IMG/VR virus record: IMGVR_UViG_3300050821_002122
Location: 62,001-126,000 of that record
DNA length: 64,000 nt
Source of the DNA: a virus
Reading direction: 5' to 3' (one strand)
Shown here: piece by piece, positions 1 through 64,000 of the stretch
How the letters are laid out: the number at the start of each line of letters is the position of its first letter
Position numbering within the stretch: position 1 is the first letter of the stretch
The notes under the pieces: generated by a model
What the model was told of the DNA's origin: nothing
The model's database searches: none
The model's input: the letters and a program-made list of their open reading frames with translations, nothing else
Made by a program: the position numbers and the translations under genes

Positions 1-1
1 T

Positions 2-2524
2 CAGACAGTAGACGGCTATGTGTTGCAGACGAATGACCGTGTGTTGGTCAAAGATCAGACAGACCAGACTATCAACGGTGTGTACGTTGCATCGGCAGGT
101 GCATGGACCCGTGCAACCGATCTGGATAGCGGTGCTGAATTGCAAGGTATGGCAATACTGGTCTTGAATGGGTCAGCCAACGCATTGACTCAATGGGTCA
201 ATACTGCGGCTAGCCCGATCACTGTTGGCACTACCAACCTGGTCTATGCCAAGCTTCAGCCACCTCCACCAGCGTACACTGCGGGCACAGGCTTGTCGAT
301 TACTGCAAATCAGTTCTCGATAGCTAACACAGGCGTGACTGCTGGTGTATATACGAAAGTAACGGTGAACGCGCAAGGTCAGGTAACTGCCGGCGCACAG
401 TTCTCGATCACTGATATCTCGACGGCATTGGGCTACACGCCGTACAACGCCAGCAACCCAGCGAACTACATATCGACAAACCTGCCGATTACTCTGAGTG
501 GTGATGCAACTGGCACGGGCACCACAGCAATCAACGTAACTTTGGCTACCTCCGGTGTCACTCCAGGTACGTATTCCAAGGTAACGGTGGATGCAAAAGG
601 TCGTGTCACTGTTGGGGCTAACCTTAGCAACACCGAGATAGTGGCAGCAATCGGTTACACGCCAGTCAATCGCGCAGGTGATACGATGAGCGGCGCTTTG
701 AACGATGCACCAGCAGTTACGGTTGCTTCGGCAGCTACTATGCTGATCGGTGCCGCTGCATCGAACACCTGCAACATCAGTGGCACGACCAAAATTACAG
801 CATTCGATTCTATTCCCAATGGTGCCGTTCGCAATCTGATCTTCGCTGGCGTGCTGACGTTGACCAATTCGTCGAACCTAACACTGCCGACGGGTGCCAA
901 TATCACTACCGCAGCAGGTGACACAGCAGTCTTCGTGTCGCAAGGTAGCGGTATCTGGAAGTGCTTGAACTATTCGCGGGCTAGTGGTGCTGCGTTGGTC
1001 GGTGCACCAGACGTAACGAAGCTGCCATTGGCTGGTGGTACCTTGAGCGGTACTCTGAACTTAGCGCCTCAGGTCGCGGTTACTGCGGCAGCTACGACCA
1101 CAATTGCGGCACAAGGTGCGAACGACATCATAGTGAATGGTGCGACTACCATAACAGCGTTCGATGCTGCTCCACTTGGTGCCGTACGTACATTGACATT
1201 CTATGGTGGTGCGCTGTTGACCAACAACATCGTATCTTTAGTGTTGCCAACCAGTGCTAACATTCAGACGATACCTGGAGATTCTGCGCAGTTCACATCG
1301 ATATCCGGTGGCTGGCGTTGCGACTGGTACACACGCCATGATGGTACACCGCTGGCGGGTAGCGCCGATCCTACGAAACTGCCGCTAGCTGGCGGTAAGA
1401 TGACGGGTGCCTTGAATCTCGCAACGTCAGTCACGATTGCTTCAAGTGCAGTACCTGCGATTGGTGCCGCGGCCTCGAATGAGATTATTATCAGTGGTAC
1501 GACTACCATCACTGGCTTCGATAGCATCGCTGATGGTGCTGTACGTCGGGTAACGTTCACGGGTATCTTGACGCTGACGAATTCGTCTACGTTGATCTTA
1601 CCAGGCGCGACCAATATTGCTACCGCTGTTGGTGACGGTGCACAATTCACTTCGCTGGGTGCTGGTAGCTGGCGCTGCGATTACTACACACGCGCGAATG
1701 GTACGGCAGTAGTTGGTGCATTTGACGCTACGAAACTTCCACTGGCAGGTGGAACGATGTCAGGGGCACTGAACTTCGCTCCGACCGTAACTGTAGCATC
1801 TGCATCTACCGTCAACATCGGTGCTGCGGCAGCCAACGATATAGCGATCACTGGCACGACCAGCATCGTTGCGTTCGACACTGTAGCATCGGGTATCGAA
1901 CGGCAGGTTACATTCGCTGGCATCTTGACGTTGACCAATAGCACTGGCTTGATCTTACCAGGCACCACGAACATCACGACAGCCGCTGGTGATACTGCAC
2001 ACTTCACGTCGAAGGGTGGTGGCATTTGGCGTTGCGATAGCTACCAGAAAGCGAATGGTCAGGCAGTGGTATCAGGTGGGTCACCTTATGCTACGACTCA
2101 AGAATTCGATGGCAGCGGTTCAGCGATTGCAGCACGCTTCAAGAATGCAATCGAGATAGCATCGATCATCGCAGCAGCACCTGCGGCCACCCAGAACTTC
2201 TATGTGGCTAACGGTGCAGTGCAGTTCCATACAGTCAGCGCAACTGCTAACTGGATTTGGAACTTTGCATCTGATGCGTCGAACACATTGAACTCGGTGA
2301 TGGCTGTGGGTGATAGCTTAACTGTCTGCGGTCTAACGACTCAAGGCACAACAGCTTTCTACCCCAACACATTGCGTATCGACGGCAGCACAGTAACCGC
2401 AAAATGGCTGGGTGGTGCACCAACGAGTGGCAATGCAAGTGGAGTAGATATCTACACGTTTACCATCATTAAAACCGCTGCTGCCACGTTCTCCGTCTTT
2501 GGATCAGTTTCGCAATTCAAGTAA
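2..2524 (+). CDS. Large repeat-built tail fibre, 5' end outside window
   Basis: The reading frame is open to the window edge, so the N-terminus is missing; the first GTG (20) lies inside a domain that is complete in the second fibre (about 6000-6290), so it is not the start. Visible order: the NDRVLVKDQT / NGVYV domain common in phage fibres, beta repeats of the GDATGTGTT / YSKVTVDAKGRVT type, four modules of about 119 residues each opening with LPLAGGxxSGALN-like text (about 664-2075), and a C-terminal cap of about 148 residues ending IIKTAAATFS. The cap and modules recur in the fibre at 4121-9211. Role: receptor-binding or side fibre, inferred from repeat architecture typical of trimeric phage fibres. 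Confidence 0.88.
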   Translation, partial: QTVDGYVLQTNDRVLVKDQTDQTINGVYVASAGAWTRATDLDSGAELQGMAILVLNGSANALTQWVNTAASPITVGTTNLVYAKLQPPPPAYTAGTGLSITANQFSIANTGVTAGVYTKVTVNAQGQVTAGAQFSITDISTALGYTPYNASNPANYISTNLPITLSGDATGTGTTAINVTLATSGVTPGTYSKVTVDAKGRVTVGANLSNTEIVAAIGYTPVNRAGDTMSGALNDAPAVTVASAATMLIGAAASNTCNISGTTKITAFDSIPNGAVRNLIFAGVLTLTNSSNLTLPTGANITTAAGDTAVFVSQGSGIWKCLNYSRASGAALVGAPDVTKLPLAGGTLSGTLNLAPQVAVTAAATTTIAAQGANDIIVNGATTITAFDAAPLGAVRTLTFYGGALLTNNIVSLVLPTSANIQTIPGDSAQFTSISGGWRCDWYTRHDGTPLAGSADPTKLPLAGGKMTGALNLATSVTIASSAVPAIGAAASNEIIISGTTTITGFDSIADGAVRRVTFTGILTLTNSSTLILPGATNIATAVGDGAQFTSLGAGSWRCDYYTRANGTAVVGAFDATKLPLAGGTMSGALNFAPTVTVASASTVNIGAAAANDIAITGTTSIVAFDTVASGIERQVTFAGILTLTNSTGLILPGTTNITTAAGDTAHFTSKGGGIWRCDSYQKANGQAVVSGGSPYATTQEFDGSGSAIAARFKNAIEIASIIAAAPAATQNFYVANGAVQFHTVSATANWIWNFASDASNTLNSVMAVGDSLTVCGLTTQGTTAFYPNTLRIDGSTVTAKWLGGAPTSGNASGVDIYTFTIIKTAAATFSVFGSVSQFK
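660..2075 (+). repeat. Four diverged ~357-bp modules in the fibre gene
   Basis: Successive copies open near 664, 1021, 1381 and 1738. Each encodes a AGGTMSGALN-like opener, IGAAAxNDIxITGTT, an FDxxxxGAVRxxTF segment, LTLTNSSxLxLP, and a QFTSxGxGxWRCDxYTR closer. Copies differ at many positions, so they are old duplications kept by selection on protein structure rather than recent tandem repeats. Two more copies lie in the second fibre. Confidence 0.8.
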
Positions 2525-2542
2525 TTTTATAGAGAGGTCCAT

Positions 2543-3448
2543 ATGACACTGATGGGCATGAGAGGTGCAATGTCTGTATCTGGGTTCGGCAGGTTCCCGC
2601 ATAGTAGTGGGCCACCTGCCGGCAGCTTTGGGTTGTTTGCATCAGCGCAGACAACGCCAACAGCAAGGCAGACATCGGCATACAAATTCTCAACTGATAC
2701 CGCATCTGCTGGCACGCAGTTGGCCACGCAGGTTGCTGTGTCCGGGGCTGGTGCTGGTAACGTCACGCAAGGCGTTATCTGTATCGGTAACACGTTAAAA
2801 ACAACCAACGTCTATACGTATGCGTCGAATGCGGTAGTGGCAGGCGGGGCATTAGCGTCTGCGTTAAATACTGGCGCTGGTGCAGGTAACGATACAACCG
2901 CTCTGTTTGTCAGCGGCAAGAATAATGGCAGTTCGGCATCCAATCTGACCAACATCTTCGACTATGCTAGTAGCACATCTGGTGCCGGTACTAACCTGGT
3001 TAATTCAACCCAGGTTCCAGCAGCGTGCGGCATCCTAGCATATGTCATTATTGCCACAGCAGCGGTTAATGGCTCTGCGTCAAAAACGACAAACAAGTAC
3101 ACCTACAGCAGTGGTGCAACGGCTGCCGCTACCGCGTTGGCCAATAACTATGCGTCTGGTAACGCCGTGTCGAATGCTAACGTGGGTGTGTTCTTCGGTC
3201 AAGCTACTGTTAGTTCTCGTTACGTATGGTCTGGGGAAACATCAGTCGCTGGTGCAACCATTCCTATTTCTATCTCATTCGGAGCATCAGTAGGCAACGA
3301 TACGACAGGGGTGGTAACAACTGGAAGCAATGTGCAGGCATATAAATACAACTACGCCGCAGACTCGTTTTCTGCAGGTGGAGTACTGCCACAAACCGTA
3401 GGTGCTGGTGCTGGTGCCTCGCAAGGTGTAACTGGCGTCAGTATGTAA
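2543..3448 (+). CDS. YTYSG-repeat (kelch-like) virion protein, copy A
   Basis: Product of 301 residues made mostly of repeats about 45-50 residues long, each with a K/VYTYxSxxxxxGxxL core followed by a Gly/Asn-rich turn (GNDTT) and a short hydrophobic strand. This periodicity suggests a beta-propeller or stacked beta fold; that is inference. It is a paralogue of 9272-10150, and each copy directly follows a long tail fibre, so it is probably an adhesin or fibre-associated protein. The ATG follows a GAGAGG ribosome site. No enzymatic motif was seen. Confidence 0.75.
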   Translation: MTLMGMRGAMSVSGFGRFPHSSGPPAGSFGLFASAQTTPTARQTSAYKFSTDTASAGTQLATQVAVSGAGAGNVTQGVICIGNTLKTTNVYTYASNAVVAGGALASALNTGAGAGNDTTALFVSGKNNGSSASNLTNIFDYASSTSGAGTNLVNSTQVPAACGILAYVIIATAAVNGSASKTTNKYTYSSGATAAATALANNYASGNAVSNANVGVFFGQATVSSRYVWSGETSVAGATIPISISFGASVGNDTTGVVTTGSNVQAYKYNYAADSFSAGGVLPQTVGAGAGASQGVTGVSM

Positions 3449-3474
3449 CCCTTCTCATAACAAAGGATTTAAAG

Positions 3475-4098
3475 ATGAACAGCAAGCCTCATCGTCAAAA
3501 CAGTGGTTTTCAACTTCGTTACTTTCTGGCTGGCGATTGCCACACATCGGATGGTGCCTATGTATTGATGTATGGTCAGAAGATCGACATCGAAACCAAG
3601 TTGCGGCATGCCGAAAGTCAACTGCTGCGTCGCCAAGGTAAGATCATGGCAGCACAAGAGATCATCGACACACCGGGCTTGAAACCATCGGAGTACCTGA
3701 TGGCAAAGGCAGACAAGTTAGAACAGGAAGCAGATGTACCCACATGGGAAATGAATCTGAAGGGCGCACATCAAGAACTCCAAGACATCGTAGAGATCAT
3801 GGAGGAGTTGAAACCGCAATGCAAGTATGCGGACCTTGATATATTGGAGCAATCAGAGGCTAGCCAGCAAGAAGAGTGGCTGCTGGAGCTGATGAACCGT
3901 GCGGAGAACTTTTTCTTGTCGGTGGGTTCGATACCGCATGACCATCTCCAGACGATGCGCTCTCACCCTGAGTTCAAAGAGAAGTTGGTTCCATACATCG
4001 CAGAAATTCACAAGAAACTGAGCATAGCAATGGGGCCCGCTGGCGGCGGTATGGTCCAAGCTCTGAGCAATGTAAGCAAGCCTTTACTGTTGGAATGA
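3475..4098 (+). CDS. Unknown protein in the fibre locus, helical
   Basis: Product of 207 residues preceded by AAAGGA. The N-terminus has a compact motif (FQLRYFLAGDCHTSDGAYV) followed by long charged helices rich in K, E, Q and L, likely coiled coil (about residues 40-150). It sits between the two fibre cassettes and is transcribed with them. A fibre chaperone, hinge or connector is possible from position, but nothing in the sequence proves it. I do not recognise the family with certainty. Confidence 0.7.
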   Translation: MNSKPHRQNSGFQLRYFLAGDCHTSDGAYVLMYGQKIDIETKLRHAESQLLRRQGKIMAAQEIIDTPGLKPSEYLMAKADKLEQEADVPTWEMNLKGAHQELQDIVEIMEELKPQCKYADLDILEQSEASQQEEWLLELMNRAENFFLSVGSIPHDHLQTMRSHPEFKEKLVPYIAEIHKKLSIAMGPAGGGMVQALSNVSKPLLLE

Positions 4099-4120
4099 CC
4101 TTAACCTTGGAAACAATAAA

Positions 4121-7100
4121 ATGACTACTCCATCGCAATTCTACTATCCAGTAACAATGCACCGTGACGCGGCAGCAAGTGATACGCTGGCTCCTGTCGT
4201 CATGACTCTCCCACTCGTGCAGTCTGTGGAGGATTTGGTTATCATCTTGCTGAACAGCGTTGGTGAGCAGCCCCAAGGTCTCTACGTCTTCGATGGCATT
4301 CAGTGGCGGTTCGCTATGCCGATGCCAGCAGTAAGTGCTTCGATCATTTTCGCAAGTTCGCTGGACGTCTACATCAATGCAACGTTGGATGTTACGCTCG
4401 ATCCATCGACCATTGTGTACAAAAATGGTCAGCAACAACCTGGTGATGTAATCACTCATGGCAATGCTGTGTACGCTGTTCGCACTCCACCAGCAGGTGG
4501 TGGCGGTGGCGGTGCAGTTACTTCTGTCAATGGTCAGACCGGTACGGTAACTATCAATGCTGCGAATCTGCCAGGTTTGGCTGTCGTTGGTAAGACTGGC
4601 CAATACGCTGATCTGATCGGTGCCCCAGGCCCGTACACGTTGCCTGCGGCAACTACTTCCACGCTCGGTGGTGTGATCGTATCGCCATCAGGTAATCTGT
4701 CGGTCAACGGCAGTGGCACTGTGGACATCAGTTCGGCTCTCTTGGCTTCTATTGCTAGCAAGCTGAATAGCGCTGTTCCAATCGGTACCGGTACTACGCT
4801 CATCGACAGTGTAACCAGCGGTATCTTGACGCTGCGCACTATCACTGCAGGTAGTGGCATCTCGCTGGTGAACAGCAGTGGCACGATCACCGTGGCCTAC
4901 GTGCCTACCATTGCCACTGCAACTGCGCTAGGTAGCGTGATAGTACCTTCGTCGTCGAACTTGAGCGTTGACTCGATGGGTAACATCGACATCACTGGCG
5001 CTTTGATGACGACTATCGCGGGTAAACTGAACAATGTGGTCAACAGCGGTGGTGGAGTATCGGTCGTGCGTTCCTCGACTGGCGGCACTGGCACGTTCAA
5101 ATCGTTGGCCCAAGGCAGCAATATCACCATCGTCGATGACGGTGCTGGCACATTGACCATCGCATCCACGGCTGCTGGAGGCTCGGTAACGCTGACTGGC
5201 GATGTGACGGGTTCAGGTACATCCACCGTTGCAACCACATTGGCTGCATCTGGTGTAACTGCTGGTACCTATACCAAGGTCACGGTTGACGCTAAAGGTC
5301 GTGTTACTGTCGGCGCAGCACTGTCTGGTACTGATGTGAATACGGCACTAGGCTACACGCCATACAACGGTACAACCAACCCTAACGGATACATTGCCGC
5401 CAATCAAGCCATCACTGTCACTGGTGATGCAACAGGTTCTGGTACCACGGCAATCACTCTGACCCTGGCCGCCTCCGGCGTAACTGCTGGTACTTACACC
5501 AAAGTTACCGTGAATGCTAAAGGCTTGGTGACCGCAAGCTCTGCGCTGTCGGCTGGTGACATCAACACTGCGTTGGGCTACACTGCGTACAACGGTGGCA
5601 CCAATCCAAATGGCTTCATCGCAGCCAACCAGACTATCACTTTGAGCGGTGATGCTACCGGTAGCGGTTCGACTGCTATTACTGTAGCGCTTGCCAACAG
5701 CGGTGTATCGGCCGGCACTTACAAGTCGGTGACCGTCAACGCCAAAGGTCTCGTGACTGGTGGCACCAATCCTACGACCCTTGCTGGTTATGGTATCACC
5801 GATGCTTTGAGCAGCCTGACAGGCGGCAGTGTCGCTGGTAACATTACGATGACGAGTGGCGCAACTGTAACAGGTCTGCCTACACCTGTGAACCCATCGG
5901 ATGCTGCTAACAGGAGCTATGTAGATAACGCTATTGCTAGCGTGGCCTCTGGCACTTCATGGCGTAACAATGCGCAGGTCGCTTCGACTGGCAATCTGAC
6001 GCTGAGCGGTCTTCAGACCATCGACGGCTATACCACTTTGGCCAATGACCGCGTGCTAGTCAAAGACCAAACGAATCAAACAGAGAACGGTGTTTATGTC
6101 GCAGCATCCGGCGCGTGGACTCGTGCTACGGACACTGACACTGGTGCAGAAATCATTGGTATGGCCATCTTGGTCATCAATGGTACTGCGAATGCGCTGA
6201 GTCAATGGATCAACACGAACACTGGCAGTATTGTTGTCGGCACTACGAACATTACCTACACCAAATTGCAGGGTAACGGCACCATCTATACTGCTGGTAC
6301 TGGCCTGACACTGACTGGTCAAGTGTTCTCGATTACCAATACAGGCGTTACGGCTGGTACCTACACCAAGGTTACTGTCAACGCACAAGGTCAGGTAACG
6401 ACAGGCGCTGCTTTGGCCTCGTCGGATATTACTACTGCACTGGGCTTCACGCCTTACAATTCGACCAATCCGAGTGGCTATATCTCCGCTAACCAGACAA
6501 TTACGTACACTGGTGACGCCACAGGTTCGGGAACCACTGCTGTAACGTTGACTCTGGCCGCCTCAGGTGTTACGGCTAGCACGTATAACAACGTTACCGT
6601 CGATGCTAAAGGTCGTGTGACCAATGGTTCCAACGTTGCGTACCTGACGGCTAACCAAACCATCACGGTGTCTGGTGACGCGACGGCAAGTGGTTCGACC
6701 ACTCTAGCTCTGACTTTGGCTGCTTCCGGCGTAACTGCTGGTACGTACAAATCGGTCACCGTCAACGCTAAAGGTCTCGTAACGGCTGGCACCAACCCAA
6801 CTACGTTGGCCGGCTTCGGTATCACGGACGCGCTGTCGACCTCGGGTGGTTCGCTGACAGGCACCATCACTGTATCTGGTGGCGGTGCGATCACTGGTCT
6901 GCCTACCCCATCCGCAGCATCTGATGCATCGACCAAAGGTTATACGGACGGAGTCGGTACTGCGACCTACAACAGCGTTTCGTGGAAATTGATGGCAGCG
7001 GCTGCGACTACTGCAAACATCACGTTGAGCGGCTTGCAGGCAATCGACGGTTACACCACGTTAGCAGGTGATCGTGTACTGGTCAAGAATCAGACCACGC

Positions 7101-9211
7101 AAAGTGCTAATGGCCTGTACGCTGCGGCGGCTGGTGCGTGGACTCGCGTTGCTGACGCATCGACTGGTGCTAACATTCTGAACTCGATTGTGCTGGTTCT
7201 GAATGGCACTGTCAATGCGCTGACTCAGTGGGCTAATACCAACACAAGCACGATCACGGTTGGTACGACGGCAATCACTTACGGTCAGACGGCCGCAGCA
7301 GGTACTGCTTACACTGCGGGTACTGGCTTGACCCTGACGGGTGCGCAGTTCTCGATCACGAACACTGCGGTAACCCCCGGCACATACACCAAAGTAACGG
7401 TGAATGCGCAAGGCCAGGTAACGTTGGGTGCGTCGCTCGCTAGCGCAGATGTAACAGGCGCGTTGGGCTTCACACCGTATAATGCGACTAACCCTAGCGG
7501 CTACATCAGCGGTAACCAAACCATTACCTACACGGGTGATGCAACTGGTAGTGGTACGACGGCAGTGACGCTGACTCTGGCAGCAAGTGGCGTAACGGCG
7601 GGTACGTACAACAATGTTACCGTCAACGCGAAAGGTTTGGTGACCGGTGGCTCGAACATCGGATACCTGACAGCTAACCAAACGATCACGCTGAGTGGTG
7701 ACGTAACAGGTTCTGGTACTACTGCGATCACTGCTACTCTGGCAAACACCGCAGTGACTGCTGGTTCCTACGGCGATGCAACTCACGTTCCGACGTTCAC
7801 TGTCGATGCGAAAGGTCGCTTGACTGCGGCTGGTAGCGTCGCGATCTCGGCTGGCGTAAGCTCGGTATTCGGACAGACAGGTGCGGTGCCAAACTTGAGT
7901 GGTGACGTAACAACCTCAGGTTCCAGCGCAACGACACTGGCTGCATCTGGTGTTACGGCAGGTACCTATACCAAAGTCACTGTCAACGCGAAAGGTTTGG
8001 TAACGACTGGTGCAGCGCTGGCGTCGTCTGATGTTACGACGGCTCTGGGTTATACTCCGCTGAACAAAGCTGGTGACACCATGAGCGGTGCCTTCAACCA
8101 GGCTCCGACCGTCAACGTTGCGTCTGCTGCTACGACCCTAATCGGTGCTGCGGCTGCGAATGACATCAGCATCACTGGCTCGACGAATATCACAGCATTC
8201 GATACGGCTCCAGCTGGTGCGCTGCGTACTCTGCGCTTCATCAACGGTGGCATGACGATTACCAATAATGGTGCTACCTTGCTGTTGCCGACTGGCGCCA
8301 ATATCACAGTCGCAGCGAACGACCTCGCTGAGTTCTGCTCCAAAGGTAGTGGTGTGTGGGTCTGTAACTGGTACACCCGTGCTTCCGGTGCTGCGTTAGT
8401 AGCCTCCACGGATGCGACGAAGCTGTCGTTGTCCGGCGGTACGATGACCGGTGCCTTGAACAACGCAGCTACCGTAACGTTGGCCTCGGCAGCGACGCTG
8501 AACATTGGCGCTGCGGCTGCGAATGACATTTCAGTTACTGGTACCACCACTATCACTGCGTTCGACACCATTGCAGCAGGTGCTGTTCGCCGTCTGACAT
8601 TCACTGGTATCCTGACGTTGACCTACAATGCAACATCGCTGATTATCCCCGGCGCAGCTAGCGTAACGACGGCTGCTGGCGATACTGCTCAGTTCACGTC
8701 GCTGGGTGGTGGTAACTGGCGCTGCGATGACTACACGAAGGCAAGTGGCCAGGCCTTAGTGGGTGGTGGCAGCCCATTCTCCACTACGCAGGTATTCAAT
8801 GGTTCCACATCAGTGCAAGCCGCCAAATTCACGAACGTTGCTGAGTTGGTACTGGTTACTGCTGCTGTTCCATCGGCTACCTTCAACGTATCGGCTGGCG
8901 CTGTGCAGTTGTTCACGACTGCGGCAACCGCTAACTGGACGTTGAACTTCCAGTATTCGGCTGGTACCACGCTGAATGCAGCAATGGCTGTGGGTGATTC
9001 GATGACAGTGGCTCAGATCACCAATCAGGGCGCAACCGCATTCTTCCCAACGGCGTTCACGATTGATGGTACAACGGTAACTCCTCTGTGGCAAGGTGGT
9101 GTCGCTCCTGCGGCAGGTAATGCAAGTGGTCGCGATGTCTACACGTTCACGATCATCAAAACTGCGGCGTCGACTTACACCGTGTTGGCTGCACAGACCC
9201 AGTATAAATAA
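4121..9211 (+). CDS. Giant repeat-built tail fibre (1696 aa)
   Basis: The longest gene in the window. It has a unique N-terminal part (residues 1-130, probably the virion-attachment end), a Gly-rich linker and the SVNGQTGTV motif, then many copies of GDATGSGTTAITLTLAASGVT / AGTYTKVTVNAKGLVT beta repeats, each often followed by TALGYTPYN. Two copies of the NDRVLVKDQT / NGVYV domain, two ~119-residue modules (about 8061-8765) and the same C-terminal cap as the first fibre follow. Predicted long trimeric beta fibre for host recognition. The start is preceded by GGAAAC, and a terminator follows the gene. Its length and the shared cap make recombination with the first fibre gene likely. Confidence 0.9.
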   Translation: MTTPSQFYYPVTMHRDAAASDTLAPVVMTLPLVQSVEDLVIILLNSVGEQPQGLYVFDGIQWRFAMPMPAVSASIIFASSLDVYINATLDVTLDPSTIVYKNGQQQPGDVITHGNAVYAVRTPPAGGGGGGAVTSVNGQTGTVTINAANLPGLAVVGKTGQYADLIGAPGPYTLPAATTSTLGGVIVSPSGNLSVNGSGTVDISSALLASIASKLNSAVPIGTGTTLIDSVTSGILTLRTITAGSGISLVNSSGTITVAYVPTIATATALGSVIVPSSSNLSVDSMGNIDITGALMTTIAGKLNNVVNSGGGVSVVRSSTGGTGTFKSLAQGSNITIVDDGAGTLTIASTAAGGSVTLTGDVTGSGTSTVATTLAASGVTAGTYTKVTVDAKGRVTVGAALSGTDVNTALGYTPYNGTTNPNGYIAANQAITVTGDATGSGTTAITLTLAASGVTAGTYTKVTVNAKGLVTASSALSAGDINTALGYTAYNGGTNPNGFIAANQTITLSGDATGSGSTAITVALANSGVSAGTYKSVTVNAKGLVTGGTNPTTLAGYGITDALSSLTGGSVAGNITMTSGATVTGLPTPVNPSDAANRSYVDNAIASVASGTSWRNNAQVASTGNLTLSGLQTIDGYTTLANDRVLVKDQTNQTENGVYVAASGAWTRATDTDTGAEIIGMAILVINGTANALSQWINTNTGSIVVGTTNITYTKLQGNGTIYTAGTGLTLTGQVFSITNTGVTAGTYTKVTVNAQGQVTTGAALASSDITTALGFTPYNSTNPSGYISANQTITYTGDATGSGTTAVTLTLAASGVTASTYNNVTVDAKGRVTNGSNVAYLTANQTITVSGDATASGSTTLALTLAASGVTAGTYKSVTVNAKGLVTAGTNPTTLAGFGITDALSTSGGSLTGTITVSGGGAITGLPTPSAASDASTKGYTDGVGTATYNSVSWKLMAAAATTANITLSGLQAIDGYTTLAGDRVLVKNQTTQSANGLYAAAAGAWTRVADASTGANILNSIVLVLNGTVNALTQWANTNTSTITVGTTAITYGQTAAAGTAYTAGTGLTLTGAQFSITNTAVTPGTYTKVTVNAQGQVTLGASLASADVTGALGFTPYNATNPSGYISGNQTITYTGDATGSGTTAVTLTLAASGVTAGTYNNVTVNAKGLVTGGSNIGYLTANQTITLSGDVTGSGTTAITATLANTAVTAGSYGDATHVPTFTVDAKGRLTAAGSVAISAGVSSVFGQTGAVPNLSGDVTTSGSSATTLAASGVTAGTYTKVTVNAKGLVTTGAALASSDVTTALGYTPLNKAGDTMSGAFNQAPTVNVASAATTLIGAAAANDISITGSTNITAFDTAPAGALRTLRFINGGMTITNNGATLLLPTGANITVAANDLAEFCSKGSGVWVCNWYTRASGAALVASTDATKLSLSGGTMTGALNNAATVTLASAATLNIGAAAANDISVTGTTTITAFDTIAAGAVRRLTFTGILTLTYNATSLIIPGAASVTTAAGDTAQFTSLGGGNWRCDDYTKASGQALVGGGSPFSTTQVFNGSTSVQAAKFTNVAELVLVTAAVPSATFNVSAGAVQLFTTAATANWTLNFQYSAGTTLNAAMAVGDSMTVAQITNQGATAFFPTAFTIDGTTVTPLWQGGVAPAAGNASGRDVYTFTIIKTAASTYTVLAAQTQYK
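5170..8060 (+). repeat. Tandem beta-repeat array in the giant fibre
   Basis: At least eight diverged copies of a unit encoding GDxTGSGTTAITxTL, AASGVTAGTYxxVTVNAKGLVT and usually TALGYTPYN are spread through this stretch, interleaved with two NGVYV domains. Individual copies vary at the base level. They are coding repeats that build a fibre shaft, not a CRISPR or satellite array. Confidence 0.75.
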
Positions 9212-9219
9212 TGGGTAAT

Positions 9220-9250
9220 GGGAGAAGGGTAGCAATATCCTTCTCCCTTT
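9220..9250 (+). terminator. Rho-independent terminator after giant fibre
   Basis: Stem GGGAGAAGG (9220-9228) pairs with CCTTCTCCC (9239-9247) around a 10-base loop and is followed by TTT. It lies nine bases after the fibre stop codon. The short U tract suggests incomplete termination, which would let some transcripts continue into 9272. Confidence 0.75.
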
Positions 9251-9271
9251 CACACAGAAAGAGAGTAAATT

Positions 9272-10150
9272 ATGCCAGTTATAGCAGCACGTGGGGCGTT
9301 CGCAGCCAGGGCATATGGTTCTTACGCTATCCCGACTTTAGTACAAGGTAGCCAGGGAGTATTTGCCTCATACTCCGGTTTCGCGCATGTGGTGAAATAT
9401 CTGTTTGGTAACGATGCCATAGCGTCCTCGACAGCAAGTTCAGCAGCGTCTAGTTACGGGGGTGCGATCAGTAACTACTCGGAAGGCATCTACGTGCTTG
9501 GTAATGGATCAGCCATTACCCGTAAATACACCTTTGCGTTTGATCGTATTATGGTGGGCGTATCGCTATCCAATGCACCAGGTGTTGGTTCTGGTTGTGG
9601 TAACTCGACTGGTGGTGTGTTCGCTATAGCCATACATGGTGTGCTGTCCAACAAATACACTTATGCTGGTGACGTAGTAGCTGCTGGTGGCTCATTCACT
9701 GCTGGTACGTACTATGGTGCCAGCGCTGGCACCTCAACATTCGGTATCTTCGCCCTTGGTAACACTACGACCACTACGAACGTCTACACATACAGTGGTG
9801 ACTCAGTGGCAGGAGGTACTGCGTTGACCACTGCCACCATCGCTGGTTGTGCTGTTGGCAACTCTACTGTGGGTGTATTCAGCATGGGTAACGCGCTGAC
9901 CACGACCAGTACTTACACTTACAGTGGTAGTACGGTTGCCGCTGGAACCGCACTTACAGCAGCCGCATCGTCAAACATGGCAGCCGGTAACGATACGGAA
10001 GGCATCATAGCCATCAGCAATTCCACAACAACCATGAATAAATATACGTATAGTGGCAACTCTGTGGCTACCGCAACTGCACTGTCTGTTGCACCCCCTA
10101 ACCAAAATGCCGCTGGTATGTCCAATGGTATAACTGGCGTCACCGCCTAA
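9272..10150 (+). CDS. YTYSG-repeat (kelch-like) virion protein, copy B
   Basis: Product of 292 residues, paralogous to 2543-3448: same length class, same KYTYSGxxVxxGTAL unit and GNDTxGI/GNSTxGV turns, and a similar ending (xGVTGV followed by two residues). About six units of 45-50 residues are visible. It follows the giant fibre just as copy A follows the first fibre, so fibre plus repeat protein forms a duplicated cassette. The ATG follows a GAAAGAGAG ribosome site. A host-contact or fibre-tip role is inferred. Confidence 0.75.
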   Translation: MPVIAARGAFAARAYGSYAIPTLVQGSQGVFASYSGFAHVVKYLFGNDAIASSTASSAASSYGGAISNYSEGIYVLGNGSAITRKYTFAFDRIMVGVSLSNAPGVGSGCGNSTGGVFAIAIHGVLSNKYTYAGDVVAAGGSFTAGTYYGASAGTSTFGIFALGNTTTTTNVYTYSGDSVAGGTALTTATIAGCAVGNSTVGVFSMGNALTTTSTYTYSGSTVAAGTALTAAASSNMAAGNDTEGIIAISNSTTTMNKYTYSGNSVATATALSVAPPNQNAAGMSNGITGVTA

Positions 10151-10166
10151 TCAGAAAGGAAAGACA

Positions 10167-10733
10167 ATGACCACGTATTCCGCATTAGTGTATCCTCTGA
10201 CGCAACCAGGTCAACCGTATTCTCGCCCGGACACGCCACCGACGTTTGGTAACCTGTACGGAGTGTCGCCGACCTGGAATCCATATTCAGCGAACGATGT
10301 GGATCGTACAGAATATTGGGAGGACACTGCAGGCACGCTGACTGAATCGCAGGTTATTCTCATGCTGTTTGGCCTGACGGGTGTACAGAATCAACAGATC
10401 GAGATATTGACCCAAGCGTACCAGAATGCCATTATTCAGCCAGTAGCGTATACCAGTGTTGGGGGTGTGGCACAGACCTATCAGGCTGATCTGGCATCGC
10501 AGCAGAATGTGTTGTACTCGATTGCAGGCTCCGCTGCCACCCAGACCACTCCGCAAGGTTTTTATTGGGTTGCTGCTGATAATACGCAAGTGCCGTTCAC
10601 GTATGCCGATCTGCAAGGTTTGGCTGCTGCGATGTTGGCCCAAGGTGCTCCTGCGTTTGCACGTTTGCAGGCACGCAAGGCCTCGGTACGCAATGCGCAG
10701 AACGTGGACCAAGCCCGCATGATTGTCTGGTAA
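10167..10733 (+). CDS. DUF4376-like tail protein
   Basis: Product of 188 residues. The C-terminal half (GFYWVAADNTQVPFTYADL, then LQGLAAAMLAQG and an Ala/Arg-rich helix) resembles the DUF4376 domain found beside phage tail-fibre genes. The N-terminal part is Pro/Tyr-rich and unlike anything I recognise. It has a GAAAGGAAAG ribosome site and the next gene starts 10 bases after its stop. Probably a fibre-associated or fibre-assembly protein; family assignment rests on pattern similarity only. Confidence 0.65.
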   Translation: MTTYSALVYPLTQPGQPYSRPDTPPTFGNLYGVSPTWNPYSANDVDRTEYWEDTAGTLTESQVILMLFGLTGVQNQQIEILTQAYQNAIIQPVAYTSVGGVAQTYQADLASQQNVLYSIAGSAATQTTPQGFYWVAADNTQVPFTYADLQGLAAAMLAQGAPAFARLQARKASVRNAQNVDQARMIVW

Positions 10734-10743
10734 AGGAACGATC

Positions 10744-10968
10744 ATGGATTTCGGAGATGAGGGACAAGAAATAACTGAGAACTTACGCGCTGACGCAATA
10801 GCAAAGGTAAGGAGTGAGGCAAGGACCAACAAGTTTCCGATTACCGGCACTTGCTACAATCCTTTATGTGGCGACGATTCGCCTGATCGACCATTCTGTA
10901 GTAAGGAATGTCGGGACGAGTATGATCGAGTCGAAGTCCTGAACAGGAGAAACGGCCATGGCCACTAA
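10744..10968 (+). CDS. Small zinc-finger-like protein
   Basis: Product of 74 residues. I chose ATG 10744 because AAAGGA lies just upstream; a TTG further upstream overlaps the previous gene. A cluster C-x4-C near the middle followed by C-x3-C (YNPLCGDD, FCSKEC) gives four Cys in the spacing of a small treble-clef or FCS-type zinc finger, followed by a basic helix. Such small proteins are frequent in phage late operons; their role is unknown. It overlaps the next gene by 11 bases. Confidence 0.65.
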   Translation: MDFGDEGQEITENLRADAIAKVRSEARTNKFPITGTCYNPLCGDDSPDRPFCSKECRDEYDRVEVLNRRNGHGH

Positions 10969-11344
10969 TAATATTATCGGTACTCCGAGTCCACCCATGA
11001 GCCTTGGCTTGCAGTTGGGTGTTATGAAGGGGCGCAATCAGATACAGCGAAACATCGGTACGTTCAGCGCGTTGTACGAAGCAACAGGTAGCCGTATCGC
11101 GGCCGATTACGTGGAGCTAGGGCCTGGTCAGATATACCAGTCCAATGCGAATGAGCAGATAACACGCCTCGTTGTATCCACTAGCGGGTCGCTGGCATTC
11201 GTGGGATTCAAGGGCACAGCAGAGATTGATCTTACCGTCAGTCAAATGCTGGTCTTGGACGATACGTTGACCTCGTTCTCATTGGCGAATAACGGCACTG
11301 TCCTGATTCGCCTTGAAGTAGATTACGTAGCGGTACCGACGTAA
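10958..11344 (+). CDS. Unknown beta-rich structural protein
   Basis: Product of 128 residues, last gene of the plus-strand operon. The N-terminus is Pro/Gly-rich, and the C-terminal 80 residues alternate hydrophobic and polar residues (beta sandwich-like: ITRLVVST, TAEIDLTVSQMLVLDD, GTVLIRLEVDYVAV). Position at the end of the fibre locus suggests a minor virion or capsid-decoration protein, which is inference. Ribosome site ACAGGAGA. Confidence 0.6.
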   Translation: MATNNIIGTPSPPMSLGLQLGVMKGRNQIQRNIGTFSALYEATGSRIAADYVELGPGQIYQSNANEQITRLVVSTSGSLAFVGFKGTAEIDLTVSQMLVLDDTLTSFSLANNGTVLIRLEVDYVAVPT

Positions 11345-11345
11345 G

Positions 11346-11380
11346 AAAGGGGACGATCATTCAAGATGATCGTCCCCTTT
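11346..11380. terminator. Bidirectional terminator between convergent operons
   Basis: Perfect 15-bp inverted repeat: AAAGGGGACGATCAT and ATGATCGTCCCCTTT around the 5-base loop TCAAG. The A/T ends give a T tract in both directions. It lies between the last plus-strand gene and the last minus-strand gene, as expected for a terminator serving both. Confidence 0.93.
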
Positions 11381-11381
11381 G

Positions 11382-11639
11382 TCATACTCGCCTGAATTTC
11401 TCTGCGAAGTCGGACTCTGTAAAACTTCTGCAAATCCCACTAGGGTAGACTACTATCCAATCCCCTTCACTTATGACCTGAGTGGTTAGTCTGCGAAAGG
11501 TATTGGCCAATACTCCACGCTGTATGGATTTACCAAATACATGAGTTGACCAGACATTGCTTATCAGACCGCCGTAGGTTTCAATTCCATTCCAGCGCTC
11601 TGCCCAAACGTTGACTGGTACCGAAACGAACTGATCCAC
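11382..11639 (-). CDS. Small PGDYG-like protein
   Basis: Product of 85 residues starting at GTG (AAGGG upstream). The C-terminal part, ISEGDWIVVYPSGICRSFTE followed by a short FAEKFRRV end, resembles the small GDWI-type domain found in many phage hypothetical proteins, where the end matches an F-x-x-x-Y/F-x-x-V pattern. Function unknown. It is the last gene of the minus-strand baseplate operon, next to the shared terminator. Confidence 0.55.
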   Translation of the reverse strand: MDQFVSVPVNVWAERWNGIETYGGLISNVWSTHVFGKSIQRGVLANTFRRLTTQVISEGDWIVVYPSGICRSFTESDFAEKFRRV

Positions 11640-11649
11640 GGCTTAGCCC

Positions 11650-11937
11650 TTATTGCGGCAGCTGAACGATGTGGATGCCAGTCGTAACGCCACCAACAAC
11701 GGTCACGTCTTGCGTGTCCGTCAGGCTGCCTGAAGTGGCGGTAACTTGCAGCGTGCCGGCCATGGAGCCGGTGATCACTGCGGTTTTGCCATCAGCCGAT
11801 GGAACGATGGTTGCCTTGGTGGCATCCGATACCGTCCAGGTTACTGCGCCCGGCAGTTCGCCGGTTGGGTTGCCAGCAGCATCTGCGTCCAGAGTCAGAC
11901 CCAGGGTAACTGCTACGCCGGAAGTGAGGTTGATCAT
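11650..11937 (-). CDS. Small Ig-like (BIG2-type) virion protein
   Basis: From ATG 11937 the product has 95 residues and is a single bacterial Ig-like domain: strand repeats, the VTWTVSDATKATI signature, DGKTAVITG and TLQVTATSG. Such domains decorate phage tails and capsids and bind cell-surface carbohydrate weakly. AAAGGAATC precedes ATG 11937. The same frame stays open to a second ATG at 12048, also with a ribosome site (TAAGGAAAC), which would add 37 Cys-rich hydrophobic residues. I prefer the short form because it begins at the domain boundary. Confidence 0.7.
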   Translation of the reverse strand: MINLTSGVAVTLGLTLDADAAGNPTGELPGAVTWTVSDATKATIVPSADGKTAVITGSMAGTLQVTATSGSLTDTQDVTVVGGVTTGIHIVQLPQ

Positions 11938-12057
11938 TTTGATTCCTTTGAAGAGAAGACCAGGCGCTTTATAGACAATATGCAATGGGCCGCCCTTACA
12001 CCCAGTACATAATATGTGGCTAAGCCACATAAAGAGATTACAGAACATGATGTTTCC

Positions 12058-13698
12058 TTACCATGTGAGGTTACAGAGACCGTCAGAACCATCGCCACCT
12101 TTACCGCCAGCACCAGTAGACGTGGATATATAGCAAGCGCTGCCACCTCCACCACCCGCGCAGTTGCCAGCAGCATCCCCACCTGGTATACCTGCAGGAC
12201 CTGTTGCTCCGCGTGCCGCTGCACCGCCAGTACCGAATTGTGAACTCGCACCAGGACCACCTGCGCTGCCGAAGTAACCATCAGTGCCATCAGTACCACC
12301 TGGATTGCCACCAGCACCACCTGCACCTGATGCGCCACTCGGTGGACCAAATCCAGCACCTCCGCTAGCACCTTGACCACCGTTTAGCGTAAGTACTACC
12401 ACGCTGTTTACCGTAATTATTGTGGCGGCTCCGCTAGTACCGGCTGCACCATTGCCGCCTGGTGCAATACCACCAGCACCACCAAGGCCTTTTGCGCCTA
12501 CGGTAATGACCACGTTGTCACCAGGATTAACAGGAATAGTGACCCCAGTGGCTGTTTCAGCTACCCCACCTCCACCTCCGCCCCCACCAGCATTATATTC
12601 AGTACCTGGGGTGTGGTCCGGCGTTACGCCTGCGCCAGCGCCGCCAGCGCCACCTCCACCGCCGCCTGCGTCTGCATAGAGGAAATTGACTCCTGCTGGA
12701 ACGGTGAAGTTATAGGTGCCTGCCGTGGTGTGGGATAGCGACCTGGCAAGCACTGCTGCATGATCGATAGTCAGCGATAAAGTCGCCGTAGGACCGCTCA
12801 AAATCACCTGGCCAGTAGTGTCTCCGGTGACTATTAGCGTCGTCTGTAGTATGTCATTACAGAAGATAGCTATATTAGAACCCACCACAGGAGGTATATC
12901 CGTCAGCGCTGTGGTGAAGTGGAATGTTTGGTTGCCACCACTGGAGGTTACCGAACTGCATGCCCTCATATAGCCGTCTTCCGTCTCGATCACGTAGTTA
13001 CGTGGAGTAGACGTATTGTTGACGTTGATTTGAGCCGCAACGGTCACATCATTCAATGTGCCGCCTGTAACGATAGGCGTTGCCACCAGATGGTAGTTTG
13101 TACCCATGGACCAATGAGTATCTGTAGCCTGGTGAATCCATGACGAGTTGCCATTAGCATCCAGTTCACGCACCAGTATGGAAGGTATGTCCGGGTTCGC
13201 CGAAAGCGCAGGCGGATAGACATCGGCCCAGTGATCGACCTCCCAGATCATTGGAGGTTCTGCCATCAGTGTGTCGACCTTGAAGATCGCAACCGGCTGT
13301 GTCAGCTTGATCAGGCAATGGAACGTGTAGGTCGACAGTACATTGGTACCCAGGCTGCTGTATTTCGTTTGTTGAACGGCGAATGCAGCCTTTGCAAACA
13401 TCACGGGACCTGCAATGTCCAAAGCCACTTCACCGAAATTGAATGGACCGGCATCGGCTGGTATCTTGCAAATGACGTCCAGCGTATTGTCACCCACATA
13501 TTTGTAGGTCGAAGGTACACCGCTATAAAGCAGAGTACCATTCAGATCGGTATCCGTCGGCAGCGGATCGTAGCCGAACGCAGAACCTACCCTGAAACCT
13601 ATGATATTCACAAACGGACCAGTAGGGGTAGCTACTTCGGCCGCTGCCATACCGACGTTGGTGATAATCAGAAGGGGTGCTGTGAGAGGATCACTCAT
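12058..13698 (-). CDS. Tail fibre/collar protein with glycine-rich C-terminus
   Basis: Product of 546 residues. The N-terminal ~150 residues (IITNVGMAAAEVA, GPFVNIIGFRVG, PFNFGEVALD) look like the attachment region of phage tail-collar fibre proteins (DUF3751-like). The middle is beta-rich. From about residue 335 onward the chain is a Gly/Ala-rich domain with GGGGGGAGG and GAGGxGG runs, the kind of polyglycine-helix bundle seen in receptor-binding phage adhesins such as the S16 gp38 type. It is therefore a likely adhesin. It begins the fibre-proximal end of the baseplate operon; ribosome site AAAGGAA. Confidence 0.75.
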   Translation of the reverse strand: MSDPLTAPLLIITNVGMAAAEVATPTGPFVNIIGFRVGSAFGYDPLPTDTDLNGTLLYSGVPSTYKYVGDNTLDVICKIPADAGPFNFGEVALDIAGPVMFAKAAFAVQQTKYSSLGTNVLSTYTFHCLIKLTQPVAIFKVDTLMAEPPMIWEVDHWADVYPPALSANPDIPSILVRELDANGNSSWIHQATDTHWSMGTNYHLVATPIVTGGTLNDVTVAAQINVNNTSTPRNYVIETEDGYMRACSSVTSSGGNQTFHFTTALTDIPPVVGSNIAIFCNDILQTTLIVTGDTTGQVILSGPTATLSLTIDHAAVLARSLSHTTAGTYNFTVPAGVNFLYADAGGGGGGAGGAGAGVTPDHTPGTEYNAGGGGGGGGVAETATGVTIPVNPGDNVVITVGAKGLGGAGGIAPGGNGAAGTSGAATIITVNSVVVLTLNGGQGASGGAGFGPPSGASGAGGAGGNPGGTDGTDGYFGSAGGPGASSQFGTGGAAARGATGPAGIPGGDAAGNCAGGGGGSACYISTSTGAGGKGGDGSDGLCNLTW

Positions 13699-13721
13699 TA
13701 TTTATTCCTTTGTTGTAGCAA

Positions 13722-14795
13722 TCAGAACAAACGTCCCGAAATGCAGTTGAGTGGACGGTTCTGTTGGTCCCGAGTTAAATTGAAGAAGTAGTTTGCGAGA
13801 CCAAAGCTCGGGTCTTGCAGAGTTGGGTACGTACCCAACGAAGTCGATGTGCCGACCGGGTCGCTCGCTATATCGCTCCAGCTTAGGTTCATGATACCCG
13901 TACCTGGTGCTCCGCCAAAGATTTCCAACCCGCCTTCATGAATAGCCCTATAATCAGGATAGAATTTGAAGAACCACTTACGGGCAAGCAGATTAGGCGT
14001 AGAGGTCGCGTCCGTTACCAATATGCCGTTGATTCGGAATTGCGAACAGCGTTGATACACAAAGCCCCATGCACCACATTCCCAACCCATCAGACCAAAA
14101 ACTGTCGTGTTGTCCGTGATATTGATAACACTACCGAACAACTGCAAATTAGATCGCGTACCTTGCCCAGCGGTAATGAAATCTACAGCACCAGTTGCAT
14201 GGGCACCACTTGGCAAATTAATCCAGACGCCCATAAGAATAACTTGACTATCTATGTTGCTAGGGCTTGCAATAAGAATGATACCAGCTTGACCACTCGA
14301 ACCAACATCAATGCCTACATTGATAATTGGCCTCTGAAGATCTGACATGTCACATGGTCGAGTAGTGCCATTGGCAAGCGGACCATCGAAGTCTCCGTAT
14401 TGGGGATCACCATAAAAGGTCAATTGTATGGTACCATAGCACGGGAAACTGTCGACAGTAGTGAATGTCTCACCAGCTTTCAATGCTATTATGGTAGATG
14501 CGTTAAAAAACCCGTTGGCCAAATCGATCAGGTGATGGAGTGTAAAATCAAGGGTCTTAAATGGCAGAGCCTTACTACCGTCGTTGGGAGCACCATCAAT
14601 ACCAGCTGCCGCAACATAGTACACCTGCTTTAGCAGTAATGGTCCTGCGTATAGGCCATCAGGATTATTGCGAAGCAGATTGTAGAATACACCGCTCAAA
14701 GGTACTGCGCTGGAATCCAACGCTTCGCCCGTACTGAGAGGGCGATGAGTTGCTGTTGCGTTGTCGTAGACTACGGGTGGGAGTATAGTGGGCAT
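13722..14795 (-). CDS. Putative beta-helical tail protein
   Basis: Product of 357 residues next to the baseplate gene at 14797. It contains YYVAAAGIDGAPNDGSKALP, the opening pattern of right-handed beta-helix (pectate-lyase-like) phage proteins in which DGS is followed by a parallel beta repeat, and later short hydrophobic strands (IINVGID, GIILIASP, QVILMGVWI, LQLFGSVINI). This suggests a beta-helix fibre, spike or tail protein. Catalytic residues cannot be assigned. Start ATG has GGAACTAAT upstream. Confidence 0.65.
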   Translation of the reverse strand: MPTILPPVVYDNATATHRPLSTGEALDSSAVPLSGVFYNLLRNNPDGLYAGPLLLKQVYYVAAAGIDGAPNDGSKALPFKTLDFTLHHLIDLANGFFNASTIIALKAGETFTTVDSFPCYGTIQLTFYGDPQYGDFDGPLANGTTRPCDMSDLQRPIINVGIDVGSSGQAGIILIASPSNIDSQVILMGVWINLPSGAHATGAVDFITAGQGTRSNLQLFGSVINITDNTTVFGLMGWECGAWGFVYQRCSQFRINGILVTDATSTPNLLARKWFFKFYPDYRAIHEGGLEIFGGAPGTGIMNLSWSDIASDPVGTSTSLGTYPTLQDPSFGLANYFFNLTRDQQNRPLNCISGRLF

Positions 14796-14796
14796 A

Positions 14797-16005
14797 TTAG
14801 TTCCAGTACGGGGCGAATTGACCTGGGGCGACTTCGTAGAAGCCAGCAGGATTGGTTAAGAGTTTTCTGCGGTGCACACCAACACAACGAGCGCTTACTG
14901 CAACACCGTCTAATACCGTGAAACTGGATGTTCCGAACACAGGTATGCTTGAGCCAGTTGCCGTAAAGCCACTGATTTTGTACCACGTTACTGGACCGTA
15001 CACCAGATCATACTTGTTACCGGGTTTAGGATCACCGTAAAGCTGAATACCGATATCGCCTTCTACGGTTACATGCTGCGCCGAATTGGAATAGACCGGA
15101 GCCTTCATCGTATGTGCATCGTCAAGATACATCCAACCCGTTGGCTCTCCCAGTAGGAGCGCTGTCGAGAAGTCAGCAGGCACGCTATTCATTGCGTAAT
15201 AAGTAGTCGGCAGCTCATTAGTATTGAGAATATTTACATCTGGTGGCGTGGCACCGTTATTCTTGATGTTGGATATGACCACGTTCTCCATGCCGAAAAG
15301 TGCCATACCAACTATATCCGCAGTCTCTTTGGTCACGGCATCCACAACCTTCATATTGAATGAGGCATCGATGGCGATCAGCACGAGATTGTAGTTAGCG
15401 ATCTCGTAGAAGAACGACTGCAGGGTGCGGATATCCAGACCGCCGAGACCGCCGTAGGCCTCTATCAGAACGTGCGTTGTAGGATACCAAGTACCACCAG
15501 CCCAGATCGGTGTGCCAATCGAGGGATCGCCCTCTGATACGAAGGTCACGTAATCCTCAGTCCATTGATTCTGAATCTGAAGATCAGAGCCCAGGCAGTA
15601 GTTGATGAAGTCCATGAAACCCTGCGTGCCTTTGCCGAACCAGTAGATGCCAACGAATCGAGCAATCGTCTGGTACGCATCATCACTAACAACACCAGCA
15701 TTGTGCAGATTCATGCCCAGCATATTGACTGTTTTGGTTATTAAGTCTCGATCTGGTAGTGACCACGCATCCGCAGGTACGAGTTGCTGACTCTCCACAG
15801 ATATCTCTGTCTGTGGATTTTGAATCCACATATTTCTGATGTTAGATATGATCGAAATTTTATCGTCCACTGCAGGCCCCATTACAGCATCTATAGCGTC
15901 TGTATAAGCAACGAAATAGGGATTGCTACTAAGATACGGGGGAAGTAAGGTTGATCTTGGTATTTTTATACCATCACGCTGATTCTGTTTGTATGATTCT
16001 TCCAT
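14797..16005 (-). CDS. Putative baseplate wedge / tail protein I-like
   Basis: Product of 402 residues directly after the gp6/J-like gene. In many contractile tails the J gene is followed by a tail protein I or gp7-like wedge protein, so the call is mainly positional. The N-terminal helix-rich half contains RFVGIYWFGKGTQGFMDFIN, compatible with the fold of P2 I-like proteins that describe a short helical domain attaching fibres to the wedge. The C-terminal 150 residues look like a separate beta domain. No gap exists to the previous gene. Confidence 0.55.
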   Translation of the reverse strand: MEESYKQNQRDGIKIPRSTLLPPYLSSNPYFVAYTDAIDAVMGPAVDDKISIISNIRNMWIQNPQTEISVESQQLVPADAWSLPDRDLITKTVNMLGMNLHNAGVVSDDAYQTIARFVGIYWFGKGTQGFMDFINYCLGSDLQIQNQWTEDYVTFVSEGDPSIGTPIWAGGTWYPTTHVLIEAYGGLGGLDIRTLQSFFYEIANYNLVLIAIDASFNMKVVDAVTKETADIVGMALFGMENVVISNIKNNGATPPDVNILNTNELPTTYYAMNSVPADFSTALLLGEPTGWMYLDDAHTMKAPVYSNSAQHVTVEGDIGIQLYGDPKPGNKYDLVYGPVTWYKISGFTATGSSIPVFGTSSFTVLDGVAVSARCVGVHRRKLLTNPAGFYEVAPGQFAPYWN

Positions 16006-17763
16006 TTAGCCGCCTCGCGTTGGTGTGTTGGTGGCAAGTCGCTGCTGACGTTCGGCGAATTCGACGTTGACCGTCAAGCTGGCGAGTGAGTTGTAGCGAA
16101 TTGGGACGTCAGCGATCATGTTAGGTGGAGGACCAGCTGGGGTAATGGAACCATTGTCAGTGAACGTCAAAGGGCTCGTAGCTGGTATGGTTGCAAGCAG
16201 ACCAATTGCTCCGGCTTTACGACCCCACACTTTGTAAGTCACGATGTCTTGCAGAGGTGCCCAAGTCAGCAGTACAGCATCAGCAGCGGAATGACCAACT
16301 ACTTGTGGGAACACCCAATTATTCGGCGTACCTTCTTCGCCTGCTGTATTGACTGTGGACACAGAGTAAGCATAGACCAACTCGGTCAAAGTGCCGCCGC
16401 CAACGACGATCTCGTACTCCAGCAAGGGACTCAGCGGAGCGGTGACGATCATTGGATCGATAGGGTTGGTAACTATCACGTAACTTACTGCGCCGTTACC
16501 CGCGACCACACATGCGTTAATGAGGTCCGAGTTGTAGAAGTTCGTCATCAGCAAACCTGGGCGTGGTGCAAACAACTCGCGTAACGCTTCTTCGCAGTTT
16601 GCTTGAATGGTCGAAAGAACCGCCGAATTAAAGCAGTAGACGGTCAGATCGACAACACGTGGTACTGGTATTGGGTCCTGCCACAAGAAACGACATGCGT
16701 ACATCGTCACCGTTTGCAGGTAGGCAAGATAATCACGAATCTGATCTTGCGACCATGCTGTGCTAGTCAGTGCTGATATCCGAATGACATTCATCCACTC
16801 CAACGCCAGCGGATTGATGTCGCGCTGTGCTTGAGTAATCGAATCTATGATACCGCTGTAGACACCTATGGTTGCCAAATACTGGCTCTTCGTGACCGCC
16901 GACGAATAGGTACCGAACGCGCCACTAGACAGATTCTTGTAGGTTTGGATCGGTTGTTCGTCACCACCACCAGTTGGATTACTCAGCACTGTACCACTAA
17001 TGGAACTCATGCCGGTAACAGAGATTGGCTTATTGACCAGCACAAAACTCGTGCCGTCAGTACCTTGGGTAACTACATACTGCACGACGACAGTATCAGT
17101 AATCTGGGGTGTGGTGCCGAACTGTTGACTACCGAAGACTACCAGCAGACGACCATCGGAAGTCGAGATATCGGTGTATGCAGGCAGATCACGGTAATTC
17201 CATAATGTACCAAACGACTTAGGAAGTTGTGTGTCATTGACGAAGACCCGTACGTCTTGATCGGATACCGTGAACGAATCCTCATTCGACAGGAAGGTTT
17301 GGCGTGGTGAACCTAAACCAGACATTGCGAATGTCTGTACTTGACCTTGATTCAGATCGACGGTTAGGGGTACGTTCGCAACCAGATTGATTTGACTACG
17401 GTTGAAATAATACTGACCCGACGCCATAAACTGCGTGAATGGGTCAAGCGTGACATTGACTGTTGAGGTCAGCGACACCTGCATATCTGCTGGTAGCTTG
17501 CGGCCCAGTCGTAGACCTTGCATCTGGGTAATCGAACGCACAGCATCATCCGATTGAGCAGTCTCCGAGAACGAGTCCTCACGTGCCCGTACCAAACGCG
17601 CTTGCATGAATGCCCCAATAGCTGCATTCAATTCGATAAGCGTCTGACTGGTCATGGTCGTCAACTGACCTTGCCACACAGGATTGTTATTCAGATAGGT
17701 ATTGAACTGCGTGGTGAATTGAGAAAAATCCATCGTCAGGTCAGCTAATGATAATGTAGCCAT
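16006..17763 (-). CDS. Baseplate wedge protein, gp6 / baseplate J-like
   Basis: Product of 585 residues. An N-terminal ~130-residue region resembles T4 gp6 in placing a helix with QTLIELNAAIGAFMQARL before a beta domain. The central part has the baseplate-J pattern (VYSGIIDSITQAQRDINPLALEWMN is split over a conserved PGxV-like position) followed by a ferredoxin-like region VVDLTVYC. The C-terminus carries a fibronectin-like insert (VNTAGEEGTPNNW). It forms the inner ring of the wedge in T4-type baseplates. AAGGAG precedes the ATG, and gp25-like follows on the 5' side. Confidence 0.8.
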   Translation of the reverse strand: MATLSLADLTMDFSQFTTQFNTYLNNNPVWQGQLTTMTSQTLIELNAAIGAFMQARLVRAREDSFSETAQSDDAVRSITQMQGLRLGRKLPADMQVSLTSTVNVTLDPFTQFMASGQYYFNRSQINLVANVPLTVDLNQGQVQTFAMSGLGSPRQTFLSNEDSFTVSDQDVRVFVNDTQLPKSFGTLWNYRDLPAYTDISTSDGRLLVVFGSQQFGTTPQITDTVVVQYVVTQGTDGTSFVLVNKPISVTGMSSISGTVLSNPTGGGDEQPIQTYKNLSSGAFGTYSSAVTKSQYLATIGVYSGIIDSITQAQRDINPLALEWMNVIRISALTSTAWSQDQIRDYLAYLQTVTMYACRFLWQDPIPVPRVVDLTVYCFNSAVLSTIQANCEEALRELFAPRPGLLMTNFYNSDLINACVVAGNGAVSYVIVTNPIDPMIVTAPLSPLLEYEIVVGGGTLTELVYAYSVSTVNTAGEEGTPNNWVFPQVVGHSAADAVLLTWAPLQDIVTYKVWGRKAGAIGLLATIPATSPLTFTDNGSITPAGPPPNMIADVPIRYNSLASLTVNVEFAERQQRLATNTPTRGG

Positions 17764-17772
17764 TACTACTCC

Positions 17773-18195
17773 TTAAGGCGTGATTACCTCGGCCCAAGTT
17801 GCCGAGATTGGTTGTTTGGTAAGTGAATCAATACCAGCTACGCGAACATAGTAACCGGGTAGATTCAAATCTGCCTTAACGAAAGACTGCGAATAGTCTA
17901 AGACGATACGCGGCTCCCAGCGCGCTATTGCCTGTATCATGACGATCACCATCTTTGCAGCGGTTAGATCGTCAATCGGTTCTTCTAGCATCTGGTACCA
18001 CTCCGAACCGTACTCCGGTTGGAATATCTTGCCACGTGCACCGATCGGGCAATTGAAAAGATTGCGCAAACTTGAATTGGTGATAGACAGTTGATCTGGT
18101 AATCGATCAGGTAGCGGATCGATAGAGACCAACGTGTTGACATCAACCCACGTCGCGCCGGACAAGCTGAGCTGGTACGCTGTTACTGTTGCCAT
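17773..18195 (-). CDS. Baseplate wedge protein, gp25/gpW family
   Basis: Product of 140 residues, the usual size of the gp25 family. Family pattern: SSLRNLFNCPIGARGKIFQP, then the acidic helix LEEPIDDLTAAKMVI and IARWEPRIVLD, which matches the conserved EPR motif of gp25 and its type VI secretion homologue TssE. gp25 anchors the sheath to the baseplate. It has a strong AGGAGG ribosome site and sits between the PAAR and gp6-like genes, as in related phages. Confidence 0.92.
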   Translation of the reverse strand: MATVTAYQLSLSGATWVDVNTLVSIDPLPDRLPDQLSITNSSLRNLFNCPIGARGKIFQPEYGSEWYQMLEEPIDDLTAAKMVIVMIQAIARWEPRIVLDYSQSFVKADLNLPGYYVRVAGIDSLTKQPISATWAEVITP

Positions 18196-18204
18196 CTAAG
18201 CCTC

Positions 18205-18465
18205 CTAATTTGCATTGACGTTCGGGCTGCCGCTAACTATGGTGGCACCGCAACCAGCAGTAGCACCAACGGTTATCGTTTGCCGACCATTTGTTTTGGT
18301 TTGCGCTATTGCGGTCAAGGGTGTTACACCATGGCCACGGATAGGACAGTTATGCATATCACCCTGGCGTGCGACACCGATACCGTTTGCCTTTACGTCG
18401 GACGATGCTGATATGATGGTGCCTCCATGACTTGATGGATCACCTAATCTTGCGACTGCTGACAT
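18205..18465 (-). CDS. PAAR-repeat tail tip protein
   Basis: Product of 86 residues, a single PAAR domain. The family forms a cone that caps the central spike and holds a metal ion. Visible ligands fit the expected pattern: His13 (SSHGG), His38 and Cys40 (MHNCP) and Cys72 (GCGAT). The gene lies directly downstream of the spike gene it would cap. Ribosome site AAGGAC. Confidence 0.93.
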   Translation of the reverse strand: MSAVARLGDPSSHGGTIISASSDVKANGIGVARQGDMHNCPIRGHGVTPLTAIAQTKTNGRQTITVGATAGCGATIVSGSPNVNAN

Positions 18466-18474
18466 GGTTAGTCC

Positions 18475-19179
18475 TTAGTTGAGATTAATAGTTCCGCCGT
18501 GGATGTTGACGCTACCACTTCCCGTTATGTTGACATCGCTGCTTCCCGTGACGTTCACGCTAGCACCGTTGATGGTAATGTCTCCCGTAACACCGATAGT
18601 CAGAGAGCCACTGATGGTCCGTGTCTCATCGCCATCGATGGTGGTCTTCTCGTCACCGCTCACTGTCTGCGTTTCGTCACCGTCGATGGTCGAAGTCGAG
18701 TCACCAGGCACATGGGTAGTTCGATTGCCGTCAACATCATACTTGATGGTCAGACCACTCTGGTGTGTGAACTCCCATGCGCCAGTATCGTAGTTCACGA
18801 ATAGTTCGTTGCCGGCCGGGTCTTTGAAGCCCCACGTTTTAGGGTCTTTAAACTTCGGATTAGCATTAGCTTTGCTATATAGATCAAATTCGGAGATGCC
18901 GTAGTGAGCATTTCCATCTTGGAACTTGATAGCAACTTCGGAACCTACCGCGGGCGAGCCGTAGACACCCCAAGCGGAACCGATGCCGAAAGGGCTTTTC
19001 TTCGCAGGACCGATCCACGGTAGATCACCTTGACCTGGCTCAAACAGATTGGGGATAGATACCTTAATACGTCCAAGACCTTCTGGATCATCGTTGTCTT
19101 CTACCACACCGATTATGTAACCATGGTCAGTGGCATCTTTGGACGCCTGTTCGATACGGTCGTTCAGAGAGTTAAGCAT
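18475..19179 (-). CDS. Central spike protein, gp5/VgrG-like
   Basis: Product of 234 residues. Residues about 18-115 form the OB-fold (GYIIGVVEDNDDPEGLGRIKV, SEVAIKFQDGN), and residues about 145-234 are short repeats (DGDETQTVSGDEK, DGDETRTISG, NVTGSSDVNITGSGSVNIHG) that build the triple-stranded beta-helix of the cell-puncturing needle. Unlike T4 gp5 there is no lysozyme domain, so wall digestion may rest on the transglycosylase-containing protein at 21440-22879. It partners with the PAAR protein and the hub. Confidence 0.9.
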   Translation of the reverse strand: MLNSLNDRIEQASKDATDHGYIIGVVEDNDDPEGLGRIKVSIPNLFEPGQGDLPWIGPAKKSPFGIGSAWGVYGSPAVGSEVAIKFQDGNAHYGISEFDLYSKANANPKFKDPKTWGFKDPAGNELFVNYDTGAWEFTHQSGLTIKYDVDGNRTTHVPGDSTSTIDGDETQTVSGDEKTTIDGDETRTISGSLTIGVTGDITINGASVNVTGSSDVNITGSGSVNIHGGTINLN

Positions 19180-19183
19180 CTTA

Positions 19184-20302
19184 TTATCCTTTGTCCGCGT
19201 TGGTTCCGTGCCGCACCAAACCTATCAGTTCGTTGTAGGTAGCACCTTGGATGTACAAGGCACGTGCGGCTACAGTGTATGTACCGCTGTTGATCTTATC
19301 GACCGACGTATCTTCTTTCTGAACCGAAAAATCGATCTGCTCAAACATTCCGATCTCGGTGGGCATTTGCAATAGCGCGTCGAGGCCGAAGTTGAACAGA
19401 TTCATATACCGCAGATTCTGGTACAGAGCTTTTTCGTATTGCTCATGCACGTTACCAACATCTATTGGCCCGAAGCGAACAGCACCACGTGCCATTTGAT
19501 CCTTGAGGTCCTGGTTATAAAGAGGACTGGTCACGTCCGGCGTGAACGTCAGATTCTCTATGGAGGTTTGTGTATCGTCACCAACCGTTGACTGCACGTA
19601 CCGCATATTGTTATAGCCAGTAACCGCATTATTGAAACCACTGACCGTCTTCGATTTGAAGTCCACCGCAGTATATGACTGCTTGGAATACTGGTAGGCC
19701 ACAATACTCTTTGTAGGTGCATCGAGGTCGTTCAGATTCTTGTAAACCAGCGTGTTATCCAAGTCTACGGCCAGCGCCATACAAGAGGTGTCGTCAACAT
19801 AACCAGCACCAGCTATAGCCTTAGCCCAAGCACGATAGAGTTTGTTCTGTGGCAGCCATAGCTGACTGTCACCAGTGTCAGTACCGTCATAATCCAAACC
19901 ACAGGCGTCAGCGATTTGACTAAGTGCGTCATCGCTGGTTCCTTTGATAGGTGTACTGGTACTGGAGTTCCAATATAGGGGCGCCTTCCAGTACCCAAAT
20001 ATGGTGTATGTGTAGGAACCACCGCTCTGTTCCTTGCGTGATGTGAACAGCAAGAAGTTATAGGTCGTCGCGTTCTTACCTATGGCCTTTATGACTACCC
20101 TGATAGGGATACCGTCCTTCAGACCAATAACCTCCATCAGACCCTGCACATCGGTGATTTGCATCGAGAGCAAAGGTACACTACCGCGAGCAGTGGTCAC
20201 GATGTGCATGCTGTTCAACAGGTTTACGGCACCCAGTGGATACTCTAAATCATTGAGGTATACCGAGACCTCAAGCTGATTCAGTAATAGGAAGGCCGTC
20301 AT
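19184..20302 (-). CDS. Baseplate hub protein, gp27/gpD-like
   Basis: Product of 372 residues placed between gp53-like and the spike, the position of T4 gp27-type hubs. The N-terminal part (VSVYLNDLEYPLG, SVPLLSMQITD, DGIPIRVVIKAIG) has the paired beta-barrel pattern of hub proteins that join the tail tube to the spike, and the C-terminus (FEQIDFSVQ, SGTYTVAARALYI) fits the second barrel. The start overlaps the previous stop by four bases (ATGA). Assignment is from fold pattern plus context. Confidence 0.75.
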   Translation of the reverse strand: MTAFLLLNQLEVSVYLNDLEYPLGAVNLLNSMHIVTTARGSVPLLSMQITDVQGLMEVIGLKDGIPIRVVIKAIGKNATTYNFLLFTSRKEQSGGSYTYTIFGYWKAPLYWNSSTSTPIKGTSDDALSQIADACGLDYDGTDTGDSQLWLPQNKLYRAWAKAIAGAGYVDDTSCMALAVDLDNTLVYKNLNDLDAPTKSIVAYQYSKQSYTAVDFKSKTVSGFNNAVTGYNNMRYVQSTVGDDTQTSIENLTFTPDVTSPLYNQDLKDQMARGAVRFGPIDVGNVHEQYEKALYQNLRYMNLFNFGLDALLQMPTEIGMFEQIDFSVQKEDTSVDKINSGTYTVAARALYIQGATYNELIGLVRHGTNADKG

Positions 20303-20634
20303 ATAGTGAACGAAGCCGACTGGCTCGCCTGCTGTGCGCTGATGTACTTGATGACATCAGACTTACTGGGGACTTGCAAGATGACACCAGGTACCACCTC
20401 CTGAATCGCATCCTCAAAACCGTTGTAAGCCAATAGAATACGCCACAAACTCACGTCACCGTAGAGGCGAAATGCTATACCTGGCAGATTGGCCATATCC
20501 GATTCGTTGATTGGATACGTACCTGTTGGGGACATTGCAAAGCGGATATTCTTGTAACCACTTCGGAATATCGAGTATTCCGAACCTGTATTGTCTACAG
20601 GAGTATGTGCCGAATAGTCGAAATCTGTACTCAT
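20299..20634 (-). CDS. Baseplate wedge protein, gp53-like
   Basis: Product of 111 residues. Family pattern: a Tyr-rich N-terminus with RSGYKNIRF, then ESDMANLPGIAFRLYGDVSL and WRILLAYNG, followed by VVPGVILQVPS, which is the LysM-like segment conserved in T4 gp53 proteins. gp53 ties wedges together in the ring. Four-base overlaps on both sides show translational coupling with the hub and the preceding tail gene. Confidence 0.8.
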   Translation of the reverse strand: MSTDFDYSAHTPVDNTGSEYSIFRSGYKNIRFAMSPTGTYPINESDMANLPGIAFRLYGDVSLWRILLAYNGFEDAIQEVVPGVILQVPSKSDVIKYISAQQASQSASFTI

Positions 20635-21440
20635 GATTGGCTCGCAAATATTTTGATAATGTCATCTTGCGTCAAAACTGTCAGAGGCGCAAAACGCACT
20701 GACACCTTTACGTGGTATGGTATGCCTGTCTGCGCATCAAGTTCGTTGTCGTAGGTTTTCTGTACATTCTTGATGACCACCGAATCAAAGAATGCGTAAC
20801 GTCCTATCCTGACCGATATCTGATTGCTGATCTTGCCTTTCCAAAAATCTGCGCCACCGGCACCAGCTTGAGCAGTAGGTGGCGTATTAGATGCCCCGCT
20901 GCTACTAATGTTCGCGTTCTCTGCATTCATTGTGCCAGGTTTTGCGTTCGGGAAGTTCTGCGCAGCAGTTGCTACCTGACTCGCGCTGTTAGTCAACTGG
21001 TTACCCAATGCGCTCAAGATTGCTGCCGTATCGCCTAGATCGATCCGAGGGCCTGGTGACTTCAACATACCGGTAGTGGGATCAATCGATGGTGCAGTTA
21101 AGCGCAGGAGATTCAGCACCGGTTGAATGACATCGGTTTGTGGGTCAGTGTCCGAATAGAAATCGAAGTCCAGCATCAGATCACTTTCATTCGATCCTTG
21201 CCATATTTGGGCGGTCAACGCCTGAGCCGTCAGCCGTTTACCGTTTACGGCAGCGATTTGTGCAAGCGCGCCGCTACCGTTAAACAGACCCTGCGCGAAT
21301 GGTGTAGCGTAGTCAGCCGAGCTATCGAAGGCAAAGCTCTCCGGCAGATTGGCGGTCACTGTTATACCGGTCGATCCAGCGACACTCGGGTCTGCTGCCT
21401 GCTTGATAATTACCAAGTAGTCTGGATTAGTGTTAGCCAT
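20631..21440 (-). CDS. Baseplate / tail-tube-associated protein
   Basis: Product of 269 residues between the transglycosylase gene and gp53-like. The C-terminal 70 residues (KISNQISVRIGRYAFFDSVV, GIPYHVKVSVRFAPL) form a beta pattern resembling tube- or baseplate-cap proteins (the gp48/gp54 role in T4). The middle is a low-complexity Ala/Asn/Ser linker. Exact equivalent unknown; structural role inferred from position. TAATG overlap with the previous stop. Confidence 0.55.
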   Translation of the reverse strand: MANTNPDYLVIIKQAADPSVAGSTGITVTANLPESFAFDSSADYATPFAQGLFNGSGALAQIAAVNGKRLTAQALTAQIWQGSNESDLMLDFDFYSDTDPQTDVIQPVLNLLRLTAPSIDPTTGMLKSPGPRIDLGDTAAILSALGNQLTNSASQVATAAQNFPNAKPGTMNAENANISSSGASNTPPTAQAGAGGADFWKGKISNQISVRIGRYAFFDSVVIKNVQKTYDNELDAQTGIPYHVKVSVRFAPLTVLTQDDIIKIFASQS

Positions 21441-22879
21441 TAGGTTGCTCCGATGATTGTTTTGCCGCCACCACGCACGAGTGTGCGCTCTGGGTTGCTA
21501 TCTGGTACTAAGCTTGCTTGCTGCTGTTGCGGTGTTTTAGTTACTTGCGTTGGAGCTGCGGATGCAATGGCAGTACCATCTTTATACTTCAGGTCAGTCG
21601 GTGATATGACCGTGGACGCATTGGCCTCTTCGTACATGACGTTGAACCTGCCTTTTTGATAGACCAAGAACTGTGCAGCACTTTGACCTGCAAGCATACC
21701 ATTCTGCCGCATTGCCTTCAGTGTAGTAGCAGATGCAGGTTTACCAAGCATCACATCGATAATACCCGGGCCGATGTTGTGCATCATGTACAGGTTCTCA
21801 CCAGTCAACGGCAATCCATTTTTCTTCAGCAGCAGTGCGTTGTTACGTGCGAGTAGGCCAGTGGCCAACGTATTAATTCGTTTGTCACGACGTGGGTCCT
21901 CCGGTGTCCTGAATCTCTTACCAATGACCGTCATCCCGATTTTCTTACCAGCGTCAGTATTTGCTAAACCATCCCAAGTGGATTGAATGAATTGACCAGC
22001 ACCGATAGCACCCGTCGGAGACATGTCACCAGACCAACCAGCCTCCATTTTGATGAAGCCACGAAGAATGTCCTCTGGTATGTTGTACATCTTGGACGCT
22101 TCCTTAATGTAGGCGTCCTCATCGGCACCGAAGCCGGCGAATTTCTTTTTCAATTTGGAGTACAGCTTTTTGGTCGATTCGATTGGTGCAGTTACATACT
22201 CACTGAGCGACGGTGCCTCCTCCTCAGCCACCATCTTCTTGACCGATGCTGGACGGCTAACTGCGTATTCAGCAGATACTGGAGTAGCTACAGGTATAGG
22301 CATTCCTTCACCAACCTGTAGGGGTTCCGCAGCGCCTCGTAGATCAACGTCCTTCTTTGGTGGCTCTACTGCTTGCTCCCTGAAGAATTTATTCCATACC
22401 CAGTATGCACCTCCACCAATAGCTAACGCTGCAAAGATAGCGGCAGTCACCGGGTTGGCTACGGCCAATGCCACCACAAACTCTATCGCAGGTACTATGA
22501 CGTATTCCATTACAGCCGTAAGTACAGTGCGGACAAGATTCATCGCCATGCGAACGGCAAATCTGATGATAGGTTTAACCACCATCTTGAAGATTTTCTT
22601 TGCACCCCACTTCAGAGCCTTACCGATAATCTTACCTAACAACTTCATGATAGGACTACCGGTCTCTTGTTCCTCAGACGTATCACGTTCATCGACCTTT
22701 TGAATCAATGCTTTCAGCAATATTTCGGCTTCAGCCTGCGCGGCTTTTTGCTTGCGCTTTTTCTGTACCAAAGCAGCCAGTTTACCGCTGATGGTACTTA
22801 TGCGAGCCCCTTCCCGTATCGCATCTAACAATGCAAGTTTGGGAAGAGGCTCTTGAAACCTACTCATTGCATAAGTCAT
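21440..22879 (-). CDS. Tail protein with lytic transglycosylase domain
   Basis: Product of 479 residues. The N-terminus is helical and basic. Residues about 100-165 hold strongly hydrophobic segments (VMEYVIVPAIEFVVALAVAN, AAIFAALAIGGGAYWVW), possible membrane-inserting helices. From about residue 255 an SLT-like domain appears: IPEDILRGFIKMEAGWSG with the likely catalytic Glu in KMEAG, then SPTGAIGAGQFIQ, the usual GxxGxxQ segment. Such proteins cut peptidoglycan during DNA entry. The C-terminus is Gln/Pro/Thr-rich. Confidence 0.8.
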   Translation of the reverse strand: MTYAMSRFQEPLPKLALLDAIREGARISTISGKLAALVQKKRKQKAAQAEAEILLKALIQKVDERDTSEEQETGSPIMKLLGKIIGKALKWGAKKIFKMVVKPIIRFAVRMAMNLVRTVLTAVMEYVIVPAIEFVVALAVANPVTAAIFAALAIGGGAYWVWNKFFREQAVEPPKKDVDLRGAAEPLQVGEGMPIPVATPVSAEYAVSRPASVKKMVAEEEAPSLSEYVTAPIESTKKLYSKLKKKFAGFGADEDAYIKEASKMYNIPEDILRGFIKMEAGWSGDMSPTGAIGAGQFIQSTWDGLANTDAGKKIGMTVIGKRFRTPEDPRRDKRINTLATGLLARNNALLLKKNGLPLTGENLYMMHNIGPGIIDVMLGKPASATTLKAMRQNGMLAGQSAAQFLVYQKGRFNVMYEEANASTVISPTDLKYKDGTAIASAAPTQVTKTPQQQQASLVPDSNPERTLVRGGGKTIIGAT

Positions 22880-24687
22880 GATATGAGGCCCATGTTGAGA
22901 ATGTTCAGCGAGTCATCAGCGCTTTGGAACCCGAAGGAACCTAAGCTTGCCACACCAGGTGATGTACCGGAACCATTCTGTTTATCAGCACCACCCGGTG
23001 CCTGAGCAGGTGCAGGTGGAGCTACCGACACACCTTCTTTGTAGGTCAGTGGTTTGTCTGTCACTATTTGTGTCGTATCCTTCGGAGCTGCGGCGGATGA
23101 ACTGCTCAACACCGCCTCAGGGCTTGGACCTTGCAGAGTAGTCGAGGTGGTACCAGCAGTTGGCGTAGCCGTAGTACCTCCAGGGGCTGATGCTGCACCT
23201 GGTGCCGTAACCAACTTCTTAACGTCCGTTGGATTGGAACCAACACTCTTGTCACCACCAATAGGCGGTGCCATAGGTATGGTTGTCGGTGGTGGTGCCG
23301 ATGCACCAGTGCTTTTACCATTAGACGAGATCACCGTTTGATAGTTAGCCAACTGACCTTGCAGAATTTGCAGACGCTGATTCAAATGACTCACCCGAAT
23401 CTTGTTGCGATCTGACGGGTCTTTCTGCAAATCCTTTTGGGCTTCAAGAATAAGGTTCTTAGTGCCTTTTATCTTGTCCTGTATGTCAGGTATAGCCTTC
23501 TTTGCATCGGCTACCGTAGTGTTAGTCGGTATTGCAGATTCTTTTGCTACCGATGCTGCTATGGTGGCCTGTCCTTCTTTGGTAGCAGTTTTCGCTGCCG
23601 TCTTTTTCACATCCTCATTGTTCATCGAGAACGCATCTTTGATTTTCTTGACCACCCAATCTAAGACTTGGCTACCGCCATCTTTGATTTCTTTCCATGT
23701 GTTCGCCATGAAGGTTTCTATGGTATCGAAATTGAGGTACTTCGATACCGCAGCAGTGACTGTAGCGATCAGCTGGGGATTGGTCAAAGCGAGCAGCAAT
23801 ATCTTGCCTATGGGTCCAAATATCTTACCTAATAGCGATGACACCTTAGATGCCTTGCTCTTTGCTTTGTCGAATTTATCGCCAAAGAAGTTGCGCAGCT
23901 TACGTAACCAGGTTTCAGACTTTTTGTCCTCATCCTCTGGGTCTTCCTTTTTGGTGATCTTCGCCCAGCCATCGACAACCGCATCTCGCATTTGACCCAA
24001 TGTAGTCTTGACGTAAGCAGCGGTAATAGTTGCAGCGTGTGGCGTCTTCTTGATTGCAGCCAACGCATTGCGAGAGAGACCACGCAGTGTGTTGGGAGCA
24101 TCTTTTGCCTTCTGCATCGCTACATGCTTCAGGTCACGAAACCGCTCGCTCAAACTACGGTTAGTCTTTTCAGGAATAGCCGCTAGTTCGTGTTTCAGAT
24201 CGTCAAGCTTTCGCTGAGTTTCTGCATCATCTGGCGTAGCAGGTTCTACCTTCTCAGCCGCTTGGGGTTCAGCCGGCGGTCGCTTCTGAAGTACGCGACT
24301 TATGGCAGTCGCGCGCTCATCGCTCTTTACCGACTCTTCGTCGAATCGATCTTGTACAGCGCCCAGTATATCCTCGCTCGCTGCCTGAAGTACCTTCTGG
24401 AAAGTCTGCTTGAACAGACGATCCTGTGCCTTAGGCGTGAGTGGACGCTTACCAATAGCAATACGGTCGGCATTCATCTTGTCGATGATCGCATCGGCAG
24501 TAGCCTCTGCGCTGTGTATGCCTTCCTTGAATGCCTCACCGGCAAGTTCATGCTGCGACTCAACGAGCTTGGTCAACGATTCGATATCGCTAGGCGTAGC
24601 CGTACCGCTAAGCATCTTATCAATGGTAACCGATCCTTTGTCTTGGAGCGATTCCCATTTGTTCTTTTCATTCGCTGTTTTGAACAT
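22876..24687 (-). CDS. Putative tape measure / internal tail protein
   Basis: Product of 603 residues, long, helical and basic, with hydrophobic helices near residues 285-320 (SSLLGKIFGPIGKILLLAL, PQLIATVTAAV) and a Pro/Ala/Thr/Gly-rich C-terminal 130 residues. It precedes the transglycosylase gene with a four-base overlap. This architecture and position fit a tape measure (the gp29 role), and the next gene carries the wall-lytic domain. No family motif proves it. Confidence 0.6.
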   Translation of the reverse strand: MFKTANEKNKWESLQDKGSVTIDKMLSGTATPSDIESLTKLVESQHELAGEAFKEGIHSAEATADAIIDKMNADRIAIGKRPLTPKAQDRLFKQTFQKVLQAASEDILGAVQDRFDEESVKSDERATAISRVLQKRPPAEPQAAEKVEPATPDDAETQRKLDDLKHELAAIPEKTNRSLSERFRDLKHVAMQKAKDAPNTLRGLSRNALAAIKKTPHAATITAAYVKTTLGQMRDAVVDGWAKITKKEDPEDEDKKSETWLRKLRNFFGDKFDKAKSKASKVSSLLGKIFGPIGKILLLALTNPQLIATVTAAVSKYLNFDTIETFMANTWKEIKDGGSQVLDWVVKKIKDAFSMNNEDVKKTAAKTATKEGQATIAASVAKESAIPTNTTVADAKKAIPDIQDKIKGTKNLILEAQKDLQKDPSDRNKIRVSHLNQRLQILQGQLANYQTVISSNGKSTGASAPPPTTIPMAPPIGGDKSVGSNPTDVKKLVTAPGAASAPGGTTATPTAGTTSTTLQGPSPEAVLSSSSAAAPKDTTQIVTDKPLTYKEGVSVAPPAPAQAPGGADKQNGSGTSPGVASLGSFGFQSADDSLNILNMGLIS

Positions 24688-24690
24688 GGT

Positions 24691-24855
24691 TTAGCCTATG
24701 TAGGTTTTCCCATCGGATGCTGCTTTGAACCTGTCGCTTCGGCGTTTCTCGGCTACCGCAGCCAAATGCATTAGAGTCTTGACCGGCAGGTTCTCGTCAG
24801 GTATGCAGTGGAACTCGGACGCAATGAGTGAATATAGGTCCATAATCTGACTCAT
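24691..24855 (-). CDS. Small unknown tail-operon protein (54 aa)
   Basis: An uninterrupted 54-residue frame fills the gap between two tail genes: it starts at ATG 24855 just after the previous stop and ends three bases before the next ATG. It is helical, beginning MSQIMDLYSLIASEFH and containing EKRRSDRFKAASDGK. Ribosome site is weak, so translation may depend on coupling. In T4-like phages small genes in this place are assembly factors (as gp28/gp51), but I cannot assign one. Confidence 0.6.
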   Translation of the reverse strand: MSQIMDLYSLIASEFHCIPDENLPVKTLMHLAAVAEKRRSDRFKAASDGKTYIG

Positions 24856-24860
24856 TGCGG

Positions 24861-26072
24861 TTAGTGGAAAAAAGAGTTGACGTCAATCACCACAGTATCT
24901 TTGCGCACGGTACCACAACCTTTGCAGGTAACACGCAATGTCTCTTTGACGCCATACTCCGTGATGGCTTTCTCGTAGGCCAAAATGGTCTCGATGTCTT
25001 CCGCACTCATCTCCATCACGATATTGCAGCGTTCCACCAGCGACATCCGGTCATTGCCGATTGGGCGAATATAGCACGCCTTCTCTGCCAAGAAACGGAA
25101 GTCAGCATCGATGAAGTTCGGGTGGTCCGTCATCTCGATGGCATCTTTCATCGTCGCCACCTTTAATTCAACACCTTGACATTCCAGTGTGAACTGCGAC
25201 AGGTCTGGTACAGTGGTTAGGAAGGTCTCTTCCAGAACACCCTTCTTGATGATCTCAGTGTGCTTCAACGATTCTACCAGTTTCGTTCCAGCCACCACAT
25301 CCTTCAAATGCTGTTCGTTGGTGCAGCTCGACGTATGCAGATAGGATGTTTTGGTGTAGCTGTTGATGCGCAGCCAGTACAGGATGTAGTAGAAGTCTGG
25401 GACCGTCAACTGGAATGCCAGATTGGCATGACCTTCAGGCGTACTCAGTACCGAGCTAACGGTCTCAGCAGTGTATAGCAAGCTACCTTCTTCATGCGCA
25501 CGGCTCAACTTCGACAGGTGGTAGCCACGGAATGGCCGTACATACAAGGCCTTGAAGTCGTAGAATGCATAGTTACTAGGCAGGCTGATGGGTACTGCCT
25601 CGACTTCGGTTACCGGAGTAGTGAACGACGGCACCACAACAGGAATCTGGCCCTCCGGTATCTGTACGGCAGCCGCCATAGGCTGGGCTGCGATACGATT
25701 TGAAGTACCACCACCGTAGTAAGCTGCGCCACCCGTGCCACTACCTGAAGCACCAGACATACCTCCGGTGCCGAAGTTACCGGATGCGCCACTACCTGAA
25801 GTACCAGACGTACCTCCACCATGTCCTGCTGCTACTCCACCACGCCCACCAGATATAGAACCTGCGCTATCGGTTGCACCAATTACTCCAGCCGGCATAG
25901 AGTAATTGGTCTGCATGTCACGACCGCTCATACGAGCTTGTGCGCGTGCTTGGGCATCAGGATGATGTGGGCTCTCGTAACGTTCTGCTTTTTCTTTTCT
26001 GCGTGCTTCACCAGCTGCGACACGTTCTGCTGGGAATGCCATGTAGTCAGTGCGTGATTCTTCGTTTGCCAT
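24861..26072 (-). CDS. gp26-like baseplate hub assembly protein
   Basis: Product of 403 residues. Residues 1-140 are a charged and then Gly/Ser/Thr-rich low-complexity region (GGTSGTSGSGASG repeats). Residues about 150-403 resemble the T4 base-plate protein family of gp26: SNYAFYDFKALYVRPFRGYH, then LTVPDFYYILYWLR with NSYTKTSY, and a C-terminal CKGC motif with an earlier TSSCTNEQH, giving a possible zinc site. gp26 assists hub assembly in T4. The long Gly-rich extension is unusual for the family. Confidence 0.72.
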   Translation of the reverse strand: MANEESRTDYMAFPAERVAAGEARRKEKAERYESPHHPDAQARAQARMSGRDMQTNYSMPAGVIGATDSAGSISGGRGGVAAGHGGGTSGTSGSGASGNFGTGGMSGASGSGTGGAAYYGGGTSNRIAAQPMAAAVQIPEGQIPVVVPSFTTPVTEVEAVPISLPSNYAFYDFKALYVRPFRGYHLSKLSRAHEEGSLLYTAETVSSVLSTPEGHANLAFQLTVPDFYYILYWLRINSYTKTSYLHTSSCTNEQHLKDVVAGTKLVESLKHTEIIKKGVLEETFLTTVPDLSQFTLECQGVELKVATMKDAIEMTDHPNFIDADFRFLAEKACYIRPIGNDRMSLVERCNIVMEMSAEDIETILAYEKAITEYGVKETLRVTCKGCGTVRKDTVVIDVNSFFH

Positions 26073-26099
26073 GATGATCTCTATGTGGGTTAAACATGT

Positions 26100-26108
26100 T
26101 ATTTACTG
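26100..26108 (-). promoter_or_regulatory. AGTAAATA-type promoter-like site
   Basis: Minus strand reads CAGTAAATAA, 28 bases upstream of the ATG of the gp26-like gene and next to the stop codon of the previous gene. It shares AGTAAATA with intergenic sites at 51555, 56717 and 59570. It resembles the T4 late consensus TATAAATA, so it is a candidate late promoter. Confidence 0.45.
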
Positions 26109-27137
26109 TTAGGCGGTTGCCGAGAAGTCTGGTACGTCCGATAGACCTGGTACTTCTGGTGGCGTACCAGCATCGACTTGCAGGTTATCCGTGTTGAATG
26201 GATCGATGGATGCTGCCAAAGTTTTGCTTATAGCGAACGCATTTATGTAGACATCATCAACAGAGAAGGTTACCACGTTGACGATGCGTGTCGAAGTATT
26301 GCTGTCTAGCGAATACGATGCTACGTTTGTGGGCCAACACCCCTGATACGTTATCTGGAACAACGTGCGCTTGTCCGGACCTAGTATGTAGATGTTGATA
26401 TCCTTCTTGTAGTCCTTACTACGACCGTAGCCGCCTCCTTTAGCTGATGCCTGCGCTGAAGGTATCGGGTTTACTATAGCACCGTTCCATGCTTGCAGGT
26501 AACCAATTGCGGCATTGGTCGTATCACCATAGAGATGCAGTGTTAGGTTGTCCACCGAGTACGGACCAGGGTAATGCTCTTGGTGACCTTGCACGAATCG
26601 ACTGCGCGTTTCAAAGTTCCTGAATGGAACAGTGGCTTCTTCGACGTAGTACCATGGCAGACTTACTGGTGAACCACCTATAGGTGTGACGTCAGGCATT
26701 ATTGCGTACCATAGGTAGCTCATCATCGGATCAGTACGGGCCATAGCACCTGCCAAACTGTTACCAGGTTGAGCAGCGCCACCAGCACCTGGACCACTCA
26801 TGGTGGAACCGCTACTGATACCAAAGGTTTTACCTAGTTGACCCAAGATATCACTTGGTCCTTTGGACAATTGGGAGAGACCTCCGCTGAAGTCACCGTG
26901 AGCCGCAGCATTGGCTGCACCCGACAGGTCTTTGAGACCTAGGTTGATGGCTTGACTTACACCGCCAGTGACGCCGCCAACTTGATTCTTGATGTAGTTG
27001 GGTACAACGTTGGCTACGGAACTGCCGGCAGACGACATACCGCCGGAGAACGTTTGTTTGACACTGTTACCGCTTGAAGCTGTGGATTGTTTTACCTGCG
27101 ACATTGCAGATGATATGATGTCGGATAAGGATGGCAT
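26109..27137 (-). CDS. Tail-tube-like baseplate initiator (gp54-type)
   Basis: Product of 342 residues. Residues 1-135 are Gly/Ser/Ala-rich and helical. The C-terminal 200 residues have the tail-tube (gp19-like) fold pattern: PWYYVEEATVPFRNFETRSR, YSVDNLTLHLYGD, YLQAWNGAIV, KKDINIYILG and the closing strand VVTFSVDDVYI. A tube domain with an N-terminal extension in a baseplate operon fits the tube initiator role of T4 gp54. It is the first gene after a terminator, so its operon probably starts here. Ribosome site AAAGGTC. Confidence 0.75.
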   Translation of the reverse strand: MPSLSDIISSAMSQVKQSTASSGNSVKQTFSGGMSSAGSSVANVVPNYIKNQVGGVTGGVSQAINLGLKDLSGAANAAAHGDFSGGLSQLSKGPSDILGQLGKTFGISSGSTMSGPGAGGAAQPGNSLAGAMARTDPMMSYLWYAIMPDVTPIGGSPVSLPWYYVEEATVPFRNFETRSRFVQGHQEHYPGPYSVDNLTLHLYGDTTNAAIGYLQAWNGAIVNPIPSAQASAKGGGYGRSKDYKKDINIYILGPDKRTLFQITYQGCWPTNVASYSLDSNTSTRIVNVVTFSVDDVYINAFAISKTLAASIDPFNTDNLQVDAGTPPEVPGLSDVPDFSATA

Positions 27138-27394
27138 AGCGAGACCTTTAGAAAGGACTCGTGGGAATAGCTGGCGTTTGATCCTCTATGGGCCAGCAAC
27201 ACCCACGGGCATGAAAAAAGAGGGAGGACAATTCCTGTCTTCCTCCCTCAACACAATAACCTTGCACCCTTCTCACGGTTTAGGCGGCATGGCCACCCAA
27301 GGTAATTGCTGTATCAGGATATACGAAATGAAATTATCTTCAGTTGCCCAGTGGAAACAGTAATGTTGTCATTATGAGCATGTTACTATTTCTA
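27138..27394. other. 257-bp gap before the tail operon
   Basis: Largest gap between genes in the window. It holds the terminator at 27214-27249. Only 76 bases separate that hairpin from the tail operon start, so a promoter should lie there, but I could not recognise a conserved one. The remainder (27250-27394) has only very short frames on both strands; I see no supportable gene. Confidence 0.6.
27214..27249 (-). terminator. Rho-independent terminator
   Basis: On the minus strand GAGGGAGGA pairs with TCCTCCCTC (plus positions 27241-27249 and 27220-27228) and is followed by six U. It ends the portal-side transcript and separates it from the tail operon. Confidence 0.9.
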
Positions 27395-27814
27395 TCACCC
27401 CCATAAGAGGATGACCATCGGGTCGGTTGGCCCGTGGTGCGTAGGCATAGGGTTCTGGGAGATGCGTGGTGACCCAACGCGGCCCTGAGGTTTCAGGTAG
27501 TAACCATGCTTCTGGTCTGTGTCTAGATTTGGCCGTGTCGTCGGCGCGTAAAGATCGCGTTCGATAGTCTGCACCTCTGGGTTCGGACTCTCAGGACCGA
27601 TTGCCTCGGTCTTATACAGAATCCACAGCGTCGCCAGCTCAGCACCAATACCGTGTTCTAGGCCCAATGCGTTGATGACAGCATCAGCATCGGAGTTCTC
27701 GGTGACCACAAGGAAGTCACCGAAGCTCGATTGTAGGGCCAATAGATCGCGTGTGACCTGGCCCTCCACCTGAGGTGTGTAAGTATTCCACTTCAAGCCA
27801 ACAGTGGTAGTCAT
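27395..27814 (-). CDS. Unknown protein between portal and tail genes
   Basis: Product of 139 residues, last gene before a strong terminator. Acidic N-terminal half with a helical stretch (TRDLLALQSSFGDFLVV), C-terminal half Pro/Gly/His-rich without clear fold. Start overlaps the previous stop by four bases and has a GGTGG ribosome site. A neck or head-completion protein is possible from its place between portal and tail genes; no motif supports a firm call. Confidence 0.6.
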   Translation of the reverse strand: MTTTVGLKWNTYTPQVEGQVTRDLLALQSSFGDFLVVTENSDADAVINALGLEHGIGAELATLWILYKTEAIGPESPNPEVQTIERDLYAPTTRPNLDTDQKHGYYLKPQGRVGSPRISQNPMPTHHGPTDPMVILLWG

Positions 27815-28068
27815 TTCACCACCTTCACTTTCTTTGCAATCTTCTGTGCTACCTCCAACGGCAAGGTAAACACGCGATTGACCTCATCGTCAAAAATCAG
27901 GCGTATCTTCTTACCGTCTGCCGATTTGCGGACTCCGAACTTTTGACCCTTCTCTAAGGGGACTTCTATGCCTCTGTAGGGCAACTTTATAGTTGGTCCA
28001 TGGTAAGTAAAGAACTGGTAATGCTCTTCACCCTTGATCGCTGCCTGTACAACCAGTTGAGACCACAT
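27811..28068 (-). CDS. Small basic unknown protein
   Basis: Product of 85 residues, two bases after the portal stop. Beta-rich with basic C-terminus (VAQKIAKKVKVVK). YHGPTIKLPYRGIEVPLEKG looks like a small SH3-like barrel segment. Function unknown; coexpression with portal suggests a head or packaging role. Confidence 0.6.
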   Translation of the reverse strand: MWSQLVVQAAIKGEEHYQFFTYHGPTIKLPYRGIEVPLEKGQKFGVRKSADGKKIRLIFDDEVNRVFTLPLEVAQKIAKKVKVVK

Positions 28069-28070
28069 TC

Positions 28071-29945
28071 TTATCTCCCTTTGACATCACCAGCGAGTGG
28101 AATACGCGAGTAGCCCAATTTGCTGATATTGGCCTTAGCCATCTTGACACGATATTCTGGATCGGTAGCCATCTTGTGCGACATCGTAGCAATCGCCGCA
28201 TTATAGTCACGCCGTTTGCCTTGAGCATTGTGGACAATGTGACGTTTCTGACCAGTCTTCGTAATCGAGAAGTCCTCTGGCTCACCCCAACTACGACCCA
28301 AAATCGAACGCTTTGGATACATGCTATTCTTCGAGCTTGAGGTAGTTGGGATACCTAGTAACCGCTTGAGTGCAGCATGTACAGCAGAGGCTTCAACTTG
28401 CTCCTCACCTTCGTGCGAAGTATCTTTACCAGTGAACGATTCCAGTTTCTTACGCAGCTTAACGTCGCCGTCCAAATCCTTTATAAGCGATTCGACATCG
28501 AGGCCAGCAGCAGCCATCCACATACGAATAGGGATAGGTACACCTTTCTCCGAGGCTTGCTCCAACATCTCAAACGTGTTCTCTTCGCCCTTTGCTTCCA
28601 ACGATTTGTGCCACACCAGTTGAGGTGTCAACAAGCGACTACGATTCTTCGCATGCATCAGATACTTGGTGACCTGATTATGTTGTACGCGCTCACTATT
28701 GGCGGTGCCTTCCTTGTACAGGTTGTTGGCAACTGCAATCAGCGGGAACAGCGTGGTGTCAAAGATCGCATTGGTCAGATGCCGACGATACGTATCCTGC
28801 GATTCCAAGAAAGTAGAATATGCAGACTCCGCCGCCGCATACGATGCTTCACCGGAAAGGAATGACTCCGAAACGCCCATTGCGCGCAATTTGTAGGCGA
28901 CTAGGATATCGGCCATATCCGTCCACTTCCAGAAGTCACCACCAGGGCGAATGTCGTTGACCTGCACTGCATTACGTGTCGACACCCAACCACCTAAGGG
29001 ATCGAACTCAGCTTGTTGGAACTGCGACACCAGTGCTTGCAATTCTTCGCCCGTCGGAGTCCAGATATCATCACCTGCCGTCAAGTGCGTAGTTGCACGT
29101 TGCCGTCGGCTGGCCTCAACCAACGTGCCTCTGAACATCGTTTTCTCGATCAGGTACATGGGAAGAATGCGGTGCAAGAACGATACGTAAGCACGATCGG
29201 TCAAGCTACGGCGTGCGACGTAGAGCGTGGACACTGGATTCAAGGTGAATGCGCCCGTCTTCAGCAATTCAATGAACGATTGCGGCAGATAGCTCAGATA
29301 TTCCCGCGAGTACTGCGAATCCGAATTCAGCAGTTCATTGGTTGCCTGACTCGTATGCACGTTGATCTGTGGCATCATGTTGAAGAACGAGTTGGGCATT
29401 ATCTGGCACTGCAAGGCATCATGTATTAAAGTATCCAAGAACCTGCGGGATGTTTGATCGAAAACCAACGAGCCGCAGAAGAAACCATCCGTCAGGTATG
29501 CTGTACTTATGATCGGCAGCATCTGATTTATGTTCAACTGATCCACCGAATCGCGGTAGATGTTTAAGTCTTTCTCGTCCAGACCACGCAGATCGAAGTC
29601 AGAGAACGGGAACGTCGATTGGATGTCAACGCAGGAACCCGCTGTTGCATCGTGCAAGTATATGTCGCGGTAGAACAGTGCAAGCTGACTGGTATCCGCA
29701 TAACCAGGCTCAGACGGAATCAAGCCCGTCATGTAATACTGGTACTGCGAAGACCAATAGGAGTTCACAGACATCGAGTTCCCGCCACCTTGTTGTCCCC
29801 AACCATTACCACCTACTGAGGCTTGAATCTTACTCTTCTCTGAATAGGTATGTGGACTGTTGACAGCGTGTGCTACCTTCGGTGCATAACTCTCAGTCTT
29901 GATTCGGGAGCCAGTGACTCCTGTTACGCGGTTACGTGGAAACAT
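28071..29945 (-). CDS. Portal protein (gp20-type)
   Basis: Product of 624 residues. Portal signatures: SGLIPSEPG-like entry region, a stem/clip stretch DFWKWTDMADILVAYKLRAM followed by GVSESFLSGEASYAAAESA, which is the conserved portal motif (MGVSExxLxGE) of the T4-like family. The N-terminal Gly/Ser/Asn-rich 60 residues and the basic C-terminal 100 residues are typical extensions. The dodecamer forms the DNA gate at one capsid vertex and docks the terminase encoded at 33595-35763. Confidence 0.9.
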   Translation of the reverse strand: MFPRNRVTGVTGSRIKTESYAPKVAHAVNSPHTYSEKSKIQASVGGNGWGQQGGGNSMSVNSYWSSQYQYYMTGLIPSEPGYADTSQLALFYRDIYLHDATAGSCVDIQSTFPFSDFDLRGLDEKDLNIYRDSVDQLNINQMLPIISTAYLTDGFFCGSLVFDQTSRRFLDTLIHDALQCQIMPNSFFNMMPQINVHTSQATNELLNSDSQYSREYLSYLPQSFIELLKTGAFTLNPVSTLYVARRSLTDRAYVSFLHRILPMYLIEKTMFRGTLVEASRRQRATTHLTAGDDIWTPTGEELQALVSQFQQAEFDPLGGWVSTRNAVQVNDIRPGGDFWKWTDMADILVAYKLRAMGVSESFLSGEASYAAAESAYSTFLESQDTYRRHLTNAIFDTTLFPLIAVANNLYKEGTANSERVQHNQVTKYLMHAKNRSRLLTPQLVWHKSLEAKGEENTFEMLEQASEKGVPIPIRMWMAAAGLDVESLIKDLDGDVKLRKKLESFTGKDTSHEGEEQVEASAVHAALKRLLGIPTTSSSKNSMYPKRSILGRSWGEPEDFSITKTGQKRHIVHNAQGKRRDYNAAIATMSHKMATDPEYRVKMAKANISKLGYSRIPLAGDVKGR

Positions 29946-29954
29946 ATGTGCTTT

Positions 29955-30491
29955 CTATACATATAGGAGGAACGTGTCTTCCAGATTGGTCATCAAGCCC
30001 GCTGCCGTCTTTGGGCCTTCCGGCGTGAAATCGAATTCGATATTCATGTGTGATTCAATCGACCACAGCTTGACATGGTAGCCGTATTTGGAAAGTGATG
30101 CCCAGGTGTGAATTGCATCGATACCGATATGCGGATCAGAAACCAGATGCCGAAAAACGTGTAGCGCACCTAGGTAAAGCACAGTACCTAGCTTACGGCC
30201 TCTGTACTCCTTGCGGATGAACACACCGCTTTGGTAGTACTTGAAGCGCAAGCCCCAGTCAGGATCGCAAGCATCGAGGTTCATGTAGCCTACGACTTCT
30301 TTGGTTTCAACCAGACGTAGGCAGAACACTGGACCAATCCAAGTGAACCATACTAGCTCAATGCCATCTTTCACGCCTAGCGACTTACCAACATATCTTT
30401 TTAATTCCGCCTCAAAGTATTTGCACTGCTTATTGCCACCGTGGTCTGATATCGGCTGTACACCAATCGGTTGCGCTGTCGGCTTATACAT
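29955..30491 (-). CDS. GNAT-family acetyltransferase
   Basis: Product of 178 residues. The acetyl-CoA motif of GNAT enzymes is visible as YQSGVFIRKEYRGRKLGTVL (the RGxGxG/A pyrophosphate loop appears as RGRKLG) preceded by VGYMNLDACD. N-acetylation of a protein or small molecule is expected; the substrate is unknown. Its place between portal and terminase genes is unusual. The start overlaps the endonuclease gene by eight bases. Confidence 0.8.
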   Translation of the reverse strand: MYKPTAQPIGVQPISDHGGNKQCKYFEAELKRYVGKSLGVKDGIELVWFTWIGPVFCLRLVETKEVVGYMNLDACDPDWGLRFKYYQSGVFIRKEYRGRKLGTVLYLGALHVFRHLVSDPHIGIDAIHTWASLSKYGYHVKLWSIESHMNIEFDFTPEGPKTAAGLMTNLEDTFLLYV

Positions 30492-31743
30492 AGGTCTCTA
30501 TCGCCTTTGCTACTTCTCGGGCTACAAAGTCGCGGCCCTTACGTTGTTTGAGTGGGATCGCCAGAATCGCATCAACGCATATTTCAGCTAATCGTTTTGC
30601 AGTTATGCGCGTTGGTTTGTCTTTCGGAACTTCTGGGTAGTTTGTGTCAGAGCGGCTCATAGCTATGAAAGTCAAAACCTTTAATCGGGTCATGCTGTGC
30701 CAATCTTCTGGGAGTTTGAACAGTCGTTTACCGTTACCTGTCATAACAAGCATTGAAAATTTATAGCCAGCAGCCAGCACTGCTTTAGCCTTAGCTTGGT
30801 TTTTTCGCCAATTCTTTCCTGTTTTTATGCCAAGTGTATAATCAGACTTTACCTCGATTATATGATTTCGTCTCGGTATGAAAATATCAGGAAAATACGT
30901 GTGCATTCGCTTCCCCATCTTATACCTTACTGCTGGAACTTCCCCACTAGAGTCCACTTTGATATCCGTAGCTTTGAGTTTTGGATTATTAAGTAGCAGC
31001 CATTCTATAGCCTGGGGTTCGTACCCCTGAACCTTAAACGTAGTACCTTGGATTTCTACCTCTTTAAACTTATAACTGTTGTTACGGTTACGTGTTATTT
31101 TTGCGCAGTTGGGGCATCCACTACCCTTGTGTATGACGCTAGCAATTACGACCTTCCATGATGTATGGCATTCATTGCAACGTATTCGGTGTTTTCTAAG
31201 CATTCCAAGATAATTTCCGACTAGCTGATATTTTGTTCCGTGCACTGCTTTAATACGAGCTATAACTTCGTCGTAAGAAACAGGACGTCCAGTGCCACCT
31301 AATGCCGTTACACACTTTGGGCACCTTTTGAATTTGCTATTTAAAATACCATTTGGTGAAACATTCCACACATTTCCGCATTCACACCTATGTTTAATCT
31401 TTTTAAGGTCATTGAGGTATGGCTCTAAAGGTGTGACATTTATTTTACAGGTTTTAAGTTCATTAATATACCAGTCCGGTGTTCTGGTTTGATGACGGCT
31501 CATACGCTCATAAGCACAGAATTTGCAGCCCTTCACACGCTTGCCTAAATGATTTGTAGGTGTAACAGTAAAATCTCCATGTTGAATGCAAGTAATTGTC
31601 ACAGAACTAGCAGCTTTTTCAAGAATCAGTTTAGAATAGTTATAACCATTACCATGAAGCTTACGTGAAGCTGTAATGAAGGTTTTGCGTGAATACCAAA
31701 CACCACCGACACGAAAAACATTCTTGCTATCTTCTGATTTCAT
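30484..31743 (-). CDS. Zinc-ribbon / PD-(D/E)XK homing-endonuclease-like protein
   Basis: Product of 419 residues. Repeated units with CxxHGDF, then a GCxxC pair (ITCIQHGDFTVTP / GCKFC; HRCECGNVW / RCPKC; IRCNECHTSW / GCPNC) are the zinc-ribbon repeats that precede nucleases of the DUF723 type. A nuclease core follows: YFPDIFIPRRNHIIEVKSDY, fitting PD...ExK. This is the layout of stand-alone homing nucleases. Base composition is AT-richer than its neighbours between about 30700 and 31740. The last ~58 residues (30484-30660) have neighbour-like composition and no nuclease motif, so the gene may be chimeric. It splits a structural gene block. Confidence 0.75.
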   Translation of the reverse strand: MKSEDSKNVFRVGGVWYSRKTFITASRKLHGNGYNYSKLILEKAASSVTITCIQHGDFTVTPTNHLGKRVKGCKFCAYERMSRHQTRTPDWYINELKTCKINVTPLEPYLNDLKKIKHRCECGNVWNVSPNGILNSKFKRCPKCVTALGGTGRPVSYDEVIARIKAVHGTKYQLVGNYLGMLRKHRIRCNECHTSWKVVIASVIHKGSGCPNCAKITRNRNNSYKFKEVEIQGTTFKVQGYEPQAIEWLLLNNPKLKATDIKVDSSGEVPAVRYKMGKRMHTYFPDIFIPRRNHIIEVKSDYTLGIKTGKNWRKNQAKAKAVLAAGYKFSMLVMTGNGKRLFKLPEDWHSMTRLKVLTFIAMSRSDTNYPEVPKDKPTRITAKRLAEICVDAILAIPLKQRKGRDFVAREVAKAIETYV

Positions 31744-31809
31744 GATTTAAGCCTGTAACTGAATTAGGTCATACTGCCAGTACCGCTTGCCTTATATGGT
31801 TGGCATCCA

Positions 31810-32400
31810 TTAGCTCTCCAAGAATTCAATGAGCTGCGTCCTGGTTTCAGTGTACTGCCGGTTAACAGCGTTGGCCAGGCGTGTGCGAGAATCAGTGAGC
31901 AGTACCTTGAACTTGGCATAATCCTCTGCGGTCATCAACTCTTTGGCATCAGCGGAAATGATCGAGTATTCTTTGACCATCTCTTGAGCCAAATCGGAGG
32001 TCGCTGGTTTGACGACCGTTTCAACCAACTGGTGCCCAAGCATACCACGATCTTGCGCTGCCTGTATGTCGACCAGCAGTTCACGGATAGAAGACACAAG
32101 GGTATTTACCTGATAAATACCCTTCGTACCTTCTGTCTTATGTACGTAGGCTTCAGCCATCGGAAACATCTGGACCAATGATTGCAAGAGAGAACGATAG
32201 ACCAATGGGATGGCCTTGTCGTTCTCTTTGCCTTCCAAAAGCTGAATAATCTGCGCAGAGTTGGTAGCAACTATCGAAGAAACCTCAGATGGTGAACTCG
32301 ATTTCTTTGCCTTCTTTAGCTTTACCTCTGCGACTTCCAGTGTCTTTTTCTTCTTTTTCTTTTTGACTGGCGACACATCCAGTTGGAGAACCTTACCCAT
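31810..32400 (-). CDS. Unknown protein with Lys-rich N-terminus
   Basis: Product of 196 residues. Residues 10-37 are strongly basic (two runs, VKKKKKKKT and KLKKAKKS). The remainder is helical (IIQLLEGKENDKAIPLVYRS; TRLANAVNRQYTETRTQLIEF). A DNA-binding or capsid-scaffold role is conceivable, but I do not recognise a family. The start has AGGTGTAATC upstream and lies two bases after the zinc-ribbon gene. Confidence 0.6.
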   Translation of the reverse strand: MGKVLQLDVSPVKKKKKKKTLEVAEVKLKKAKKSSSPSEVSSIVATNSAQIIQLLEGKENDKAIPLVYRSLLQSLVQMFPMAEAYVHKTEGTKGIYQVNTLVSSIRELLVDIQAAQDRGMLGHQLVETVVKPATSDLAQEMVKEYSIISADAKELMTAEDYAKFKVLLTDSRTRLANAVNRQYTETRTQLIEFLES

Positions 32401-32402
32401 GA

Positions 32403-32636
32403 TTACACCTGGTCGTCAGCGATTGGGATAGCAATACGGTCTGGATTGCAGTACCACACGTTGATGCCATTGCTGACACCACGTTCCATCTGACCACGGC
32501 AGTCAGGGCACAATCCTTGACCAGCGACTTCGGCACTCATGTCGATACGTGCTTCAACCTTTGCGGCTGCCACACGTGCCTTCTCTTCGGCTTTTGCCTT
32601 GGTGCCTGCTTCAATCCATGCTTTTGGTAAATTCAT
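32403..32636 (-). CDS. Small zinc-ribbon protein
   Basis: Product of 77 residues from ATG 32636, chosen because GGAG lies six bases upstream; the longer frame reaches into the previous gene. An Ala/Lys/Glu-rich helix (residues 10-40) is followed by CPDC and, 16 residues later, WYCNPD, giving three Cys and an Asp or His-type ligand for zinc. Function unknown. Confidence 0.6.
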   Translation of the reverse strand: MNLPKAWIEAGTKAKAEEKARVAAAKVEARIDMSAEVAGQGLCPDCRGQMERGVSNGINVWYCNPDRIAIPIADDQV

Positions 32637-32652
32637 TTTCAACTCCATTTGG

Positions 32653-33255
32653 TTAGATACGGACCCTACGTAAAGGAAGGCGAGAAGATTCCTCAACCAT
32701 ACGAACAAGACTCCTTGGTCCATATTTCAGCTCACGCTGCAACGCCACTTCAAGACCGTAGCAACCTATCAAGGTCGCATCGAGTGGGTGGGGTGCAGTT
32801 CGACACACCTTATACATGTAATCAAGAGGTGTGGTGAACCTACGATGCCATTGGTTCTTCCATGTTGCTGCCGTAATGAACTTGCAAGGTAGATCGAGTG
32901 CCCGCATACCGATGATCGCGTTCATGGTACTGACCAACTCTATTAGGGGACCCATACCTCCACGCGATTGAAAGCGTTCGGCGATTACCGCATTCGGCTT
33001 ATACAGGTTCAACCACAAGTCTAGTTCATCCAAGAATACCTGGCGTTGTGTTTTGTGACGGTCAACCAGACTGGTAATTGGATTAGTGAACATCGAGTTC
33101 GCCACCACATCGATTACACCATCTTTTACACCCACAACCGAGATGCCGAAATTACGACTACCGGGATCAAGGGAGAGTATCCGGCAATCGTGTTTTCGTT
33201 TGCAAGGTTCCAGCGTGTATGGCTTATTTGGTTTTGGTATTTTCTTCTTTGCCAT
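32653..33255 (-). CDS. RuvC-like Holliday junction resolvase
   Basis: Product of 200 residues of the RuvC/RNase H fold. Acidic active-site residues are in the expected places: Asp30 in ILSLDPGSRNFGIS, Glu93 in VIAERFQSRG and Asp159 in HPLDATLIG. It would resolve branched DNA before packaging, the job endonuclease VII does in T4, and it lies next to the terminase gene. Ribosome site AAGGGA. It could alternatively act as a repair nuclease of the same fold. Confidence 0.87.
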   Translation of the reverse strand: MAKKKIPKPNKPYTLEPCKRKHDCRILSLDPGSRNFGISVVGVKDGVIDVVANSMFTNPITSLVDRHKTQRQVFLDELDLWLNLYKPNAVIAERFQSRGGMGPLIELVSTMNAIIGMRALDLPCKFITAATWKNQWHRRFTTPLDYMYKVCRTAPHPLDATLIGCYGLEVALQRELKYGPRSLVRMVEESSRLPLRRVRI

Positions 33256-33287
33256 AGCAGTCCCTTATGTATCTCGTAAAATTGAGA

Positions 33288-33593
33288 TCAGGCGAGCAAC
33301 CAAACGATGACACCAGCAAGTAGGTAGGCTACCATGATACGCCAAGTCAGAGGTTCTCCAAAGAACAAAATGCCAATTGATACCGCACACAGCATCTGCA
33401 AAGGGCTGTAGAGAATGACTGCCTCGGCAATACCTCTGGTTTTGTAAACCTGTTGCCAAAAGTAGGCAGTCGATCCCCAACATAAGCCAGTTGTTACCAT
33501 GCAAACGGTTGCCATTAGACCGCTATACGTCGCGCTGTATTTTGAAAACACGTCACCGATAGTTCCTAATATGCCTGCAAGGATTAAATACAT
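33288..33593 (-). CDS. SMR/EamA-like four-helix membrane protein
   Basis: Product of 101 residues from ATG 33593, which follows AGGAGGT; the longer frame is inside the terminase gene. Four hydrophobic helices fill the chain (MYLILAGILGTIGDVF; ATVCMVTTGLCWGST; LYSPLQMLCAVSIGILFF; WRIMVAYLLAGVIVWLL). Length and the FGEPLTW motif before the last helix match small multidrug resistance / EamA-half transporters of the inner membrane. The start lies just past the terminase stop. Substrate unknown; an alternative is a phage membrane protein with lysis or exclusion function. Confidence 0.75.
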   Translation of the reverse strand: MYLILAGILGTIGDVFSKYSATYSGLMATVCMVTTGLCWGSTAYFWQQVYKTRGIAEAVILYSPLQMLCAVSIGILFFGEPLTWRIMVAYLLAGVIVWLLA

Positions 33594-33594
33594 C

Positions 33595-35763
33595 CTACCT
33601 CCTGTTGTAGAGACCACCTGATCTGCCTGCGAATGCTGGCATTGGCATCCTGGCCGAATTACCGTTACCATAGTTAAAATCTCGGGCTTCCTTCAAGCGA
33701 TCCATCAATTTTGGGTGGTGGATTTTGCTAGCACCCAGAACCAACGCACGCCATATATCGTCAGTGAAGCCGTCACCTTTATCAGGACAACGGTGCTCAC
33801 CAATATCGCGCACGGTATTTAGTTGTAGGAACAAGTGAGGTACTGGCTTACCGAGCATTTCAGTGCGGTAGTTATCGATCTGCCCATCCAAGATGCGCTG
33901 TTTCTCTTTTGGATCAATGGTGGGTAATATCAGATTCTTATTGGTCAGCATTGCAACTGTGGTGTCGAAGTCTTTACGCTTTGGCGAATATTGTGTTGCC
34001 TTGCAGCGCACCTTTTGCAAGGGGTTGTTTCCCATATCCTCTTGGATACGGTACAGCAGGTCAATACCTTGCCAGCGATCAGCGATCATCGCAACAGCGT
34101 TGGTGTCTTTGGCTAAAGGTAATATGGCGTGAGTGTAAAGCAGATTGAAGTTGATGAGACGACCCTCTTGCGGCATGCATTCCAGTATCGTATGCGCTAC
34201 AGTCTTGCCGGTATCGAAATCATAGTGCATGGAAAGAATCACGAACGAGTTATTCACATGGCCTGCGTCAAGAAGAATCACCGAAGGCCAGCGCGTGGTG
34301 CGAATACGTTCAATGCGTCCGTAAATTTCGTCTGGTCGGTCGAATGCATATTGGAAGTTGTGCGAGTTCTGACCATTGACAAACGTGCCCTCTTCGTACG
34401 CCTTGATGGGTACATAGCGGCTATGGACCGTCGGTGGATTGGCGCCCCAGTCACGCTCTGCCTTTTCATAGTTAGAGGCGTAGGCCGAGGCGATCATAGG
34501 TGTGTCACGTTCCATGGAAGGGTTGACCTCCCATGTTGGTAAATTCACACCTAGGATGAATTTGGAGCCAACTTCAGTGCGCGACTCGCGCAGAAGGCGC
34601 ATCATTTTATCGCGTAGGCTGTAAGGAGAAGAAACCGAACCCATGATGCATGGTGGTGCCGAACTCATGCCCTCTTTCAACAAGCGCCAGCGAATGGCCT
34701 GTACGGTAGCCAAGCTATTCAACAGCGACTTGTGGGCCTCGTCTGCGTTGGCGCGCTCGCTTTCCGAATCTTCCTCTTCATCACCTTTCGGTAATGGGAA
34801 CAGACCCAACTCATCGATACCTGCTAGAATGCGCGTATCACCTCGAAGCGTAGATGAGCGAGGACCGGTCGGGTAGAAGCGAATGTTCTTGTGGTAGATA
34901 TCCATATACAGGCTGGATACCCTATAGAAGTCCTTACCATATTTGGCCTTGGCTTGGTCAAGAACCGCAAAGTATGATTGGAACCACTTGGACTTCTCAA
35001 TCAGTTTTTTGAACGGTGTCCACATAACACCAATTGCTTTGGCGAAATTCAGGCTCACGAATGTGCCCGTCAACAGAGTGGAGGCCTGCATCTCTGACCG
35101 AGCCAACGATTCCAAGTCAGGGAACGTCAGGTAGCAGTGTGCAACGTAGGTAGCGTAACCAGCTGCAAACGAACTGGACTTACCACTACGTTGACCCAGC
35201 ACGTTCACCAATTGCTGGTAATCGTTTAGCCTGAAGTTCTTAATCAGGTCGTACTTGTGACGCTTGCATTTAGGACAGACGCCGTGTTCCAATAGCGTCA
35301 TGTGCTTAATGATCTCCTCACTATGCATCGATTTGGGTAACCGATGTACGTCAAGGTATTCCGGTTTGGTACACGCAGTACACACTTCACCGAACAACAT
35401 GATACCTGTCCACATCTGCTTCATCCAAGGTGGATTGGCATCACGCCCAATGATGTGATAAGCGTAATCGTAGTAATTTTTGGCACGCGGCAGATCACGG
35501 TCATCAATGCGCAGGTTACGCATCGTGCCAGTAACTGGGTCTTCTGCCATCTTCATCAACGTCCGCACATCGAAATCATCACCGTAACTATCTGGCATAA
35601 TGATCTCTTGGTCGTCTGGCAGTATGATCTTCGTCTTCTTGCCCTCACCTTTGCTAGCCGTATCCCATTTGGCTATCATCTCCAGATCGGAGTCAGATGT
35701 CAGATCAGGAAATAGGTCATTAAGAAGAACTATCTTCCTTACTTTCTTTGGAACGTCTTTCAT
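33595..35763 (-). CDS. terL: Large terminase subunit
   Basis: Product of 722 residues. ATPase motor: Walker A at residues 190-196 (GQRSGKS) and Walker B-like ILAGIDELGLF. Nuclease: acidic residues in VILLDAGHVNNSF, AMIADRWQGIDLLYR and GFTDDIWRAL, the RNase H-type pattern of gp17-like terminases. An extra zinc module (Cys128, Cys131, Cys163, Cys166) sits before Walker A. It cuts concatemeric DNA and pumps it into the prohead through the portal. The start lies within the preceding gene (44-base overlap). Confidence 0.93.
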   Translation of the reverse strand: MKDVPKKVRKIVLLNDLFPDLTSDSDLEMIAKWDTASKGEGKKTKIILPDDQEIIMPDSYGDDFDVRTLMKMAEDPVTGTMRNLRIDDRDLPRAKNYYDYAYHIIGRDANPPWMKQMWTGIMLFGEVCTACTKPEYLDVHRLPKSMHSEEIIKHMTLLEHGVCPKCKRHKYDLIKNFRLNDYQQLVNVLGQRSGKSSSFAAGYATYVAHCYLTFPDLESLARSEMQASTLLTGTFVSLNFAKAIGVMWTPFKKLIEKSKWFQSYFAVLDQAKAKYGKDFYRVSSLYMDIYHKNIRFYPTGPRSSTLRGDTRILAGIDELGLFPLPKGDEEEDSESERANADEAHKSLLNSLATVQAIRWRLLKEGMSSAPPCIMGSVSSPYSLRDKMMRLLRESRTEVGSKFILGVNLPTWEVNPSMERDTPMIASAYASNYEKAERDWGANPPTVHSRYVPIKAYEEGTFVNGQNSHNFQYAFDRPDEIYGRIERIRTTRWPSVILLDAGHVNNSFVILSMHYDFDTGKTVAHTILECMPQEGRLINFNLLYTHAILPLAKDTNAVAMIADRWQGIDLLYRIQEDMGNNPLQKVRCKATQYSPKRKDFDTTVAMLTNKNLILPTIDPKEKQRILDGQIDNYRTEMLGKPVPHLFLQLNTVRDIGEHRCPDKGDGFTDDIWRALVLGASKIHHPKLMDRLKEARDFNYGNGNSARMPMPAFAGRSGGLYNRR

Positions 35764-36343
35764 TTGGATTCCCCATTGGTATCGGTATTGGCATGATCTG
35801 TGGTTGCTTTGGTGCTACCGATGCCATAATGGCAGCAGCTTCATCAGGCTCCAGACCGTAGTAGCGCGCTATAAACTTCGACATCTTGATGTTGGCAGCA
35901 GTGGCGCTCATACGGTCAAATTTAGCGAATAGGGTTCCGTCTACTTCCGTGTTTAACAGACGTTGTACAACTTGCTGTGCTTGTGTTGCACCTGCCGAAC
36001 CGGCCATCGTCAATGGTCCTACCTCCTTGAGGAAGAATTCCCTGACTGCTTCTATGTTAGCCTCTATCTTGCTTGGTGCTTCTTTGCGGTAACCCTTCAA
36101 TCGGGCCTCAATCTCGTGGTCTATGGGGACCAGTTCCTTACGCCGGGTAATACTACTTCTCTTCTGCACCTCTGTGTAAATCGAATCGGAAAGCACAAAA
36201 AAGAAGCGACTTTTACGCCGCTTCTTTTGTGGTTCTGCTTGCGCCTTCGGTGAAGGCATTGCATAGGCTAGTTCCGACAGCGCACTAAGTATTCCGTCGG
36301 CCTTATCCTCCTCTTTGGTGTCTGTCAGGACTAGGCTATTCAT
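35720..36343 (-). CDS. Unknown protein overlapping terminase start
   Basis: Product of 207 residues, immediately after the UvsX-type gene and overlapping terL by 44 bases. A basic patch (KKRRKSRF, residues 40-47) and a central helical region (IEANIEAVREFFLKEVGPL; YYGLEPDEAAAIMASV) are visible. Small terminase genes often sit just before and overlap terL, so this is a candidate for that subunit, but no helix-turn-helix is clear. Confidence 0.55.
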   Translation of the reverse strand: MNSLVLTDTKEEDKADGILSALSELAYAMPSPKAQAEPQKKRRKSRFFFVLSDSIYTEVQKRSSITRRKELVPIDHEIEARLKGYRKEAPSKIEANIEAVREFFLKEVGPLTMAGSAGATQAQQVVQRLLNTEVDGTLFAKFDRMSATAANIKMSKFIARYYGLEPDEAAAIMASVAPKQPQIMPIPIPMGNPNERRSKESKEDSSS

Positions 36344-37780
36344 TTACTCTCCGTCAGGTTCTTCGTTGCATGCTACGTAAAGTTCCTCACCCTTGCCGCT
36401 AGCGATCTGCTTGAAGCAGTATGCTCGCAACGACATCGATTTGAAGCCAGCTTTCTTACTGATCTTAATCATTTGGTCACGATCACCCAACACCCAGGCC
36501 TTGTAGTCGTACCAGCTTAGGGGCTTGGCAGTACCGAGCCCGTCAAGCTTGAGCGTCAGTTTCTCTCGGCCTTTGCCAGCCAGTTGACCAGTCAAGCGTA
36601 GGTAGTGTATGGTATCGAAGAACGGATCGAAACCACGGGCTACACCGCTACCGTCTTGCTCCCATATACGTACCCAGACTTTACGACCTGGTGTCCACAG
36701 CTTGTTCTTGATGGCCTTGACCTGAATGTAGCGATAGATATCCTTACCTTCGAATTCGACGGACTTCTCAACCTCGCTGCGGTTATCATTGAAGTTCTTT
36801 GGCCACAAAGGCATACCGGAAGCACGCGCAGTATTACGAGTGCGAACGTCAGAATTGAAACGCAGAGCCTTCCCGCCTGGTTCTTGTTCTTTCGGACCGT
36901 ACATAGCCATCGGGATATCGCGCAACTGATTTACACCCAGCAATGCTACCATCTTTTCAGCCAAACGACCCTTGACTCGTGGCAAATGCTTGGCAAACAT
37001 CCGAGCGGCTAAGCCAAGGCTGTTGTTTGCATCCTCTTCATCATTGGCGGCTGGATTCATGGCTGGGTACGAGTCAACAAAGAAGATACCCTGCAGATTG
37101 CCGTCCGGTGCCGGAAGCCAGTAGCCTTTGCCGTATTTCTTGGTCATCGACGAGTCAGCCATATCCCCGTATTTGGCCTTATTCTCCTTTGTCTCATCGA
37201 AGCGCAACCACCATTTCTTGGCAATAAATTTCTTGTCTGGTAACTTACGTAGAACCTCCGACATGTAGTCGAAGAATTTATCGCCAACAGATTCAGAGTG
37301 GTAGCGAACTATTGGGCGTATTACCCACTTACCCGTATCTTCATCTCGTTTGCCGAATAGTTGATTTTTCTCCAACTTAACTCCAGCGCCACGAATGATC
37401 GATTCTACGTAACGCTTGGAGTTTCGGGTACTCCCCTCATAATCCCAAAATTCCAACAAGGGAATCTTCGCCTTAATAGCGTTGGCCATGACGGTCAGCG
37501 TATTAGTTGTCTTCGCTGTCTGCTCCCAACCCGAGGAAGTGTACATGCCAGCGCGAACACCACCACCGAGTTGGATATCAAGGCACAGCATGCCGGTAGA
37601 CATCGGGTCACCAATGTCCAAGCTGGAGACCTCTACGCCTTGACGGCGAGCGATTACATCCAGTTGATCCCCGTAGATGGAGGCATAATCGAACTTCTCG
37701 GTTGATCCTTTTTTCTTCTTGGATTTCGGCTCTTCCGCTTCGACATCAACCTCTACGTCTTTCTGTTTCTTTTTTGCCAT
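36344..37780 (-). CDS. uvsX: UvsX/RecA-type recombinase
   Basis: Product of 478 residues. RecA-fold landmarks in order: a divergent Walker A at residues 84-92 (GWEQTAKTT; Ala replaces the usual Gly before Lys), DYEGST, Walker B-like FFVDSYPAM, and the L2-type region LLGVNQLRDIPM followed by GGKALRFNSDVR. A Lys/Glu-rich N-terminal extension of 30 residues is present. It catalyses strand exchange in recombination-dependent replication with the gp32-like protein encoded next to it. GGAG ribosome site; a terminator separates it from the gp32-like gene. Confidence 0.88.
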   Translation of the reverse strand: MAKKKQKDVEVDVEAEEPKSKKKKGSTEKFDYASIYGDQLDVIARRQGVEVSSLDIGDPMSTGMLCLDIQLGGGVRAGMYTSSGWEQTAKTTNTLTVMANAIKAKIPLLEFWDYEGSTRNSKRYVESIIRGAGVKLEKNQLFGKRDEDTGKWVIRPIVRYHSESVGDKFFDYMSEVLRKLPDKKFIAKKWWLRFDETKENKAKYGDMADSSMTKKYGKGYWLPAPDGNLQGIFFVDSYPAMNPAANDEEDANNSLGLAARMFAKHLPRVKGRLAEKMVALLGVNQLRDIPMAMYGPKEQEPGGKALRFNSDVRTRNTARASGMPLWPKNFNDNRSEVEKSVEFEGKDIYRYIQVKAIKNKLWTPGRKVWVRIWEQDGSGVARGFDPFFDTIHYLRLTGQLAGKGREKLTLKLDGLGTAKPLSWYDYKAWVLGDRDQMIKISKKAGFKSMSLRAYCFKQIASGKGEELYVACNEEPDGE

Positions 37781-37799
37781 GTTAGCTCCGTGATAGACA

Positions 37800-37841
37800 A
37801 AAGAAAAGCCCCAGCCTGAGCTACCTCTACCGGCTGGGGCG
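37800..37841 (-). terminator. Rho-independent terminator after gp32-like gene
   Basis: Minus strand: GCCCCAGCC (plus 37833-37841) pairs with GGCTGGGGC (plus 37809-37817) and is followed by TTTTCTTTT. Stem of 9 GC-rich pairs. It isolates transcription of the gp32-like gene from uvsX. Confidence 0.92.
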
Positions 37842-37849
37842 ACTCTTAA

Positions 37850-39391
37850 TTACTTCTTCTTGGACTTTTTCTTTTTCTTCGCTGGAGGTTCGTCATCGTA
37901 ATCCTCATCATCCTCATCATCCTCATCGTCATCCAGGTCGTCGTCGAGGTCATCATCGTCCTCGTCATCGTCTTTGGATTTCTTCGACTTGCCTTTTGCC
38001 TTCACCTTGGGCTTGCTTTTGGATTTCTTGCCCTTCTTGGGTTCGTCATCCTCCTCGTCTTCGTCCTCATCGTCGTCTTCATCGTCGAGGTCATCATCAT
38101 CCTCCTCGTCTTCGTCTTCGTCCTCATCATCTTTCTTCGACTTGCCCTTCGACTTCGCTTTTACCTTGGACTTTCCTTTGCCTTTCTTTGGCTCGTCGTC
38201 TTCATCCTCATCATCGTCATCCTCATCATCGTCATCGTCATCATCATCGTCCTCGTCATCATCGTCACGGGATTTCTTCGATTTCGATTTACCTTTCGAT
38301 TTGCCCTTTTTGGGCTTCTCATCCTCATCGTCGTCATCGTCCTCATCGTCGTCATCGTCCTCATCGTCGTCATCGTCGTCGAGGTCATCATCCTCATCTT
38401 TGGACTTCTTGCCCTTCGATTTTGATTTGGACTTCTTGCCCTTCTTGGGTTCGTCATCCTCATCTTCATCGTCGTCATCCAGGTCATCGTCATCGCGCGA
38501 TTTGGATTTCTTGGCTTTGCCCTTGGACTTCTTGCCCTTCTTTGGCTCGTCGTCGTCATCCAGGTCATCGTCTGGCAGGTCGTCTTCGTCCTCGTCGTCA
38601 TCCTTCTTGGATTTTTTACCCTTCAGCTTAATGCCGTTGCGTTTGGCCCAACCTTCGAAGTCGGCTTTTACCTCAGCTGCTTTCATCGGTTCTTCCAGAT
38701 CGCTCAGATCGTATTTCAGGTATTCCATTTCCTCTTCGGTCAACGGAGTGCGCTTACCGATGACTACCTGATACTGGTTGGCCGGCTCTTTGGTCGAGTC
38801 GTACATGATGCGGATATCGCAACCATACTTCTCATGCGTGACCGGGTAAGCTTTGGCGCCACCCTTCTTGCTTTCGACGATGTTCAGGCCGCCTTGCTCT
38901 TTGATCTTGGTCAGCGCTGAGGTAGTCAGGCGAACCGGCACGATTGGCGTCCACGAGTCGGAGTCTTTGTCTTTGAAGCCGGCTTTGCGTTCGCTTTTGG
39001 TATGCTTCGGTTTCTTACGTGGTTCGTCTTTCTGCGCCTTACGCAGGATCGCATTGATGAAGCCTTGCTTGGAGAAGTTACCACATTGGTCCTTCTGCTC
39101 CATATCCGACTGCGAAGCGATCAGATCGCGCCATGGATCGTATATGGCGCCATCACGTTGCTGCGTTGCCGCATCATACGAGGGGCATGGCGTGTAGAAC
39201 GTGGTCTTTTTGCCCTCTTTGTTCTTGGTCTTGATCCAGTAGCCACCGTAGGTGTAGATCGAACCAATCAAACGCAGTTCAACCCACTTCTTTTCAGGGA
39301 ACTTGAACTGCGGGATTTTGTCACTGATCTTGCCACGTTTGTTGCCACCGCCTGCTAGTACATCGTTGAGGTCCGTGCCCTTTTGTGCCAT
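37850..39391 (-). CDS. gp32-like ssDNA-binding protein with giant charged tail
   Basis: Product of 513 residues. Residues 1-255 look like a phage single-strand-binding core: a basic start, FPEKKWVELRLIGSIYTYGG, scattered aromatic residues and Cys at CPSY, CGNF and CDI. From about residue 258 to the end the chain is only Asp/Glu blocks alternating with Lys/Ser/Gly blocks; EPKKGK recurs at the start of several basic blocks. Classical SSB and gp32 proteins end in a short acidic tail that recruits partners; here the tail is half of the protein and ends in a basic KKKKSKKK. The ATG has AGGAG upstream. Confidence 0.75.
   Translation of the reverse strand: MAQKGTDLNDVLAGGGNKRGKISDKIPQFKFPEKKWVELRLIGSIYTYGGYWIKTKNKEGKKTTFYTPCPSYDAATQQRDGAIYDPWRDLIASQSDMEQKDQCGNFSKQGFINAILRKAQKDEPRKKPKHTKSERKAGFKDKDSDSWTPIVPVRLTTSALTKIKEQGGLNIVESKKGGAKAYPVTHEKYGCDIRIMYDSTKEPANQYQVVIGKRTPLTEEEMEYLKYDLSDLEEPMKAAEVKADFEGWAKRNGIKLKGKKSKKDDDEDEDDLPDDDLDDDDEPKKGKKSKGKAKKSKSRDDDDLDDDDEDEDDEPKKGKKSKSKSKGKKSKDEDDDLDDDDDDEDDDDDEDDDDDEDEKPKKGKSKGKSKSKKSRDDDDEDDDDDDDDDEDDDDEDEDDEPKKGKGKSKVKAKSKGKSKKDDEDEDEDEEDDDDLDDEDDDEDEDEEDDEPKKGKKSKSKPKVKAKGKSKKSKDDDEDDDDLDDDLDDDEDDEDDEDYDDEPPAKKKKKSKKK
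37857..38620 (-). repeat. Acidic/basic low-complexity coding repeat
   Basis: About 760 bases of GAC/GAT-rich and AAG-rich codons encode six alternating acidic and basic blocks. Basic blocks share PKKGKKSKSK-like wording; acidic blocks are runs of D with some E and L. The complementary strand reads as long Ser/Pro-rich frames, which are artefacts. Confidence 0.85.
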
Positions 39392-39415
39392 TTGATGCTC
39401 CTGTTACGGTTGAGT

Positions 39416-39423
39416 TATTTATA
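39416..39423 (-). promoter_or_regulatory. TATAAATA late-promoter-like site
   Basis: Minus strand reads TATAAATAACTC, an exact match to the T4 late -10 consensus, 25 bases upstream of the gp32-like ATG. It overlaps the stop codon of the gene before it, so coding constraint contributes to the match. Candidate promoter only. Confidence 0.45.
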
Positions 39424-39814
39424 CGCCAGATACTAAGCAGCCCGTAGAATGCACGAGTTTGCCTTCACTGTCTACGGACACCACACCGAGATAATCTCTC
39501 GGCAAATTCAATTCTGTTTGAGTGTTTGGGTGATAAAAGGCTGGCGTCAAAATATCCATGCCAAACAAAACTGCCATGACACCTTTGTCTACTATTTCCT
39601 TTTCACCATAAGGGTCTATCAGACTGTAGAAGTCCGAGTCGGCGATCATGGTAGCGTACACACTACCTCCGCATATCAAAACGCGATTCTTGGCGTGTGC
39701 ATTCGCCGCAAGTGACATCTCCGCGATCAGCTTCGGCGACATGGGTATCCTGAATTCAGGCACCTCAGTTGCTGCTGCCGCTCCGATGTAACTTATGCAT
39801 TGTTCGAGGTTCAT
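39419..39814 (-). CDS. Unknown protein, paralogue of 43708-44091
   Basis: Product of 131 residues from ATG 39814 (GGAG upstream; ATGA overlap with the previous stop). It aligns over its length with the protein at 43708-44091: an N-terminal helix, VLICGGSVYATMIADSDFY against VVAFGSKTYGSVMGSDGFI, then MAVLFGMDILTPAFY against VATMFGMHLITDAYF, then LNLPRDYLGVVSVDSEGKL against LLLPANCLYVLKWDGERII. The shared GMxxxTxAYF core suggests a small alpha/beta fold. Function unknown. Confidence 0.7.
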   Translation of the reverse strand: MNLEQCISYIGAAAATEVPEFRIPMSPKLIAEMSLAANAHAKNRVLICGGSVYATMIADSDFYSLIDPYGEKEIVDKGVMAVLFGMDILTPAFYHPNTQTELNLPRDYLGVVSVDSEGKLVHSTGCLVSGV

Positions 39815-40146
39815 CTTGACTCCGATAGTGTTAGCGCTTGTATGATCTGCACCATACCAGCTTTCGTTTTCTCGTCTGTGGTCTCCCTTGCTAACTGGTT
39901 CAGAGACATCAGCGTAGTCTGAATAAGACCAGCATACTGATCGCACTTTTGGATGCCACGTTCATCCATGTGCTTCATGATATTATTTACTAGCTCACGA
40001 ATACCGTCTTCGCCCAGCTTCTCGGTAAGCAGTTGGGCCGTAGTCCCTTCCGCCTGTTTGGCGCGAAGTTGGTAATCTTGCAGCAGGTTCTTGTATGCCT
40101 GGACCACGACGTTAGGGCCTGTCTGTTGCGTATCAAGACGGCTCAT
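39811..40146 (-). CDS. Helical unknown protein
   Basis: Product of 111 residues from ATG 40146, preceded by GGAGG; it overlaps the 3' end of the sigma-like gene by 14 bases. Mostly amphipathic helix (VVVQAYKNLLQDYQLRAKQ; GIRELVNNIMKHMDERGIQ; LMSLNQLARETTDEKTKAG). Coexpression with the sigma-like protein suggests a possible partner, as with T4 gp33/gp55, but nothing in the chain shows it. Confidence 0.6.
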   Translation of the reverse strand: MSRLDTQQTGPNVVVQAYKNLLQDYQLRAKQAEGTTAQLLTEKLGEDGIRELVNNIMKHMDERGIQKCDQYAGLIQTTLMSLNQLARETTDEKTKAGMVQIIQALTLSESR

Positions 40147-41101
40147 ATACCAGTGCCTCCAATAGTTGTCGATCAGTCGGTGATACGTATTGCGGGATGC
40201 CCAGCGAGGTCCTGACCAAGCCATGTGGATCAGTGCAATACGCGACGTAGGCTACGTGTGCCCACAGCTCGCTTTCAACGTCTGGATTAGTGACACCGAT
40301 GAAGTCGTGTACCGCATCGCCATGTTCTTCTATCAGACCTTCGTAAGAAGAATCCGATGTGCCTTGCGCGAGTTGCGCTACCTCACCCTTTGCTGACTTG
40401 TACCAATTCTGGATGAAGGTCGTCAGTACACCCTGCCGAGGATCGCATCGGTCAACCGAACGTGATACGATTACCATGTATATCTGCACGATGTCGTCCA
40501 GCTTGACCAGGTAGCTGAAGTCTTTATAGGTCCGCTGCGCGTTCATGATCGTCATGCGCGCATACTTCTCGATGATCTTATTTTTCCATCCGATGGCTTT
40601 GGTGTCCCAGAACTTCGTCTCCTGTATTGCTTGATAGAGATTACCTTGAGGTCGAAGTCCTATGTTGGTTTCAATGCGATGCGTGATCGACCGACGAATC
40701 TCTGGCTTCAGCTTAACGAACTGAAGCTCAGTATAGGTTTTTAGGTAGCGCAAGAAAAAGCCCACAAGACCGAACAGCAAGCCACGGTTAATGTACATCT
40801 CCCGTATATTCGTGAAGGCTTTCTCTTGATCTTCTGCGATCAGTGCATTGAACAATTGGATCGGTAATTTCTGCCGATCGTTGGACGTGAATTTAGCGCT
40901 GGAGCGCAAGCTCTGTCGTGCAACCACTTTAGCAAAGTAGGTGTAGAACAAAGAGGGACACTCGGTGGCTATGGGATGCAAGGACTTCCAAATGAAGGAG
41001 TCCAGCGTTTGCAGATATTGTAGGCTGGTGTAGTTTGTGGTAATCGACTCTTTGGAAATTTTAATCTGGTCAAATACCTGACTATGTTCGTAACTGGCCA
41101 A
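40133..41101 (-). CDS. Sigma-70 region-2-like protein, possible late sigma factor
   Basis: Product of 322 residues starting at TTG (AGGAAACACC upstream). Around residues 200-240 the text KLDDIVQIYMVIVSRSVDRC / DPRQGVLTTFIQNWYKSAKG has the sigma region 2 layout: LDDIxQ, a helix ending in V-D-R-x-DPxxG, and a hydrophobic TFIQ-helix. The N-terminal 190 residues are helical without recognised motifs. Phages of this type need a factor like T4 gp55 to read late promoters; this is the best candidate in the window. Confidence 0.65.
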   Translation of the reverse strand: MASYEHSQVFDQIKISKESITTNYTSLQYLQTLDSFIWKSLHPIATECPSLFYTYFAKVVARQSLRSSAKFTSNDRQKLPIQLFNALIAEDQEKAFTNIREMYINRGLLFGLVGFFLRYLKTYTELQFVKLKPEIRRSITHRIETNIGLRPQGNLYQAIQETKFWDTKAIGWKNKIIEKYARMTIMNAQRTYKDFSYLVKLDDIVQIYMVIVSRSVDRCDPRQGVLTTFIQNWYKSAKGEVAQLAQGTSDSSYEGLIEEHGDAVHDFIGVTNPDVESELWAHVAYVAYCTDPHGLVRTSLGIPQYVSPTDRQLLEALVYEPS

Positions 41102-41149
41102 GGTGTTTCCTTTCAGTTCAATCTTCGCAATTCCCTAACATCATAGCCA

Positions 41150-41575
41150 TTACAGGTACCCTTGCGGAAGTTTTGGTTTGATGAGGTTGACCAATGCTAC
41201 CTGATGCTTACACAAGCCGATCTTGAAGGTCGGATTGGTAGTGGTAGGAGGCTCTCCATTGGAGTACTCGATTTCTGCGGCACCTTTTTGTGTATTGGCC
41301 CACTCCCACCGGAAGGTCTGGTCTCCGCAAGAGCAGCTTGCTACAACGTGTAGTTTCTTATCAACGAAGGTCAGCATCGTCAAATACCGATGCTTGTTAG
41401 TGTTGCGGACCATACGACCGTCTGCGCCTACCTTATGGGTGGAGTAAGTCTGAGCCGCAATGTAGCCTTGACCCAGCTTGTTGTGACCTATCTTGGTCTT
41501 GATGATCTTGACGTAGGCCGCACGTTGCTTGCGGTGTTCATCAGTTCTCGCCATCAGAGATTTCAGTGCGCGCAT
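41150..41575 (-). CDS. SWIM zinc finger-like protein
   Basis: Product of 141 residues. The C-terminal half has CSCGDQTFRW and, about 30 residues on, GLCKHQVAL, matching the CxC...CxH arrangement of SWIM zinc fingers, which bind DNA or proteins. The N-terminal half is basic (HRKQRAAYVKIIKTKIGH). It occurs between the sigma-like gene and a winged-helix regulator gene. Ribosome site AAGGAG. Confidence 0.75.
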   Translation of the reverse strand: MRALKSLMARTDEHRKQRAAYVKIIKTKIGHNKLGQGYIAAQTYSTHKVGADGRMVRNTNKHRYLTMLTFVDKKLHVVASCSCGDQTFRWEWANTQKGAAEIEYSNGEPPTTTNPTFKIGLCKHQVALVNLIKPKLPQGYL

Positions 41576-41600
41576 CGCATTCTCCTTGAAAGAATTAAAT

Positions 41601-41768
41601 TCACGGAATCGGTTTGCTCAGCTTGCCGTAGAGACTAACTGAGGCCCAAGACGCGAAGCCCATAAAGGTCATCATGAGACCATGCCAGTGACCGCTAAAG
41701 AAACCGTGGATGGCTAATCCAGCGAAGATGAGGGTCGTGACGATGCTAAACCACTTGATGAATTTCAT
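41601..41768 (-). CDS. Small membrane protein (55 aa)
   Basis: From ATG 41768 (AGGTGG upstream) the product has 55 residues with two hydrophobic helices (FIKWFSIVTTLIFAGLAIHG and LMMTFMGFASWASVSLYG). It overlaps the 3' end of the regulator gene by 23 bases. Inner-membrane location is predicted; role unknown. Confidence 0.6.
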   Translation of the reverse strand: MKFIKWFSIVTTLIFAGLAIHGFFSGHWHGLMMTFMGFASWASVSLYGKLSKPIP

Positions 41769-42177
41769 AGGGATTCCACCTGTAGGCAAAAAGAAGAAGG
41801 GTCATATTGTCATGACGGAAGGAGATTGGTGTGGCTTCATTACGGCGTACCACAGGACCAGCAGCGTTACGGCCCTCCGATATAGGAGCCGGAAACATAC
41901 CACGCCGCGCATCAACAATGAATGCGTCGATCTTCTCTTTGGTACCTGGCCCATAGCAAACTGCCTGTCGCTTGCCATTGTAGCTGCCTCGATTTCGTAC
42001 CACTATGATTGCTCCGTAATCGCGCATCGTCTGCAAGTGATTGCGCGCGGTGCTGTCTGATATAACGAAGTGATTGGCGAGATCAGCGGACGTAGCGCAG
42101 TGGGTTCTCATATACTCTGCCGAATTCTCCAGCATCACCTCTCGGGTGACTGCTCTGTTTCTTCGTATTAAGGTCAT
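41746..42177 (-). CDS. Winged-helix DNA-binding regulator
   Basis: Product of 143 residues. Residues about 15-75 form a DeoR/ArsR-like helix-turn-helix: TSADLANHFVISDSTARNHL then QTMRDYGAIIVVRNRGSYNG, the recognition helix and the beta wing. The C-terminal part is Arg-rich without a known effector domain. It probably regulates phage or host transcription. AGGAG ribosome site. Confidence 0.75.
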   Translation of the reverse strand: MTLIRRNRAVTREVMLENSAEYMRTHCATSADLANHFVISDSTARNHLQTMRDYGAIIVVRNRGSYNGKRQAVCYGPGTKEKIDAFIVDARRGMFPAPISEGRNAAGPVVRRNEATPISFRHDNMTLLLFAYRWNPYEIHQVV

Positions 42178-42186
42178 GGTAAGCTC

Positions 42187-42789
42187 CTATTTGGATCGCC
42201 AGGCTTCGATTTCTGACATGCGCGTACCGTAATGTTTCACCTTATCAGCATCACGCTGGCCGCTGTTACCAGCTTTACGCTTACCCATTCGTGCAGCCGC
42301 CTTACGCCAGATTGCCTTGAAGGCTTCACCTTCAAAGAAGTCCATTTCTAGGTGCGCAATAATATCCTCGCACTCAGCTTTGTAAGGCTCCAGACGTTTC
42401 GGGTGGTGAATATCGGCAAGATAGTAATTGACGTCACCTCCACTATTTTCTGGTTCTATCTCCGACGGAATGGCGCGCCTGAACTCATCCTGTGTAACCG
42501 CGCAAGATGCACCGACGCCGGGACCTATGTCGAGAATAGAGAGATCATCCGAAAAGGCATCAGGGTATAATTCTACTTCACCGAATTTACGGGCGACTAT
42601 AGCTACCTTCTTCCTTTCGTGTTCAACAACGCGCTCGTCGACCGTAATACGGTAACTGAATCCCATCTCAGTAAGTTCTTCGATAACCTCAGCTACGACG
42701 AAGCAACTATCCAGAATTCGTTTGACCAACTCTGCGCGTGCGCCCACTGACTTGGGATTAACTACTCGCAAGATAGATACCTGGCTCAT
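42187..42789 (-). CDS. DUF3310-like protein
   Basis: Product of 200 residues from ATG 42789 (AAGGA upstream, ATGA overlap). The C-terminal 70 residues show a conserved phage module: YYLADIHHPKRLEPYKAECE, DIIAHLEMDFFEGEAFKAIW, and GKRKAG followed by DADKVKHYG, as in DUF3310 and related small phage proteins linked to nucleotide metabolism. The N-terminal half is unrelated beta/alpha sequence. Biochemical role unknown. Confidence 0.65.
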   Translation of the reverse strand: MSQVSILRVVNPKSVGARAELVKRILDSCFVVAEVIEELTEMGFSYRITVDERVVEHERKKVAIVARKFGEVELYPDAFSDDLSILDIGPGVGASCAVTQDEFRRAIPSEIEPENSGGDVNYYLADIHHPKRLEPYKAECEDIIAHLEMDFFEGEAFKAIWRKAAARMGKRKAGNSGQRDADKVKHYGTRMSEIEAWRSK

Positions 42790-43055
42790 TTTGCGTCCTT
42801 CCACTTAGGAATCACTGGCTGACTGTCTGGTACGTCTATGATCGGTACTGGTATGATATCCGACGTAAAGCAGTGTATCCGAGTGTCGAGGATGTCACAA
42901 TATTCGAGCATCGCTCGTCGTTGATGTACCAGGTGCGACAGATCGCGTGCGCTCAAAGCCTTAGCTGAATCGCCAGCGAGGAATGCGGTCAACGCCGTAA
43001 GCTTGGTATGCAACTCGTCACGTTCTTTTACAACTCGTTCTTGGTAGGCTTCCAT
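42786..43055 (-). CDS. Conserved phage hypothetical (RVVxERDEL family)
   Basis: Product of 89 residues. The N-terminal 60 residues (YQERVVKERDELHTKLTAL, TAFLAGD, then LVHQRRAMLEYCDILDTRI) match a small helical protein widespread in phages of Gram-negative bacteria, of unknown function. The Pro-rich C-terminal extension is variable. Ribosome site GAGCGAATA. Confidence 0.65.
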   Translation of the reverse strand: MEAYQERVVKERDELHTKLTALTAFLAGDSAKALSARDLSHLVHQRRAMLEYCDILDTRIHCFTSDIIPVPIIDVPDSQPVIPKWKDAK

Positions 43056-43453
43056 TATTCGCTCCTGTGGATGACGGTTTGATCTTCGAGGCTAACTACC
43101 CGAATGCCGATATTGGCATGTGTGATGATGCACGGTGGGCGTGACCGCAGCATACCATCTGCTCTATCTTGATCGAGAACAGCAAGCACATGGTTGACCA
43201 CTATCTTCACCTTATCGAGTTGTTCAGGGTCCAAAGGCCACAGTGCAGGAGGCATCGGATTGAATATAGAAACCAGCGCCTGGTTCGGTACGCTGATTTT
43301 CTCCATATGAATACGACCACCCGAGATTGCACCCATCTCAGACACTTTGTACTGAAGGTAGTCTTCTGCATACAGGTGATGGACCGCCTGCATATCTTCT
43401 GCTGTGGGTATGTCACCAGGTTTACCCATGGTGATGTGAATGAACGTCCGCAT
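43055..43453 (-). CDS. Unknown protein
   Basis: Product of 132 residues from ATG 43453, one base after the previous stop. FIHITMGKPGDIPT, a central SGGRIHMEK and PPALWPLDPEQLDKVKIVVN are visible; the alternation suggests an alpha/beta fold. No family recognised. It belongs to a run of short coupled genes of probably early or middle expression. Confidence 0.55.
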   Translation of the reverse strand: MRTFIHITMGKPGDIPTAEDMQAVHHLYAEDYLQYKVSEMGAISGGRIHMEKISVPNQALVSIFNPMPPALWPLDPEQLDKVKIVVNHVLAVLDQDRADGMLRSRPPCIITHANIGIRVVSLEDQTVIHRSE

Positions 43454-43454
43454 G

Positions 43455-43700
43455 TTATTCTCGCGTTGTGATAGTGAATGGGATGTGTGGCATTGGCTGC
43501 TGTCGCTCCTCAATTACCATAATTGGATTGCGTGCTTGGATGTTGCGCAGCGCAGTTGCCATGTATTCGGCAGAGATAAGTTGGAACCGATTCAAGCCGA
43601 CATACTGGGTGGTGAAGCCTGCGTCAGTAAGCGCTTTATTTATCAGTTCAACCAAAATATGTTTGCCTTCACCGGCGATACCTTCGACTATGACTTTCAT
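43455..43700 (-). CDS. Small P-loop-like protein
   Basis: Product of 81 residues. It opens MKVIVEGIAGEGKHILVELI, the beta-strand/P-loop/helix of a nucleotide-binding fold, but the last position of the Walker A motif is His instead of Thr/Ser (GIAGEGKH). The chain is too short for a full kinase, so it may be a remnant or a regulatory nucleotide binder. Ribosome site GAGGTAACC. Confidence 0.55.
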   Translation of the reverse strand: MKVIVEGIAGEGKHILVELINKALTDAGFTTQYVGLNRFQLISAEYMATALRNIQARNPIMVIEERQQPMPHIPFTITTRE

Positions 43701-43707
43701 GGTTACC

Positions 43708-44091
43708 TCAGAGTAGGAAACAACTTACTTGATCGATGATACGCTCACCATCCCATTTCAACACGTAGAGACAATTGGCTGGGAGCAAAAGTTCATCCGA
43801 AGTGAAATACGCATCAGTGATGAGGTGCATGCCAAACATGGTAGCTACATACCCGGTAAGAACTTCCTCACGGCTTCGGGGCTCGATAGCCACTATGAAT
43901 CCATCGCTACCCATTACTGACCCGTAGGTCTTGGAGCCAAAGGCAACCACAATATCGCCTTTTGTTTTCTTGGTTAGCGACTGGTGCATGGATGCCAACA
44001 ACTGAATCGAAAATGGTAAATCGAACTTCGGCTCAGTTCCAGTAGATTGATCGACCAAGCTAAGGATTGATTTGATGTCTTCGGTTTTCAT
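43708..44091 (-). CDS. Unknown protein, paralogue of 39419-39814
   Basis: Product of 127 residues. It shares the GxxxYxxxxxSDxF, MFGMxxxTDAYF and LLLPxxxLYVLxxxGE blocks with the protein at 39419-39814. Its start codon overlaps the stop of thymidylate synthase exon 2 by one base (TAATG), so it is probably translated from the spliced message. Function unknown. Confidence 0.65.
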   Translation of the reverse strand: MKTEDIKSILSLVDQSTGTEPKFDLPFSIQLLASMHQSLTKKTKGDIVVAFGSKTYGSVMGSDGFIVAIEPRSREEVLTGYVATMFGMHLITDAYFTSDELLLPANCLYVLKWDGERIIDQVSCFLL

Positions 44092-44411
44092 TAGACCGCC
44101 ATAGGCGCTTTGATAGCCGCATGATGTTTATAGTTCAGTAGATGGATATCGTTTGGAGCAAGTCCGCTGACTAATTCATCGAGCGACAAGATTGTAGCCC
44201 CAACAGGAACCACTATATCGAGTTCGGGCGGATCGAATGGCTTCCGGCTCAACTGTTCTTCCACCTGATCCAAATGGTTCACGTAGATGTGGGTATCCGA
44301 TAGGAACATCGTCAGCGTTGCTGCGGTGCGGCCAGTCCAGGCAGCGAATAGTCCCAGCAGCAGTGCATAGCCGGCGATGTTGAATGGTGCGCCCAAAAAT
44401 AAATCTACTGA
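44091..44411 (-). CDS. td: Thymidylate synthase, exon 2
   Basis: Second exon, 106 residues plus stop. It encodes SVDLFLGAPFNIAGYALLLG (folate/dUMP-binding region), LSDTHIYVNHLDQVEEQLSR and the terminal NYKHH then IKAPMAV, all hallmark thymidylate synthase segments. It joins exon 1 in frame at MR|SV. The 3' splice site follows the intron-terminal G at 44412. Together the exons give a 314-residue enzyme converting dUMP to dTMP with methylene-tetrahydrofolate. Confidence 0.93.
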   Translation of the reverse strand, partial: SVDLFLGAPFNIAGYALLLGLFAAWTGRTAATLTMFLSDTHIYVNHLDQVEEQLSRKPFDPPELDIVVPVGATILSLDELVSGLAPNDIHLLNYKHHAAIKAPMAV

Positions 44412-45541
44412 CATTATGTTCGATGTGGTTCGCGATACCACACCCGCTAGCTTTGGGCCTCAGCTAACTGCTGCATGTTACCATGCAGAGCAGACTATAT
44501 CACGCTCCTACAAGGAGCCCTTTCTTTTCGAGTGCGCTTGCACCCTACTCTACTTGCTTCCGCACATGCGGGCTTTCGATAGTCGTTAGGCATTTAATCT
44601 ACATACGAGTAATCTGGATAATTCTTGGAACGAATACGATTTAGGATGGTTGCGGTAACTACACCAAGTTTTCTTGCTGCTGCTGTCATGCTTACGTAGG
44701 TTTTTTTACCAATTCGAACCCTCCGCGTGTTGGGAGGAAGTTTACCTTTGTTAAGCTCTGACAAAAGCTGTTTTGTTTTCTTGGTATGTACTTTACCAGC
44801 GAACGAATTCACGTAATCATCGGCAGCCACTCGTGCCAATGCTGATTTTCGATAATTTTCTCTGGCTTCAGGTGTAGTGATGCGCCCGACAGCCTTTTGA
44901 TTACCTAACATGGCATCTGAAAGAATCTTTCTAACTTTTTTAGTATGCGTGTTTCCATACATACCGTTAAGCTCACCAGGTCTGCCCCACGTTTCATCTC
45001 GTTCGTCTTGAGTCATTGCAGCGATGTTCTTATGCATTGTGGTTTTGATCTGCGCTATTATTTCAGTGCGCCTACCATTACGCGTAAGATTATCACCACC
45101 GACAGCGCGCATTCCAATAGTCAATGCTTTTTTATTTTGAAGATTTTTTCGTATTAATTTATCTTCAAGTTTATAAGCATCTCCCCTATCAAGTAGTTTT
45201 ACCACGGTAAAAGTCAGATCAGACGCACCATATTTATCATACAGTTTTTGTAACTTCTGATTTATATGGTCACCACTTGCCAATGCCTTAAGGTGGCCTC
45301 TCTTCCGCGCTCGCATGTTTTTTGAACTACCGTGATAGAATTTTCCAGTTGCTGCACTCGTTATTTTGTAAACACCGCATAGTATTTTCATGACACCTCC
45401 CATTTGGTAGCATCATTAAATTGTGTAGCTAAAAGCGATGTCTAGAATGTAGATATTTAGCACGGGATTGGGTCTGTGACCGTTCCCCGTTTAGAAAGGT
45501 TTGCTAGATAGGTTGCCCTATCAAGGCGCTCAGTGTATCGA
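44412..45541 (-). ncRNA. Group I (IA2-like) self-splicing intron in thymidylate synthase
   Basis: 1130 bases between the exons. The 5' exon ends in U, the intron ends in G (AACATAATG, 44412-44420), and exon GCGU can pair with intron GCGC to give the U.G pair of P1. Core strings: AAACGGGGAACG (45481-45492), ATCCCGTGCTAAAT (within 45455-45470), GCCTAACGACTATC (44578-44591) and GATATAGTC (44493-44501); GACTAT and ATAGTC form P7. GCATGGTAACATGC (44473-44486) forms a hairpin. From memory these strings match the T4 td intron. The intron carries the endonuclease at 44594-45391. Confidence 0.93.
44594..45391 (-). CDS. GIY-YIG homing endonuclease in the intron
   Basis: Product of 265 residues from ATG 45391 (GGGAGGT upstream). 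N-terminal GIY-YIG nuclease: CGVYKITSAATGKFYHGSS, then MRARKRGHLKAL and a Glu in YKLEDKLI. Zinc-independent NUMOD-type DNA-binding repeats follow (ELNGMYGNTHTKKVRKILSD; AGKVHTKKTKQLLSELNKG), and a helix-turn-helix-like NUMOD1 motif SMTAAARKLGVVTATILNRI ends the chain. It is the counterpart of I-TevI of the T4 td intron and would spread the intron to intronless alleles. Confidence 0.93.
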   Translation of the reverse strand: MKILCGVYKITSAATGKFYHGSSKNMRARKRGHLKALASGDHINQKLQKLYDKYGASDLTFTVVKLLDRGDAYKLEDKLIRKNLQNKKALTIGMRAVGGDNLTRNGRRTEIIAQIKTTMHKNIAAMTQDERDETWGRPGELNGMYGNTHTKKVRKILSDAMLGNQKAVGRITTPEARENYRKSALARVAADDYVNSFAGKVHTKKTKQLLSELNKGKLPPNTRRVRIGKKTYVSMTAAARKLGVVTATILNRIRSKNYPDYSYVD

Positions 45542-46165
45542 ACGCATGAGCATTGTCATATGCAAAGTGCCATCTGAGCGCGGCAGGAATTGGAAACTCA
45601 TGTGGCACGCAGGCAAAGCGATCTTATCGATTACCGCCGGATTCCACGCAGTGACGATGATGCGGCGGCTCTGGCTATTGTTCCGAATGTCATTCAAGGC
45701 GTTAGCCAATTGGTCGATACGTTGCTGGGCCACAATGCCGGTTTTGCCTTCCCAGACAAAATCAAATATGGGCATCAGGTGGTCCGGCAAGAAAGGTGCC
45801 TCAGTTAGAATTTGTGGCTGACCTGCCCAGTTACGCCACTGACTGCCGTAGACTGGTCCCAGATCGTCTACGCCTTTACGGTTCGGATTGGCCAACCACG
45901 CAGCGTTCTCGTTGGCGTTCTGATCCCAGACCTTACACCCGTTTGCCCTGAACTCGGCTGCTGATGTGGCGCCATTCAGGAAGCTGATGTATTCACCCTT
46001 GACTGAATCGAAGGCCAGCTTCTTGGTTGTGGTTGCTGGGAAGCCGTCGCGCAGATCGTAGCGCAGCATCTCACCTGGTGTAGTGATCGTGTCGATGCCA
46101 GTACGGTTGGGTTCACGCTGGCCGACGGTCAAAACGTGCTTCATCAAATCTTGGTAGTTTTTCAT
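45542..46165 (-). CDS. td: Thymidylate synthase, exon 1
   Basis: First exon, 208 codons from ATG 46165 (AGGAAGC upstream). It contains NRTGIDTITTPGEMLRYDL (Arg for phosphate binding), GPVYGSQWRNW, SRRIIVTAWNP and the catalytic Cys187 in ALPACHMSFQF. After Arg208 the frame would end within nine bases in the intron, so splicing is required for an active enzyme. dTMP supply pairs with the FolE and deazaguanine genes of the same region only by location. Confidence 0.93.
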
Positions 46166-46190
46166 TTTTGCTTCCTATTAATGAATATCG

Positions 46191-46229
46191 AAAAATACGG
46201 AGGTGGAATCTTGTGGTATTCCACCTCCG
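46191..46229 (-). terminator. Rho-independent terminator upstream of thymidylate synthase
   Basis: Minus strand CGGAGGTGGAAT pairs with ATTCCACCTCCG (12 pairs; plus 46218-46229 and 46198-46209) followed by ATTTTT. It ends the transcript of the small-gene block (46237 onward). The thymidylate synthase ATG lies 26 bases downstream. Confidence 0.92.
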
Positions 46230-46236
46230 CTTTCTG

Positions 46237-46461
46237 TTACAGACCGTCGCCTACGCCCTCCAGGGGAATCAGCGCACTTGGGTAAAACAGGCCATCGGCA
46301 ATCTCAACTGCGACACCATGTTGCGTGCCATCCGCACCAGTGAAATAGCCGTAAAGATTGCCCTGCTCATCCCGGCGAATGAAGCCCACATGACGCACGT
46401 TGTTGGCATGCCATTCGTATGCACCCACACCAGTTACTTCCGAACCTTTAAGACCGACCAT
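46237..46461 (-). CDS. Small GAY-WH repeat-family protein
   Basis: Product of 74 residues with GAGAATAA upstream. It is paralogous to the C-terminal 75 residues of the gene at 47015-47413: GVGAYEWHANNVRHVGFIRR against GEGAYIWQNQGMRHLGFIQR, then DEQGNLYGYF against DKRGYLSGSF and ADGLFY against GDGTFA. Small beta fold expected, function unknown. Confidence 0.7.
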   Translation of the reverse strand: MVGLKGSEVTGVGAYEWHANNVRHVGFIRRDEQGNLYGYFTGADGTQHGVAVEIADGLFYPSALIPLEGVGDGL

Positions 46462-46462
46462 T

Positions 46463-46666
46463 TTATTCTCCTTGAATTGTTACCTCGTCCCATTTGGAAC
46501 GACAGGCGTCTTCGATGTAATCCAAAATTTCTTCCAACGACATACGGTCATCAAAACAGCAACCATATCCTTCAGCACAGCCCATATACTTCGCCGTAAA
46601 ATGCCAACTGTTATACTCAAGAGTCTTGCCCGCAAGTAGCAACTGCCTTGCCTTCGCCCTGTCCAT
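46463..46666 (-). CDS. Small conserved phage protein
   Basis: Product of 67 residues starting at ATG 46666 (AAGGTGAGTC upstream). It begins MDRAKARQLLLAGKTLEYN, continues SWHFTAKYMGCAEGYGCCF and ends in an acidic helix. It overlaps the 3' part of the frame of the gene at 46670-47025. Its own ribosome site and protein-like composition favour it as the real gene in the overlap. Confidence 0.65.
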   Translation of the reverse strand: MDRAKARQLLLAGKTLEYNSWHFTAKYMGCAEGYGCCFDDRMSLEEILDYIEDACRSKWDEVTIQGE

Positions 46667-46669
46667 GAC

Positions 46670-47025
46670 TCACCTTCTTTTTTGTAGATACCACGAGTTG
46701 TCCAGTCAAACTTACGATTGTACGGCTGCAGGTCAGCCTTATATGCTGCCCACACGGCTTTGCGTTCGGCAGCTTCTTTTTCTTGCTTAACCACAAGTTC
46801 GTTATACTGAGCGTCAGCAGCAGCCTTTGCTTCGGGTGTTGCCAGCATGCGTCGCGCGATGCCCATACGTGTGTTAGCAAGATACAGGCTATCTGCTAGA
46901 CCACAACCTAACGCATTCAACGAAGCATAGCCTAACGAATACGGCACACCATAGTGATGCATGTGAACGCGGTTACGATACGCCCAGTAGGCTTTCGACA
47001 GGTAGCGTTGGTGCTTACGTTTCAT
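46670..47025 (-). CDS. Unknown basic protein with apparent 3' frame disruption
   Basis: N-terminal 118 residues (KRKHQRYLSKAYWAYRNRVH, GLADSLYLANTRMGIARRM, then an Ala/Glu/Lys helix) look genuine. In the frame as given, translation runs 63 codons on through the next gene with unlikely composition to 46480. At A6 (46678-46683) one more A would end the protein at TGA 46670-46672, four bases before the next ATG. I therefore give the probable natural end. A sequencing error, mutation or -1 slippage would all fit. Confidence 0.5.
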
Positions 47026-47413
47026 TGAAAAACTCCGTCATACTGATATGAAAGAACAGACCTTCCGCAAACGTACCGTCACCGTAGTCCAAGATAATGG
47101 CACGCACGCTACCGTCTGCTGCCACGAAACTACCGCTCAGGTAACCACGCTTGTCGCGTTGAATGAAACCCAGATGTCGCATGCCTTGATTTTGCCATAT
47201 GTAAGCACCTTCGCCCACTTTATCCGCAGTGATACCCTTCATTGTTGCCTCCAAGATCTTCGGCTTGAACGAATCGCAATCTTGGCCGTCATTGGCAAGA
47301 TTGAACGTGTACTTGAACCCGCTAGCTGTCTTGTCCTTCCAGCAGCCGAGGCGCACACCAACCGCACTACAGTTTGGATACGCATGCACGCAGGTACCGC
47401 AGTTCTTGGTCAT
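47015..47413 (-). CDS. Cys-rich module fused to GAY-W module
   Basis: Product of 132 residues from ATG 47413 (ATGA overlap). The first 57 residues contain CGTC, CSAVG, GCWKD and DGQDCDSF, a small Cys-rich domain. The last 75 residues are the paralogue of 46237-46461. The second module starts with its own ATG (47242-47240) five bases after GGAGG, so two products, the full chain and the short form, may be made. Function unknown. Confidence 0.6.
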   Translation of the reverse strand: MTKNCGTCVHAYPNCSAVGVRLGCWKDKTASGFKYTFNLANDGQDCDSFKPKILEATMKGITADKVGEGAYIWQNQGMRHLGFIQRDKRGYLSGSFVAADGSVRAIILDYGDGTFAEGLFFHISMTEFFNET

Positions 47414-47733
47414 AGGTCCGCCATATAGATAGCTGACGGACGCATGCTGATCCTGTAGTCGCCGTCGTAGACATTGAAGTCTTCGACTGGGCCATCGTTG
47501 ACTGTATCGGTCTTCAACACATAGTGAACCTGACAACCAGCAATCGTTGTGTTGCCGACCTGCATGTACCAATTGGCGGACTTACCGTTTGGCCTGATAC
47601 CCAACGTATCCTCGGCTGTGCAGACACCATTTAGGGTGCCGAAGATAGCTCGGTACTGTTTGCCGTCAGCACCATAGAACCAGCTGTCTACGGTCACCAG
47701 AACTTTGTCACCAACCTGAGCGTTAATCATCAT
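47410..47733 (-). CDS. Unknown beta-rich protein
   Basis: Product of 107 residues; start overlaps the previous stop (ATGATGA; ATG 47733 or 47730). It contains GDKVLVTVDSWFYGADGKQY, RAIFGTLNGV, RPNGKSANWYMQVGN and GCQVHYVLKTD, a single small beta barrel by appearance. No family function known to me. Confidence 0.6.
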   Translation of the reverse strand: MMINAQVGDKVLVTVDSWFYGADGKQYRAIFGTLNGVCTAEDTLGIRPNGKSANWYMQVGNTTIAGCQVHYVLKTDTVNDGPVEDFNVYDGDYRISMRPSAIYMADL

Positions 47734-48260
47734 TGCACCATGAATGGTATGTGGAAGTGCTTCAGAGCCAACTCAACCTGCAGAGTGGACCAATCGAAAA
47801 GCGGGTACACGTATTGCTGACCATGTTCACCCAGTTCGAGGTACATGGGCATTTGTTCGATTGGCCACTGTACACCCCTGACGTCAAGCGTCTTACCTGG
47901 ATGGCGATCCATACGCAAACCACTGATGCACGTAATAAGACCCATTTCTTTAGCGTCAGCAGCCGCAGGCGCCGAGTAGTAATACTGCGTCAGCGTCTTG
48001 GTAAGCTCAGGCGCAGTAACACCAGGTTCGATGTTGAATACAACCGGGCATCCGATGCTGGCCTCACCAAGCAGTTCCATTATAAGAGTCGATGAGCGGC
48101 CACCGCTGTGTGCAACGTAGAGGCTATCACGGTCAAACGGGATTGCCTTCAATCGCTTGATGGTTTCTTCGATCATACCTGGTACAGTGCCGGTCATGAA
48201 TGCCAGGTATTCAGGAGTATGGCCTTGAGCAGCCAAGTAGCGGTCATCGATCAGTTGCAT
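47730..48260 (-). CDS. PAPS-reductase-type PP-loop protein, motif variant
   Basis: Product of 176 residues from ATG 48260 (GGAGACGAC upstream). N-type ATP-pyrophosphatase fold: LYVAHSGGRSSTLIMELL carries the PP-loop, in which the usual Asp of SGGxDS is Ser (SGGRSS). The C-terminal YPLFDWSTLQVELAL matches the PAPS reductase/DndC family. It is related to the protein at 53781-54371, which has an intact loop. In this modification block it could activate a substrate by adenylation, but the loop change makes activity uncertain. Confidence 0.78.
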   Translation of the reverse strand: MQLIDDRYLAAQGHTPEYLAFMTGTVPGMIEETIKRLKAIPFDRDSLYVAHSGGRSSTLIMELLGEASIGCPVVFNIEPGVTAPELTKTLTQYYYSAPAAADAKEMGLITCISGLRMDRHPGKTLDVRGVQWPIEQMPMYLELGEHGQQYVYPLFDWSTLQVELALKHFHIPFMVQ

Positions 48261-48438
48261 TGTCGTCTCCATCGTATGGTGGTGGGGTTTGGGTCTGCGT
48301 TTCTCCACACATGGGACAACCGTCCTGCGTGTAGTGAATGTTGTCCACAGTTTGGATATGTGCAGGGTACCAATTGCCGCACAAACACTGTGCTACAATC
48401 TGAGGTTTATCTTTGCATGCCTTCCAGTCCAAGACCAT
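48244..48438 (-). CDS. Small zinc-ribbon protein
   Basis: Product of 64 residues from ATG 48438 (AAGGAG upstream; TGATG overlap with the folE stop). Two Cys pairs, CLCGNWY and CPMCGE, 22 residues apart, make a zinc ribbon. It is similar to the protein at 56723-56914 (CKCGHIY, CANCGD). These may be nucleic acid- or partner-binding adaptors in the modification block. Confidence 0.68.
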   Translation of the reverse strand: MVLDWKACKDKPQIVAQCLCGNWYPAHIQTVDNIHYTQDGCPMCGETQTQTPPPYDGDDNATDR

Positions 48439-49124
48439 CACGTTGCTCCTTTGGTTTGCTCCACCATACGGTAGAATTCTTCTTTTAGGGATTTGTCGGT
48501 GCGCATTTCACCACGCATCACGGAGGTGACCATACGACTACCTTGATCCTTCACACCGCGGTGGCCGCAGCACAAATGATTGCCCACGACCATAACGGCC
48601 AGACCTAATGGTTCGGTCAACGCCTCCAGCTCATTAGCTATCTGATCTGTAAGTTCCTCCTGAATTTGCGGGCGGCTTGCTATATGAGCCACGATGCGAT
48701 GGAACTTGGAGAGGCCGATCAGTTTGTCTTGAGGTAAGACACCGATGTAGGCCTGTCCGGTAATAGGTACCAGATGGTGGGCACATGAGCTACGCATATT
48801 AATGGGGCCAACGACGTATAGCTCATCGACCTTATTCACGTTAGGGAATTCAGTGACATCGGGCATCGGAACATACCGACCGTTGAAGGTCTCCAATACC
48901 AGCATCTTGGCAAAGCGACGAGCGGTATCTGCCGAGTTATGATCGTTCTTCGTGTCGATGACCAGCGACTTTAGCACTGCCTGCATTTTGGTAGCAACCT
49001 CATCGACCAACAGTGGTATGTCTTTCTCATCGATTGCCGACGAGATGTTGTCGTTGCTGAAGAACCGCATTTTACCTGCTGCGAGTCGGTCACGAATAAC
49101 ATCACTGATTGGTTTGATTTTCAT
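48438..49124 (-). CDS. folE: GTP cyclohydrolase I
   Basis: Product of 228 residues from ATG 49124 (GGGGATC upstream, ATGA overlap with queE). FolE signatures: RSSCAHHLVPITGQAYIGVL (zinc Cys114 and His), LIGLSKFHRIV, RPQIQEELT and GNHLCCGHRGV with the second zinc Cys. It opens GTP to dihydroneopterin triphosphate, first step of folate and 7-deazaguanine synthesis. Coupling with queE and the DpdA-like gene points to deazaguanine. Confidence 0.95.
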   Translation of the reverse strand: MKIKPISDVIRDRLAAGKMRFFSNDNISSAIDEKDIPLLVDEVATKMQAVLKSLVIDTKNDHNSADTARRFAKMLVLETFNGRYVPMPDVTEFPNVNKVDELYVVGPINMRSSCAHHLVPITGQAYIGVLPQDKLIGLSKFHRIVAHIASRPQIQEELTDQIANELEALTEPLGLAVMVVGNHLCCGHRGVKDQGSRMVTSVMRGEMRTDKSLKEEFYRMVEQTKGAT

Positions 49125-49909
49125 GCGATCCCCAGAAAAATATGTGCTTGAATACTGACGTTGATAGAGTGCTTCAGTGCGTAGGCTGCCGCGTATTGGA
49201 AGTTTGCTGCGGTCTGTACTTTGTCCACCAAGCCGTCTTCCCAGATGGAAGAAACTTCGCCCATGTACGCCTTCTGATAGATCACCATAGGTGACACGTA
49301 TATAGGCTTGTGGCTTTCTAGCGCCCAATCAGGAACCTCATGATGCGGGTTGTCTGGATCAGCAGATATAACAAACTTAAGGCAGTTAGCCCACCAGAGG
49401 ACGTCGTTGTTGATTTTCGGATACTTGCCAGTATTGACATTTGCTTTAGGCGAAACAACCGATACGAAACGTTTGGTCATCTTGCGACGCACTGCCTCCA
49501 AGTAGAACTTGGGCTGCGTACCGTTGGTTTCCAGTTGGATCGTCTCGAACATCGGCTCTGCCAAAACGATCAGATCGAGTAACGCCAGTTGCAACGTTGG
49601 TTCTCCGCCTGTGATGACCAGTATCTGTTTCTTGTTGTAGCCCTGGGTCATGATGAAGTCTAGCAACTCCTGCGGAGTGTAGGCATTAGCAGTATCGAAC
49701 TGGAAACTGGTATCGCAGAAGTGGCAGAAATCAGTCTTCGATCCGTAGTTGCAGCCAGCTAGGCGCACGAACATAGCTGGACGGCCCACCAAAGGACCCT
49801 CACCTTGATGCGTTGCGAAGACAGACGAAACCAACAGGCGACCATCCAGCGCCTTGTAATCTCGCGCAGATACATTGCGATCTGCGTTTTGGGGAATAAT
49901 TGGGATCAT
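49121..49909 (-). CDS. queE: 7-carboxy-7-deazaguanine synthase (radical SAM)
   Basis: Product of 262 residues. The start SVFATHQGEGPLVGRPAMFV is the QueE opening, followed by RLAGCNYG and DFCHFCDT; Cys53, Cys62 and Cys65 bind the iron-sulfur cluster in a CX8CX2C variant. VITGGEPTLQ and LETNGTQ are the SAM-binding segments. It converts the QueD product to 7-carboxy-7-deazaguanine. GAGGAAT ribosome site. Confidence 0.93.
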   Translation of the reverse strand: MIPIIPQNADRNVSARDYKALDGRLLVSSVFATHQGEGPLVGRPAMFVRLAGCNYGSKTDFCHFCDTSFQFDTANAYTPQELLDFIMTQGYNKKQILVITGGEPTLQLALLDLIVLAEPMFETIQLETNGTQPKFYLEAVRRKMTKRFVSVVSPKANVNTGKYPKINNDVLWWANCLKFVISADPDNPHHEVPDWALESHKPIYVSPMVIYQKAYMGEVSSIWEDGLVDKVQTAANFQYAAAYALKHSINVSIQAHIFLGIA

Positions 49910-49918
49910 GGTAATTCC

Positions 49919-50275
49919 TCAGTAGATCATTTTGTGATGGTCCTTGGTCTCGGCCAACTGGATACCATCGGATTTTGATTTGACGACTGCAGGTTTAAGT
50001 TCGCGTATGAAGCCCTTTATGAGCATAACCTCTGCATCGCGCTTCGGACGTACTGTTGACCGCATGTATAGACCTCGCGCATAAACAGCATCGCAGATCG
50101 GGATACCACAGACCTTCAGAGTGTCAACGTGATCGTAGATATATACATCGTTCGGTTTGCCAGCTTTGACCCAAGCATACACTGACTTGTAGGTCTCCTT
50201 GTCGATCCTGCCAAAGATCAGGCCACCTACTCGGCGTTTGACCTTACAGGAATTTGCGACTATGGAATTTTTCAT
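49919..50275 (-). CDS. Unknown protein between queE and dpdA
   Basis: Product of 118 residues that starts 32 bases inside the dpdA 3' end (GAGGAG upstream). Contains VYAWVKAGKPNDVYIYDHVD, CGIPICDAVYARGLYMRSTV and a Lys-rich C-terminus. No family recognised. Tight coupling between two modification genes suggests it serves the same pathway, for example as a DNA-binding partner; that is inference. Confidence 0.6.
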   Translation of the reverse strand: MKNSIVANSCKVKRRVGGLIFGRIDKETYKSVYAWVKAGKPNDVYIYDHVDTLKVCGIPICDAVYARGLYMRSTVRPKRDAEVMLIKGFIRELKPAVVKSKSDGIQLAETKDHHKMIY

Positions 50276-51530
50276 AGCTCCTCAGTATCTTGGTATAAAG
50301 TTCTTGATTGGGGACCTTACCCGTTGACCGAAACAACGACTTGGTCGTATTGGATTGTCGCAGGGTAGTGAATTTATCTTTCTCGATAATAGACTCAGCA
50401 TACTTAACAAACTTGTGGAATTCGTTGTACTTGAGCGTCAGGTTCAGTGTCTTGTAAATCTCTTCCAGCTTCACTGTGCCTTTAACGTACTGGTAGGCCA
50501 TGTCACTCATCAGCTTAGCCCACTGTGCGCGCACCCACAGGTTGTGGGCCTCCAGTACGTAGGTGTTGTTGACGATGCGGATGTCATCCAGCGCAAAGCA
50601 AACCGGACAGTTACAGGGCATCGCTTGGTGGTAAGTCTGTTTCTTGTGTAGGCTTATCGTCTGGAAGTCGTAAGTGTCGTACATGCCAACCAAAGCACCA
50701 AGGCGATGGCTAACCGAGTCGGCACCAATCGATTTGACGTAGCCTGACGAATCGAGCAATGCGTATATAAACAGCCAGAACTTGGAGGTGATACCAAGCA
50801 CATGGAAGTAGCGAGCGGATTTGTGGTAGCGTTGAACCACATACATCAAGCTCTCTAGAGCAGTGGTCACGTGATCGACGCCAGGAGCAGGTTTGATACC
50901 CAGACCTGCGATGGCTATAACCCTAGCCTTACGGTCTAGAACATCCAAGCGCGATTTGCGCCGAGCTAACGTTGATCCGTGACTGATGATTGCGAGATCG
51001 ATACCTGGCTTCAGATGCTTCAACATGAAGTCATCGTTGGCTTTAATCATCTTCGACACTGGGTCCCAGAACATATGCTCAGCAGCCGACGGCACCGGCA
51101 AGTCAAGGGGCATTGCGATGTTCGCCTTCACGTTGTAAAGCTTGACGAGATTGGTTGGGTCAACAAAGTCGACCGTACCTTTCAGCATTTGAAAGCCGCC
51201 GCTATCAACAATCGATTCGATGCCTTGCTGCTCGAATGGTTCTTTGATGAATCCACCGTGGATAGGATTGGCCAGAACCTTCGTGATGCCGCAGTTCTTT
51301 AGGAAGGACGAACTCAATGTTGGTACGATGACGTCGGCTTGGTCCTTCGATGTGACGCCACCGCGTGTAGAAGTATTGACGACAACGATGGTCTTCTCCT
51401 TCGCTCGCCATCTCTTGTACAGCTTACCGTGTTCGGATGTCTCCGCTTCATTTGGTTTGTTGGTAATCTGTATTTGAGTTGTGCGATCAGAGTAGCCCTC
51501 ACCACCGGCAGGAACGTAGCAGAGAGTCAT
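50244..51530 (-). CDS. dpdA: DpdA-like DNA-guanine transglycosylase
   Basis: Product of 428 residues of the tRNA-guanine transglycosylase superfamily: the base-exchange Asp109 in IVDSGGFQMLKG, MPLDLP, a candidate nucleophile Asp in YVKSIGADSVSH, and zinc ligands CNCPVC with His some 20 residues on. The chain is diverged from tRNA enzymes and lies with queE and folE, as phage and bacterial DpdA enzymes do, which exchange guanine in DNA for a 7-deazaguanine. A promoter-like site and a terminator lie just upstream, so it may start an operon. Confidence 0.85.
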   Translation of the reverse strand: MTLCYVPAGGEGYSDRTTQIQITNKPNEAETSEHGKLYKRWRAKEKTIVVVNTSTRGGVTSKDQADVIVPTLSSSFLKNCGITKVLANPIHGGFIKEPFEQQGIESIVDSGGFQMLKGTVDFVDPTNLVKLYNVKANIAMPLDLPVPSAAEHMFWDPVSKMIKANDDFMLKHLKPGIDLAIISHGSTLARRKSRLDVLDRKARVIAIAGLGIKPAPGVDHVTTALESLMYVVQRYHKSARYFHVLGITSKFWLFIYALLDSSGYVKSIGADSVSHRLGALVGMYDTYDFQTISLHKKQTYHQAMPCNCPVCFALDDIRIVNNTYVLEAHNLWVRAQWAKLMSDMAYQYVKGTVKLEEIYKTLNLTLKYNEFHKFVKYAESIIEKDKFTTLRQSNTTKSLFRSTGKVPNQELYTKILRSYEKFHSRKFL

Positions 51531-51554
51531 ATAGTCTTTCGTGATTAGATACTA

Positions 51555-51563
51555 CTATTTACT
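51555..51563 (-). promoter_or_regulatory. AGTAAATA-type promoter-like site before dpdA
   Basis: Minus strand reads GCAGTAAATAGTA, 25 bases upstream of the dpdA ATG and directly after the terminator at 51569-51600, where a new promoter would be expected. Same core as at 26100, 56717 and 59570. Confidence 0.55.
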
Positions 51564-51568
51564 GCGAC

Positions 51569-51600
51569 AAAAGGCACTGCTCTTGTTAGGAGTCAGTGCC
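51569..51600 (-). terminator. Rho-independent terminator after glycosyltransferase
   Basis: Minus strand GGCACTG pairs with CAGTGCC (plus 51594-51600 and 51573-51579), followed by TTTT. It ends the transcript carrying the glycosyltransferase and deacetylase genes before dpdA. Confidence 0.82.
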
Positions 51601-51608
51601 CAGTTGTC

Positions 51609-52700
51609 TCACAGGTCGAGTAGTTCGTTGATGATGTTGTCCATGCCGGAGGTATCGAGCGGCAACTTCGGACGCGGTGTATCGAATCGGCTTATCCACT
51701 TGCACGCCTGCTCGAAATCATCACCGTTCAAGCGCATGTTGAACTGGTACTGCCGAGTTACAAACTCATCGTGACTTAGGCCTGTTGATAGCAATGGTAC
51801 ACAGCCGTAGTGGACTGCTTCGGCTATGCAGTAGCCATAGTTCTCTTCAATTGAGTGCGAGACCATCATGTAAGCTTCAGCCAATTCGCGGTGATACTGC
51901 TCTTTGGTGAGACCGGGTTTGATGGTAATGATGCCGGCAGCAACCATGTTATTGAGCAGAAGGTTGTCCTCAACGCGACCGCGGAAGCCCGGTCGCCCGG
52001 TGCAGACCACAAATTCCCAATCAGGGAATTTATGCTTCAACTCCCTGAAAAGTTTGAGTGTCAAACTTGGTCGCTTCTCGTGGTCAAAGCGATTGGTCAG
52101 CACGACCTTTTTCTGCTTTTTTACGGCACCGAAATCATGGTATTCATCAAGGAACAGAGGATTCTTCGTGACCACGATTTTAGCCGGCCAGGCAGAACCG
52201 GTTAAACCACGCCGAGTAATAACGACTTGTTGATGATATTTGGAGCCCACGAAGACCTTATCCAACGCACTTAACCAGCCAACCTCGGTGTACTGCTGGT
52301 ACTCCTCTGCGATAGAGAACGCATCCTCTTTGGTATAGGATGCTGCATGCAGGAAGCCCGTCAGCTTCACATCTTTTAGGCCATTCATTTGAGCCATCAG
52401 CTTTACCGATTCCAAGCCCCAGAATTCGATATCACCGAAGAAGAAAATGTCGTCATTGCGGACTTCGCCACAATGGAACATGCGCGCGACTTCCTGCAAC
52501 TGCGTCATCTTGTAGTGGACGGTCGAGTTGATATCCAAGAAGGCGCCGACCTTAATTTCGTTGTCCAGTAGCGGCTTACCCTCTATGGTAAGAACCTCAA
52601 AGCCGAATCGCTCGAAGGCGAGTGGAAAGTTGCGGTACCATTGCTCCGTATAGCGCTCGGTGATAGGCTCGATAGGGACCATTATGATTCGACGTTTCAT
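51609..52700 (-). CDS. GT-B glycosyltransferase 1
   Basis: Product of 363 residues with a GT-B architecture. The C-terminal nucleotide-sugar half shows VVLTNRFDHEKRPSLTLKLF (acceptor/phosphate loop), and AEAYMMVSHSIEENYGYCIA with EAVHYGCVPLL, the E-x7-E-like pattern of GT4-type enzymes. A cytosolic sugar transferase using a nucleotide sugar is expected. Coupling to the deacetylase gene through a 140-residue gene fits GlcNAc transfer followed by deacetylation, but the acceptor is not shown. Confidence 0.87.
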   Translation of the reverse strand: MKRRIIMVPIEPITERYTEQWYRNFPLAFERFGFEVLTIEGKPLLDNEIKVGAFLDINSTVHYKMTQLQEVARMFHCGEVRNDDIFFFGDIEFWGLESVKLMAQMNGLKDVKLTGFLHAASYTKEDAFSIAEEYQQYTEVGWLSALDKVFVGSKYHQQVVITRRGLTGSAWPAKIVVTKNPLFLDEYHDFGAVKKQKKVVLTNRFDHEKRPSLTLKLFRELKHKFPDWEFVVCTGRPGFRGRVEDNLLLNNMVAAGIITIKPGLTKEQYHRELAEAYMMVSHSIEENYGYCIAEAVHYGCVPLLSTGLSHDEFVTRQYQFNMRLNGDDFEQACKWISRFDTPRPKLPLDTSGMDNIINELLDL

Positions 52701-53119
52701 AGCTCGGTATCTCCTTCAAATTCGTCTGGGGTGGTAGCGATAAAGTTTCTAGCCGCAACACACAGTACCTCACGCTCTGGTGAATGGAACTTGACCTGAT
52801 CGTCCTCCCACAAGTTTGCCACTGAATTGAAGTACTCCTGCGGCAACGTCAGCATCAGGCTCACGTTGCTAGGTCTTCGCATGTTTTGCTTACCGCAGAC
52901 CTTCGTCACTTCGATGGTAACCTGCTTGTTCTCAAACATGTTACCGACAGCCTCATAGTTCAGCGTGTTACCGTGATCGCTAACGTAGAGGTGGTTGGTG
53001 CAATTTTCTTTCAGTAGGTCTTGGATGATATGTTTGTTGGTGATCAATTCCACAGCGCTAACGAACAGCGTCTTTACGCCACGCAAGCGCCCTTCGCATT
53101 CTACCCCGATCTTAGCCAT
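52697..53119 (-). CDS. Unknown protein between glycosyltransferase and deacetylase
   Basis: Product of 140 residues (GGAGG upstream). It begins MAKIGVECEGRLRGVKTLFV and has LYVSDHGNTLN, KVCGKQNMRRPSNVSLMLTL and VLCVAARNF. The alternating strands and an acid-rich loop near the start suggest an alpha/beta enzyme domain, but I know no matching family. It overlaps the glycosyltransferase start by four bases, so a shared pathway is likely. Confidence 0.6.
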   Translation of the reverse strand: MAKIGVECEGRLRGVKTLFVSAVELITNKHIIQDLLKENCTNHLYVSDHGNTLNYEAVGNMFENKQVTIEVTKVCGKQNMRRPSNVSLMLTLPQEYFNSVANLWEDDQVKFHSPEREVLCVAARNFIATTPDEFEGDTEL

Positions 53120-53788
53120 TTAAGCCTCCACAGTAATATTGTCGTAGGTGACTGTCACCTTACCGGTGCAGATAGCCAGCAAGTCATTCATAAATTCCCT
53201 GCGGTTGTGACCAAATTGACCACCTCGGTTATTTGTCAAATGCCAACCGAGTACCTTATCGACATCGTTCACTGGCACAGTGACGGCTAGCGTACGGCCG
53301 CTCGGCTGCGTCCATGCCAGCGTGCGGTACTCGTCGTAGTCAGTTTCCTGTATGTCCTCAAACAGCCAGTATTTGTCGTTGTTCTCCCATAGCGATGCCT
53401 GACTAGGATAAATATCGTTAAGTAGTTTTTGTTTGGCTCTTGGTACCTGTACCAACTTACCGCATGCCATATCAACGCTATAGAACTTGGTGGCCTTATT
53501 ACGATATTTTGCGTTGACCATCTTGTGGTCCGCATGCCAATCTTTGCGACTCGGGACATAGACCTCGTGGTACCCATCAGGAATTTCGTAAGTATTGAAG
53601 TCAGCGAACTCCAAATCGAAACCAAAGGATGCACAGCACACCAGGGCTTCTGCCTTGCGTTCATCGGTCAACTCAAAAAAGTAGACGACCGACACAGTTA
53701 CTTCAGGGTCCAGTAAGACCGACCAGCAGCCGATGACCTCATCGTCTGCGTGCGGTGCTAAGATCAATACCGGCTGGCGCCTAATCAT
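53120..53788 (-). CDS. PIG-L/LmbE-type N-deacetylase
   Basis: Product of 222 residues from ATG 53788 (GGAGTAC upstream; eight-base overlap). Zinc motif VLILAPHADDEVIGC with His13, Asp15 and Asp16, and the distal DWHADHKMV, are the signatures of the family that removes acetate from GlcNAc groups (MshB, BshB, PIG-L). It commonly works right after a GT-B GlcNAc transferase, and two such enzymes flank it here. Confidence 0.92.
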   Translation of the reverse strand: MIRRQPVLILAPHADDEVIGCWSVLLDPEVTVSVVYFFELTDERKAEALVCCASFGFDLEFADFNTYEIPDGYHEVYVPSRKDWHADHKMVNAKYRNKATKFYSVDMACGKLVQVPRAKQKLLNDIYPSQASLWENNDKYWLFEDIQETDYDEYRTLAWTQPSGRTLAVTVPVNDVDKVLGWHLTNNRGGQFGHNRREFMNDLLAICTGKVTVTYDNITVEA

Positions 53789-54371
53789 GATAGTACTCCG
53801 GCGATACTGGGATGTCGTAGTGGAAAATCGCAGCCCATACTTCTTCGTCGGACCAGTCGTAGATCGGGTAGCAGAAATTCTGACCAAATAAACCACTAGT
53901 TAGATACAGCGGGGTCTCCGTGCGTGAGACTTCTCTACCTTCGACGATCAGGCCAATGTCGCGGCCATCACGACGATCAGCCTCAGCGACGCGAGTACCA
54001 TCGATTTGCACTTTGTAACCAAGTCGAGGTAAGTTCTCACCATCCGGTACGTACAGAATTGGACGATTCAGGCTGTACAGAAATTCTTTAGTCAGCGGAT
54101 GGACCTCATTGCGAATACCGCTAGGCTTCGGAGTGTGGATAGTCATCACGCCGGGACCAAGTGCGCGGTCAGTGAGCCAGCGCACGAGGACCGAGTCTTT
54201 GCCGCCGCTGTGGCCAACGTAGACGACGCTTCCAATAATACGAAATGGCATACCGAAGATACGCTGACCGGCCTCTTCCACTAGCGTATGGATACTCGCT
54301 GTGGCGTCACACAGTTTATTACGATCCAGTGCCTGACGTTCGATGATGATATTTTGAATTCTGGAATCCAT
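53781..54371 (-). CDS. PAPS-reductase-type PP-loop protein, intact motif
   Basis: Product of 196 residues (AAGGAAA upstream). PP-loop VVYVGHSGGKDSVLVRWL has the full SGGxDS signature. YPIYDWSDEEVWAAIFHYDI is the C-terminal DWSxxDVW element of PAPS reductase/DndC proteins. The fold adenylates a substrate carboxyl or sulfate. QueC, which completes preQ0, uses the same ATPase class, and no classical QueC is in the window, so this protein could fill a QueC-like step; that is a hypothesis. Confidence 0.82.
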   Translation of the reverse strand: MDSRIQNIIIERQALDRNKLCDATASIHTLVEEAGQRIFGMPFRIIGSVVYVGHSGGKDSVLVRWLTDRALGPGVMTIHTPKPSGIRNEVHPLTKEFLYSLNRPILYVPDGENLPRLGYKVQIDGTRVAEADRRDGRDIGLIVEGREVSRTETPLYLTSGLFGQNFCYPIYDWSDEEVWAAIFHYDIPVSPEYYHD

Positions 54372-54372
54372 G

Positions 54373-55734
54373 TTATTTTCCTTTGAATAGTTTGCGGGTA
54401 GTGGTCTTCGGCTGCTGATTCTTAACAGGCTTTACACCGGTGTGATAGTAAAGCGTGCCCTTTACTACCGTGGTCTCTACACCTAGCTTACGAAGACCGT
54501 GATAGTAGTCACTCCAGAATGTATTTACTGGCTGACGTCCGGTGGCAGACCATCCCATTACTGCGTAGACTTCTTGCTTCGTCAGCGCCTTCTTGTCGAG
54601 CGCCTTCATGACGAGCGCGATCTTTGGGCTCTTTGTAGATGCACGCTCAAGGCGCTGACCGAATACATCGACTAACCGGGCACTTAGTTTCTTTTTGTAC
54701 TGCTCGGTATTGGTGATTTTCGCCAGACCTTGTGCTGTGTATTTAAGGACCTTATCGGCGTAACCTTTTTCGGTTACCAAGCGATGCAAACGCTCGGGTA
54801 CTTCTTTTGCCTTCAGCGTAGTCTTATCACCTATGATTTTCGTATAGGCTTCGTTGCAAGGCAGATTGAATATCGCCAAACCATAACGTGCGCTTTCTAG
54901 AATGGAGATGCCGTAACTCTCTGCCGTTGACGTGCCAATGGTGACATTTGCGTCCATTAGCGATTGCTCATAAGCTGCGTCGTCATAGGCAAAGGGACGC
55001 TGCTCGGTGACCGCAGCCAGGCTCTTTGGTACTATTTTCTTGATCTCGTCGGATGTCAAGGACGACAGCAAAATGATCTTAATTGGCACCTTTGGGTACC
55101 GTGTGTGGAAGTCTTCTATTATGCCAAAGAACGCCTTTGGATTCTTTGCAGCATTCAGGCGGTGATTCCACAAGAATGTCAAGGTTTTGAAATTCTTCTT
55201 GATGTCCTTGGGCGGCTCAAACTTGTACAGGTCTGGAGGAGGCAAGACCAACATTTTAGATTCCACTACCTTGAGGGCATTCTTAGACCACAGCTTCGGC
55301 AATTCGATATTCATCAGAGTATCGCGCAGTACAGGCGACACCATGATAACATCAGAAACAAGCATTGAGGCAAATATATCCAGCATATGGGCTTTATTCT
55401 TTTGCCACCGCGTGTCCAGCAAATCCATCCCGTAGTGCCCGTGCGCTATACGCATCACCTTCAAGAAGTCTTGGAAATAAGCACCATGGTTACCAGAGAA
55501 GTTCAGTAGCTCGTTGAAGCTCAATGCATCTTCGGCGTAGAAGAAATCCGAATCGCAGTTCCAGAAGTCTATGGTTTCGTATGCCTGTCGCGTGTTCATA
55601 ACCGAACGCGGATTAAACAACGTCAGCCGTGTGTTGTCGTATAGTTTGTTGGCGAGAACGCGGTAGTGAGGAACGAATTTGTTCTTGTTGGCATTCGTTT
55701 CCTCAATGCCGAATATATTCAGAGTAGGCTTCAT
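54373..55734 (-). CDS. GT-B glycosyltransferase 2
   Basis: Product of 453 residues. GT-B C-terminal signature: TLTFLWNHRLNAAKNPKAFF then ANVTIGTSTAESYGISILES and ARYGLAIF. The N-terminal acceptor domain (to about residue 160) is unlike the other glycosyltransferase here. The last ~90 residues are basic (KKALTKQEVYAVMGWSATGR; Lys-rich end), which would suit DNA binding. It starts right after a terminator, with only weak GGAC upstream. Confidence 0.83.
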   Translation of the reverse strand: MKPTLNIFGIEETNANKNKFVPHYRVLANKLYDNTRLTLFNPRSVMNTRQAYETIDFWNCDSDFFYAEDALSFNELLNFSGNHGAYFQDFLKVMRIAHGHYGMDLLDTRWQKNKAHMLDIFASMLVSDVIMVSPVLRDTLMNIELPKLWSKNALKVVESKMLVLPPPDLYKFEPPKDIKKNFKTLTFLWNHRLNAAKNPKAFFGIIEDFHTRYPKVPIKIILLSSLTSDEIKKIVPKSLAAVTEQRPFAYDDAAYEQSLMDANVTIGTSTAESYGISILESARYGLAIFNLPCNEAYTKIIGDKTTLKAKEVPERLHRLVTEKGYADKVLKYTAQGLAKITNTEQYKKKLSARLVDVFGQRLERASTKSPKIALVMKALDKKALTKQEVYAVMGWSATGRQPVNTFWSDYYHGLRKLGVETTVVKGTLYYHTGVKPVKNQQPKTTTRKLFKGK

Positions 55735-55748
55735 TATGCGTCCAAGGC

Positions 55749-55781
55749 AAAAGCCCTGACCTGATGGTGCAGGCCAAGGCT
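55749..55781 (-). terminator. Rho-independent terminator between T-fold gene and glycosyltransferase 2
   Basis: Minus strand AGCCTTGGCCTG pairs with CAGGTCAGGGCT over 12 positions (two G.U) and is followed by TTTT. It stands 15 bases before the glycosyltransferase start. Partial read-through would make expression of the downstream genes lower than that of queD. Confidence 0.8.
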
Positions 55782-55787
55782 CGTGGT

Positions 55788-56249
55788 TTAAATAGTTTGA
55801 ACTGGTATTGCCTTGACATACTCCAGCGTCGCACCGTTGATGTTGTCCTCCAGTACCGAGACTTTGATATCACGCCCCTTGTATTTGTCGGCGATGCGGC
55901 CAATCAACGACTCAGCAAGCATCTCGCACGATTGACTGTTCAACTTCATGACGCCTTGATCGTAGAGGCGCTGGCACCAACGGCTGAATTGGATAAATTC
56001 GATATCGCGGTCATTTTGGAAAACTTCGACAGTGACCTTGAACGTGAAGTAGTGGAAGTGAGGTGACGCCAAGAAAGAAACGTCATCCCATTCTCCGGTT
56101 GCCAGATTTGGATCGGTAGCCGCAGCAGGATAGCAGTGTACGCCTTCCTTGACGAACTCAACATGAATCCATCGTTTCATAAGCGGCTGGCTTACAAAGT
56201 CCACACCTTTGCTATCGGGTATGGAGGTCTTTTGATTTGGTTTGAACAT
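55788..56249 (-). CDS. T-fold-like protein, second QueD-like
   Basis: Product of 153 residues from ATG 56249 (GGAGAATA upstream). It contains ASPHFHYFTFKVTVEVFQND, then RDIEFIQFSRW, KLNSQSCEMLAESLI and VSVLEDNINGATLEY; HFH plus E and a terminal acidic/Asn-Gly loop are the layout of tunnelling-fold (QueD/FolE/QueF) enzymes. It follows queD directly. Either a diverged pterin-type synthase or a partner subunit; exact reaction unknown. Confidence 0.6.
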   Translation of the reverse strand: MFKPNQKTSIPDSKGVDFVSQPLMKRWIHVEFVKEGVHCYPAAATDPNLATGEWDDVSFLASPHFHYFTFKVTVEVFQNDRDIEFIQFSRWCQRLYDQGVMKLNSQSCEMLAESLIGRIADKYKGRDIKVSVLEDNINGATLEYVKAIPVQTI

Positions 56250-56250
56250 T

Positions 56251-56697
56251 CTATTCTCCGAGGTAGATTGCGCTGTTGCTGCCGTGTTCCGAAACCTGTG
56301 CCGATACGAGACGCACTCGCGGCGCATGACCACTGCCTTGTAACCACTGGTTGGCTATGTCGTAGGCCATACGAGCGAATGCCTCGCAGCCGACTGCCTC
56401 GACTACCAGCAGGTCCAAGATGCCCTCTTGGCACATAGCCTTAAATTGGTCAAGCTTAGGATCGTCCTTTGCGACCAGCGTCTTGTGATCGAAGTGACTA
56501 CGATAGATAGCCTCCACTTCCTTCAGTGCGCCGAAATCGACAACCCAATTGCGTTCGTCCAATTCGGTGGCCTCGAAGACCAACTCAATGGCGATAGCGT
56601 AACCATGTACACGGGCACAATGCGATGCTGCCCGCCATTGCCTGAATGCGCAACTGAGGCCTCGCTCATGGCCCCATTTCTTGGTAGATCGAAACAT
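56251..56697 (-). CDS. queD: 6-carboxytetrahydropterin synthase
   Basis: Product of 148 residues (AAGGAGC upstream). QueD-type landmarks: GLSCAFRQWRAASHCARVHG (zinc His26 and His31; the third position of the classical HGH is Tyr33), NWVVDFGALK, HFDHKTLVAKDDP and VSEHGSNSAIY. It converts dihydroneopterin triphosphate from FolE into the QueE substrate. Candidate promoter 20 bases upstream. Confidence 0.9.
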   Translation of the reverse strand: MFRSTKKWGHERGLSCAFRQWRAASHCARVHGYAIAIELVFEATELDERNWVVDFGALKEVEAIYRSHFDHKTLVAKDDPKLDQFKAMCQEGILDLLVVEAVGCEAFARMAYDIANQWLQGSGHAPRVRLVSAQVSEHGSNSAIYLGE

Positions 56698-56716
56698 GTT
56701 TGCTCCTTAAAATCAG

Positions 56717-56725
56717 TATTTACTA
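56717..56725 (-). promoter_or_regulatory. TAGTAAATA promoter-like site before queD
   Basis: Minus strand reads GTAGTAAATACTG, 20 bases upstream of the queD ATG and overlapping the stop of the zinc-ribbon gene. Same core as the sites at 26100, 51555 and 59570. Confidence 0.5.
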
Positions 56726-56914
56726 CCCGAGCGTATGTGACTCTGGGTCACTACGTGCTGCGCGCATATGGGTGTCGCCGCAGTTCGCGCAAGGTATCCG
56801 TGCAACGATCTGAAGAATCGTGATGTCGAATTTTGCATGACTGCGATATATGTGACCGCATTTGCATTCGACGGTGTATTCTGGGTATTGGTCTAGGTTG
56901 GTCCAGTCAATCAT
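56723..56914 (-). CDS. Small zinc-ribbon protein, paralogue of 48244-48438
   Basis: Product of 63 residues from ATG 56914 (GGGAGAAATC upstream). VECKCGHIYRSH and RIPCANCGD form the two Cys pairs, with the same spacing class and position after a short acidic start as the protein at 48244-48438. It overlaps the HNH gene stop by eight bases. Role unknown, possibly an adaptor for the modification enzymes. Confidence 0.68.
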   Translation of the reverse strand: MIDWTNLDQYPEYTVECKCGHIYRSHAKFDITILQIVARIPCANCGDTHMRAARSDPESHTLG

Positions 56915-57437
56915 GATTTCTCCCTGCAGGTTTAGGTAAATATCCCTTCTTATGAAAGATAGTTTTTGCAGCAAAATACGCTGCGCTTGCAGCTTTGGCA
57001 GTGTCAAACCTACCAAGATAGTAATATTTACCGTTGAGACCGATTCGTGACATGAATACCCCATTCAGTTTCGTTACACCAAGCAGACCTGTCTTATTAC
57101 GCCTATGGGCAATTACCTGATTCTGTTGATTCACAGAATTAGTAGTTGCCCTAAGGTTGGACCAACTATTATTTTGCTTATTTCTGTCTTTATGGTCTAC
57201 CATATTTTCAGGGTAGCAACCTCTGACGAATAAATAGGCTAACCTATGAGCTTTATACGCCAATCCATGAATACGAATAACGACATAGCCTTTAGCCAAA
57301 GTACCCGCCGTAGTACCTTGTTTAGCTCTGGTAGCTATCGTTATTCGCCACGTAAAAGAGCCCGTAAGTTTGTCATAACGTAAAAGCGACATAAGCTCTC
57401 GGCGAGACAACTCATTTTTCTTTTTGAGTTTTGGCAT
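56907..57437 (-). CDS. HNH-AP2 homing endonuclease
   Basis: Product of 176 residues. N-terminal SLLRYDKLTGSFTWRI, then YKAHRLAYLFVRGCYPENMV followed by DHKDRNKQNNSWSNLR is the HNH nuclease (His in VDHKD, two Asn), and TGLLGVTKLNGVFMSRI with RFDTAKAASAAYF is the AP2 DNA-binding module. It is inserted between two coupled genes with overlaps at both ends and resembles the HNH-AP2 part of the polymerase gene at 63446-63952. Composition is AT-rich. Confidence 0.92.
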   Translation of the reverse strand: MPKLKKKNELSRRELMSLLRYDKLTGSFTWRITIATRAKQGTTAGTLAKGYVVIRIHGLAYKAHRLAYLFVRGCYPENMVDHKDRNKQNNSWSNLRATTNSVNQQNQVIAHRRNKTGLLGVTKLNGVFMSRIGLNGKYYYLGRFDTAKAASAAYFAAKTIFHKKGYLPKPAGRNHD

Positions 57438-58416
57438 AGCTTATTGATTTTTCAAGTAGGCGCACGACTGCATCGGGTAATTTCTTGCCAGTCATGTGGA
57501 AGGCAAATACTTCTGCGAATAATTCCTTAACGTTTTTAGTACTATACTCAGATATAACCGGAGCAAGTTCTTTGCGGGGGATATTACGAACTGGCCAAAC
57601 CTTCGCGACTTCATCTTTGAAGCCAGCTTCAAAAAGGGTATCGAGGTCCTTGATGGATAGAGCACTAACTGTAGAGATAGTGCGAATAATCCACTTGAAG
57701 GCGAGTGCTTCTTCTTCATCGAGGTCGCGCTTGAAGTCAGAAGGTACTGCATCTTGGTCCAACAGACGTTCCAACAATTGTTTGGATAAATCCTTCCTGA
57801 CGGATACAACCTTAATCGAGGTATTAAATAATTTTAACCAGTATGCATTCAACTTTTTGGATTTGATAAATTCTAAATGTAGATGATGCCCGAGTTCATG
57901 CAGCAACACGTATGCGTACTCGGTAGCCGGAACTGACTCAGGTCGGAATTGAATACGAACAGGCACCTTTTCGTTTCTCGAAGAGATATAGCACCCTGCA
58001 TATTTCTCGCCGTTGAAGCGCTGCACTTCCCACATGATGTCTTGCAGCAGAAAGCCAAGACCGTGTTTGTCGAGCCGCTTCGATACCTTGCTCATGCTGA
58101 TCCACAGGTCTTTAACAATCTCCTTTTCCGGCTTGTAGAAGAAATGGATCGGACCGAAGTCATCATGGTCCTTACGAGCGCGGAACAGATTGGTGACGTC
58201 TGCACCGTAGACTTTGCCCGGGTGCGGCGTTGGTCCCAGCACAACCACCACGTCCTTCACATCAACAGTCATCGTATGACGCAGACCCTGGATGTGGCAC
58301 TTGTCTTCCAATACAGCTTCTACTGTATTACCGTGCTGGTTGCTCAGTGCCTTGGCAAGGTAGTCTTTGCCCTGTTCCCGAGCTGCCACAAAGTAATCGC
58401 CCTTTGCTAGTTTCAT
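57412..58416 (-). CDS. Zincin-like metallopeptidase domain protein
   Basis: Product of 334 residues (GGGAGATC upstream). LLHELGHHLHLEF carries the HExxH zinc motif with a second His, and KELFAEVFAFHMTG downstream may give the third ligand Glu. The N-terminal 90 residues form a small beta domain with GDYFVAAREQGKDYLAKAL. A zinc peptidase acting on a phage or host protein is likely; substrate unknown. It precedes the HNH gene, which overlaps its 3' end. Confidence 0.75.
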   Translation of the reverse strand: MKLAKGDYFVAAREQGKDYLAKALSNQHGNTVEAVLEDKCHIQGLRHTMTVDVKDVVVVLGPTPHPGKVYGADVTNLFRARKDHDDFGPIHFFYKPEKEIVKDLWISMSKVSKRLDKHGLGFLLQDIMWEVQRFNGEKYAGCYISSRNEKVPVRIQFRPESVPATEYAYVLLHELGHHLHLEFIKSKKLNAYWLKLFNTSIKVVSVRKDLSKQLLERLLDQDAVPSDFKRDLDEEEALAFKWIIRTISTVSALSIKDLDTLFEAGFKDEVAKVWPVRNIPRKELAPVISEYSTKNVKELFAEVFAFHMTGKKLPDAVVRLLEKSISYAKTQKEK

Positions 58417-58433
58417 ACCGATCTCCCTAAGGG

Positions 58434-58467
58434 AAAGCCCGACAGAAGCAACGCTCCAGTCGGGCTT
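58434..58467 (-). terminator. Hairpin terminator
   Basis: AAGCCCGAC (58435-58443) and GTCGGGCTT (58459-58467) pair around 15 bases. On the minus strand the hairpin is followed by TTTCCC; the plus-strand side has a better T tract, but both neighbours are minus-strand genes. It ends the transcript of the 58472 gene. Confidence 0.7.
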
Positions 58468-58471
58468 CTTT

Positions 58472-59512
58472 TTACTGTTGAGCCACTACCACCGTGGCAG
58501 GTTGTACTTGCTGCGATGCCATCACGACAGTCGTATCCTGCACTGCTGGTATTGGCGGCGCTACCGTAGCGTTGATTACGATGGGTACGCTCTGAGATAC
58601 CACTGCATCGACAGCGGTAGTCACTGCAGGTACGTAAGTGGCAGCAGTGGTATTAAACAGCGGGATACCACCCACGCTACCAATGATCTGAGCGGCCTGC
58701 ACATCGTGCACTGCGACAGCTTCGACCGCGTTGTCGGCTTTTGCCATCGCGATTTGTGCGTCGGTTGTGAAGATGACCTGGTAGAACGTTTGACCACCGC
58801 GAACCATCGGGTATACACCCAAGAACGTATCCCAGTCGATGTCCAACGTGCCGTCTTTCGAATTGACCCGGAAGGCGTAGACCACGTTGGTCTCGATGTT
58901 GGCCGGCGTGAACGATGCAGTCAGGCTGTCCATCGTGATGCCGAATGCAGGGCGGAACAACAGCGTGTGCTGGATTTTCTTTTCGGAAACCAGGGGTGCC
59001 TGCACGTAGCCTTCGATAGCCGCCGAAAGAGCGTGTGCCGAGATGACGACTGGCAGACCTGTAGCTTCCGAGTAGAAGTCGATCATGTTGCCGGTGCCAG
59101 TATCTTCTTGCAGACCCGTAGCGAAGGGGCTGTCGTCATCGGAGAGGATCGTCTCTTTCATCTCGTCCGGTGCGTCATCGTCAGCAACCAGCAAATCATC
59201 GCCGTCGTCTTCGCCGCCGCCACCCAGATCGAAGGTTTCTTCTTTCGGCAACTGCAACAGATTTTGCAGACGGGTTTCCAGTTCTGGATCGACATTGAAG
59301 AATTTGCACTTGGCAAGGAATGCCTCGATGCTCACTGCCATGATGTTGTCGTTCTCGTCCGCGTAGACGACGACCGGAGGATACTCTTTGTGATACGTGG
59401 TAGGCAGAGATTCGTTTGCGACGAAGAGGAAGCGACGTTGTTTGCCGTTGTCGCGGGTCCAGATGGAACCAGGCGTCATCATTTCGAGGTCTGCGATGTC
59501 AGGTTTTTTCAT
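58472..59512 (-). CDS. Unknown acidic protein
   Basis: Product of 346 residues (AAGGATTC upstream). N-terminal globular part (GSIWTRDNGKQRRFLFVANE, PPVVVYADENDNIMAVSIEA), an acidic Gly-rich linker at about residues 95-125 (GGGGEDDGDDLLVADDD), a second domain and a Val/Ala/Pro/Gln-rich low-complexity C-terminus (residues ~265-346). No family recognised. It is monocistronic: it has its own promoter-like site, leader palindrome and terminator, so it is probably made in quantity or specially timed. Confidence 0.65.
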   Translation of the reverse strand: MKKPDIADLEMMTPGSIWTRDNGKQRRFLFVANESLPTTYHKEYPPVVVYADENDNIMAVSIEAFLAKCKFFNVDPELETRLQNLLQLPKEETFDLGGGGEDDGDDLLVADDDAPDEMKETILSDDDSPFATGLQEDTGTGNMIDFYSEATGLPVVISAHALSAAIEGYVQAPLVSEKKIQHTLLFRPAFGITMDSLTASFTPANIETNVVYAFRVNSKDGTLDIDWDTFLGVYPMVRGGQTFYQVIFTTDAQIAMAKADNAVEAVAVHDVQAAQIIGSVGGIPLFNTTAATYVPAVTTAVDAVVSQSVPIVINATVAPPIPAVQDTTVVMASQQVQPATVVVAQQ

Positions 59513-59535
59513 TTCAAGAATCCTTGTTAGAGTAA

Positions 59536-59549
59536 TGGTCGGCCGACCA
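59536..59549. promoter_or_regulatory. 14-bp perfect palindrome in leader of the 58472 gene
   Basis: TGGTCGGCCGACCA is its own reverse complement. It lies between the promoter-like site (59570-59578) and the start codon (59512), where an operator or a leader hairpin would act. No other copy was noticed. Confidence 0.45.
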
Positions 59550-59568
59550 GGTTTGTGTGATACGTGCT

Positions 59569-59859
59569 TTATTTACTACTGTCGATATTGAAAGAAGACT
59601 TGACGGTGTTGATGAGTATCAGGTCTTTGGTCCTGCATTTGTCGTACAAAGTGATGATAGTGTTGAGGTAATTCAGTGTCTCAAGTTGAGAGTATGGTTT
59701 GTCTTCCATCAGCGGAATGAAAGGGCACTCAGCTACCACACTTTGTGGAATATTTCCTTTTGTCGTAGGCGGAACAAGCACTACGTCGTCTAAAGGTTTG
59801 CGTACCGGCACCTGAGTGCATGCACTCAGCAGAAGAAGCGAGGCGAAGAAAGCTTTCAT
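59569..59859 (-). CDS. o-spanin lipoprotein (Rz1-like)
   Basis: Product of 96 residues with a signal peptide and lipobox: MKAFFASLLLLSACTQ, Cys14 being the lipid-modified residue. The mature part begins Val/Pro-rich (VPVRKPLDDVVLVPP) and continues helical. Outer-membrane half of the spanin pair that fuses the two membranes in the last step of lysis. The ATG overlaps the i-spanin stop by four bases. Confidence 0.88.
   Translation of the reverse strand: MKAFFASLLLLSACTQVPVRKPLDDVVLVPPTTKGNIPQSVVAECPFIPLMEDKPYSQLETLNYLNTIITLYDKCRTKDLILINTVKSSFNIDSSK
59570..59578 (-). promoter_or_regulatory. TAGTAAATA promoter-like site
   Basis: Minus strand reads CAGTAGTAAATAAAG, 58 bases upstream of the start of the 58472 gene and overlapping the spanin stop. 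It shares the AGTAAATA core with the three other intergenic sites. Confidence 0.5.
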
Positions 59860-60302
59860 TTCGGTTCCCCTTGAGTTTTGATCAGGTTGTTGATTGCCCC
59901 AACCGTCTTCTCATCCAGTGCGCAGGTAGCGGTCTGTGGTGGCGCCGTGTTCTTGATGTATTGATCGATTACTGTATTGCGCTGTGTCTCTTTTGCAGTC
60001 TCTGCCTGTGCTGTGGCGATAGCCTGCTCCGAAACCTGACCTTCCAACTCATGCAACCTGTCGTTGCGGGCAGCAGTATCATCGTTGATCTTTTTTGTCA
60101 GAGTATCGACCTTTAACTGTAGAGCATCGACGATTGGTTTCTGAACCGCCACCTCGTCTGTGACACCATCCTTGTGTCCACTGGAATAACCAGTGTGATG
60201 CCCTGCAGAATATATGGCAGTCACAAGTAGCAGCAGAGCGAAGCCCACAATGAGGTCCTTACCTAGCGGCGTACCGAAAAATAGCTTTATTGCTGTGAAC
60301 AT
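59856..60302 (-). CDS. i-spanin (Rz-like)
   Basis: Product of 148 residues (AAGGAC upstream). One N-terminal membrane helix (LIVGFALLLLVTAIYSAG) anchors a periplasmic coiled coil (VDALQLKVDTLTKKINDDTA; LHELEGQVSEQAIATAQAE) with a Cys-containing end (TATCALDEKTV). This is the inner-membrane spanin layout, confirmed by the lipoprotein gene that overlaps its 3' end. No endolysin or holin gene is beside it. Confidence 0.88.
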   Translation of the reverse strand: MFTAIKLFFGTPLGKDLIVGFALLLLVTAIYSAGHHTGYSSGHKDGVTDEVAVQKPIVDALQLKVDTLTKKINDDTAARNDRLHELEGQVSEQAIATAQAETAKETQRNTVIDQYIKNTAPPQTATCALDEKTVGAINNLIKTQGEPK

Positions 60303-60311
60303 GATAGGTCC

Positions 60312-61310
60312 TTAGAAGTACTTCGATTTAATTTTGGCGAGAATCCATTCTGGACAGCTACCTGGGTCCCACAAACTAACGCCTGCTTCTTTTGCTGCCT
60401 TGCTCGGTTCTGCTTCGTCAGCGAATGGAATGTAGGGGCTACCCTTTATCTTCCACAAGCGCAGGACCTTGACATCGAACATTTGCTTCAGCGACTCGTT
60501 CAGTTTCGTGGTACAAGCTATACCTGCGCAATCGCCGTCCATGAGCAACACAACTATCTTGGCACCACTAAGCTCAAGTATTTTTGTCTTCGTTGCGGTC
60601 CAACTTTGAGTACCCAAGATACACATCGCAGGTATTCCGTAGGCCAACAAACGCAGCGCATCGCGGGGACCTTCTACCAAGACTATAGTACGCGACTTCA
60701 TTTTGCGCATCATCTGGACGGAATAGTCATACGGGAACAGCCCATGTGTCTTGGACCATACGCCCTTGGAATTGATGTAAGACGAATACTCAGCATGCTT
60801 TTTCAAGCGTGCTTTTATGTAACCCTTGAGATTACCATTGACATAAACTGGTAGCCAAATCTTCTTGACCTGCCACCCGTAGTCTGGATGGTTGACCTTA
60901 CAAAACTTGGCGCCCAACGCAATCAACAGATTCGTAGGTATCTCTCTCCACCGTTTATTTGCCGGCAGCTTGCTATAAACAATCTCTTCGTCTTGGATTT
61001 CGTCTTCGTTTGCTAATGACATGACGGCCGTATTGGCAAACTCATCCTGCGGCTTCGATGGACCGAAGGGTTTCAGACCAAGCAAGGGAGATACCTTATT
61101 CCAAGTTGCAGTTTCGCCACACCCGTAACATTTGAAATAAGGACTGACCAAATGAGGTCCGTGGTAGATACGACCACTTGGGGTCTTCTCTGCGTGGAAG
61201 GGACAAAGCACGAATGTCGAATCGGGTATCTTCTTTGTCTCGCCGCTGTACTGCGCAAGCTGATCGAGTACGAACTGCCGCTTGCTGTCTGTACCAACAT
61301 AATCGTTCAT
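60312..61310 (-). CDS. DnaG-like primase
   Basis: Product of 332 residues. CHC2-type zinc finger: CPFHAEKTPS (Cys36, His39) and CYGCGE (Cys61, Cys64). Toprim domain: IVLVEGPRDALRLLAYG with the catalytic Glu and VVLLMDGDCAGI with the DxD pair. It makes RNA primers for lagging-strand synthesis, the T4 gp61 role, and lies in the polymerase operon. ATGA overlap with the previous gene; no strong ribosome site of its own. Confidence 0.92.
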   Translation of the reverse strand: MNDYVGTDSKRQFVLDQLAQYSGETKKIPDSTFVLCPFHAEKTPSGRIYHGPHLVSPYFKCYGCGETATWNKVSPLLGLKPFGPSKPQDEFANTAVMSLANEDEIQDEEIVYSKLPANKRWREIPTNLLIALGAKFCKVNHPDYGWQVKKIWLPVYVNGNLKGYIKARLKKHAEYSSYINSKGVWSKTHGLFPYDYSVQMMRKMKSRTIVLVEGPRDALRLLAYGIPAMCILGTQSWTATKTKILELSGAKIVVLLMDGDCAGIACTTKLNESLKQMFDVKVLRLWKIKGSPYIPFADEAEPSKAAKEAGVSLWDPGSCPEWILAKIKSKYF

Positions 61311-61993
61311 GAGTAGTTTGGAACGTTTGGGTCTTTGTAAAGAATCTGCTCCAGTGCGTTAGCAGACCTCAGAACATTGAGGTAATCACTCGGAAATTTC
61401 CGACGCAAATTCCACCAGCGCGCACAAATATTTTGCGAGTGAATGAACAACGATCGGTTCAACAAAAGCGGAAGGGGGAACAGAATATAGCGTTGGTGCT
61501 TTTGAGCCACCAGAGTCGCCTTCAGATCGAAGGTGGACCACGTTAGGCGCACTGACTGATCCTCCGCGTCAAAAATCAGATTTACGTAAAGTGGTCGCGA
61601 ACCCGCAAACAGATAAAAGCTACCGCTCACTGGTTCGACTTCCGACTCTACACTAGCTATATTTACTACCGCAGTCAAATCTGGTAGTTGAGCCTGTAGT
61701 TGCCCCAACTTATAAAGTTGACGACAGCCTGGCCAAAGAGAATCAAGTTCTTCCAACCCTTTCACCAATGCCTCATGCTCACCGATGCATGATACAACCA
61801 TCCGTTTGAATCTTTGTGGCAGATATATGTCGATTGGTTTGGCCGTTGTTGCCTCTTGCCATGATCCTTTGTTCCTGTCCACTATGTGGATACCCGTACG
61901 CATGTACGGTACACTTAGGTTGAGGGCAAACGGGTTTATTTTTCCATTGGAGTATAGAACAAGACTTCCATACAGAGTATCAGTGTAGTTCAT
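61307..61993 (-). CDS. Unknown protein in the replication operon
   Basis: Product of 228 residues. SFYLFAGSRPLYVNLIFDAE, QSVRLTWSTFDLKATLV and RRKFPSDYLNVLRSANALEQ are visible; a mostly beta N-terminal part and a helical end. No motif recognised. Coupled to primase by a four-base overlap, hence possibly a replication or recombination accessory. Confidence 0.6.
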   Translation of the reverse strand: MNYTDTLYGSLVLYSNGKINPFALNLSVPYMRTGIHIVDRNKGSWQEATTAKPIDIYLPQRFKRMVVSCIGEHEALVKGLEELDSLWPGCRQLYKLGQLQAQLPDLTAVVNIASVESEVEPVSGSFYLFAGSRPLYVNLIFDAEDQSVRLTWSTFDLKATLVAQKHQRYILFPLPLLLNRSLFIHSQNICARWWNLRRKFPSDYLNVLRSANALEQILYKDPNVPNYS

Positions 61994-62351
61994 TGGTTGA
62001 CCTGTTATAGTTTAGCCGCATACCACTAAGTTCAGAGCCGTAAGTCAACGCCCAGGCGACTGGATTTGTCAGATCGCAGTCGCCCTCATAAAGCATGGTG
62101 AGCATTTCCCTAACAACGTCTTGAACTTGGATTTCGCTGGCAGCCCAGAATATGAAATTTAGGACTTCATGTTCAAAAATAACGAACCGCGGGCTAGAGG
62201 CACCCGCAGCAAGTGCAACGGTAATACGAGTATTAGCCCACGGGCTAACCAACTCGTCAACGAACAGCATGTAAATCTGTTGGTTCAAATGGTCCGATAT
62301 ATAAATCCTGTCTACCTCTACCTGTTCTATGCTGTAGCGGCTTCCTTGCAT
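61980..62351 (-). CDS. Unknown small protein in the replication operon
   Basis: Product of 123 residues (AAGGAG upstream), overlapping the polymerase 3' end by 25 bases. QQIYMLFVDELVSPWANTRI, PRFVIFEHEVLNFIFW and VREMLTMLYEGDCD suggest an alpha/beta fold. Function unknown. Confidence 0.6.
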   Translation of the reverse strand: MQGSRYSIEQVEVDRIYISDHLNQQIYMLFVDELVSPWANTRITVALAAGASSPRFVIFEHEVLNFIFWAASEIQVQDVVREMLTMLYEGDCDLTNPVAWALTYGSELSGMRLNYNRSTNELH

Positions 62352-64000
62352 TTAGACTCCTTGCCCTTATGAATGTAGATTGGCCGGATAGCTTCTACAA
62401 TCTGCTTGTCCAGGTCGCTCACATTCAGTAGAGGATAATGTTTTTGTAGCCAATGACGGCATTTTTTATTAGCCCAAGGTTTGAAGATTTCTTGTAGCAC
62501 ATCCTGTTCGGTTCTACCATCAGCCAACAGGCCAAGCTCTGCCGCTTCTTTTATAGAAGCCTGTATGCCAGAAACAATACTAGGTAAAGACCAATCCCAC
62601 TTATGAGTAATGTCATCACGCGCCCCAAACTCCAACTCGATCTCAGGCTCTACCGGAAACTTGAAGTTGAATTCACGTTCGTAGGCCTCAGTTACACCGT
62701 AAGTTGCACACCACTGGAGAATATGTGCATATGGAATAACCATAGCATACGGCACCGAATAGTAGTTCGCATCGTGAACGGCTCGATTGTACGGCACACG
62801 TAACGACCATGCGTCATATTCAATACCCAGCAGTTCGCAAATCTGAGGCAAACGTTTGTAATAGTGTTCCATAATGATGCGACCAGCTTTGACGCCAATC
62901 TCGGATGCCCAACCTTGGATTGGGGCATTGGAACCTCTACGCACTTGCTGCGCAATGATCTTCTTATCGCCCGTCATTGCAGCGAATAGGTGACGAATAC
63001 GACCGATTGGCGAGAATACGATGTACAGTTCTTCCGCCATCTTTTTCGTCTTGTTGGTCCAAGCACCAGCCTTCTTGAACTCAGCAAAGATTTTGTCGAT
63101 AAGACCTTGAGCGAACGGTGTGCGATCCTCCGCCAGCAAGTCCTTTAACTTCTTCTCGGCCTCAGCAGCCACCTTAGCAGGTGTCTCTTTGTTGCCAATC
63201 GTTGACATCAGTTCCAGCTTATCACCAGTCTTCGTGTCTTCGCCCAAGGTGGCCGCAGACTTACCGTAAATCAGACCGAAGATAATAGCCTTAATCGCAT
63301 CACGAAGGGGATGGTCTTTATCCACGATCTTGTTTAGCAACCGCTTCACGTTCAGGATATGGATATCACCGCGCAACTTTATATCAGCTAAAGCCTTTAC
63401 ACTTGGATGGCGGTAATCACCATCATCTTCGGCCATTGAATACATACCATCATTTGCGAATTCTGCATGATACTTCTTCGCAGCTTTGACGTAGGCCTTA
63501 TGTGCCAATTCTTGTGAGCCAAAGACACCTAAGTGCTTTACCTTTTTACGTGGACTCGGTTTTATCTGTGCTACCCAACTGCCTGCTTTCGGCCCAGGAT
63601 AAACACCTTTGTAACCAGAGCTAGTTTTTGTGGAATCAGTTCTGCGGTTTCTTGAATTCTCCAACCTAGTTGCTGGTCGTAGATTATTAATGCGATTGTT
63701 AAACGGATTGTTGTCTTTGTGGTCTACTTCAACTGGAAGGTACCCGTAAACCAGCAAAAAGGCTATTCTATGTGCTCTATACAACTCACCATTTAGGGAT
63801 AGGTACCACGAATCTTTACGTTTGGAGCCTGCCACACTTCCTATAGGTGTATTGCGGCTGCGAGCTTGTTTCCAGGTGAATTTTCCACTATCTGGGTCGT
63901 AAATAAACCACTCATCCATGAGTTTTTTTAGGTCTTTATCTTCTTGCGGAATACCAGGGATAGCTATATATGCCTGCCGCAATTTCTGACCAATGCGGAA
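62327..64000 (-). CDS. DNA polymerase I, C-terminal part, with in-frame HNH-AP2 insert; 5' end outside window
   Basis: Frame is open to the window edge. Order: RIGQKLRQAYIAIPG, which in family A polymerases directly precedes motif A; a complete HNH-AP2 endonuclease (63446-63952); then MYSMAEDDG, GDIHILNVKRLL, motif B AIKAIIFGLIYGKSA, RRGSNAPIQGWASEIGV and motif C AVHDANYY, with His-Asp kept but Ala for the usual Glu. Motif A with its catalytic Asp is not present anywhere in the visible part. No stop codon, intein end motif or group I core was seen. Polymerase identity is clear; whether this copy is active as encoded is not. Confidence 0.85.
   Translation of the reverse strand, partial: FRIGQKLRQAYIAIPGIPQEDKDLKKLMDEWFIYDPDSGKFTWKQARSRNTPIGSVAGSKRKDSWYLSLNGELYRAHRIAFLLVYGYLPVEVDHKDNNPFNNRINNLRPATRLENSRNRRTDSTKTSSGYKGVYPGPKAGSWVAQIKPSPRKKVKHLGVFGSQELAHKAYVKAAKKYHAEFANDGMYSMAEDDGDYRHPSVKALADIKLRGDIHILNVKRLLNKIVDKDHPLRDAIKAIIFGLIYGKSAATLGEDTKTGDKLELMSTIGNKETPAKVAAEAEKKLKDLLAEDRTPFAQGLIDKIFAEFKKAGAWTNKTKKMAEELYIVFSPIGRIRHLFAAMTGDKKIIAQQVRRGSNAPIQGWASEIGVKAGRIIMEHYYKRLPQICELLGIEYDAWSLRVPYNRAVHDANYYSVPYAMVIPYAHILQWCATYGVTEAYEREFNFKFPVEPEIELEFGARDDITHKWDWSLPSIVSGIQASIKEAAELGLLADGRTEQDVLQEIFKPWANKKCRHWLQKHYPLLNVSDLDKQIVEAIRPIYIHKGKESKCKEAATA
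63446..63952 (-). mobile_element. HNH-AP2 homing endonuclease unit within polymerase
   Basis: About 169 codons with the layout of a stand-alone HNH homing endonuclease: MDEWFIYDPDSGKFTW, ELYRAHRIAFLLVYGYLPVE then VDHKDNNPFNNRINNLR (HNH) and SGYKGVYPGPKAGSWVAQI with FGSQELAHKAYVKAAKKYH (AP2). It is a relative of the gene at 56907-57437. It is in frame with polymerase sequence on both sides. Boundaries are set by where polymerase similarity stops and resumes and are good to a few codons. Confidence 0.82.

Follow-up and report, generated by a model that had tools for sequence, protein, structure and literature searches.

A gp32-fold single-stranded-DNA-binding protein with a long block-charged tail, predicted to be disordered, in a virus record and its phage relatives

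Single-stranded-DNA-binding proteins (SSBs) occupy a central place in replication, where their disordered tails determine which partners are recruited. In bacteria this tail is rich in Gly, Gln and Pro and ends in the tip DDDIPF. The T4 protein gp32 carries instead a short acidic C-domain, for which binding at the ssDNA site or close to it has been proposed; with this domain present, association becomes salt-dependent and its kinetics change (PMC5892887). In crowder, gp32 condenses in vitro in a liquid-like manner, and the recombinase UvsX condenses via its disordered C-terminus (PMC11951158), while the E. coli SSB needs its linker in order to condense, and co-condensation is set by how compatible the linkers are (PMC12143593). 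Two further precedents come from other proteins: D/E repeats can autoinhibit DNA-binding proteins, tune their target search and can speed it among decoys (PMC10250230), and grammars of lysine blocks and acidic regions mark nucleolar scaffolds (PMC10936679). Our literature searches, which had incomplete coverage, returned no description of tails such as the one reported here.

The analysed DNA, called the window below, is a stretch of 64,000 nucleotides from the 189,689-base virus record IMGVR_UViG_3300050821_002122 (positions 62,001 to 126,000), which as a whole contains a single copy of the SSB gene (Table 1). An earlier note on the window had described half of a gp32-like protein, about 255 residues, as an alternating acidic/basic tail, and both the proportion and the length are right (257 of 513 residues). 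In the relatives whose gene neighbourhoods were examined, sigma factor, SSB and UvsX likewise follow one another in this order, some with extra small genes in between. The hairpin between the SSB and UvsX genes has a folding energy of -25.1 kcal/mol (z -4.0), and a terminator consensus scan gives a weak match there that, taken alone, is not above chance. Antisense ORFs running across the tail (poly-Ser and others) were set aside as mechanical echoes of its repeats.

Table 1. Coordinates of the SSB gene, its parts and its neighbours in the window
Feature	Position	Strand	Basis
Gp32-fold SSB gene, 513 aa, charge-block tail	37850..39391	(-)	ORF and profile search
AGGAG ribosome-binding site, 6 bases ahead of the SSB ATG	39398..39402	(-)	sequence
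Folded core, residues 1-256 (residues 1-18 low confidence)	38624..39391	(-)	PHROG 15004 match; model pLDDT 81.6; RB69/T4 gp32 Z 12.8/12.2
Disordered tail (predicted), residues 257-513, six acidic and seven basic blocks, net charge -68	37853..38623	(-)	composition; block-mean pLDDT 39-53
Acidic block 1, residues 264-282	38546..38602	(-)	translation
Acidic block 2, residues 300-314	38450..38494	(-)	translation
Acidic block 3, residues 332-358; holds the longest exact short tandem array, 38322-38377	38318..38398	(-)	translation, repeat scan
Acidic block 4, residues 376-400	38192..38266	(-)	translation
Acidic block 5, residues 421-450	38042..38131	(-)	translation
Acidic block 6, residues 474-501	37889..37972	(-)	translation
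Basic extreme C-terminus PPAKKKKKSKKK, residues 502-513	37853..37888	(-)	translation
Probable intrinsic terminator between the SSB and UvsX genes, GC-rich hairpin then T-rich run	37800..37841	(-)	folding
UvsX/RecA-like recombinase, conserved downstream neighbour	36344..37780	(-)	PHROG 97 E=7e-47; Pfam RecA
Sigma factor, conserved upstream neighbour	40133..41101	(-)	PHROG 17569 E=1.2e-53

The relation of the core to gp32 is a relation of fold. The whole protein matches the profile PHROG 15004 (single strand DNA binding protein) with E=2.5e-84 over residues 17-352, and the AlphaFold2 model of the core, built from 20 aligned sequences (mean pLDDT 81.6, pTM 0.75), is closest among solved folds to 2a1k and 1gpc, the RB69 and T4 gp32 structures (Z 12.8 and 12.2), followed by 2atq (10.9) and 8gme (10.4), whereas the best unrelated fold reaches a Z of only 4.2; bacterial SSB structures are not among the fold matches. 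No Pfam family reaches the cut-off for the SSB and no gp32 model appears at E up to 1, nor did a search of solved structures by sequence give a match, so that the relation to gp32 came from fold comparison only. The designation gp32-like therefore holds at the level of fold, and we call the protein gp32-fold rather than a member of the gp32 family by sequence. Gp32 binds zinc through Cys/His residues, and a set resembling this zinc site (C...CPxC...H) is retained in Erwinia, Dickeya and other relatives. In the window SSB one Cys remains and DPWR replaces CPxC, and throughout its clade, where this position reads DPWR or DPWY, the gp32-like zinc ligands are lost. Gp32-type SSBs bind ssDNA cooperatively by way of their N-terminal domain, and the first 18 residues of the window protein are modelled with low confidence. 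What the window protein shares with T4 gp32 is the core fold, a UvsX-containing phage system and an acidic C-terminal region after the core; it differs in the missing zinc-ligand set and Pfam match, and in having about 257 residues of alternating blocks with a basic end where gp32 has its short C-domain.

The tail is composed mostly of charged residues (D 103, E 32, K 65, R 2, besides S 20 and G 12) and includes one aromatic residue. Its acidic blocks are 15-30 residues long, with D/E runs of up to 25. The alternation is real: computed over residues 234-513, the charge-segregation measure reaches 0.423, while 200 shuffled versions average 0.108 and peak at 0.146. The full-length model has no secondary structure past residue 256 and block-mean pLDDT values of about 39-53, and the tail is accordingly predicted to be disordered. 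A folded DNA-binding core followed by a disordered tail is also the plan of E. coli-type SSBs, from which the window protein differs in its charged rather than Gly/Gln/Pro-rich tail and in its final residues, KKKKKSKKK, with no DDDIPF-like tip. Consecutive Asp/Glu runs in a disordered region are shared with the D/E-repeat autoinhibited DNA-binding proteins, and lysine blocks alternating with acidic tracts with the disordered regions of nucleolin, UBF and Pol I subunits; the latter are eukaryotic, unrelated proteins, and the likeness is compositional only.

A tblastn search for relatives returned 91 phage records, scans of viral contigs gave more, and the proteins of about 30 jumbo phages and contigs were read through. 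Each of them has a charged tail after the core, nearly always a blocky one, and none lacks a tail altogether. The jumbo-phage SSBs of PHROG 15004 (BcepSauron, Motura, PaBG, Alexandravirus and others) share both family and synteny with the window protein. Charge segregation lies above all shuffles in the relatives tested except for the P. putida phages Lauda and KoPa-5, in which the tail has roughly 90 residues and D/E blocks are almost absent, and it is marginal in Vibrio phage GR11A (0.188 against 0.184). The charge blocks are therefore not indispensable to the family. A search for further relatives with a Vibrio query found none.

Across the family the tail ranges from about 90 to 283 residues. 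The window clade, comprising Sarumanvirus, Motura and several metagenome contigs, has strongly net negative tails of about 250-280 residues, in contrast to the near-neutral tails of 90-200 residues in most other PHROG 15004 genera; the complete SSBs of BcepSauron and Motura have 511 and 504 residues. Net tail charge is -65 to -80 in the window clade and PhiXhv-15 and -23 to +7 in most other relatives, among them the Erwinia and Dickeya phages at about -7 to -12, and it rises to +13 to +16 in GR11A and the P. putida pair. The correlation of core and tail charge is weak (r = -0.49) and was computed over related sequences, for which reason we make no claim of a charge balance between the two parts. 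The terminal tip varies too. The earlier note's basic extreme end is correct for the window protein (PPAKKKKKSKKK), and the Erwinia phages also have basic tips, but it is not a family trait, since other relatives end in acidic tips (DEDDEDDLDD in BcepSauron, WDDDDE in PaBG, DWDDDE in Lu11). The Motura SSB (L011:3992-5506), of the same gp32-like family, ends in DDDIPF, the bacterial tip, which might recruit partners of the host SSB.

Several records of relatives merit separate mention. In Lauda and GR11A, whose SSB tails are short and net positive, the gene after the SSB encodes a very acidic protein (L024:4080-4886, net -75, and L023:4069-4722, net -29, respectively), to which the acidic part may have relocated. 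The SSB of Rhizobium phage N28_1 (L026:2974-4257) is annotated as 'Nop14-like' and a nearby gene (6046-6456) as 'CDC45-like', probably a misnaming via acidic low-complexity sequence. Near the PaBG SSB gene, on the minus strand of NC_022096.1 at 89804-90060, about 86 consecutive GAN codons (D/E) form a run that far exceeds every D/E run within the PaBG SSB. Salmonella phage Sen-NF (L033) and Alcaligenes phage Afa-NA1 (PV550095.1), with different hosts and records of 108 and 78 kb, give identical SSB match statistics (34.8%, same query range and E-value), and these records may be partial or mislabelled.

Such low-complexity tails could in principle have arisen by replication slippage as a neutral expansion without function. 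Nearly identical Xanthomonas/Erwinia phages (PhiXhv-12, -15, -16 and Ep032) do share the core and differ in the lengths of their Asp runs, in PhiXhv-16 an Asp run is frameshifted into Met/Thr, either by biology or by sequencing error, and some exact arrays occur in the window. These arrays are short, however: 3.1 copies of 18 bases at 38322-38377, at 56 bases the longest exact tandem array in the tail, and a 9-base unit present three times at 37901-37927. Since in addition the Asp codons of the window tail are mixed (GAC 53, GAT 50), the tail does not owe its length to assembly collapse or to recent slippage; the isolate phages BcepSauron and Motura, moreover, have tails just as long. The basic blocks are likewise similar as protein and varied in codons, and charge blocks persist in many genera despite synonymous turnover. 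Among close pairs whose tails could be aligned, dN in the tail spans 0.03-0.20 against a core dS of 0.3-1.4 for the same pair, and 2-17% of the aligned tail residues change charge class. Core dS was taken as the yardstick because alignment of Asp runs is uncertain, inflating dS and deflating dN in the tail, and tail dN may still be underestimated. In most close pairs the tail evolves faster than the core, yet well under the neutral expectation. The charge pattern is thus conserved against a background of synonymous change, which marks the tail as maintained rather than as a repeat artefact, and on these sequence comparisons we conclude that the tails of related phages are kept under selection. 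Slippage as sole origin was thus rejected, and a functionless expansion appears very unlikely. In one of the four phages, PhiXhv-12, the SSB (L034) stops early and is followed by small overlapping ORFs; the other copies are at L015 (PhiXhv-15), L035 (PhiXhv-16) and L016/L036 (Ep032).

The reading that we favour, with moderate confidence, sees the window protein as serving a jumbo-type phage in replication and recombination: an SSB of gp32 fold whose acidic C-domain has expanded to a long disordered polyampholyte that acts as an electrostatic gate and as an arm for multivalent docking. As long as ssDNA is absent, the acidic blocks would fold back onto the DNA groove, which is positively charged, and hold the SSB away from non-target sites; ssDNA filling the groove would release the tail, whose acidic blocks could then dock basic partners, while the lysine blocks might contact DNA or acidic blocks on adjacent SSBs. 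The outcome would be a multivalent brush along the coated ssDNA, which would gather UvsX and other factors there. Fold, predicted disorder, charge pattern, conservation and synteny are what the sequences and models show, whereas gating, docking and any co-condensation are inferred. The opposite net charges of core (+11) and tail (-68) fit such a gate, as in the precedents of the gp32 C-domain and the D/E repeats. For autoinhibition alone the lysine blocks would be superfluous and a much smaller number of acidic residues enough; gating leaves the lysine blocks unexplained, and they suggest multivalent contacts with DNA, neighbouring tails or partners. Against the proposed gate and arm speak the nearly block-free tails of Lauda and KoPa-5, together with the missing gp32 zinc ligands and the lack of a Pfam gp32 match. 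Another possibility is a purely autoinhibitory or solubility tail, a long polyanion that mimics DNA, holds the SSB in solution and prevents it from binding duplex, with lysine blocks that merely moderate the charge. The positive core and strongly negative tail of the window clade agree with it, and it has the same precedents (PMC10250230, PMC5892887). Many relatives, however, have tails that are near neutral or positive yet blocky, so the conserved trait is segregation and not net negative charge, and we consider a purely inhibitory role somewhat unlikely.

The alternating blocks might also, in line with the earlier note's suggestion of condensates on ssDNA, act as a condensate scaffold, driving phase separation of the SSB on ssDNA into a membraneless replication compartment, a possibility that we entertain only tentatively. 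It draws on the strong charge segregation (0.423 against at most 0.146 after shuffling), on the resemblance of the tail to disordered nucleolar scaffold regions with lysine blocks, acidic regions and D/E tracts (PMC10936679), on the in vitro condensation of gp32 and E. coli SSB (PMC11951158, PMC12143593), and on the strongly negative charge-decoration values of relatives with near-neutral tails. For most of these relatives the value is about -3 to -12, whereas that of the window tail is +64. At this value and a net charge of -68, simple charge-patterning theory does not favour self-condensation, and repulsion between tails should dominate unless a polycation joins. Moreover, condensation of E. 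coli SSB relies on Gly-rich regions and on aromatic or positive residues (PMC12143593), set against the one aromatic of the window tail. Self-condensation thus appears less likely for the window SSB than for relatives with near-neutral tails, and those of the Erwinia and Dickeya phages fit self-association better. Mixed condensation of the window tail with DNA, polycations or lysine-rich phage proteins is possible.

Scanning the other ORFs of the record revealed a 272-aa protein with the same tail grammar (G000:C1:167455-168273 = L070:2455-3273), in which a lysine-rich head (+20 for residues 1-70) precedes a small conserved domain and a D/E tail that includes the block KKGKKGKK. Its middle domain aligns weakly with Motura gp335 and BcepSauron gp172 (E about 4e-3 to 5e-3, 36-42% identity), which are likely homologues; Motura gp335 has a weak histone H1-like HC2 match below the cut-off. 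In BcepSauron the tails of the SSB and gp172 have in common a 24-aa string and 77 identical bases, compared with a maximum of 47 and a mean of 27 in 60 trials of synonymous shuffling of gp172, an excess that suggests exchange of segments between these genes. Such exchange is not general, as the longest DNA common to the SSB and 272-aa protein tails of the window phage is 16 bases. The charge-block tail could nevertheless be a shared address tag, carried by the SSB and the H1-like-headed protein, which could exchange tail segments through recombination and so co-assemble into a phage replication compartment where the SSB supplies the polyanion and lysine-rich proteins the polycation; this proposal, which covers at least two unrelated proteins in the window clade, we rate as unlikely. 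The record also encodes a 163-aa lysine/alanine-rich H1-like protein (G000:C1:176054-176545 = L070:11054-11545) with a net charge of +31 and the end KSKKDDDFLL, for which tblastn found no phage relatives.

The earlier note had further proposed that the tail could compensate for unusual charge on DNA with aminated (positively charged) bases, an idea for which we found no positive support. A thymidylate synthase family gene is present and compatible with thymine modification, but not diagnostic of it. A TGT homologue was not found while the control matched in all 14 genomes, two thymine-hypermodification models gave no match with their controls likewise silent, and the tails occur in phages of very different gene content. 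We regard this explanation as extremely improbable. The thymidylate synthase itself lies in two pieces (44094-44417 and 45536-46162 of the window) separated by a GIY-YIG-type homing endonuclease ORF (44594-45403); the split is probably an intron, and an Rfam search there gave no family above threshold. At 62327-63982, HNH endonuclease and DNA polymerase matches in one ORF suggest a homing element in the polymerase gene.

In the window protein the C-terminal region of a gp32-fold SSB has turned into a long, block-charged tail that is under selection and predicted to be disordered. The natural variation of the family in tail length, net charge and tip offers a ready-made series for relating charge segregation to ssDNA binding, recruitment and condensation. 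If the idea of a shared tail is true, it would represent a phage parallel to the charge grammar of the eukaryotic nucleolus.

Follow-up and report, generated by a model that had tools for sequence, protein, structure and literature searches.

The thymidylate synthase gene (td) of a large bacterial virus is split by what is very probably a self-splicing group IA2 intron of the td family, inserted between an Arg and a Ser codon (the R|S site), which encodes a GIY-YIG endonuclease that would be active now or would have been so until recently and which belongs to a lineage using that site. The gene lies on the minus strand, at 46165 to 44091 of the window, the whole stretch of 64,000 nucleotides that was analysed (bases 62001 to 126000 of a 189,689-bp virus record). 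Its features, in positions of the window, are as follows.

45542 to 46165, minus strand: td exon 1, 208 codons (residues 1-208), ending LMR (ATG CGT); Pfam PF00303 at E 7e-50
44412 to 45541, minus strand: group IA2-type intron, 1,130 nt, starting with U and ending with G, between the codons of Arg208 and Ser209 (R|S site)
45526 to 45534, minus strand: internal guide ACUGA/GCGC, for P1 and P10 pairing; P1 is present in the 5' domain fold
45507 to 45522, minus strand: P2 hairpin GATAGG-GCAA-CCTATC, from the 5' domain fold
45494 to 45499, minus strand: P3 5' strand CCUUUC, from comparison
45462 to 45490, minus strand: P4-P5 region ACGGGG...CCCGU, from the 5' domain fold
44594 to 45391, minus strand: GIY-YIG endonuclease ORF, 265 amino acids, between P4-P5 and P7 (P6 loop by position)
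44580 to 44584, minus strand: P7 5' strand GACUA, from comparison, absent from the single-strand fold
44560 to 44571, minus strand: P7.1 hairpin CCGC-AUGU-GCGG, from the 3' domain fold
44530 to 44545, minus strand: P7.2 hairpin GGGUGC-AAGC-GCACUC, from the 3' domain fold, weak in the alignment
44519 to 44524, minus strand: P3 3' strand GAAAGG, from comparison
44504 to 44518, minus strand: P8 hairpin GCUCCU-UGU-AGGAGC, from the 3' domain fold and the alignment
44493 to 44497, minus strand: P7 3' strand UAGUC, from comparison and the alignment
44471 to 44488, minus strand: P9 hairpin CUGCAUG-GUAA-CAUGCAG, from the 3' domain fold and the alignment
44446 to 44468, minus strand: P9.1 GUUAGCU...AGCUAGC, from the 3' domain fold and the alignment
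44423 to 44443, minus strand: P9.2 GUGUGGU...ACCACAU, from the 3' domain fold and the alignment
44091 to 44411, minus strand: td exon 2, residues 209-314, starting SVDLFLGAPFN (TCA GTA GAT); PF00303 at E 5e-26

The two exons join in frame into a coding sequence of 945 nt, that is 314 amino acids and a stop codon, and the Pfam Thymidylat_synt profile runs through them with no gap or loss (profile positions 1-168 on exon 1, 169-266 on exon 2). The best relative found in IMG/VR, locus L135, shares 66% amino acid identity over residues 1-314; its td is uninterrupted at the place of the intron and its protein, with 315 amino acids, is one residue longer. From the in-frame join, the full Pfam coverage and the uninterrupted L135 we concluded that the exon boundaries are right. 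An earlier note on this DNA had described intact exons joined in frame around a 1,130-nt intron with a 5' U and a terminal G, and the 314-residue coding sequence and its Pfam coverage bear this out. A megablast search with 24.9 kb around td returned a single match, of 36 bp.

The fold of the 5' domain (P1, P2, P4-P5) had a z-score of -3.53, with none of 200 shuffles as good, and that of the 3' domain (P7.1, P7.2, P8, P9, P9.1, P9.2) a z-score of -2.25, with 2 of 200 shuffles as good. P3 and P7, two helices that cross, appear in neither single-strand fold; both rest on comparison with other introns. Compared for P3, P7, P8 and P9, the window has the catalytic core of a group IA2 intron, with P7 and a covarying P3. 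Group IA2 introns are laid out with P7.1/P7.2 and P9.1/P9.2 extensions, and all four are present in the 3' domain fold of the window. At the splice sites, a U-G pair was found at the 5' end and a G at the 3' end of the intron, together with a guide that fits both exons.

The P3 pairing was scored among 46 introns with both ends examined, 8 of which were left unscored, their start motif being unmatched. A 6-bp partner (G-U allowed) was found between the P7 strands in all 38 scored introns, in 17 sequence combinations, for instance CCUUUC/GAAAGG in the window and UCUAUC/GAUAGA in T4; some introns had two candidates, and a chance partner would be expected in about one fifth of introns, by an estimate made without a shuffled control. 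The 3' domains were aligned for 47 different cores, of which many are related (44 from td and 3 from other genes; 50 before identical rows were removed). SPbetaL1, Joad and SL2 were left out of this set, their P7 strands being unmatched by the search string, and JA29 is absent from it, its 5' splice site not having been extracted. P7 was paired in 235 of 235 cells and invariant, and therefore gives no covariation. Pairing was found in 262 of 276 cells for P8, 327 of 329 for P9, 205 of 252 for P9.1 and 285 of 325 for P9.2, whose innermost pair fails in 29 of the 47 cores; as a control, sliding the partner by 1 to 3 columns left paired fractions of 0.06-0.54. P7.2 paired poorly in the alignment (161 of 272 cells, against fractions of 0.31-0.51 when slid), probably through misalignment. 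Several compensatory pair types each were observed in P8, P9, P9.1 and P9.2. Thus, P3, P8, P9 and P9.2 covary across relatives. Together with P7, found by comparison, and the guide, this agrees with the assignment to a td-like group IA2 type made in the earlier note.

A covariance-model search had been proposed there as a check. The Rfam model RF00028 did match the intron, at 21.2 bits, below the gathering cutoff of 50. The td introns of T4 (35.7 bits), phage Bobb (24.6) and locus L036 (24.7) likewise scored below the cutoff; among the six loci scored only the ORF-less L059 passed, with 70.5 bits. No match at E 0.1 was obtained in L117 or L122, although L122 is ORF-less. Since T4's own td intron fails, this is a limit of the model, whose cutoff does not tell td introns apart from other sequence.

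The exact junction was approached through the guide. P1 consists of 4 bp formed by the guide bases GCGC with the GCGU that ends exon 1, the U-G pair lying at the splice site; P10 consists of 5 bp between ACUGA and the first five bases of exon 2, UCAGU. The comparison covered 36 R|S introns for which both ends were available (35 different sequences), and in it the guide position was found independently of exon 2; the counts equal those obtained by choosing the best-pairing guide. Opposite position +1 of exon 2 the guide base was U in all 6 introns with an AGY serine codon; in the 30 with a TCN codon it was A 28 times and G twice. P10 reached 3 bp or more in 32 of the 36 introns and stayed below 3 bp in the other 4. 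In L073 exon 1 ends with CCGU instead of GCGU and the guide is GCGG, and the same exon end and the same guide occur in the introns of a third insertion site, 5 nt downstream of R|S. The exact junction is thus supported by covariation of guide and exon. We infer from these comparisons that the td pre-mRNA self-splices at the R|S junction. It would fold into a group I ribozyme whose guide ACUGAGCGC pairs with GCGU of exon 1 to form P1 and with UCAGU of exon 2 to form P10, and excision of the intron would, judging from homology and covariation, yield the 314-residue synthase.

For the intron ORF, the ATG at 45391, behind GGGAGGTG, is more likely to be the start than 45403. The product contains a GIY-YIG domain (PF01541, 26.3 bits for a cutoff of 22.6) and a NUMOD3 domain (PF07460, 24.1 bits for a cutoff of 20.4), and it matches the catalytic domain of I-TevI, 1mk0, with E 7.5e-5. 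These matches confirm that the intron encodes an I-TevI-like GIY-YIG endonuclease, as the earlier note had read it. Identity was 23% to I-TevI, 28% to the phiP4-3 protein and 33-38% to six other relatives, all located in or beside td in phages. A tblastn search against named phages returned 307 records, and no relatives came up when IMG/VR was scanned with a peptide pattern of the endonuclease. The protein is homologous to the I-TevI/I-BmoI family, and its activity is doubtful. In an alignment of 29 rows, several of them near-copies, five of six active-site residues are kept (Y6, Y17, R27, H31 and E75 in I-TevI numbering), and Asn90 is replaced by Thr; all 27 other rows with a residue at this position have Asn, and one truncated row is gapped. 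The YIG motif reads YHG; of the 27 rows in which this middle position is filled, only the window has His. In the part of PMC2988022 available to us the conserved Arg, Glu and Asn are described as acting in GIY-YIG catalysis, and N87 of I-BmoI is counted as catalytically relevant in the corresponding part of PMC3161791.

The exon target, too, seems to have drifted. Exon 1 ends with ATGCGT, without the CNNNG at -6 to -2 that 34 of the 36 R|S introns have; L073 also lacks it. Present-day homing is doubtful because of the Thr at the catalytic Asn, the YHG and the missing CNNNG, and the enzyme may have little activity or none. It is quite possible, at somewhat below even chances, that the intron splices and its endonuclease no longer cuts, the element being inherited vertically in the decay phase of a homing cycle. 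The replaced Asn, which is among the catalytic residues named in that part of PMC2988022, the unique His and the drifted exon target would all fit such a state; on the other side stand an ORF open over 265 amino acids and the retained equivalents of Y6, Y17, R27, H31 and E75, and the Thr codon, read from one assembly, is a single base away from an Asn codon.

In the reading we prefer, a mobile intron at R|S, the ORF product is, or was until recently, an endonuclease of the I-TevI/I-BmoI type, which would cut intronless td near the insertion point, the repair of the break copying the intron in. The two I-TevI cuts lie, according to PMC2988022, 23 and 25 nt before the insertion site of its intron, on the upstream side. 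The intron base at -2 was never G in the 36 R|S introns (T in 29, C in 5, A in 2), so that insertion removes a base pair needed by I-BmoI. The allele carrying the intron would be spared, since G occupies -2 in exon 1 but another base does so at the intron end; the G in exon 1 is partly there by construction, because the end of exon 1 was located via its CGT codon.

The td intron of T4 is inserted 21 nt downstream of the R|S site of the window, within exon 2, a distance which agrees with the seven codons given in the earlier note. In the window the insertion falls between the Arg and Ser codons of a (Q/M)RS motif. A DNA pattern open to the T4 or the R|S position retrieved 109 IMG/VR stretches; a second scan, restricted to the R|S neighbourhood and blind to the T4 site, retrieved 18 bacterial and 22 viral loci, all 22 viral ones being also in the set of the either-site pattern. 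We kept 55 td loci in which a thymidylate synthase exon was present, T4 and the window included. Loci whose exon-2 start was unmatched by the filter were left out, among them L085 and L123 (bacterial); L085, on the same contig as L160, has the R|S site.

The 55 kept loci comprised 42 R|S introns, 6 at the T4 site, 6 at the third site and 1 intronless locus (L095), counts which are not independent events because several contigs are near-copies. Restricted to viral loci of the either-site pattern, the numbers were 24, 5, 6 and 1, R|S accounting for 24 of 35 introns. Of the bacterial loci of the R|S-limited scan, 17 out of 18 had the R|S site, L123 not being kept. Named phages with R|S td introns are phiP4-3, JA29, Joad, SL2, SPbetaL1 and Bobb (SL2 and SPbetaL1 scored by eye). 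In a sample of 65 td loci not chosen for introns, 63 were uninterrupted here (61 as scored by script, and L192 and L201 on inspection by eye), one had an R|S intron (L160) and one a T4-site intron (L153); td introns are therefore rare overall. The alignment of cores and insertion sites, also proposed in the earlier note, thus extended to 47 cores and 55 td loci. Among the surveyed loci td introns usually sit at R|S; this site is commoner than that of T4 and is not new.

The earlier note had read the different site as a T4-type intron that entered at a new place, or as a change of endonuclease specificity. Such an event in the ancestry of this phage, whether a 21-nt upstream shift of a T4-type td intron or a changed specificity of its endonuclease, is very unlikely. 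In a tree of the 3' domains (IQ-TREE, 47 rows, many long branches) the window falls in a 14-row group made only of R|S introns, with support 100/99; the introns of T4 nrdB and of the JSE and PT2 DNA polymerase genes take weakly supported positions scattered among td introns. A FastTree of the cores placed the L010 group differently from IQ-TREE and still put the window with R|S rows, adjoining the JSE DNA-polymerase intron. In the endonuclease tree (29 rows) the window belongs to a nine-row, all-R|S group with support 91/98, below the level at which branches were starred; it sits on a long branch (1.35), was flagged for composition and is weakly placed, its highest identity to any row being 42% over 137 columns (L117). 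The family as a whole does lend the idea something: three changes of the T4-site label are required on the endonuclease tree, each of them imposed by starred branches, and the phiP4-3 endonuclease, from an R|S intron, falls together with I-TevI (98/98). Insertion sites have therefore shifted in some lineages. The window's 3' domain and endonuclease lie in R|S-only groups, away from the T4-site rows, and its endonuclease is closer to the six other td-linked relatives than to I-TevI; nothing in these sequences indicates a site move in its own lineage. The element would rather come from a lineage that uses the R|S site in other phages and in Bacillota.

That the gene is not spliced, its halves being separate polypeptides or remains of a broken td gene, is hardly credible: each half is an ORF and in-frame starts precede exon 2 (GTG at 44441, and an ATG formed by the last three intron bases), but the core and guide covary, the junction is conserved and the synthase profile runs through both exons with nothing lost.

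Among the closest known arrangements is the thyA intron of Bacillus mojavensis, which encodes I-BmoI. In 2001 Edgell and Shub reportedly placed this intron 21 nt upstream of the T4 site. The ORF of I-BmoI is carried in another intron loop. The insertion sites of I-BmoI and T4 can be deduced to lie 21 nt apart, so that the I-BmoI site is that of the window, from the available parts of PMC2988022 and PMC3161791. As far as those descriptions go, the two introns are alike in gene, in GIY-YIG endonuclease and in this deduced site; they differ in that the host is a bacterium there and that Thr stands in place of the catalytic Asn in the window's protein. With the td intron of T4 the window shares the intron class, a 3' domain alignable throughout and the place of the ORF, I-TevI being encoded in the P6 loop (PMC3073962, in the part available). 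It differs in the site, that of T4 lying 21 nt further downstream, and in the endonuclease: in that of the window we looked for the pattern of the Cys4 zinc finger of I-TevI and found none, and the identity is 23%.

The td intron of Bacillus phage Bobb (our loci L081 and L171) has the same R|S site and ORF place and an endonuclease with 34% identity, whereas Bobb is a member of the Herelleviridae infecting Bacillus, has other P7.1 and P7.2 lengths and keeps the CAGCG target. Its thymidylate synthase gene is described as split, with halves gp223 and gp221, by the GIY-YIG gene gp222 (PMC4528723, in the part consulted). The accessible portion of PMC11878797 mentions two GIY-YIG intron ORFs, one in a thymidylate synthase and one in a reductase gene, in Nitunavirus and Agatevirus; the thymidylate synthase intron tabulated is probably the Agatevirus one, and that portion does not name Bobb. 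It also describes, in the same phage group, splicing in 8 of 9 genes tested, with polymerase, terminase and reductase genes. A group I intron in a phage thymidylate synthase gene is likewise described for Bacillus phage beta 22 in the parts seen of PMC3073962, PMC4528723 and PMC8541194.

The window is thus one more member of a known td-intron family, and what looks odd in it, a T4-type intron at another site, is how the td introns found are usually arranged. In the small comparative set that it belongs to, splice-site guides track synonymous serine codons. As a tentative proposal, which is rather more probably wrong than right, the R|S, +5 and +21 nt positions around the active-site codons might be alternative landings of one endonuclease lineage on the same DNA, re-tuning of the guide to the exon, even to the type of Ser codon, easing the switch; the window might then represent a late state, with a catalytic residue lost and the exon target drifted. 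If the endonuclease is dead, the window would hold an intron retained after the loss of its mobility.

Besides the R|S site, at which the intron of the window's thymidylate synthase gene (td) lies between an Arg and a Ser codon, a third td-intron site was found in 6 of the comparison loci (L019, L048, L049, L064, L057 and L108). Lying 5 nt downstream of R|S, it interrupts a Val codon, with exon 1 ending in CGTTCCGT and exon 2 starting with AGA. One of these introns is located as follows.

L019, exon 2 near 4827, plus strand: third-site td intron

Every third-site locus whose 5' end was located (4 of the 6) exhibits a P1 of 4 and a P10 of 4. In the endonuclease tree, the third-site endonuclease clusters with that of the T4-site intron of L058, with branch supports of 98/96.

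The endonuclease ORF is present in the R|S introns of L010, L097 and L102 (1,049-1,050 nt) and absent from those of L059 and L065 (265 nt); these closely similar introns form an ORF presence/absence pair. Free-standing GIY-YIG endonuclease genes adjoin an unsplit td in Gostya9 (L164), Apostate (L166) and Ac42 (L167), the Gostya9 and Ac42 endonucleases being 38% and 35% identical to the window's protein, respectively. The thymidylate synthase of a further locus, L161:4001-5620, is a single open frame of 539 aa carrying an in-frame insertion of more than 200 aa between residues ~113 and 170. This frame gave an I-HmuI NUMOD-like Pfam match of 25.1 bits, slightly below the cutoff of 27 bits, and the insertion is possibly an in-frame homing endonuclease.

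Three features were recorded within and around the window's td.

45380-45425, minus strand: 46-nt stretch predicted to form a hairpin (-9.5 kcal/mol, calculated without a shuffled control)
46190-46234, just upstream of td: strong inverted repeat GGAGGTGGAAT...ATTCCACCTCC, read directly from the sequence
48438-49277, minus strand, upstream of td: GTP cyclohydrolase I (Pfam E 1.9e-45)

In the predicted fold, the hairpin overlaps the endonuclease start and its ribosome-binding site GGGAGGTG. On the minus strand, a T-rich run comes after the inverted repeat, and together they look like a candidate intrinsic terminator.

Finally, 36 bases of the P7-P9 stretch of the window's intron (44466-44501) are identical to a DNA-polymerase intron of Aeromonas phage vB_AhaP_PT2, a member of the Studiervirinae, a sign that td-type cores are present in other genes too.

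Follow-up and report, generated by a model that had tools for sequence, protein, structure and literature searches.

A single co-directional block of genes was found on the minus strand of the window (the whole 64,000-nucleotide stretch of viral DNA that was analysed). It comprised FolE, QueD, QueE, a DpdA-type transglycosylase, two GT4-like glycosyltransferases (GT1 and GT2), a PIG-L protein, two PP-loop proteins (ppA and ppB), a second T-fold protein (Tf) and two zinc ribbons (zn1 and zn2). Every gene named at 47730-56914 in the preliminary description of this region was found, and the features are listed in Table 1.

Table 1. Features of the gene block, with the evidence for each assignment.
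Feature	Positions	Strand	Basis
zn2, zinc ribbon, paralogue of zn1, 63 aa from ATG at 56914	56723..56914	-	CxC...CxxC by eye
QueD, 6-carboxytetrahydropterin synthase	56251..56697	-	PF01242
Tf, second T-fold protein, QueD paralogue, candidate DpdL	55788..56249	-	phrog_17812
GT2, GT-B/GT4-like glycosyltransferase, weakly recognised	54373..55734	-	PF20706, E-x7-E
ppB, PP-loop (PAPS-reductase-like) ATPase, SGGKDS intact	53781..54371	-	phrog_2302
PIG-L/LmbE-type N-deacetylase, zinc motifs PHADDE + HADH intact	53120..53788	-	Family PF02585 matches
H140, conserved 140-aa protein	52697..53119	-	Homologues in X1 and GT loci
GT1, GT4-family GT-B glycosyltransferase, cassette core	51609..52700	-	PF00534
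DpdA-type DNA-guanine transglycosylase	50244..51530	-	Catalytic + Zn motifs, TGT profile matches
118-aa protein after DpdA	49919..50275	-	Homologues in related phages
QueE, 7-carboxy-7-deazaguanine synthase (radical SAM)	49121..49909	-	PF04055
FolE, GTP cyclohydrolase I, likely ATG at 49124	48438..49124	-	PF01227
zn1, zinc ribbon, paralogue of zn2	48244..48441	-	CxC...CxxC
ppA, second PP-loop protein, degenerate motif SGGRSS	47730..48308	-	Similarity to ppB

All three precursor genes of the DpdA pathway were thus present. FolE matched PF01227 with E=2e-45. QueD matched PF01242 (E=1.6e-18) and was 58% identical to QDH83431 of Achromobacter phage Motura, while QueE matched the radical SAM family PF04055 (E=4e-9) and was 45% identical to the QueE of the same phage. 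The window DpdA shared 27% identity with the protein annotated as TGT in Motura and contained the catalytic motifs DSGGFQ (109), D143, HVLG (243) and D271 as well as the zinc motif CxCxxC (306). Its family profile matched solved TGTs with E=2.5e-10 and the DNA-guanine transglycosylase 7ui4 with E=0.013; a single-sequence DpdA scan of viral contigs returned no matches. Homologues of the 118-aa protein were located immediately after DpdA in loci L015-L017 and L037.

QueC is needed only for the preQ0, preQ1 and archaeosine branches of deazaguanine synthesis. No PF06508 match to QueC was found in the 189,689-bp source record, which may be incomplete, and QueC was absent from all GT1 records searched with the exception of PhiXhv-12. 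Profile searching for QueF gave no match over the cut-off. Because both were absent, preQ0, preQ1 and archaeosine are unlikely, and the substrate is more likely to be 7-carboxy-7-deazaguanine (CDG) or 7-deazaguanine than preQ0. In PhiXhv-12, Gat-QueC was found beside PIG-L and a diverged glycosyltransferase, with no Tf, a pairing that was counted against the reading of a sugar-carrying base given below. The 'GlmS' of this phage was considered as a source of hexosamine and rejected, the protein being Gat-QueC.

Tf matched phrog_17812 (E=1e-22) and has kept the zinc triad (H...HxH). The best Foldseek match of the homologous domain in a fusion protein was the 6-pyruvoyl-tetrahydropterin synthase PTPS 2dj6. 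A QueD over the PF01242 cut-off and distinct from Tf was present in 14 of the 20 records searched, including that of the window; since most records have this separate QueD, Tf was rejected as a QueD replacement. The second T-fold-like protein of the preliminary description is therefore real, though it is no spare QueD, being a conserved core part beside the true one. The Tf profile also matched CGPG_00067 of Cellulophaga phage phiST (E=1e-24), a protein that may be DpdL, a predicted CDG decarboxylase; Tf is accordingly a candidate for this enzyme. A CDG decarboxylase would leave only a hydrogen on C7, which brings the attachment point of a sugar into question and was likewise counted against the sugar-carrying reading.

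GT1 was matched by PF00534 above the cut-off (E=3.6e-7) and was 47% identical to WEM34306 of Xanthomonas phage X1. Its GT4-type E-x7-E motif (residues 286-294) was conserved across deep divergence, and a pattern scan of 84,980 cellular genomes revealed no relatives. GT2 gave a weak match to PF20706 (GT4-conflict, E=0.023), with E-x7-E at 272-280; another copy was found only in L020, at 34% identity. The window PIG-L alone fell below the Pfam cut-off (PF02585, E=0.0007). The same family matched 17 of 20 aligned family members and N-terminal stretches (best 3.5e-7), and the zinc motifs PHxDDE and HxxH were conserved among the cassette members across deep divergence. The match to 1uan had E=0.0025 and identity to the X1 homologue was 35%. 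Foldseek analysis of the PIG-L half of the fusion ranked methyltransferase-like Rossmann folds, and its 50 best matches included no PIG-L structure; the assignment is based on sequence motifs and Pfam. GlcNAc is not in every case the substrate of PIG-L enzymes, a point also weighed against a sugar-carrying base.

Of the two PP-loop proteins, ppB matched phrog_2302 with E=4e-10 and was 45% identical to X1 WEM34303, and its family profile matched CysD 1zun (E=5e-8). The paralogous ppA (29% identity, E=2e-17) matched phrog_2302 with E=0.001 and has SGGRSS in place of SGGKDS. Neither protein matched the QueC family PF06508; PAPS-reductase families were matched instead. Homologues of H140 were found in X1 and in 12 of the 25 GT loci described below, directly preceding GT1 when present. 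The structure model of H140 (pLDDT 91) had no fold match in the PDB. An EGxxxGxxTxF-like start is common to H140 and QueE, and the profile similarity between them was weak (probability 22%). The radical SAM Cys triad CxxxCxxC is lacking; H140 is possibly a Cys-less QueE remnant. The two zinc ribbons were paralogous in one pairwise comparison (BLASTP E=4e-6), and no zn2 was found in the related loci.

A neighbourhood search for dpdA, PIG-L and GT-B genes in other phages had been proposed at the outset, and the linkage recurred across 25 IMG/VR loci with GT1, corresponding to 17 clusters at 80% identity. These loci, several of them near-duplicates, were retrieved with patterns from just two sequences and so represent the close part of the GT1 family. 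Within ~10 kb of GT1, PIG-L was found in 24 loci, Tf in 22, DpdA in 19 and FolE in 17. For three further loci DpdA was located elsewhere in the record, beyond ~10 kb, and for three (L021, L022, L025) it was not found in the available contig, which was counted against the sugar-carrying reading. Ten control loci, picked by distant PP-loop matches and taken through the same pipeline, included none with any of the PIG-L, Tf, FolE or DpdA families. Judged by the count in the 25 loci against that in the controls, the gene association is more than chance.

The gene order in X1, with identities to the window proteins, was FolE, PP-loop (45%), PIG-L (35%), H140 (34%), GT1 (47%), TGT, Tf (42%) and QueE. 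The TGT of X1 was barely alignable to the window DpdA by BLAST, and the DpdA proteins that occur with the module belong to two or more lineages that have diverged very far. PA5oct, Phosso, ACP17 and BUCT-ZZ01 had GT1, Tf and DpdA without PIG-L or a PP-loop protein. The gene sets were nested and constant in orientation: DpdA, Tf and a glycosyltransferase, then with PIG-L added, then with the PP-loop protein and H140. This nesting suggests that a sugar may be added, then deacetylated, and the resulting amine used in an ATP-dependent step.

From these data it is fairly probable that the block directs the synthesis and DNA insertion of a sugar-carrying 7-deazaguanine. Sequence and comparison support the gene assignments, the linkage, the fusions and the lack of both QueC and QueF. 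We infer in which order the steps occur, whether insertion precedes sugar addition or follows it, what the sugar is, through which atom it is attached, and what the final step does. FolE, QueD and QueE would convert GTP to CDG, which without QueC or QueF would become neither preQ0 nor preQ1. CDG would then be processed by Tf, perhaps by decarboxylation to 7-deazaguanine, and guanine in the phage DNA would be exchanged for the modified base by DpdA. GT1, together with GT2 in the window phage, would add a sugar, probably an N-acetylated hexosamine, from which PIG-L would remove the acetyl group. The freed amine would be modified or coupled by ppB with H140 at the expense of ATP. The sugar-on-deazaguanine proposal of the preliminary description is partly supported: the glycosyltransferase and PIG-L are tied to a 7-deazaguanine DNA system, though one for which the absence of QueC and QueF makes preQ0 the less likely substrate. 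Its 'bulky positive base' remains one possibility among others, because an enzyme of the ppB type activates carbonyl or carboxyl groups and the free amine may be capped. A wider proposal, whose chances we put a little short of even, is a whole class of phage DNA bases. In these, GT1 and PIG-L would furnish 7-deazaguanine with a hexosamine; in phages of the window and X1 type a PP-loop enzyme would use ATP to build further on the amine, and Tf and H140 would be dedicated paralogues or derivatives of the queuosine-pathway enzymes QueD and QueE.

An unlikely alternative, the best placed of those considered, is an amide link. The sugar would be assembled on a small acceptor, or hexosamine itself would serve, and PIG-L would free its amine. 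After adenylation by ppB, the C7 carboxylate of CDG would be joined to this amine by the same enzyme, and the DNA would carry a 7-deazaguanine-7-carboxamide of the aminosugar. A different PP-loop enzyme is indeed present where QueC is absent, and in L028 a PP-loop protein is fused to a QueE-like domain. The MshA/MshB/MshC and BshA/BshB/BshC pathways also run from a GT4-type transferase through a PIG-L deacetylase to a ligase, a further coupling step like the one predicted for the window; they differ in having no deazaguanine genes, their acceptor is inositol phosphate or malate, and their coupling enzymes are not PP-loop proteins. Precedents are provided by Cap9 and QatC, ATP-dependent ligases that join CDG to an amine (PMC11996544, PMC13329287), and by a phage amide ligase that joins a base carboxylate to glycine (PMC12783734). 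The window ppB may be likened to the former as a PP-loop enzyme that would use CDG with an amine, although they belong to the QueC family and target a protein N-terminus, whereas ppB is PAPS-reductase-like. Against an amide stand the many loci with a glycosyltransferase and PIG-L and no recognised PP-loop protein (L026, L027, L030-L037), and removal of the carboxylate by Tf would leave nothing to amidate.

Less likely still, the glycosyltransferase and PIG-L could work on a surface glycan, a protein or a small thiol, their place among the deazaguanine genes being no more than co-transmission. Pairs of GT4 and PIG-L enzymes do make MSH, BSH and GPI intermediates, and the PDB relatives of the GT1 profile act on glycans. 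However, the co-directional linkage is kept beside the divergent DpdA lineages in phages that otherwise have little in common, PIG-L is fused to Tf in 15 loci, and the Tf family also occurs in QueC-less FolE-QueD-QueE clusters without any glycosyltransferase. No MshC- or BshC-like ligase was present among the Pfam matches of the block. Linkage and fusions in many phages thus support the membership of both enzymes in a 7-deazaguanine DNA system, as first described. That the DNA carries an unglycosylated 7-deazaguanine, with both enzymes inactive or vestigial here, is very improbable: activity is not readable from sequence alone and GT2 is weakly recognised, yet the PIG-L zinc motifs and the E-x7-E of GT1 have survived deep divergence. 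Least probable is T4-like glycosylation, independently of deazaguanine, of a hydroxymethyl-pyrimidine supplied by the adjacent thymidylate synthase homologue. Among phage bases that carry a sugar, glucosylated hmC is the classic example, and at 1.6 kb downstream there is a gene of the ThyA family. That gene, the only one of its family in the record, nevertheless has PFNIA, with the Asn that is typical of thymidylate synthase and not of dCMP hydroxymethylase, and in other phages GT1 accompanies DpdA, not ThyA.

The sugar-carrying reading was compared with other known systems. The DpdA pathway (Hutinet 2019, PMC6884629) has FolE, QueD, QueE and DpdA in common with the window, and guanine replacement in DNA would be expected post-replication; the window lacks QueC and QueF and has GT1, PIG-L, Tf, the PP-loop protein and H140 in addition. 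Neither glycosyltransferases nor PIG-L are mentioned in that study, and literature text searches for glycosylated deazaguanine, or for PIG-L in a deazaguanine context, gave nothing relevant. The phiST cluster likewise contains FolE-QueE-QueD, Tf and a TGT-like protein (CGPG_00065) with no QueC annotated; it differs in that no GT1 match was obtained among the cluster proteins tested and the TGT-like lineage is much diverged. In animal tRNA, the dedicated transferases QTMAN and QTGAL glycosylate queuosine to mannosyl- and galactosyl-queuosine (PMC12518689), a glycosylated 7-deazaguanine in nucleic acid as is predicted here, with the differences that the window target would be DNA, that their acceptor is the cyclopentene hydroxyl of queuosine and that no deacetylase is involved. 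Glucosylation of hmC in T4 similarly shields a phage DNA base, as predicted for the window phage, but concerns a pyrimidine with a hydroxymethyl handle and an unrelated precursor pathway.

The 7-deazaguanine with a deacetylated sugar that is predicted for the DNA of the window phage, and of many unrelated phages with the cassette, would be a base not yet described, and it would probably shield them against host defences. If true, phage DNA glycosylation would cover purines and not pyrimidines alone, and the deazaguanine and sugar strategies would be merged in one large base that may be charged. Many restriction and CRISPR nucleases should then be unable to act on the DNA, and defence systems would have a new target. 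The cassette offers biochemists several uncharacterised families of nucleic-acid-modifying enzymes, and its genes are carried by the cultured isolates X1, PA5oct/Paride, ACP17 and Phosso.

The window spans bases 62001-126000 of a record 189,689 bp long from an uncultured virus. The gene block lies on its minus strand and encodes, in transcription order, zn2 (a zinc ribbon), QueD, Tf (a second T-fold protein, paralogous to QueD), GT2 (a GT4-like glycosyltransferase), the PP-loop protein ppB, the predicted N-deacetylase PIG-L, the conserved 140-aa protein H140, GT1 (also GT4-like), the predicted DNA-guanine transglycosylase DpdA, a 118-aa protein, QueE, FolE, zn1 and ppA. The coordinates in the preliminary description were correct apart from start codons, and pairwise comparison bore out its pair of PP-loop proteins and the paralogy of its two zinc ribbons. 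The SGGKDS aspartate is missing in ppA. An HNH endonuclease adjoining the upstream edge may be a mobile element.

IMG/VR was scanned with the GT1 pair from the window and Xanthomonas phage X1, giving 25 loci that group into 17 clusters at 80% amino-acid identity; several loci are near-identical, and the search patterns are biased to close relatives. Within ~10 kb of GT1, PIG-L was present in 24/25 loci, Tf in 22, FolE in 17, PP-loop in 14 and H140 in 12. DpdA was found within this distance in 19/25, seven of the window type and 12 of a second type matching the phage 'queuine tRNA-ribosyltransferase' phrog_887; L023, L024 and L039 carry DpdA elsewhere in the record. None of these families occurred in 10 control loci drawn by distant PP-loop matches. 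All parts share one transcription direction in the representatives that were tabulated, except L021. PIG-L and Tf form a single protein in 15 loci, and in L028 the PP-loop domain is fused to a QueE-like N-terminal motif.

Coordinates of features in the window and in compared loci
Record	Position	Feature
Window	53788	PIG-L, adjusted start codon
Window	near 49124	FolE, adjusted start codon
Window	56249	Tf, adjusted start codon
Window	56914	zn2, adjusted start codon
Window	56907-57437	HNH endonuclease, weak AP2 match
Window	43708-46165 (minus)	Thymidylate synthase gene in two pieces
Window	45530-46165	N-terminal piece
Window	44594-45403	GIY-YIG/NUMOD3 homing-endonuclease ORF between the pieces
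Window	44091-44441	C-terminal piece
L002 (Motura)	11848-15152	QueC, then asparagine-synthetase-like protein immediately ahead of DpdA
L014 (PhiXhv-12)	6876-10110	Full QueC domain in gene annotated glutamine-fructose-6-phosphate aminotransferase
L037	5450-7922	Radical SAM/SPASM protein and another glycosyltransferase
L029	8263-9012	Second radical-SAM-like protein
L039	7585-8376	GT-A-like protein (judged by eye)
L011 (Bakedbeans)	8182-9363	gp176, Tf fused to N-terminal region of ~265 aa
L012	9426-10298	TGT-like lineage
L013	9698-10555	TGT-like lineage
L010	11095-12363	TGT-like lineage
L011	16036-17016	TGT-like lineage
L067	5601-6380	TGT-like lineage

The closest DpdA, QueD and QueE are those of Achromobacter phage Motura, which has QueC and an asparagine-synthetase-like gene in place of the sugar genes; that arrangement could yield an amide-extended 7-deazaguanine. 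X1 has the same sugar cassette order as the window, but its transglycosylase is hardly alignable to the window DpdA by BLAST. Among 50,697 phage records, X1 was the sole match to the PIG-L, PP-loop and H140 queries. GT1 relatives were found in 20 records and Tf relatives in 20, with both in 16, comprising five unrelated groups: PA5oct-like Pseudomonas phages, Sinorhizobium phage Phosso, Acidovorax phage ACP17, Synechococcus phage BUCT-ZZ01 and X1.

The gene sets are nested. The smallest, DpdA+Tf+GT1, occurs in PA5oct, ACP17 and BUCT-ZZ01; Phosso has GT1 and Tf, but its DpdA match is more distant and elsewhere in the genome. PIG-L is added in L026, L027 and L030-L037, and PP-loop with usually H140 in the window, X1, L015-L021, L023-L025 and L039. 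L028 and L029 hold the PP-loop-level set with a different protein in place of H140. The exception is L022, a 12-kb contig with H140 that lacks both PIG-L and PP-loop. The simplest reading is a sequential pathway, in which a sugar would be added, then deacetylated, and the freed amine would undergo an ATP-dependent reaction. The main rival is that ppB links the freed amine to the carboxylate of 7-carboxy-7-deazaguanine (CDG); precedents for such a coupling are Cap9/QatC (PMC11996544, PMC13329287) and the 5-carboxymethylcytosine-glycine ligase (PMC12783734). The additional enzymes in the sugar clusters of L037 (including a sulfotransferase-like protein, judged by eye), L029 and L039 suggest further decorations.

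With respect to the base, no QueF match over cut-off was found in the window record or the GT1/PIG-L records searched, nor was QueC except in Xanthomonas phage PhiXhv-12, so the part of the pathway that is known, PhiXhv-12 apart, stops at CDG, which is possibly converted onward to 7-deazaguanine. This endpoint differs from the preQ0, preQ1 and archaeosine products cited in the preliminary description. In PhiXhv-12, Gat-QueC adjoins PIG-L and a diverged glycosyltransferase, with DpdA and QueD elsewhere in the genome. A hydroxymethyl-pyrimidine as the sugar acceptor is disfavoured, since the only ThyA-family gene in the window record looks like a true thymidylate synthase. The split of this gene suggests an intron or intervening element; Rfam detected no group I intron there.

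The Tf domain of the PIG-L fusion was modelled with a 6-pyruvoyl-tetrahydropterin synthase-like fold (pLDDT 83; match 2dj6, probability 1.00). Tf aligns to QueD in profile comparison and keeps the QueD-like H...HxH set; it was ruled out as the QueD itself, since X1, PA5oct, Phosso, ACP17, BUCT-ZZ01 and the window record have a separate PF01242 protein. Tf adjoins FolE in the GT1-less phages RHph_I1_18, Bakedbeans, Ahp1 and D479, and lies beside FolE, QueE and QueD in Cellulophaga phiST. The N-terminal region of Bakedbeans gp176 matched no recognised family. These five phages also carry a TGT-like protein of another lineage with the motifs DNSGFE and H-LG, which may be a further DpdA subfamily, linked to the other DpdA groups by motif only (profile comparison non-significant). 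A CDG decarboxylase, DpdL, was reportedly predicted by Cui in 2023, and we take the phiST Tf to be a good candidate for it.

In animal tRNA a 7-deazaguanine is glycosylated by QTMAN and QTGAL (PMC12518689), and T4 DNA has glycosylated bases. No report of glycosylated 7-deazaguanine in DNA was found in the literature searched, whose coverage missed key papers, and its novelty is therefore provisional. The gene block was confirmed and is more widespread than the preliminary description indicated. The earlier proposal of a sugar-bearing, deacetylated 7-deazaguanine is partly supported: the linkage of the sugar genes to DpdA, FolE and Tf in most of the 25 loci favours placing them in the 7-deazaguanine system, and preQ0, preQ1 and archaeosine are unlikely products. 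The cassette is a DNA-guanine transglycosylation system of a kind already known, and the sugar-decorated 7-deazaguanine base is a prediction.
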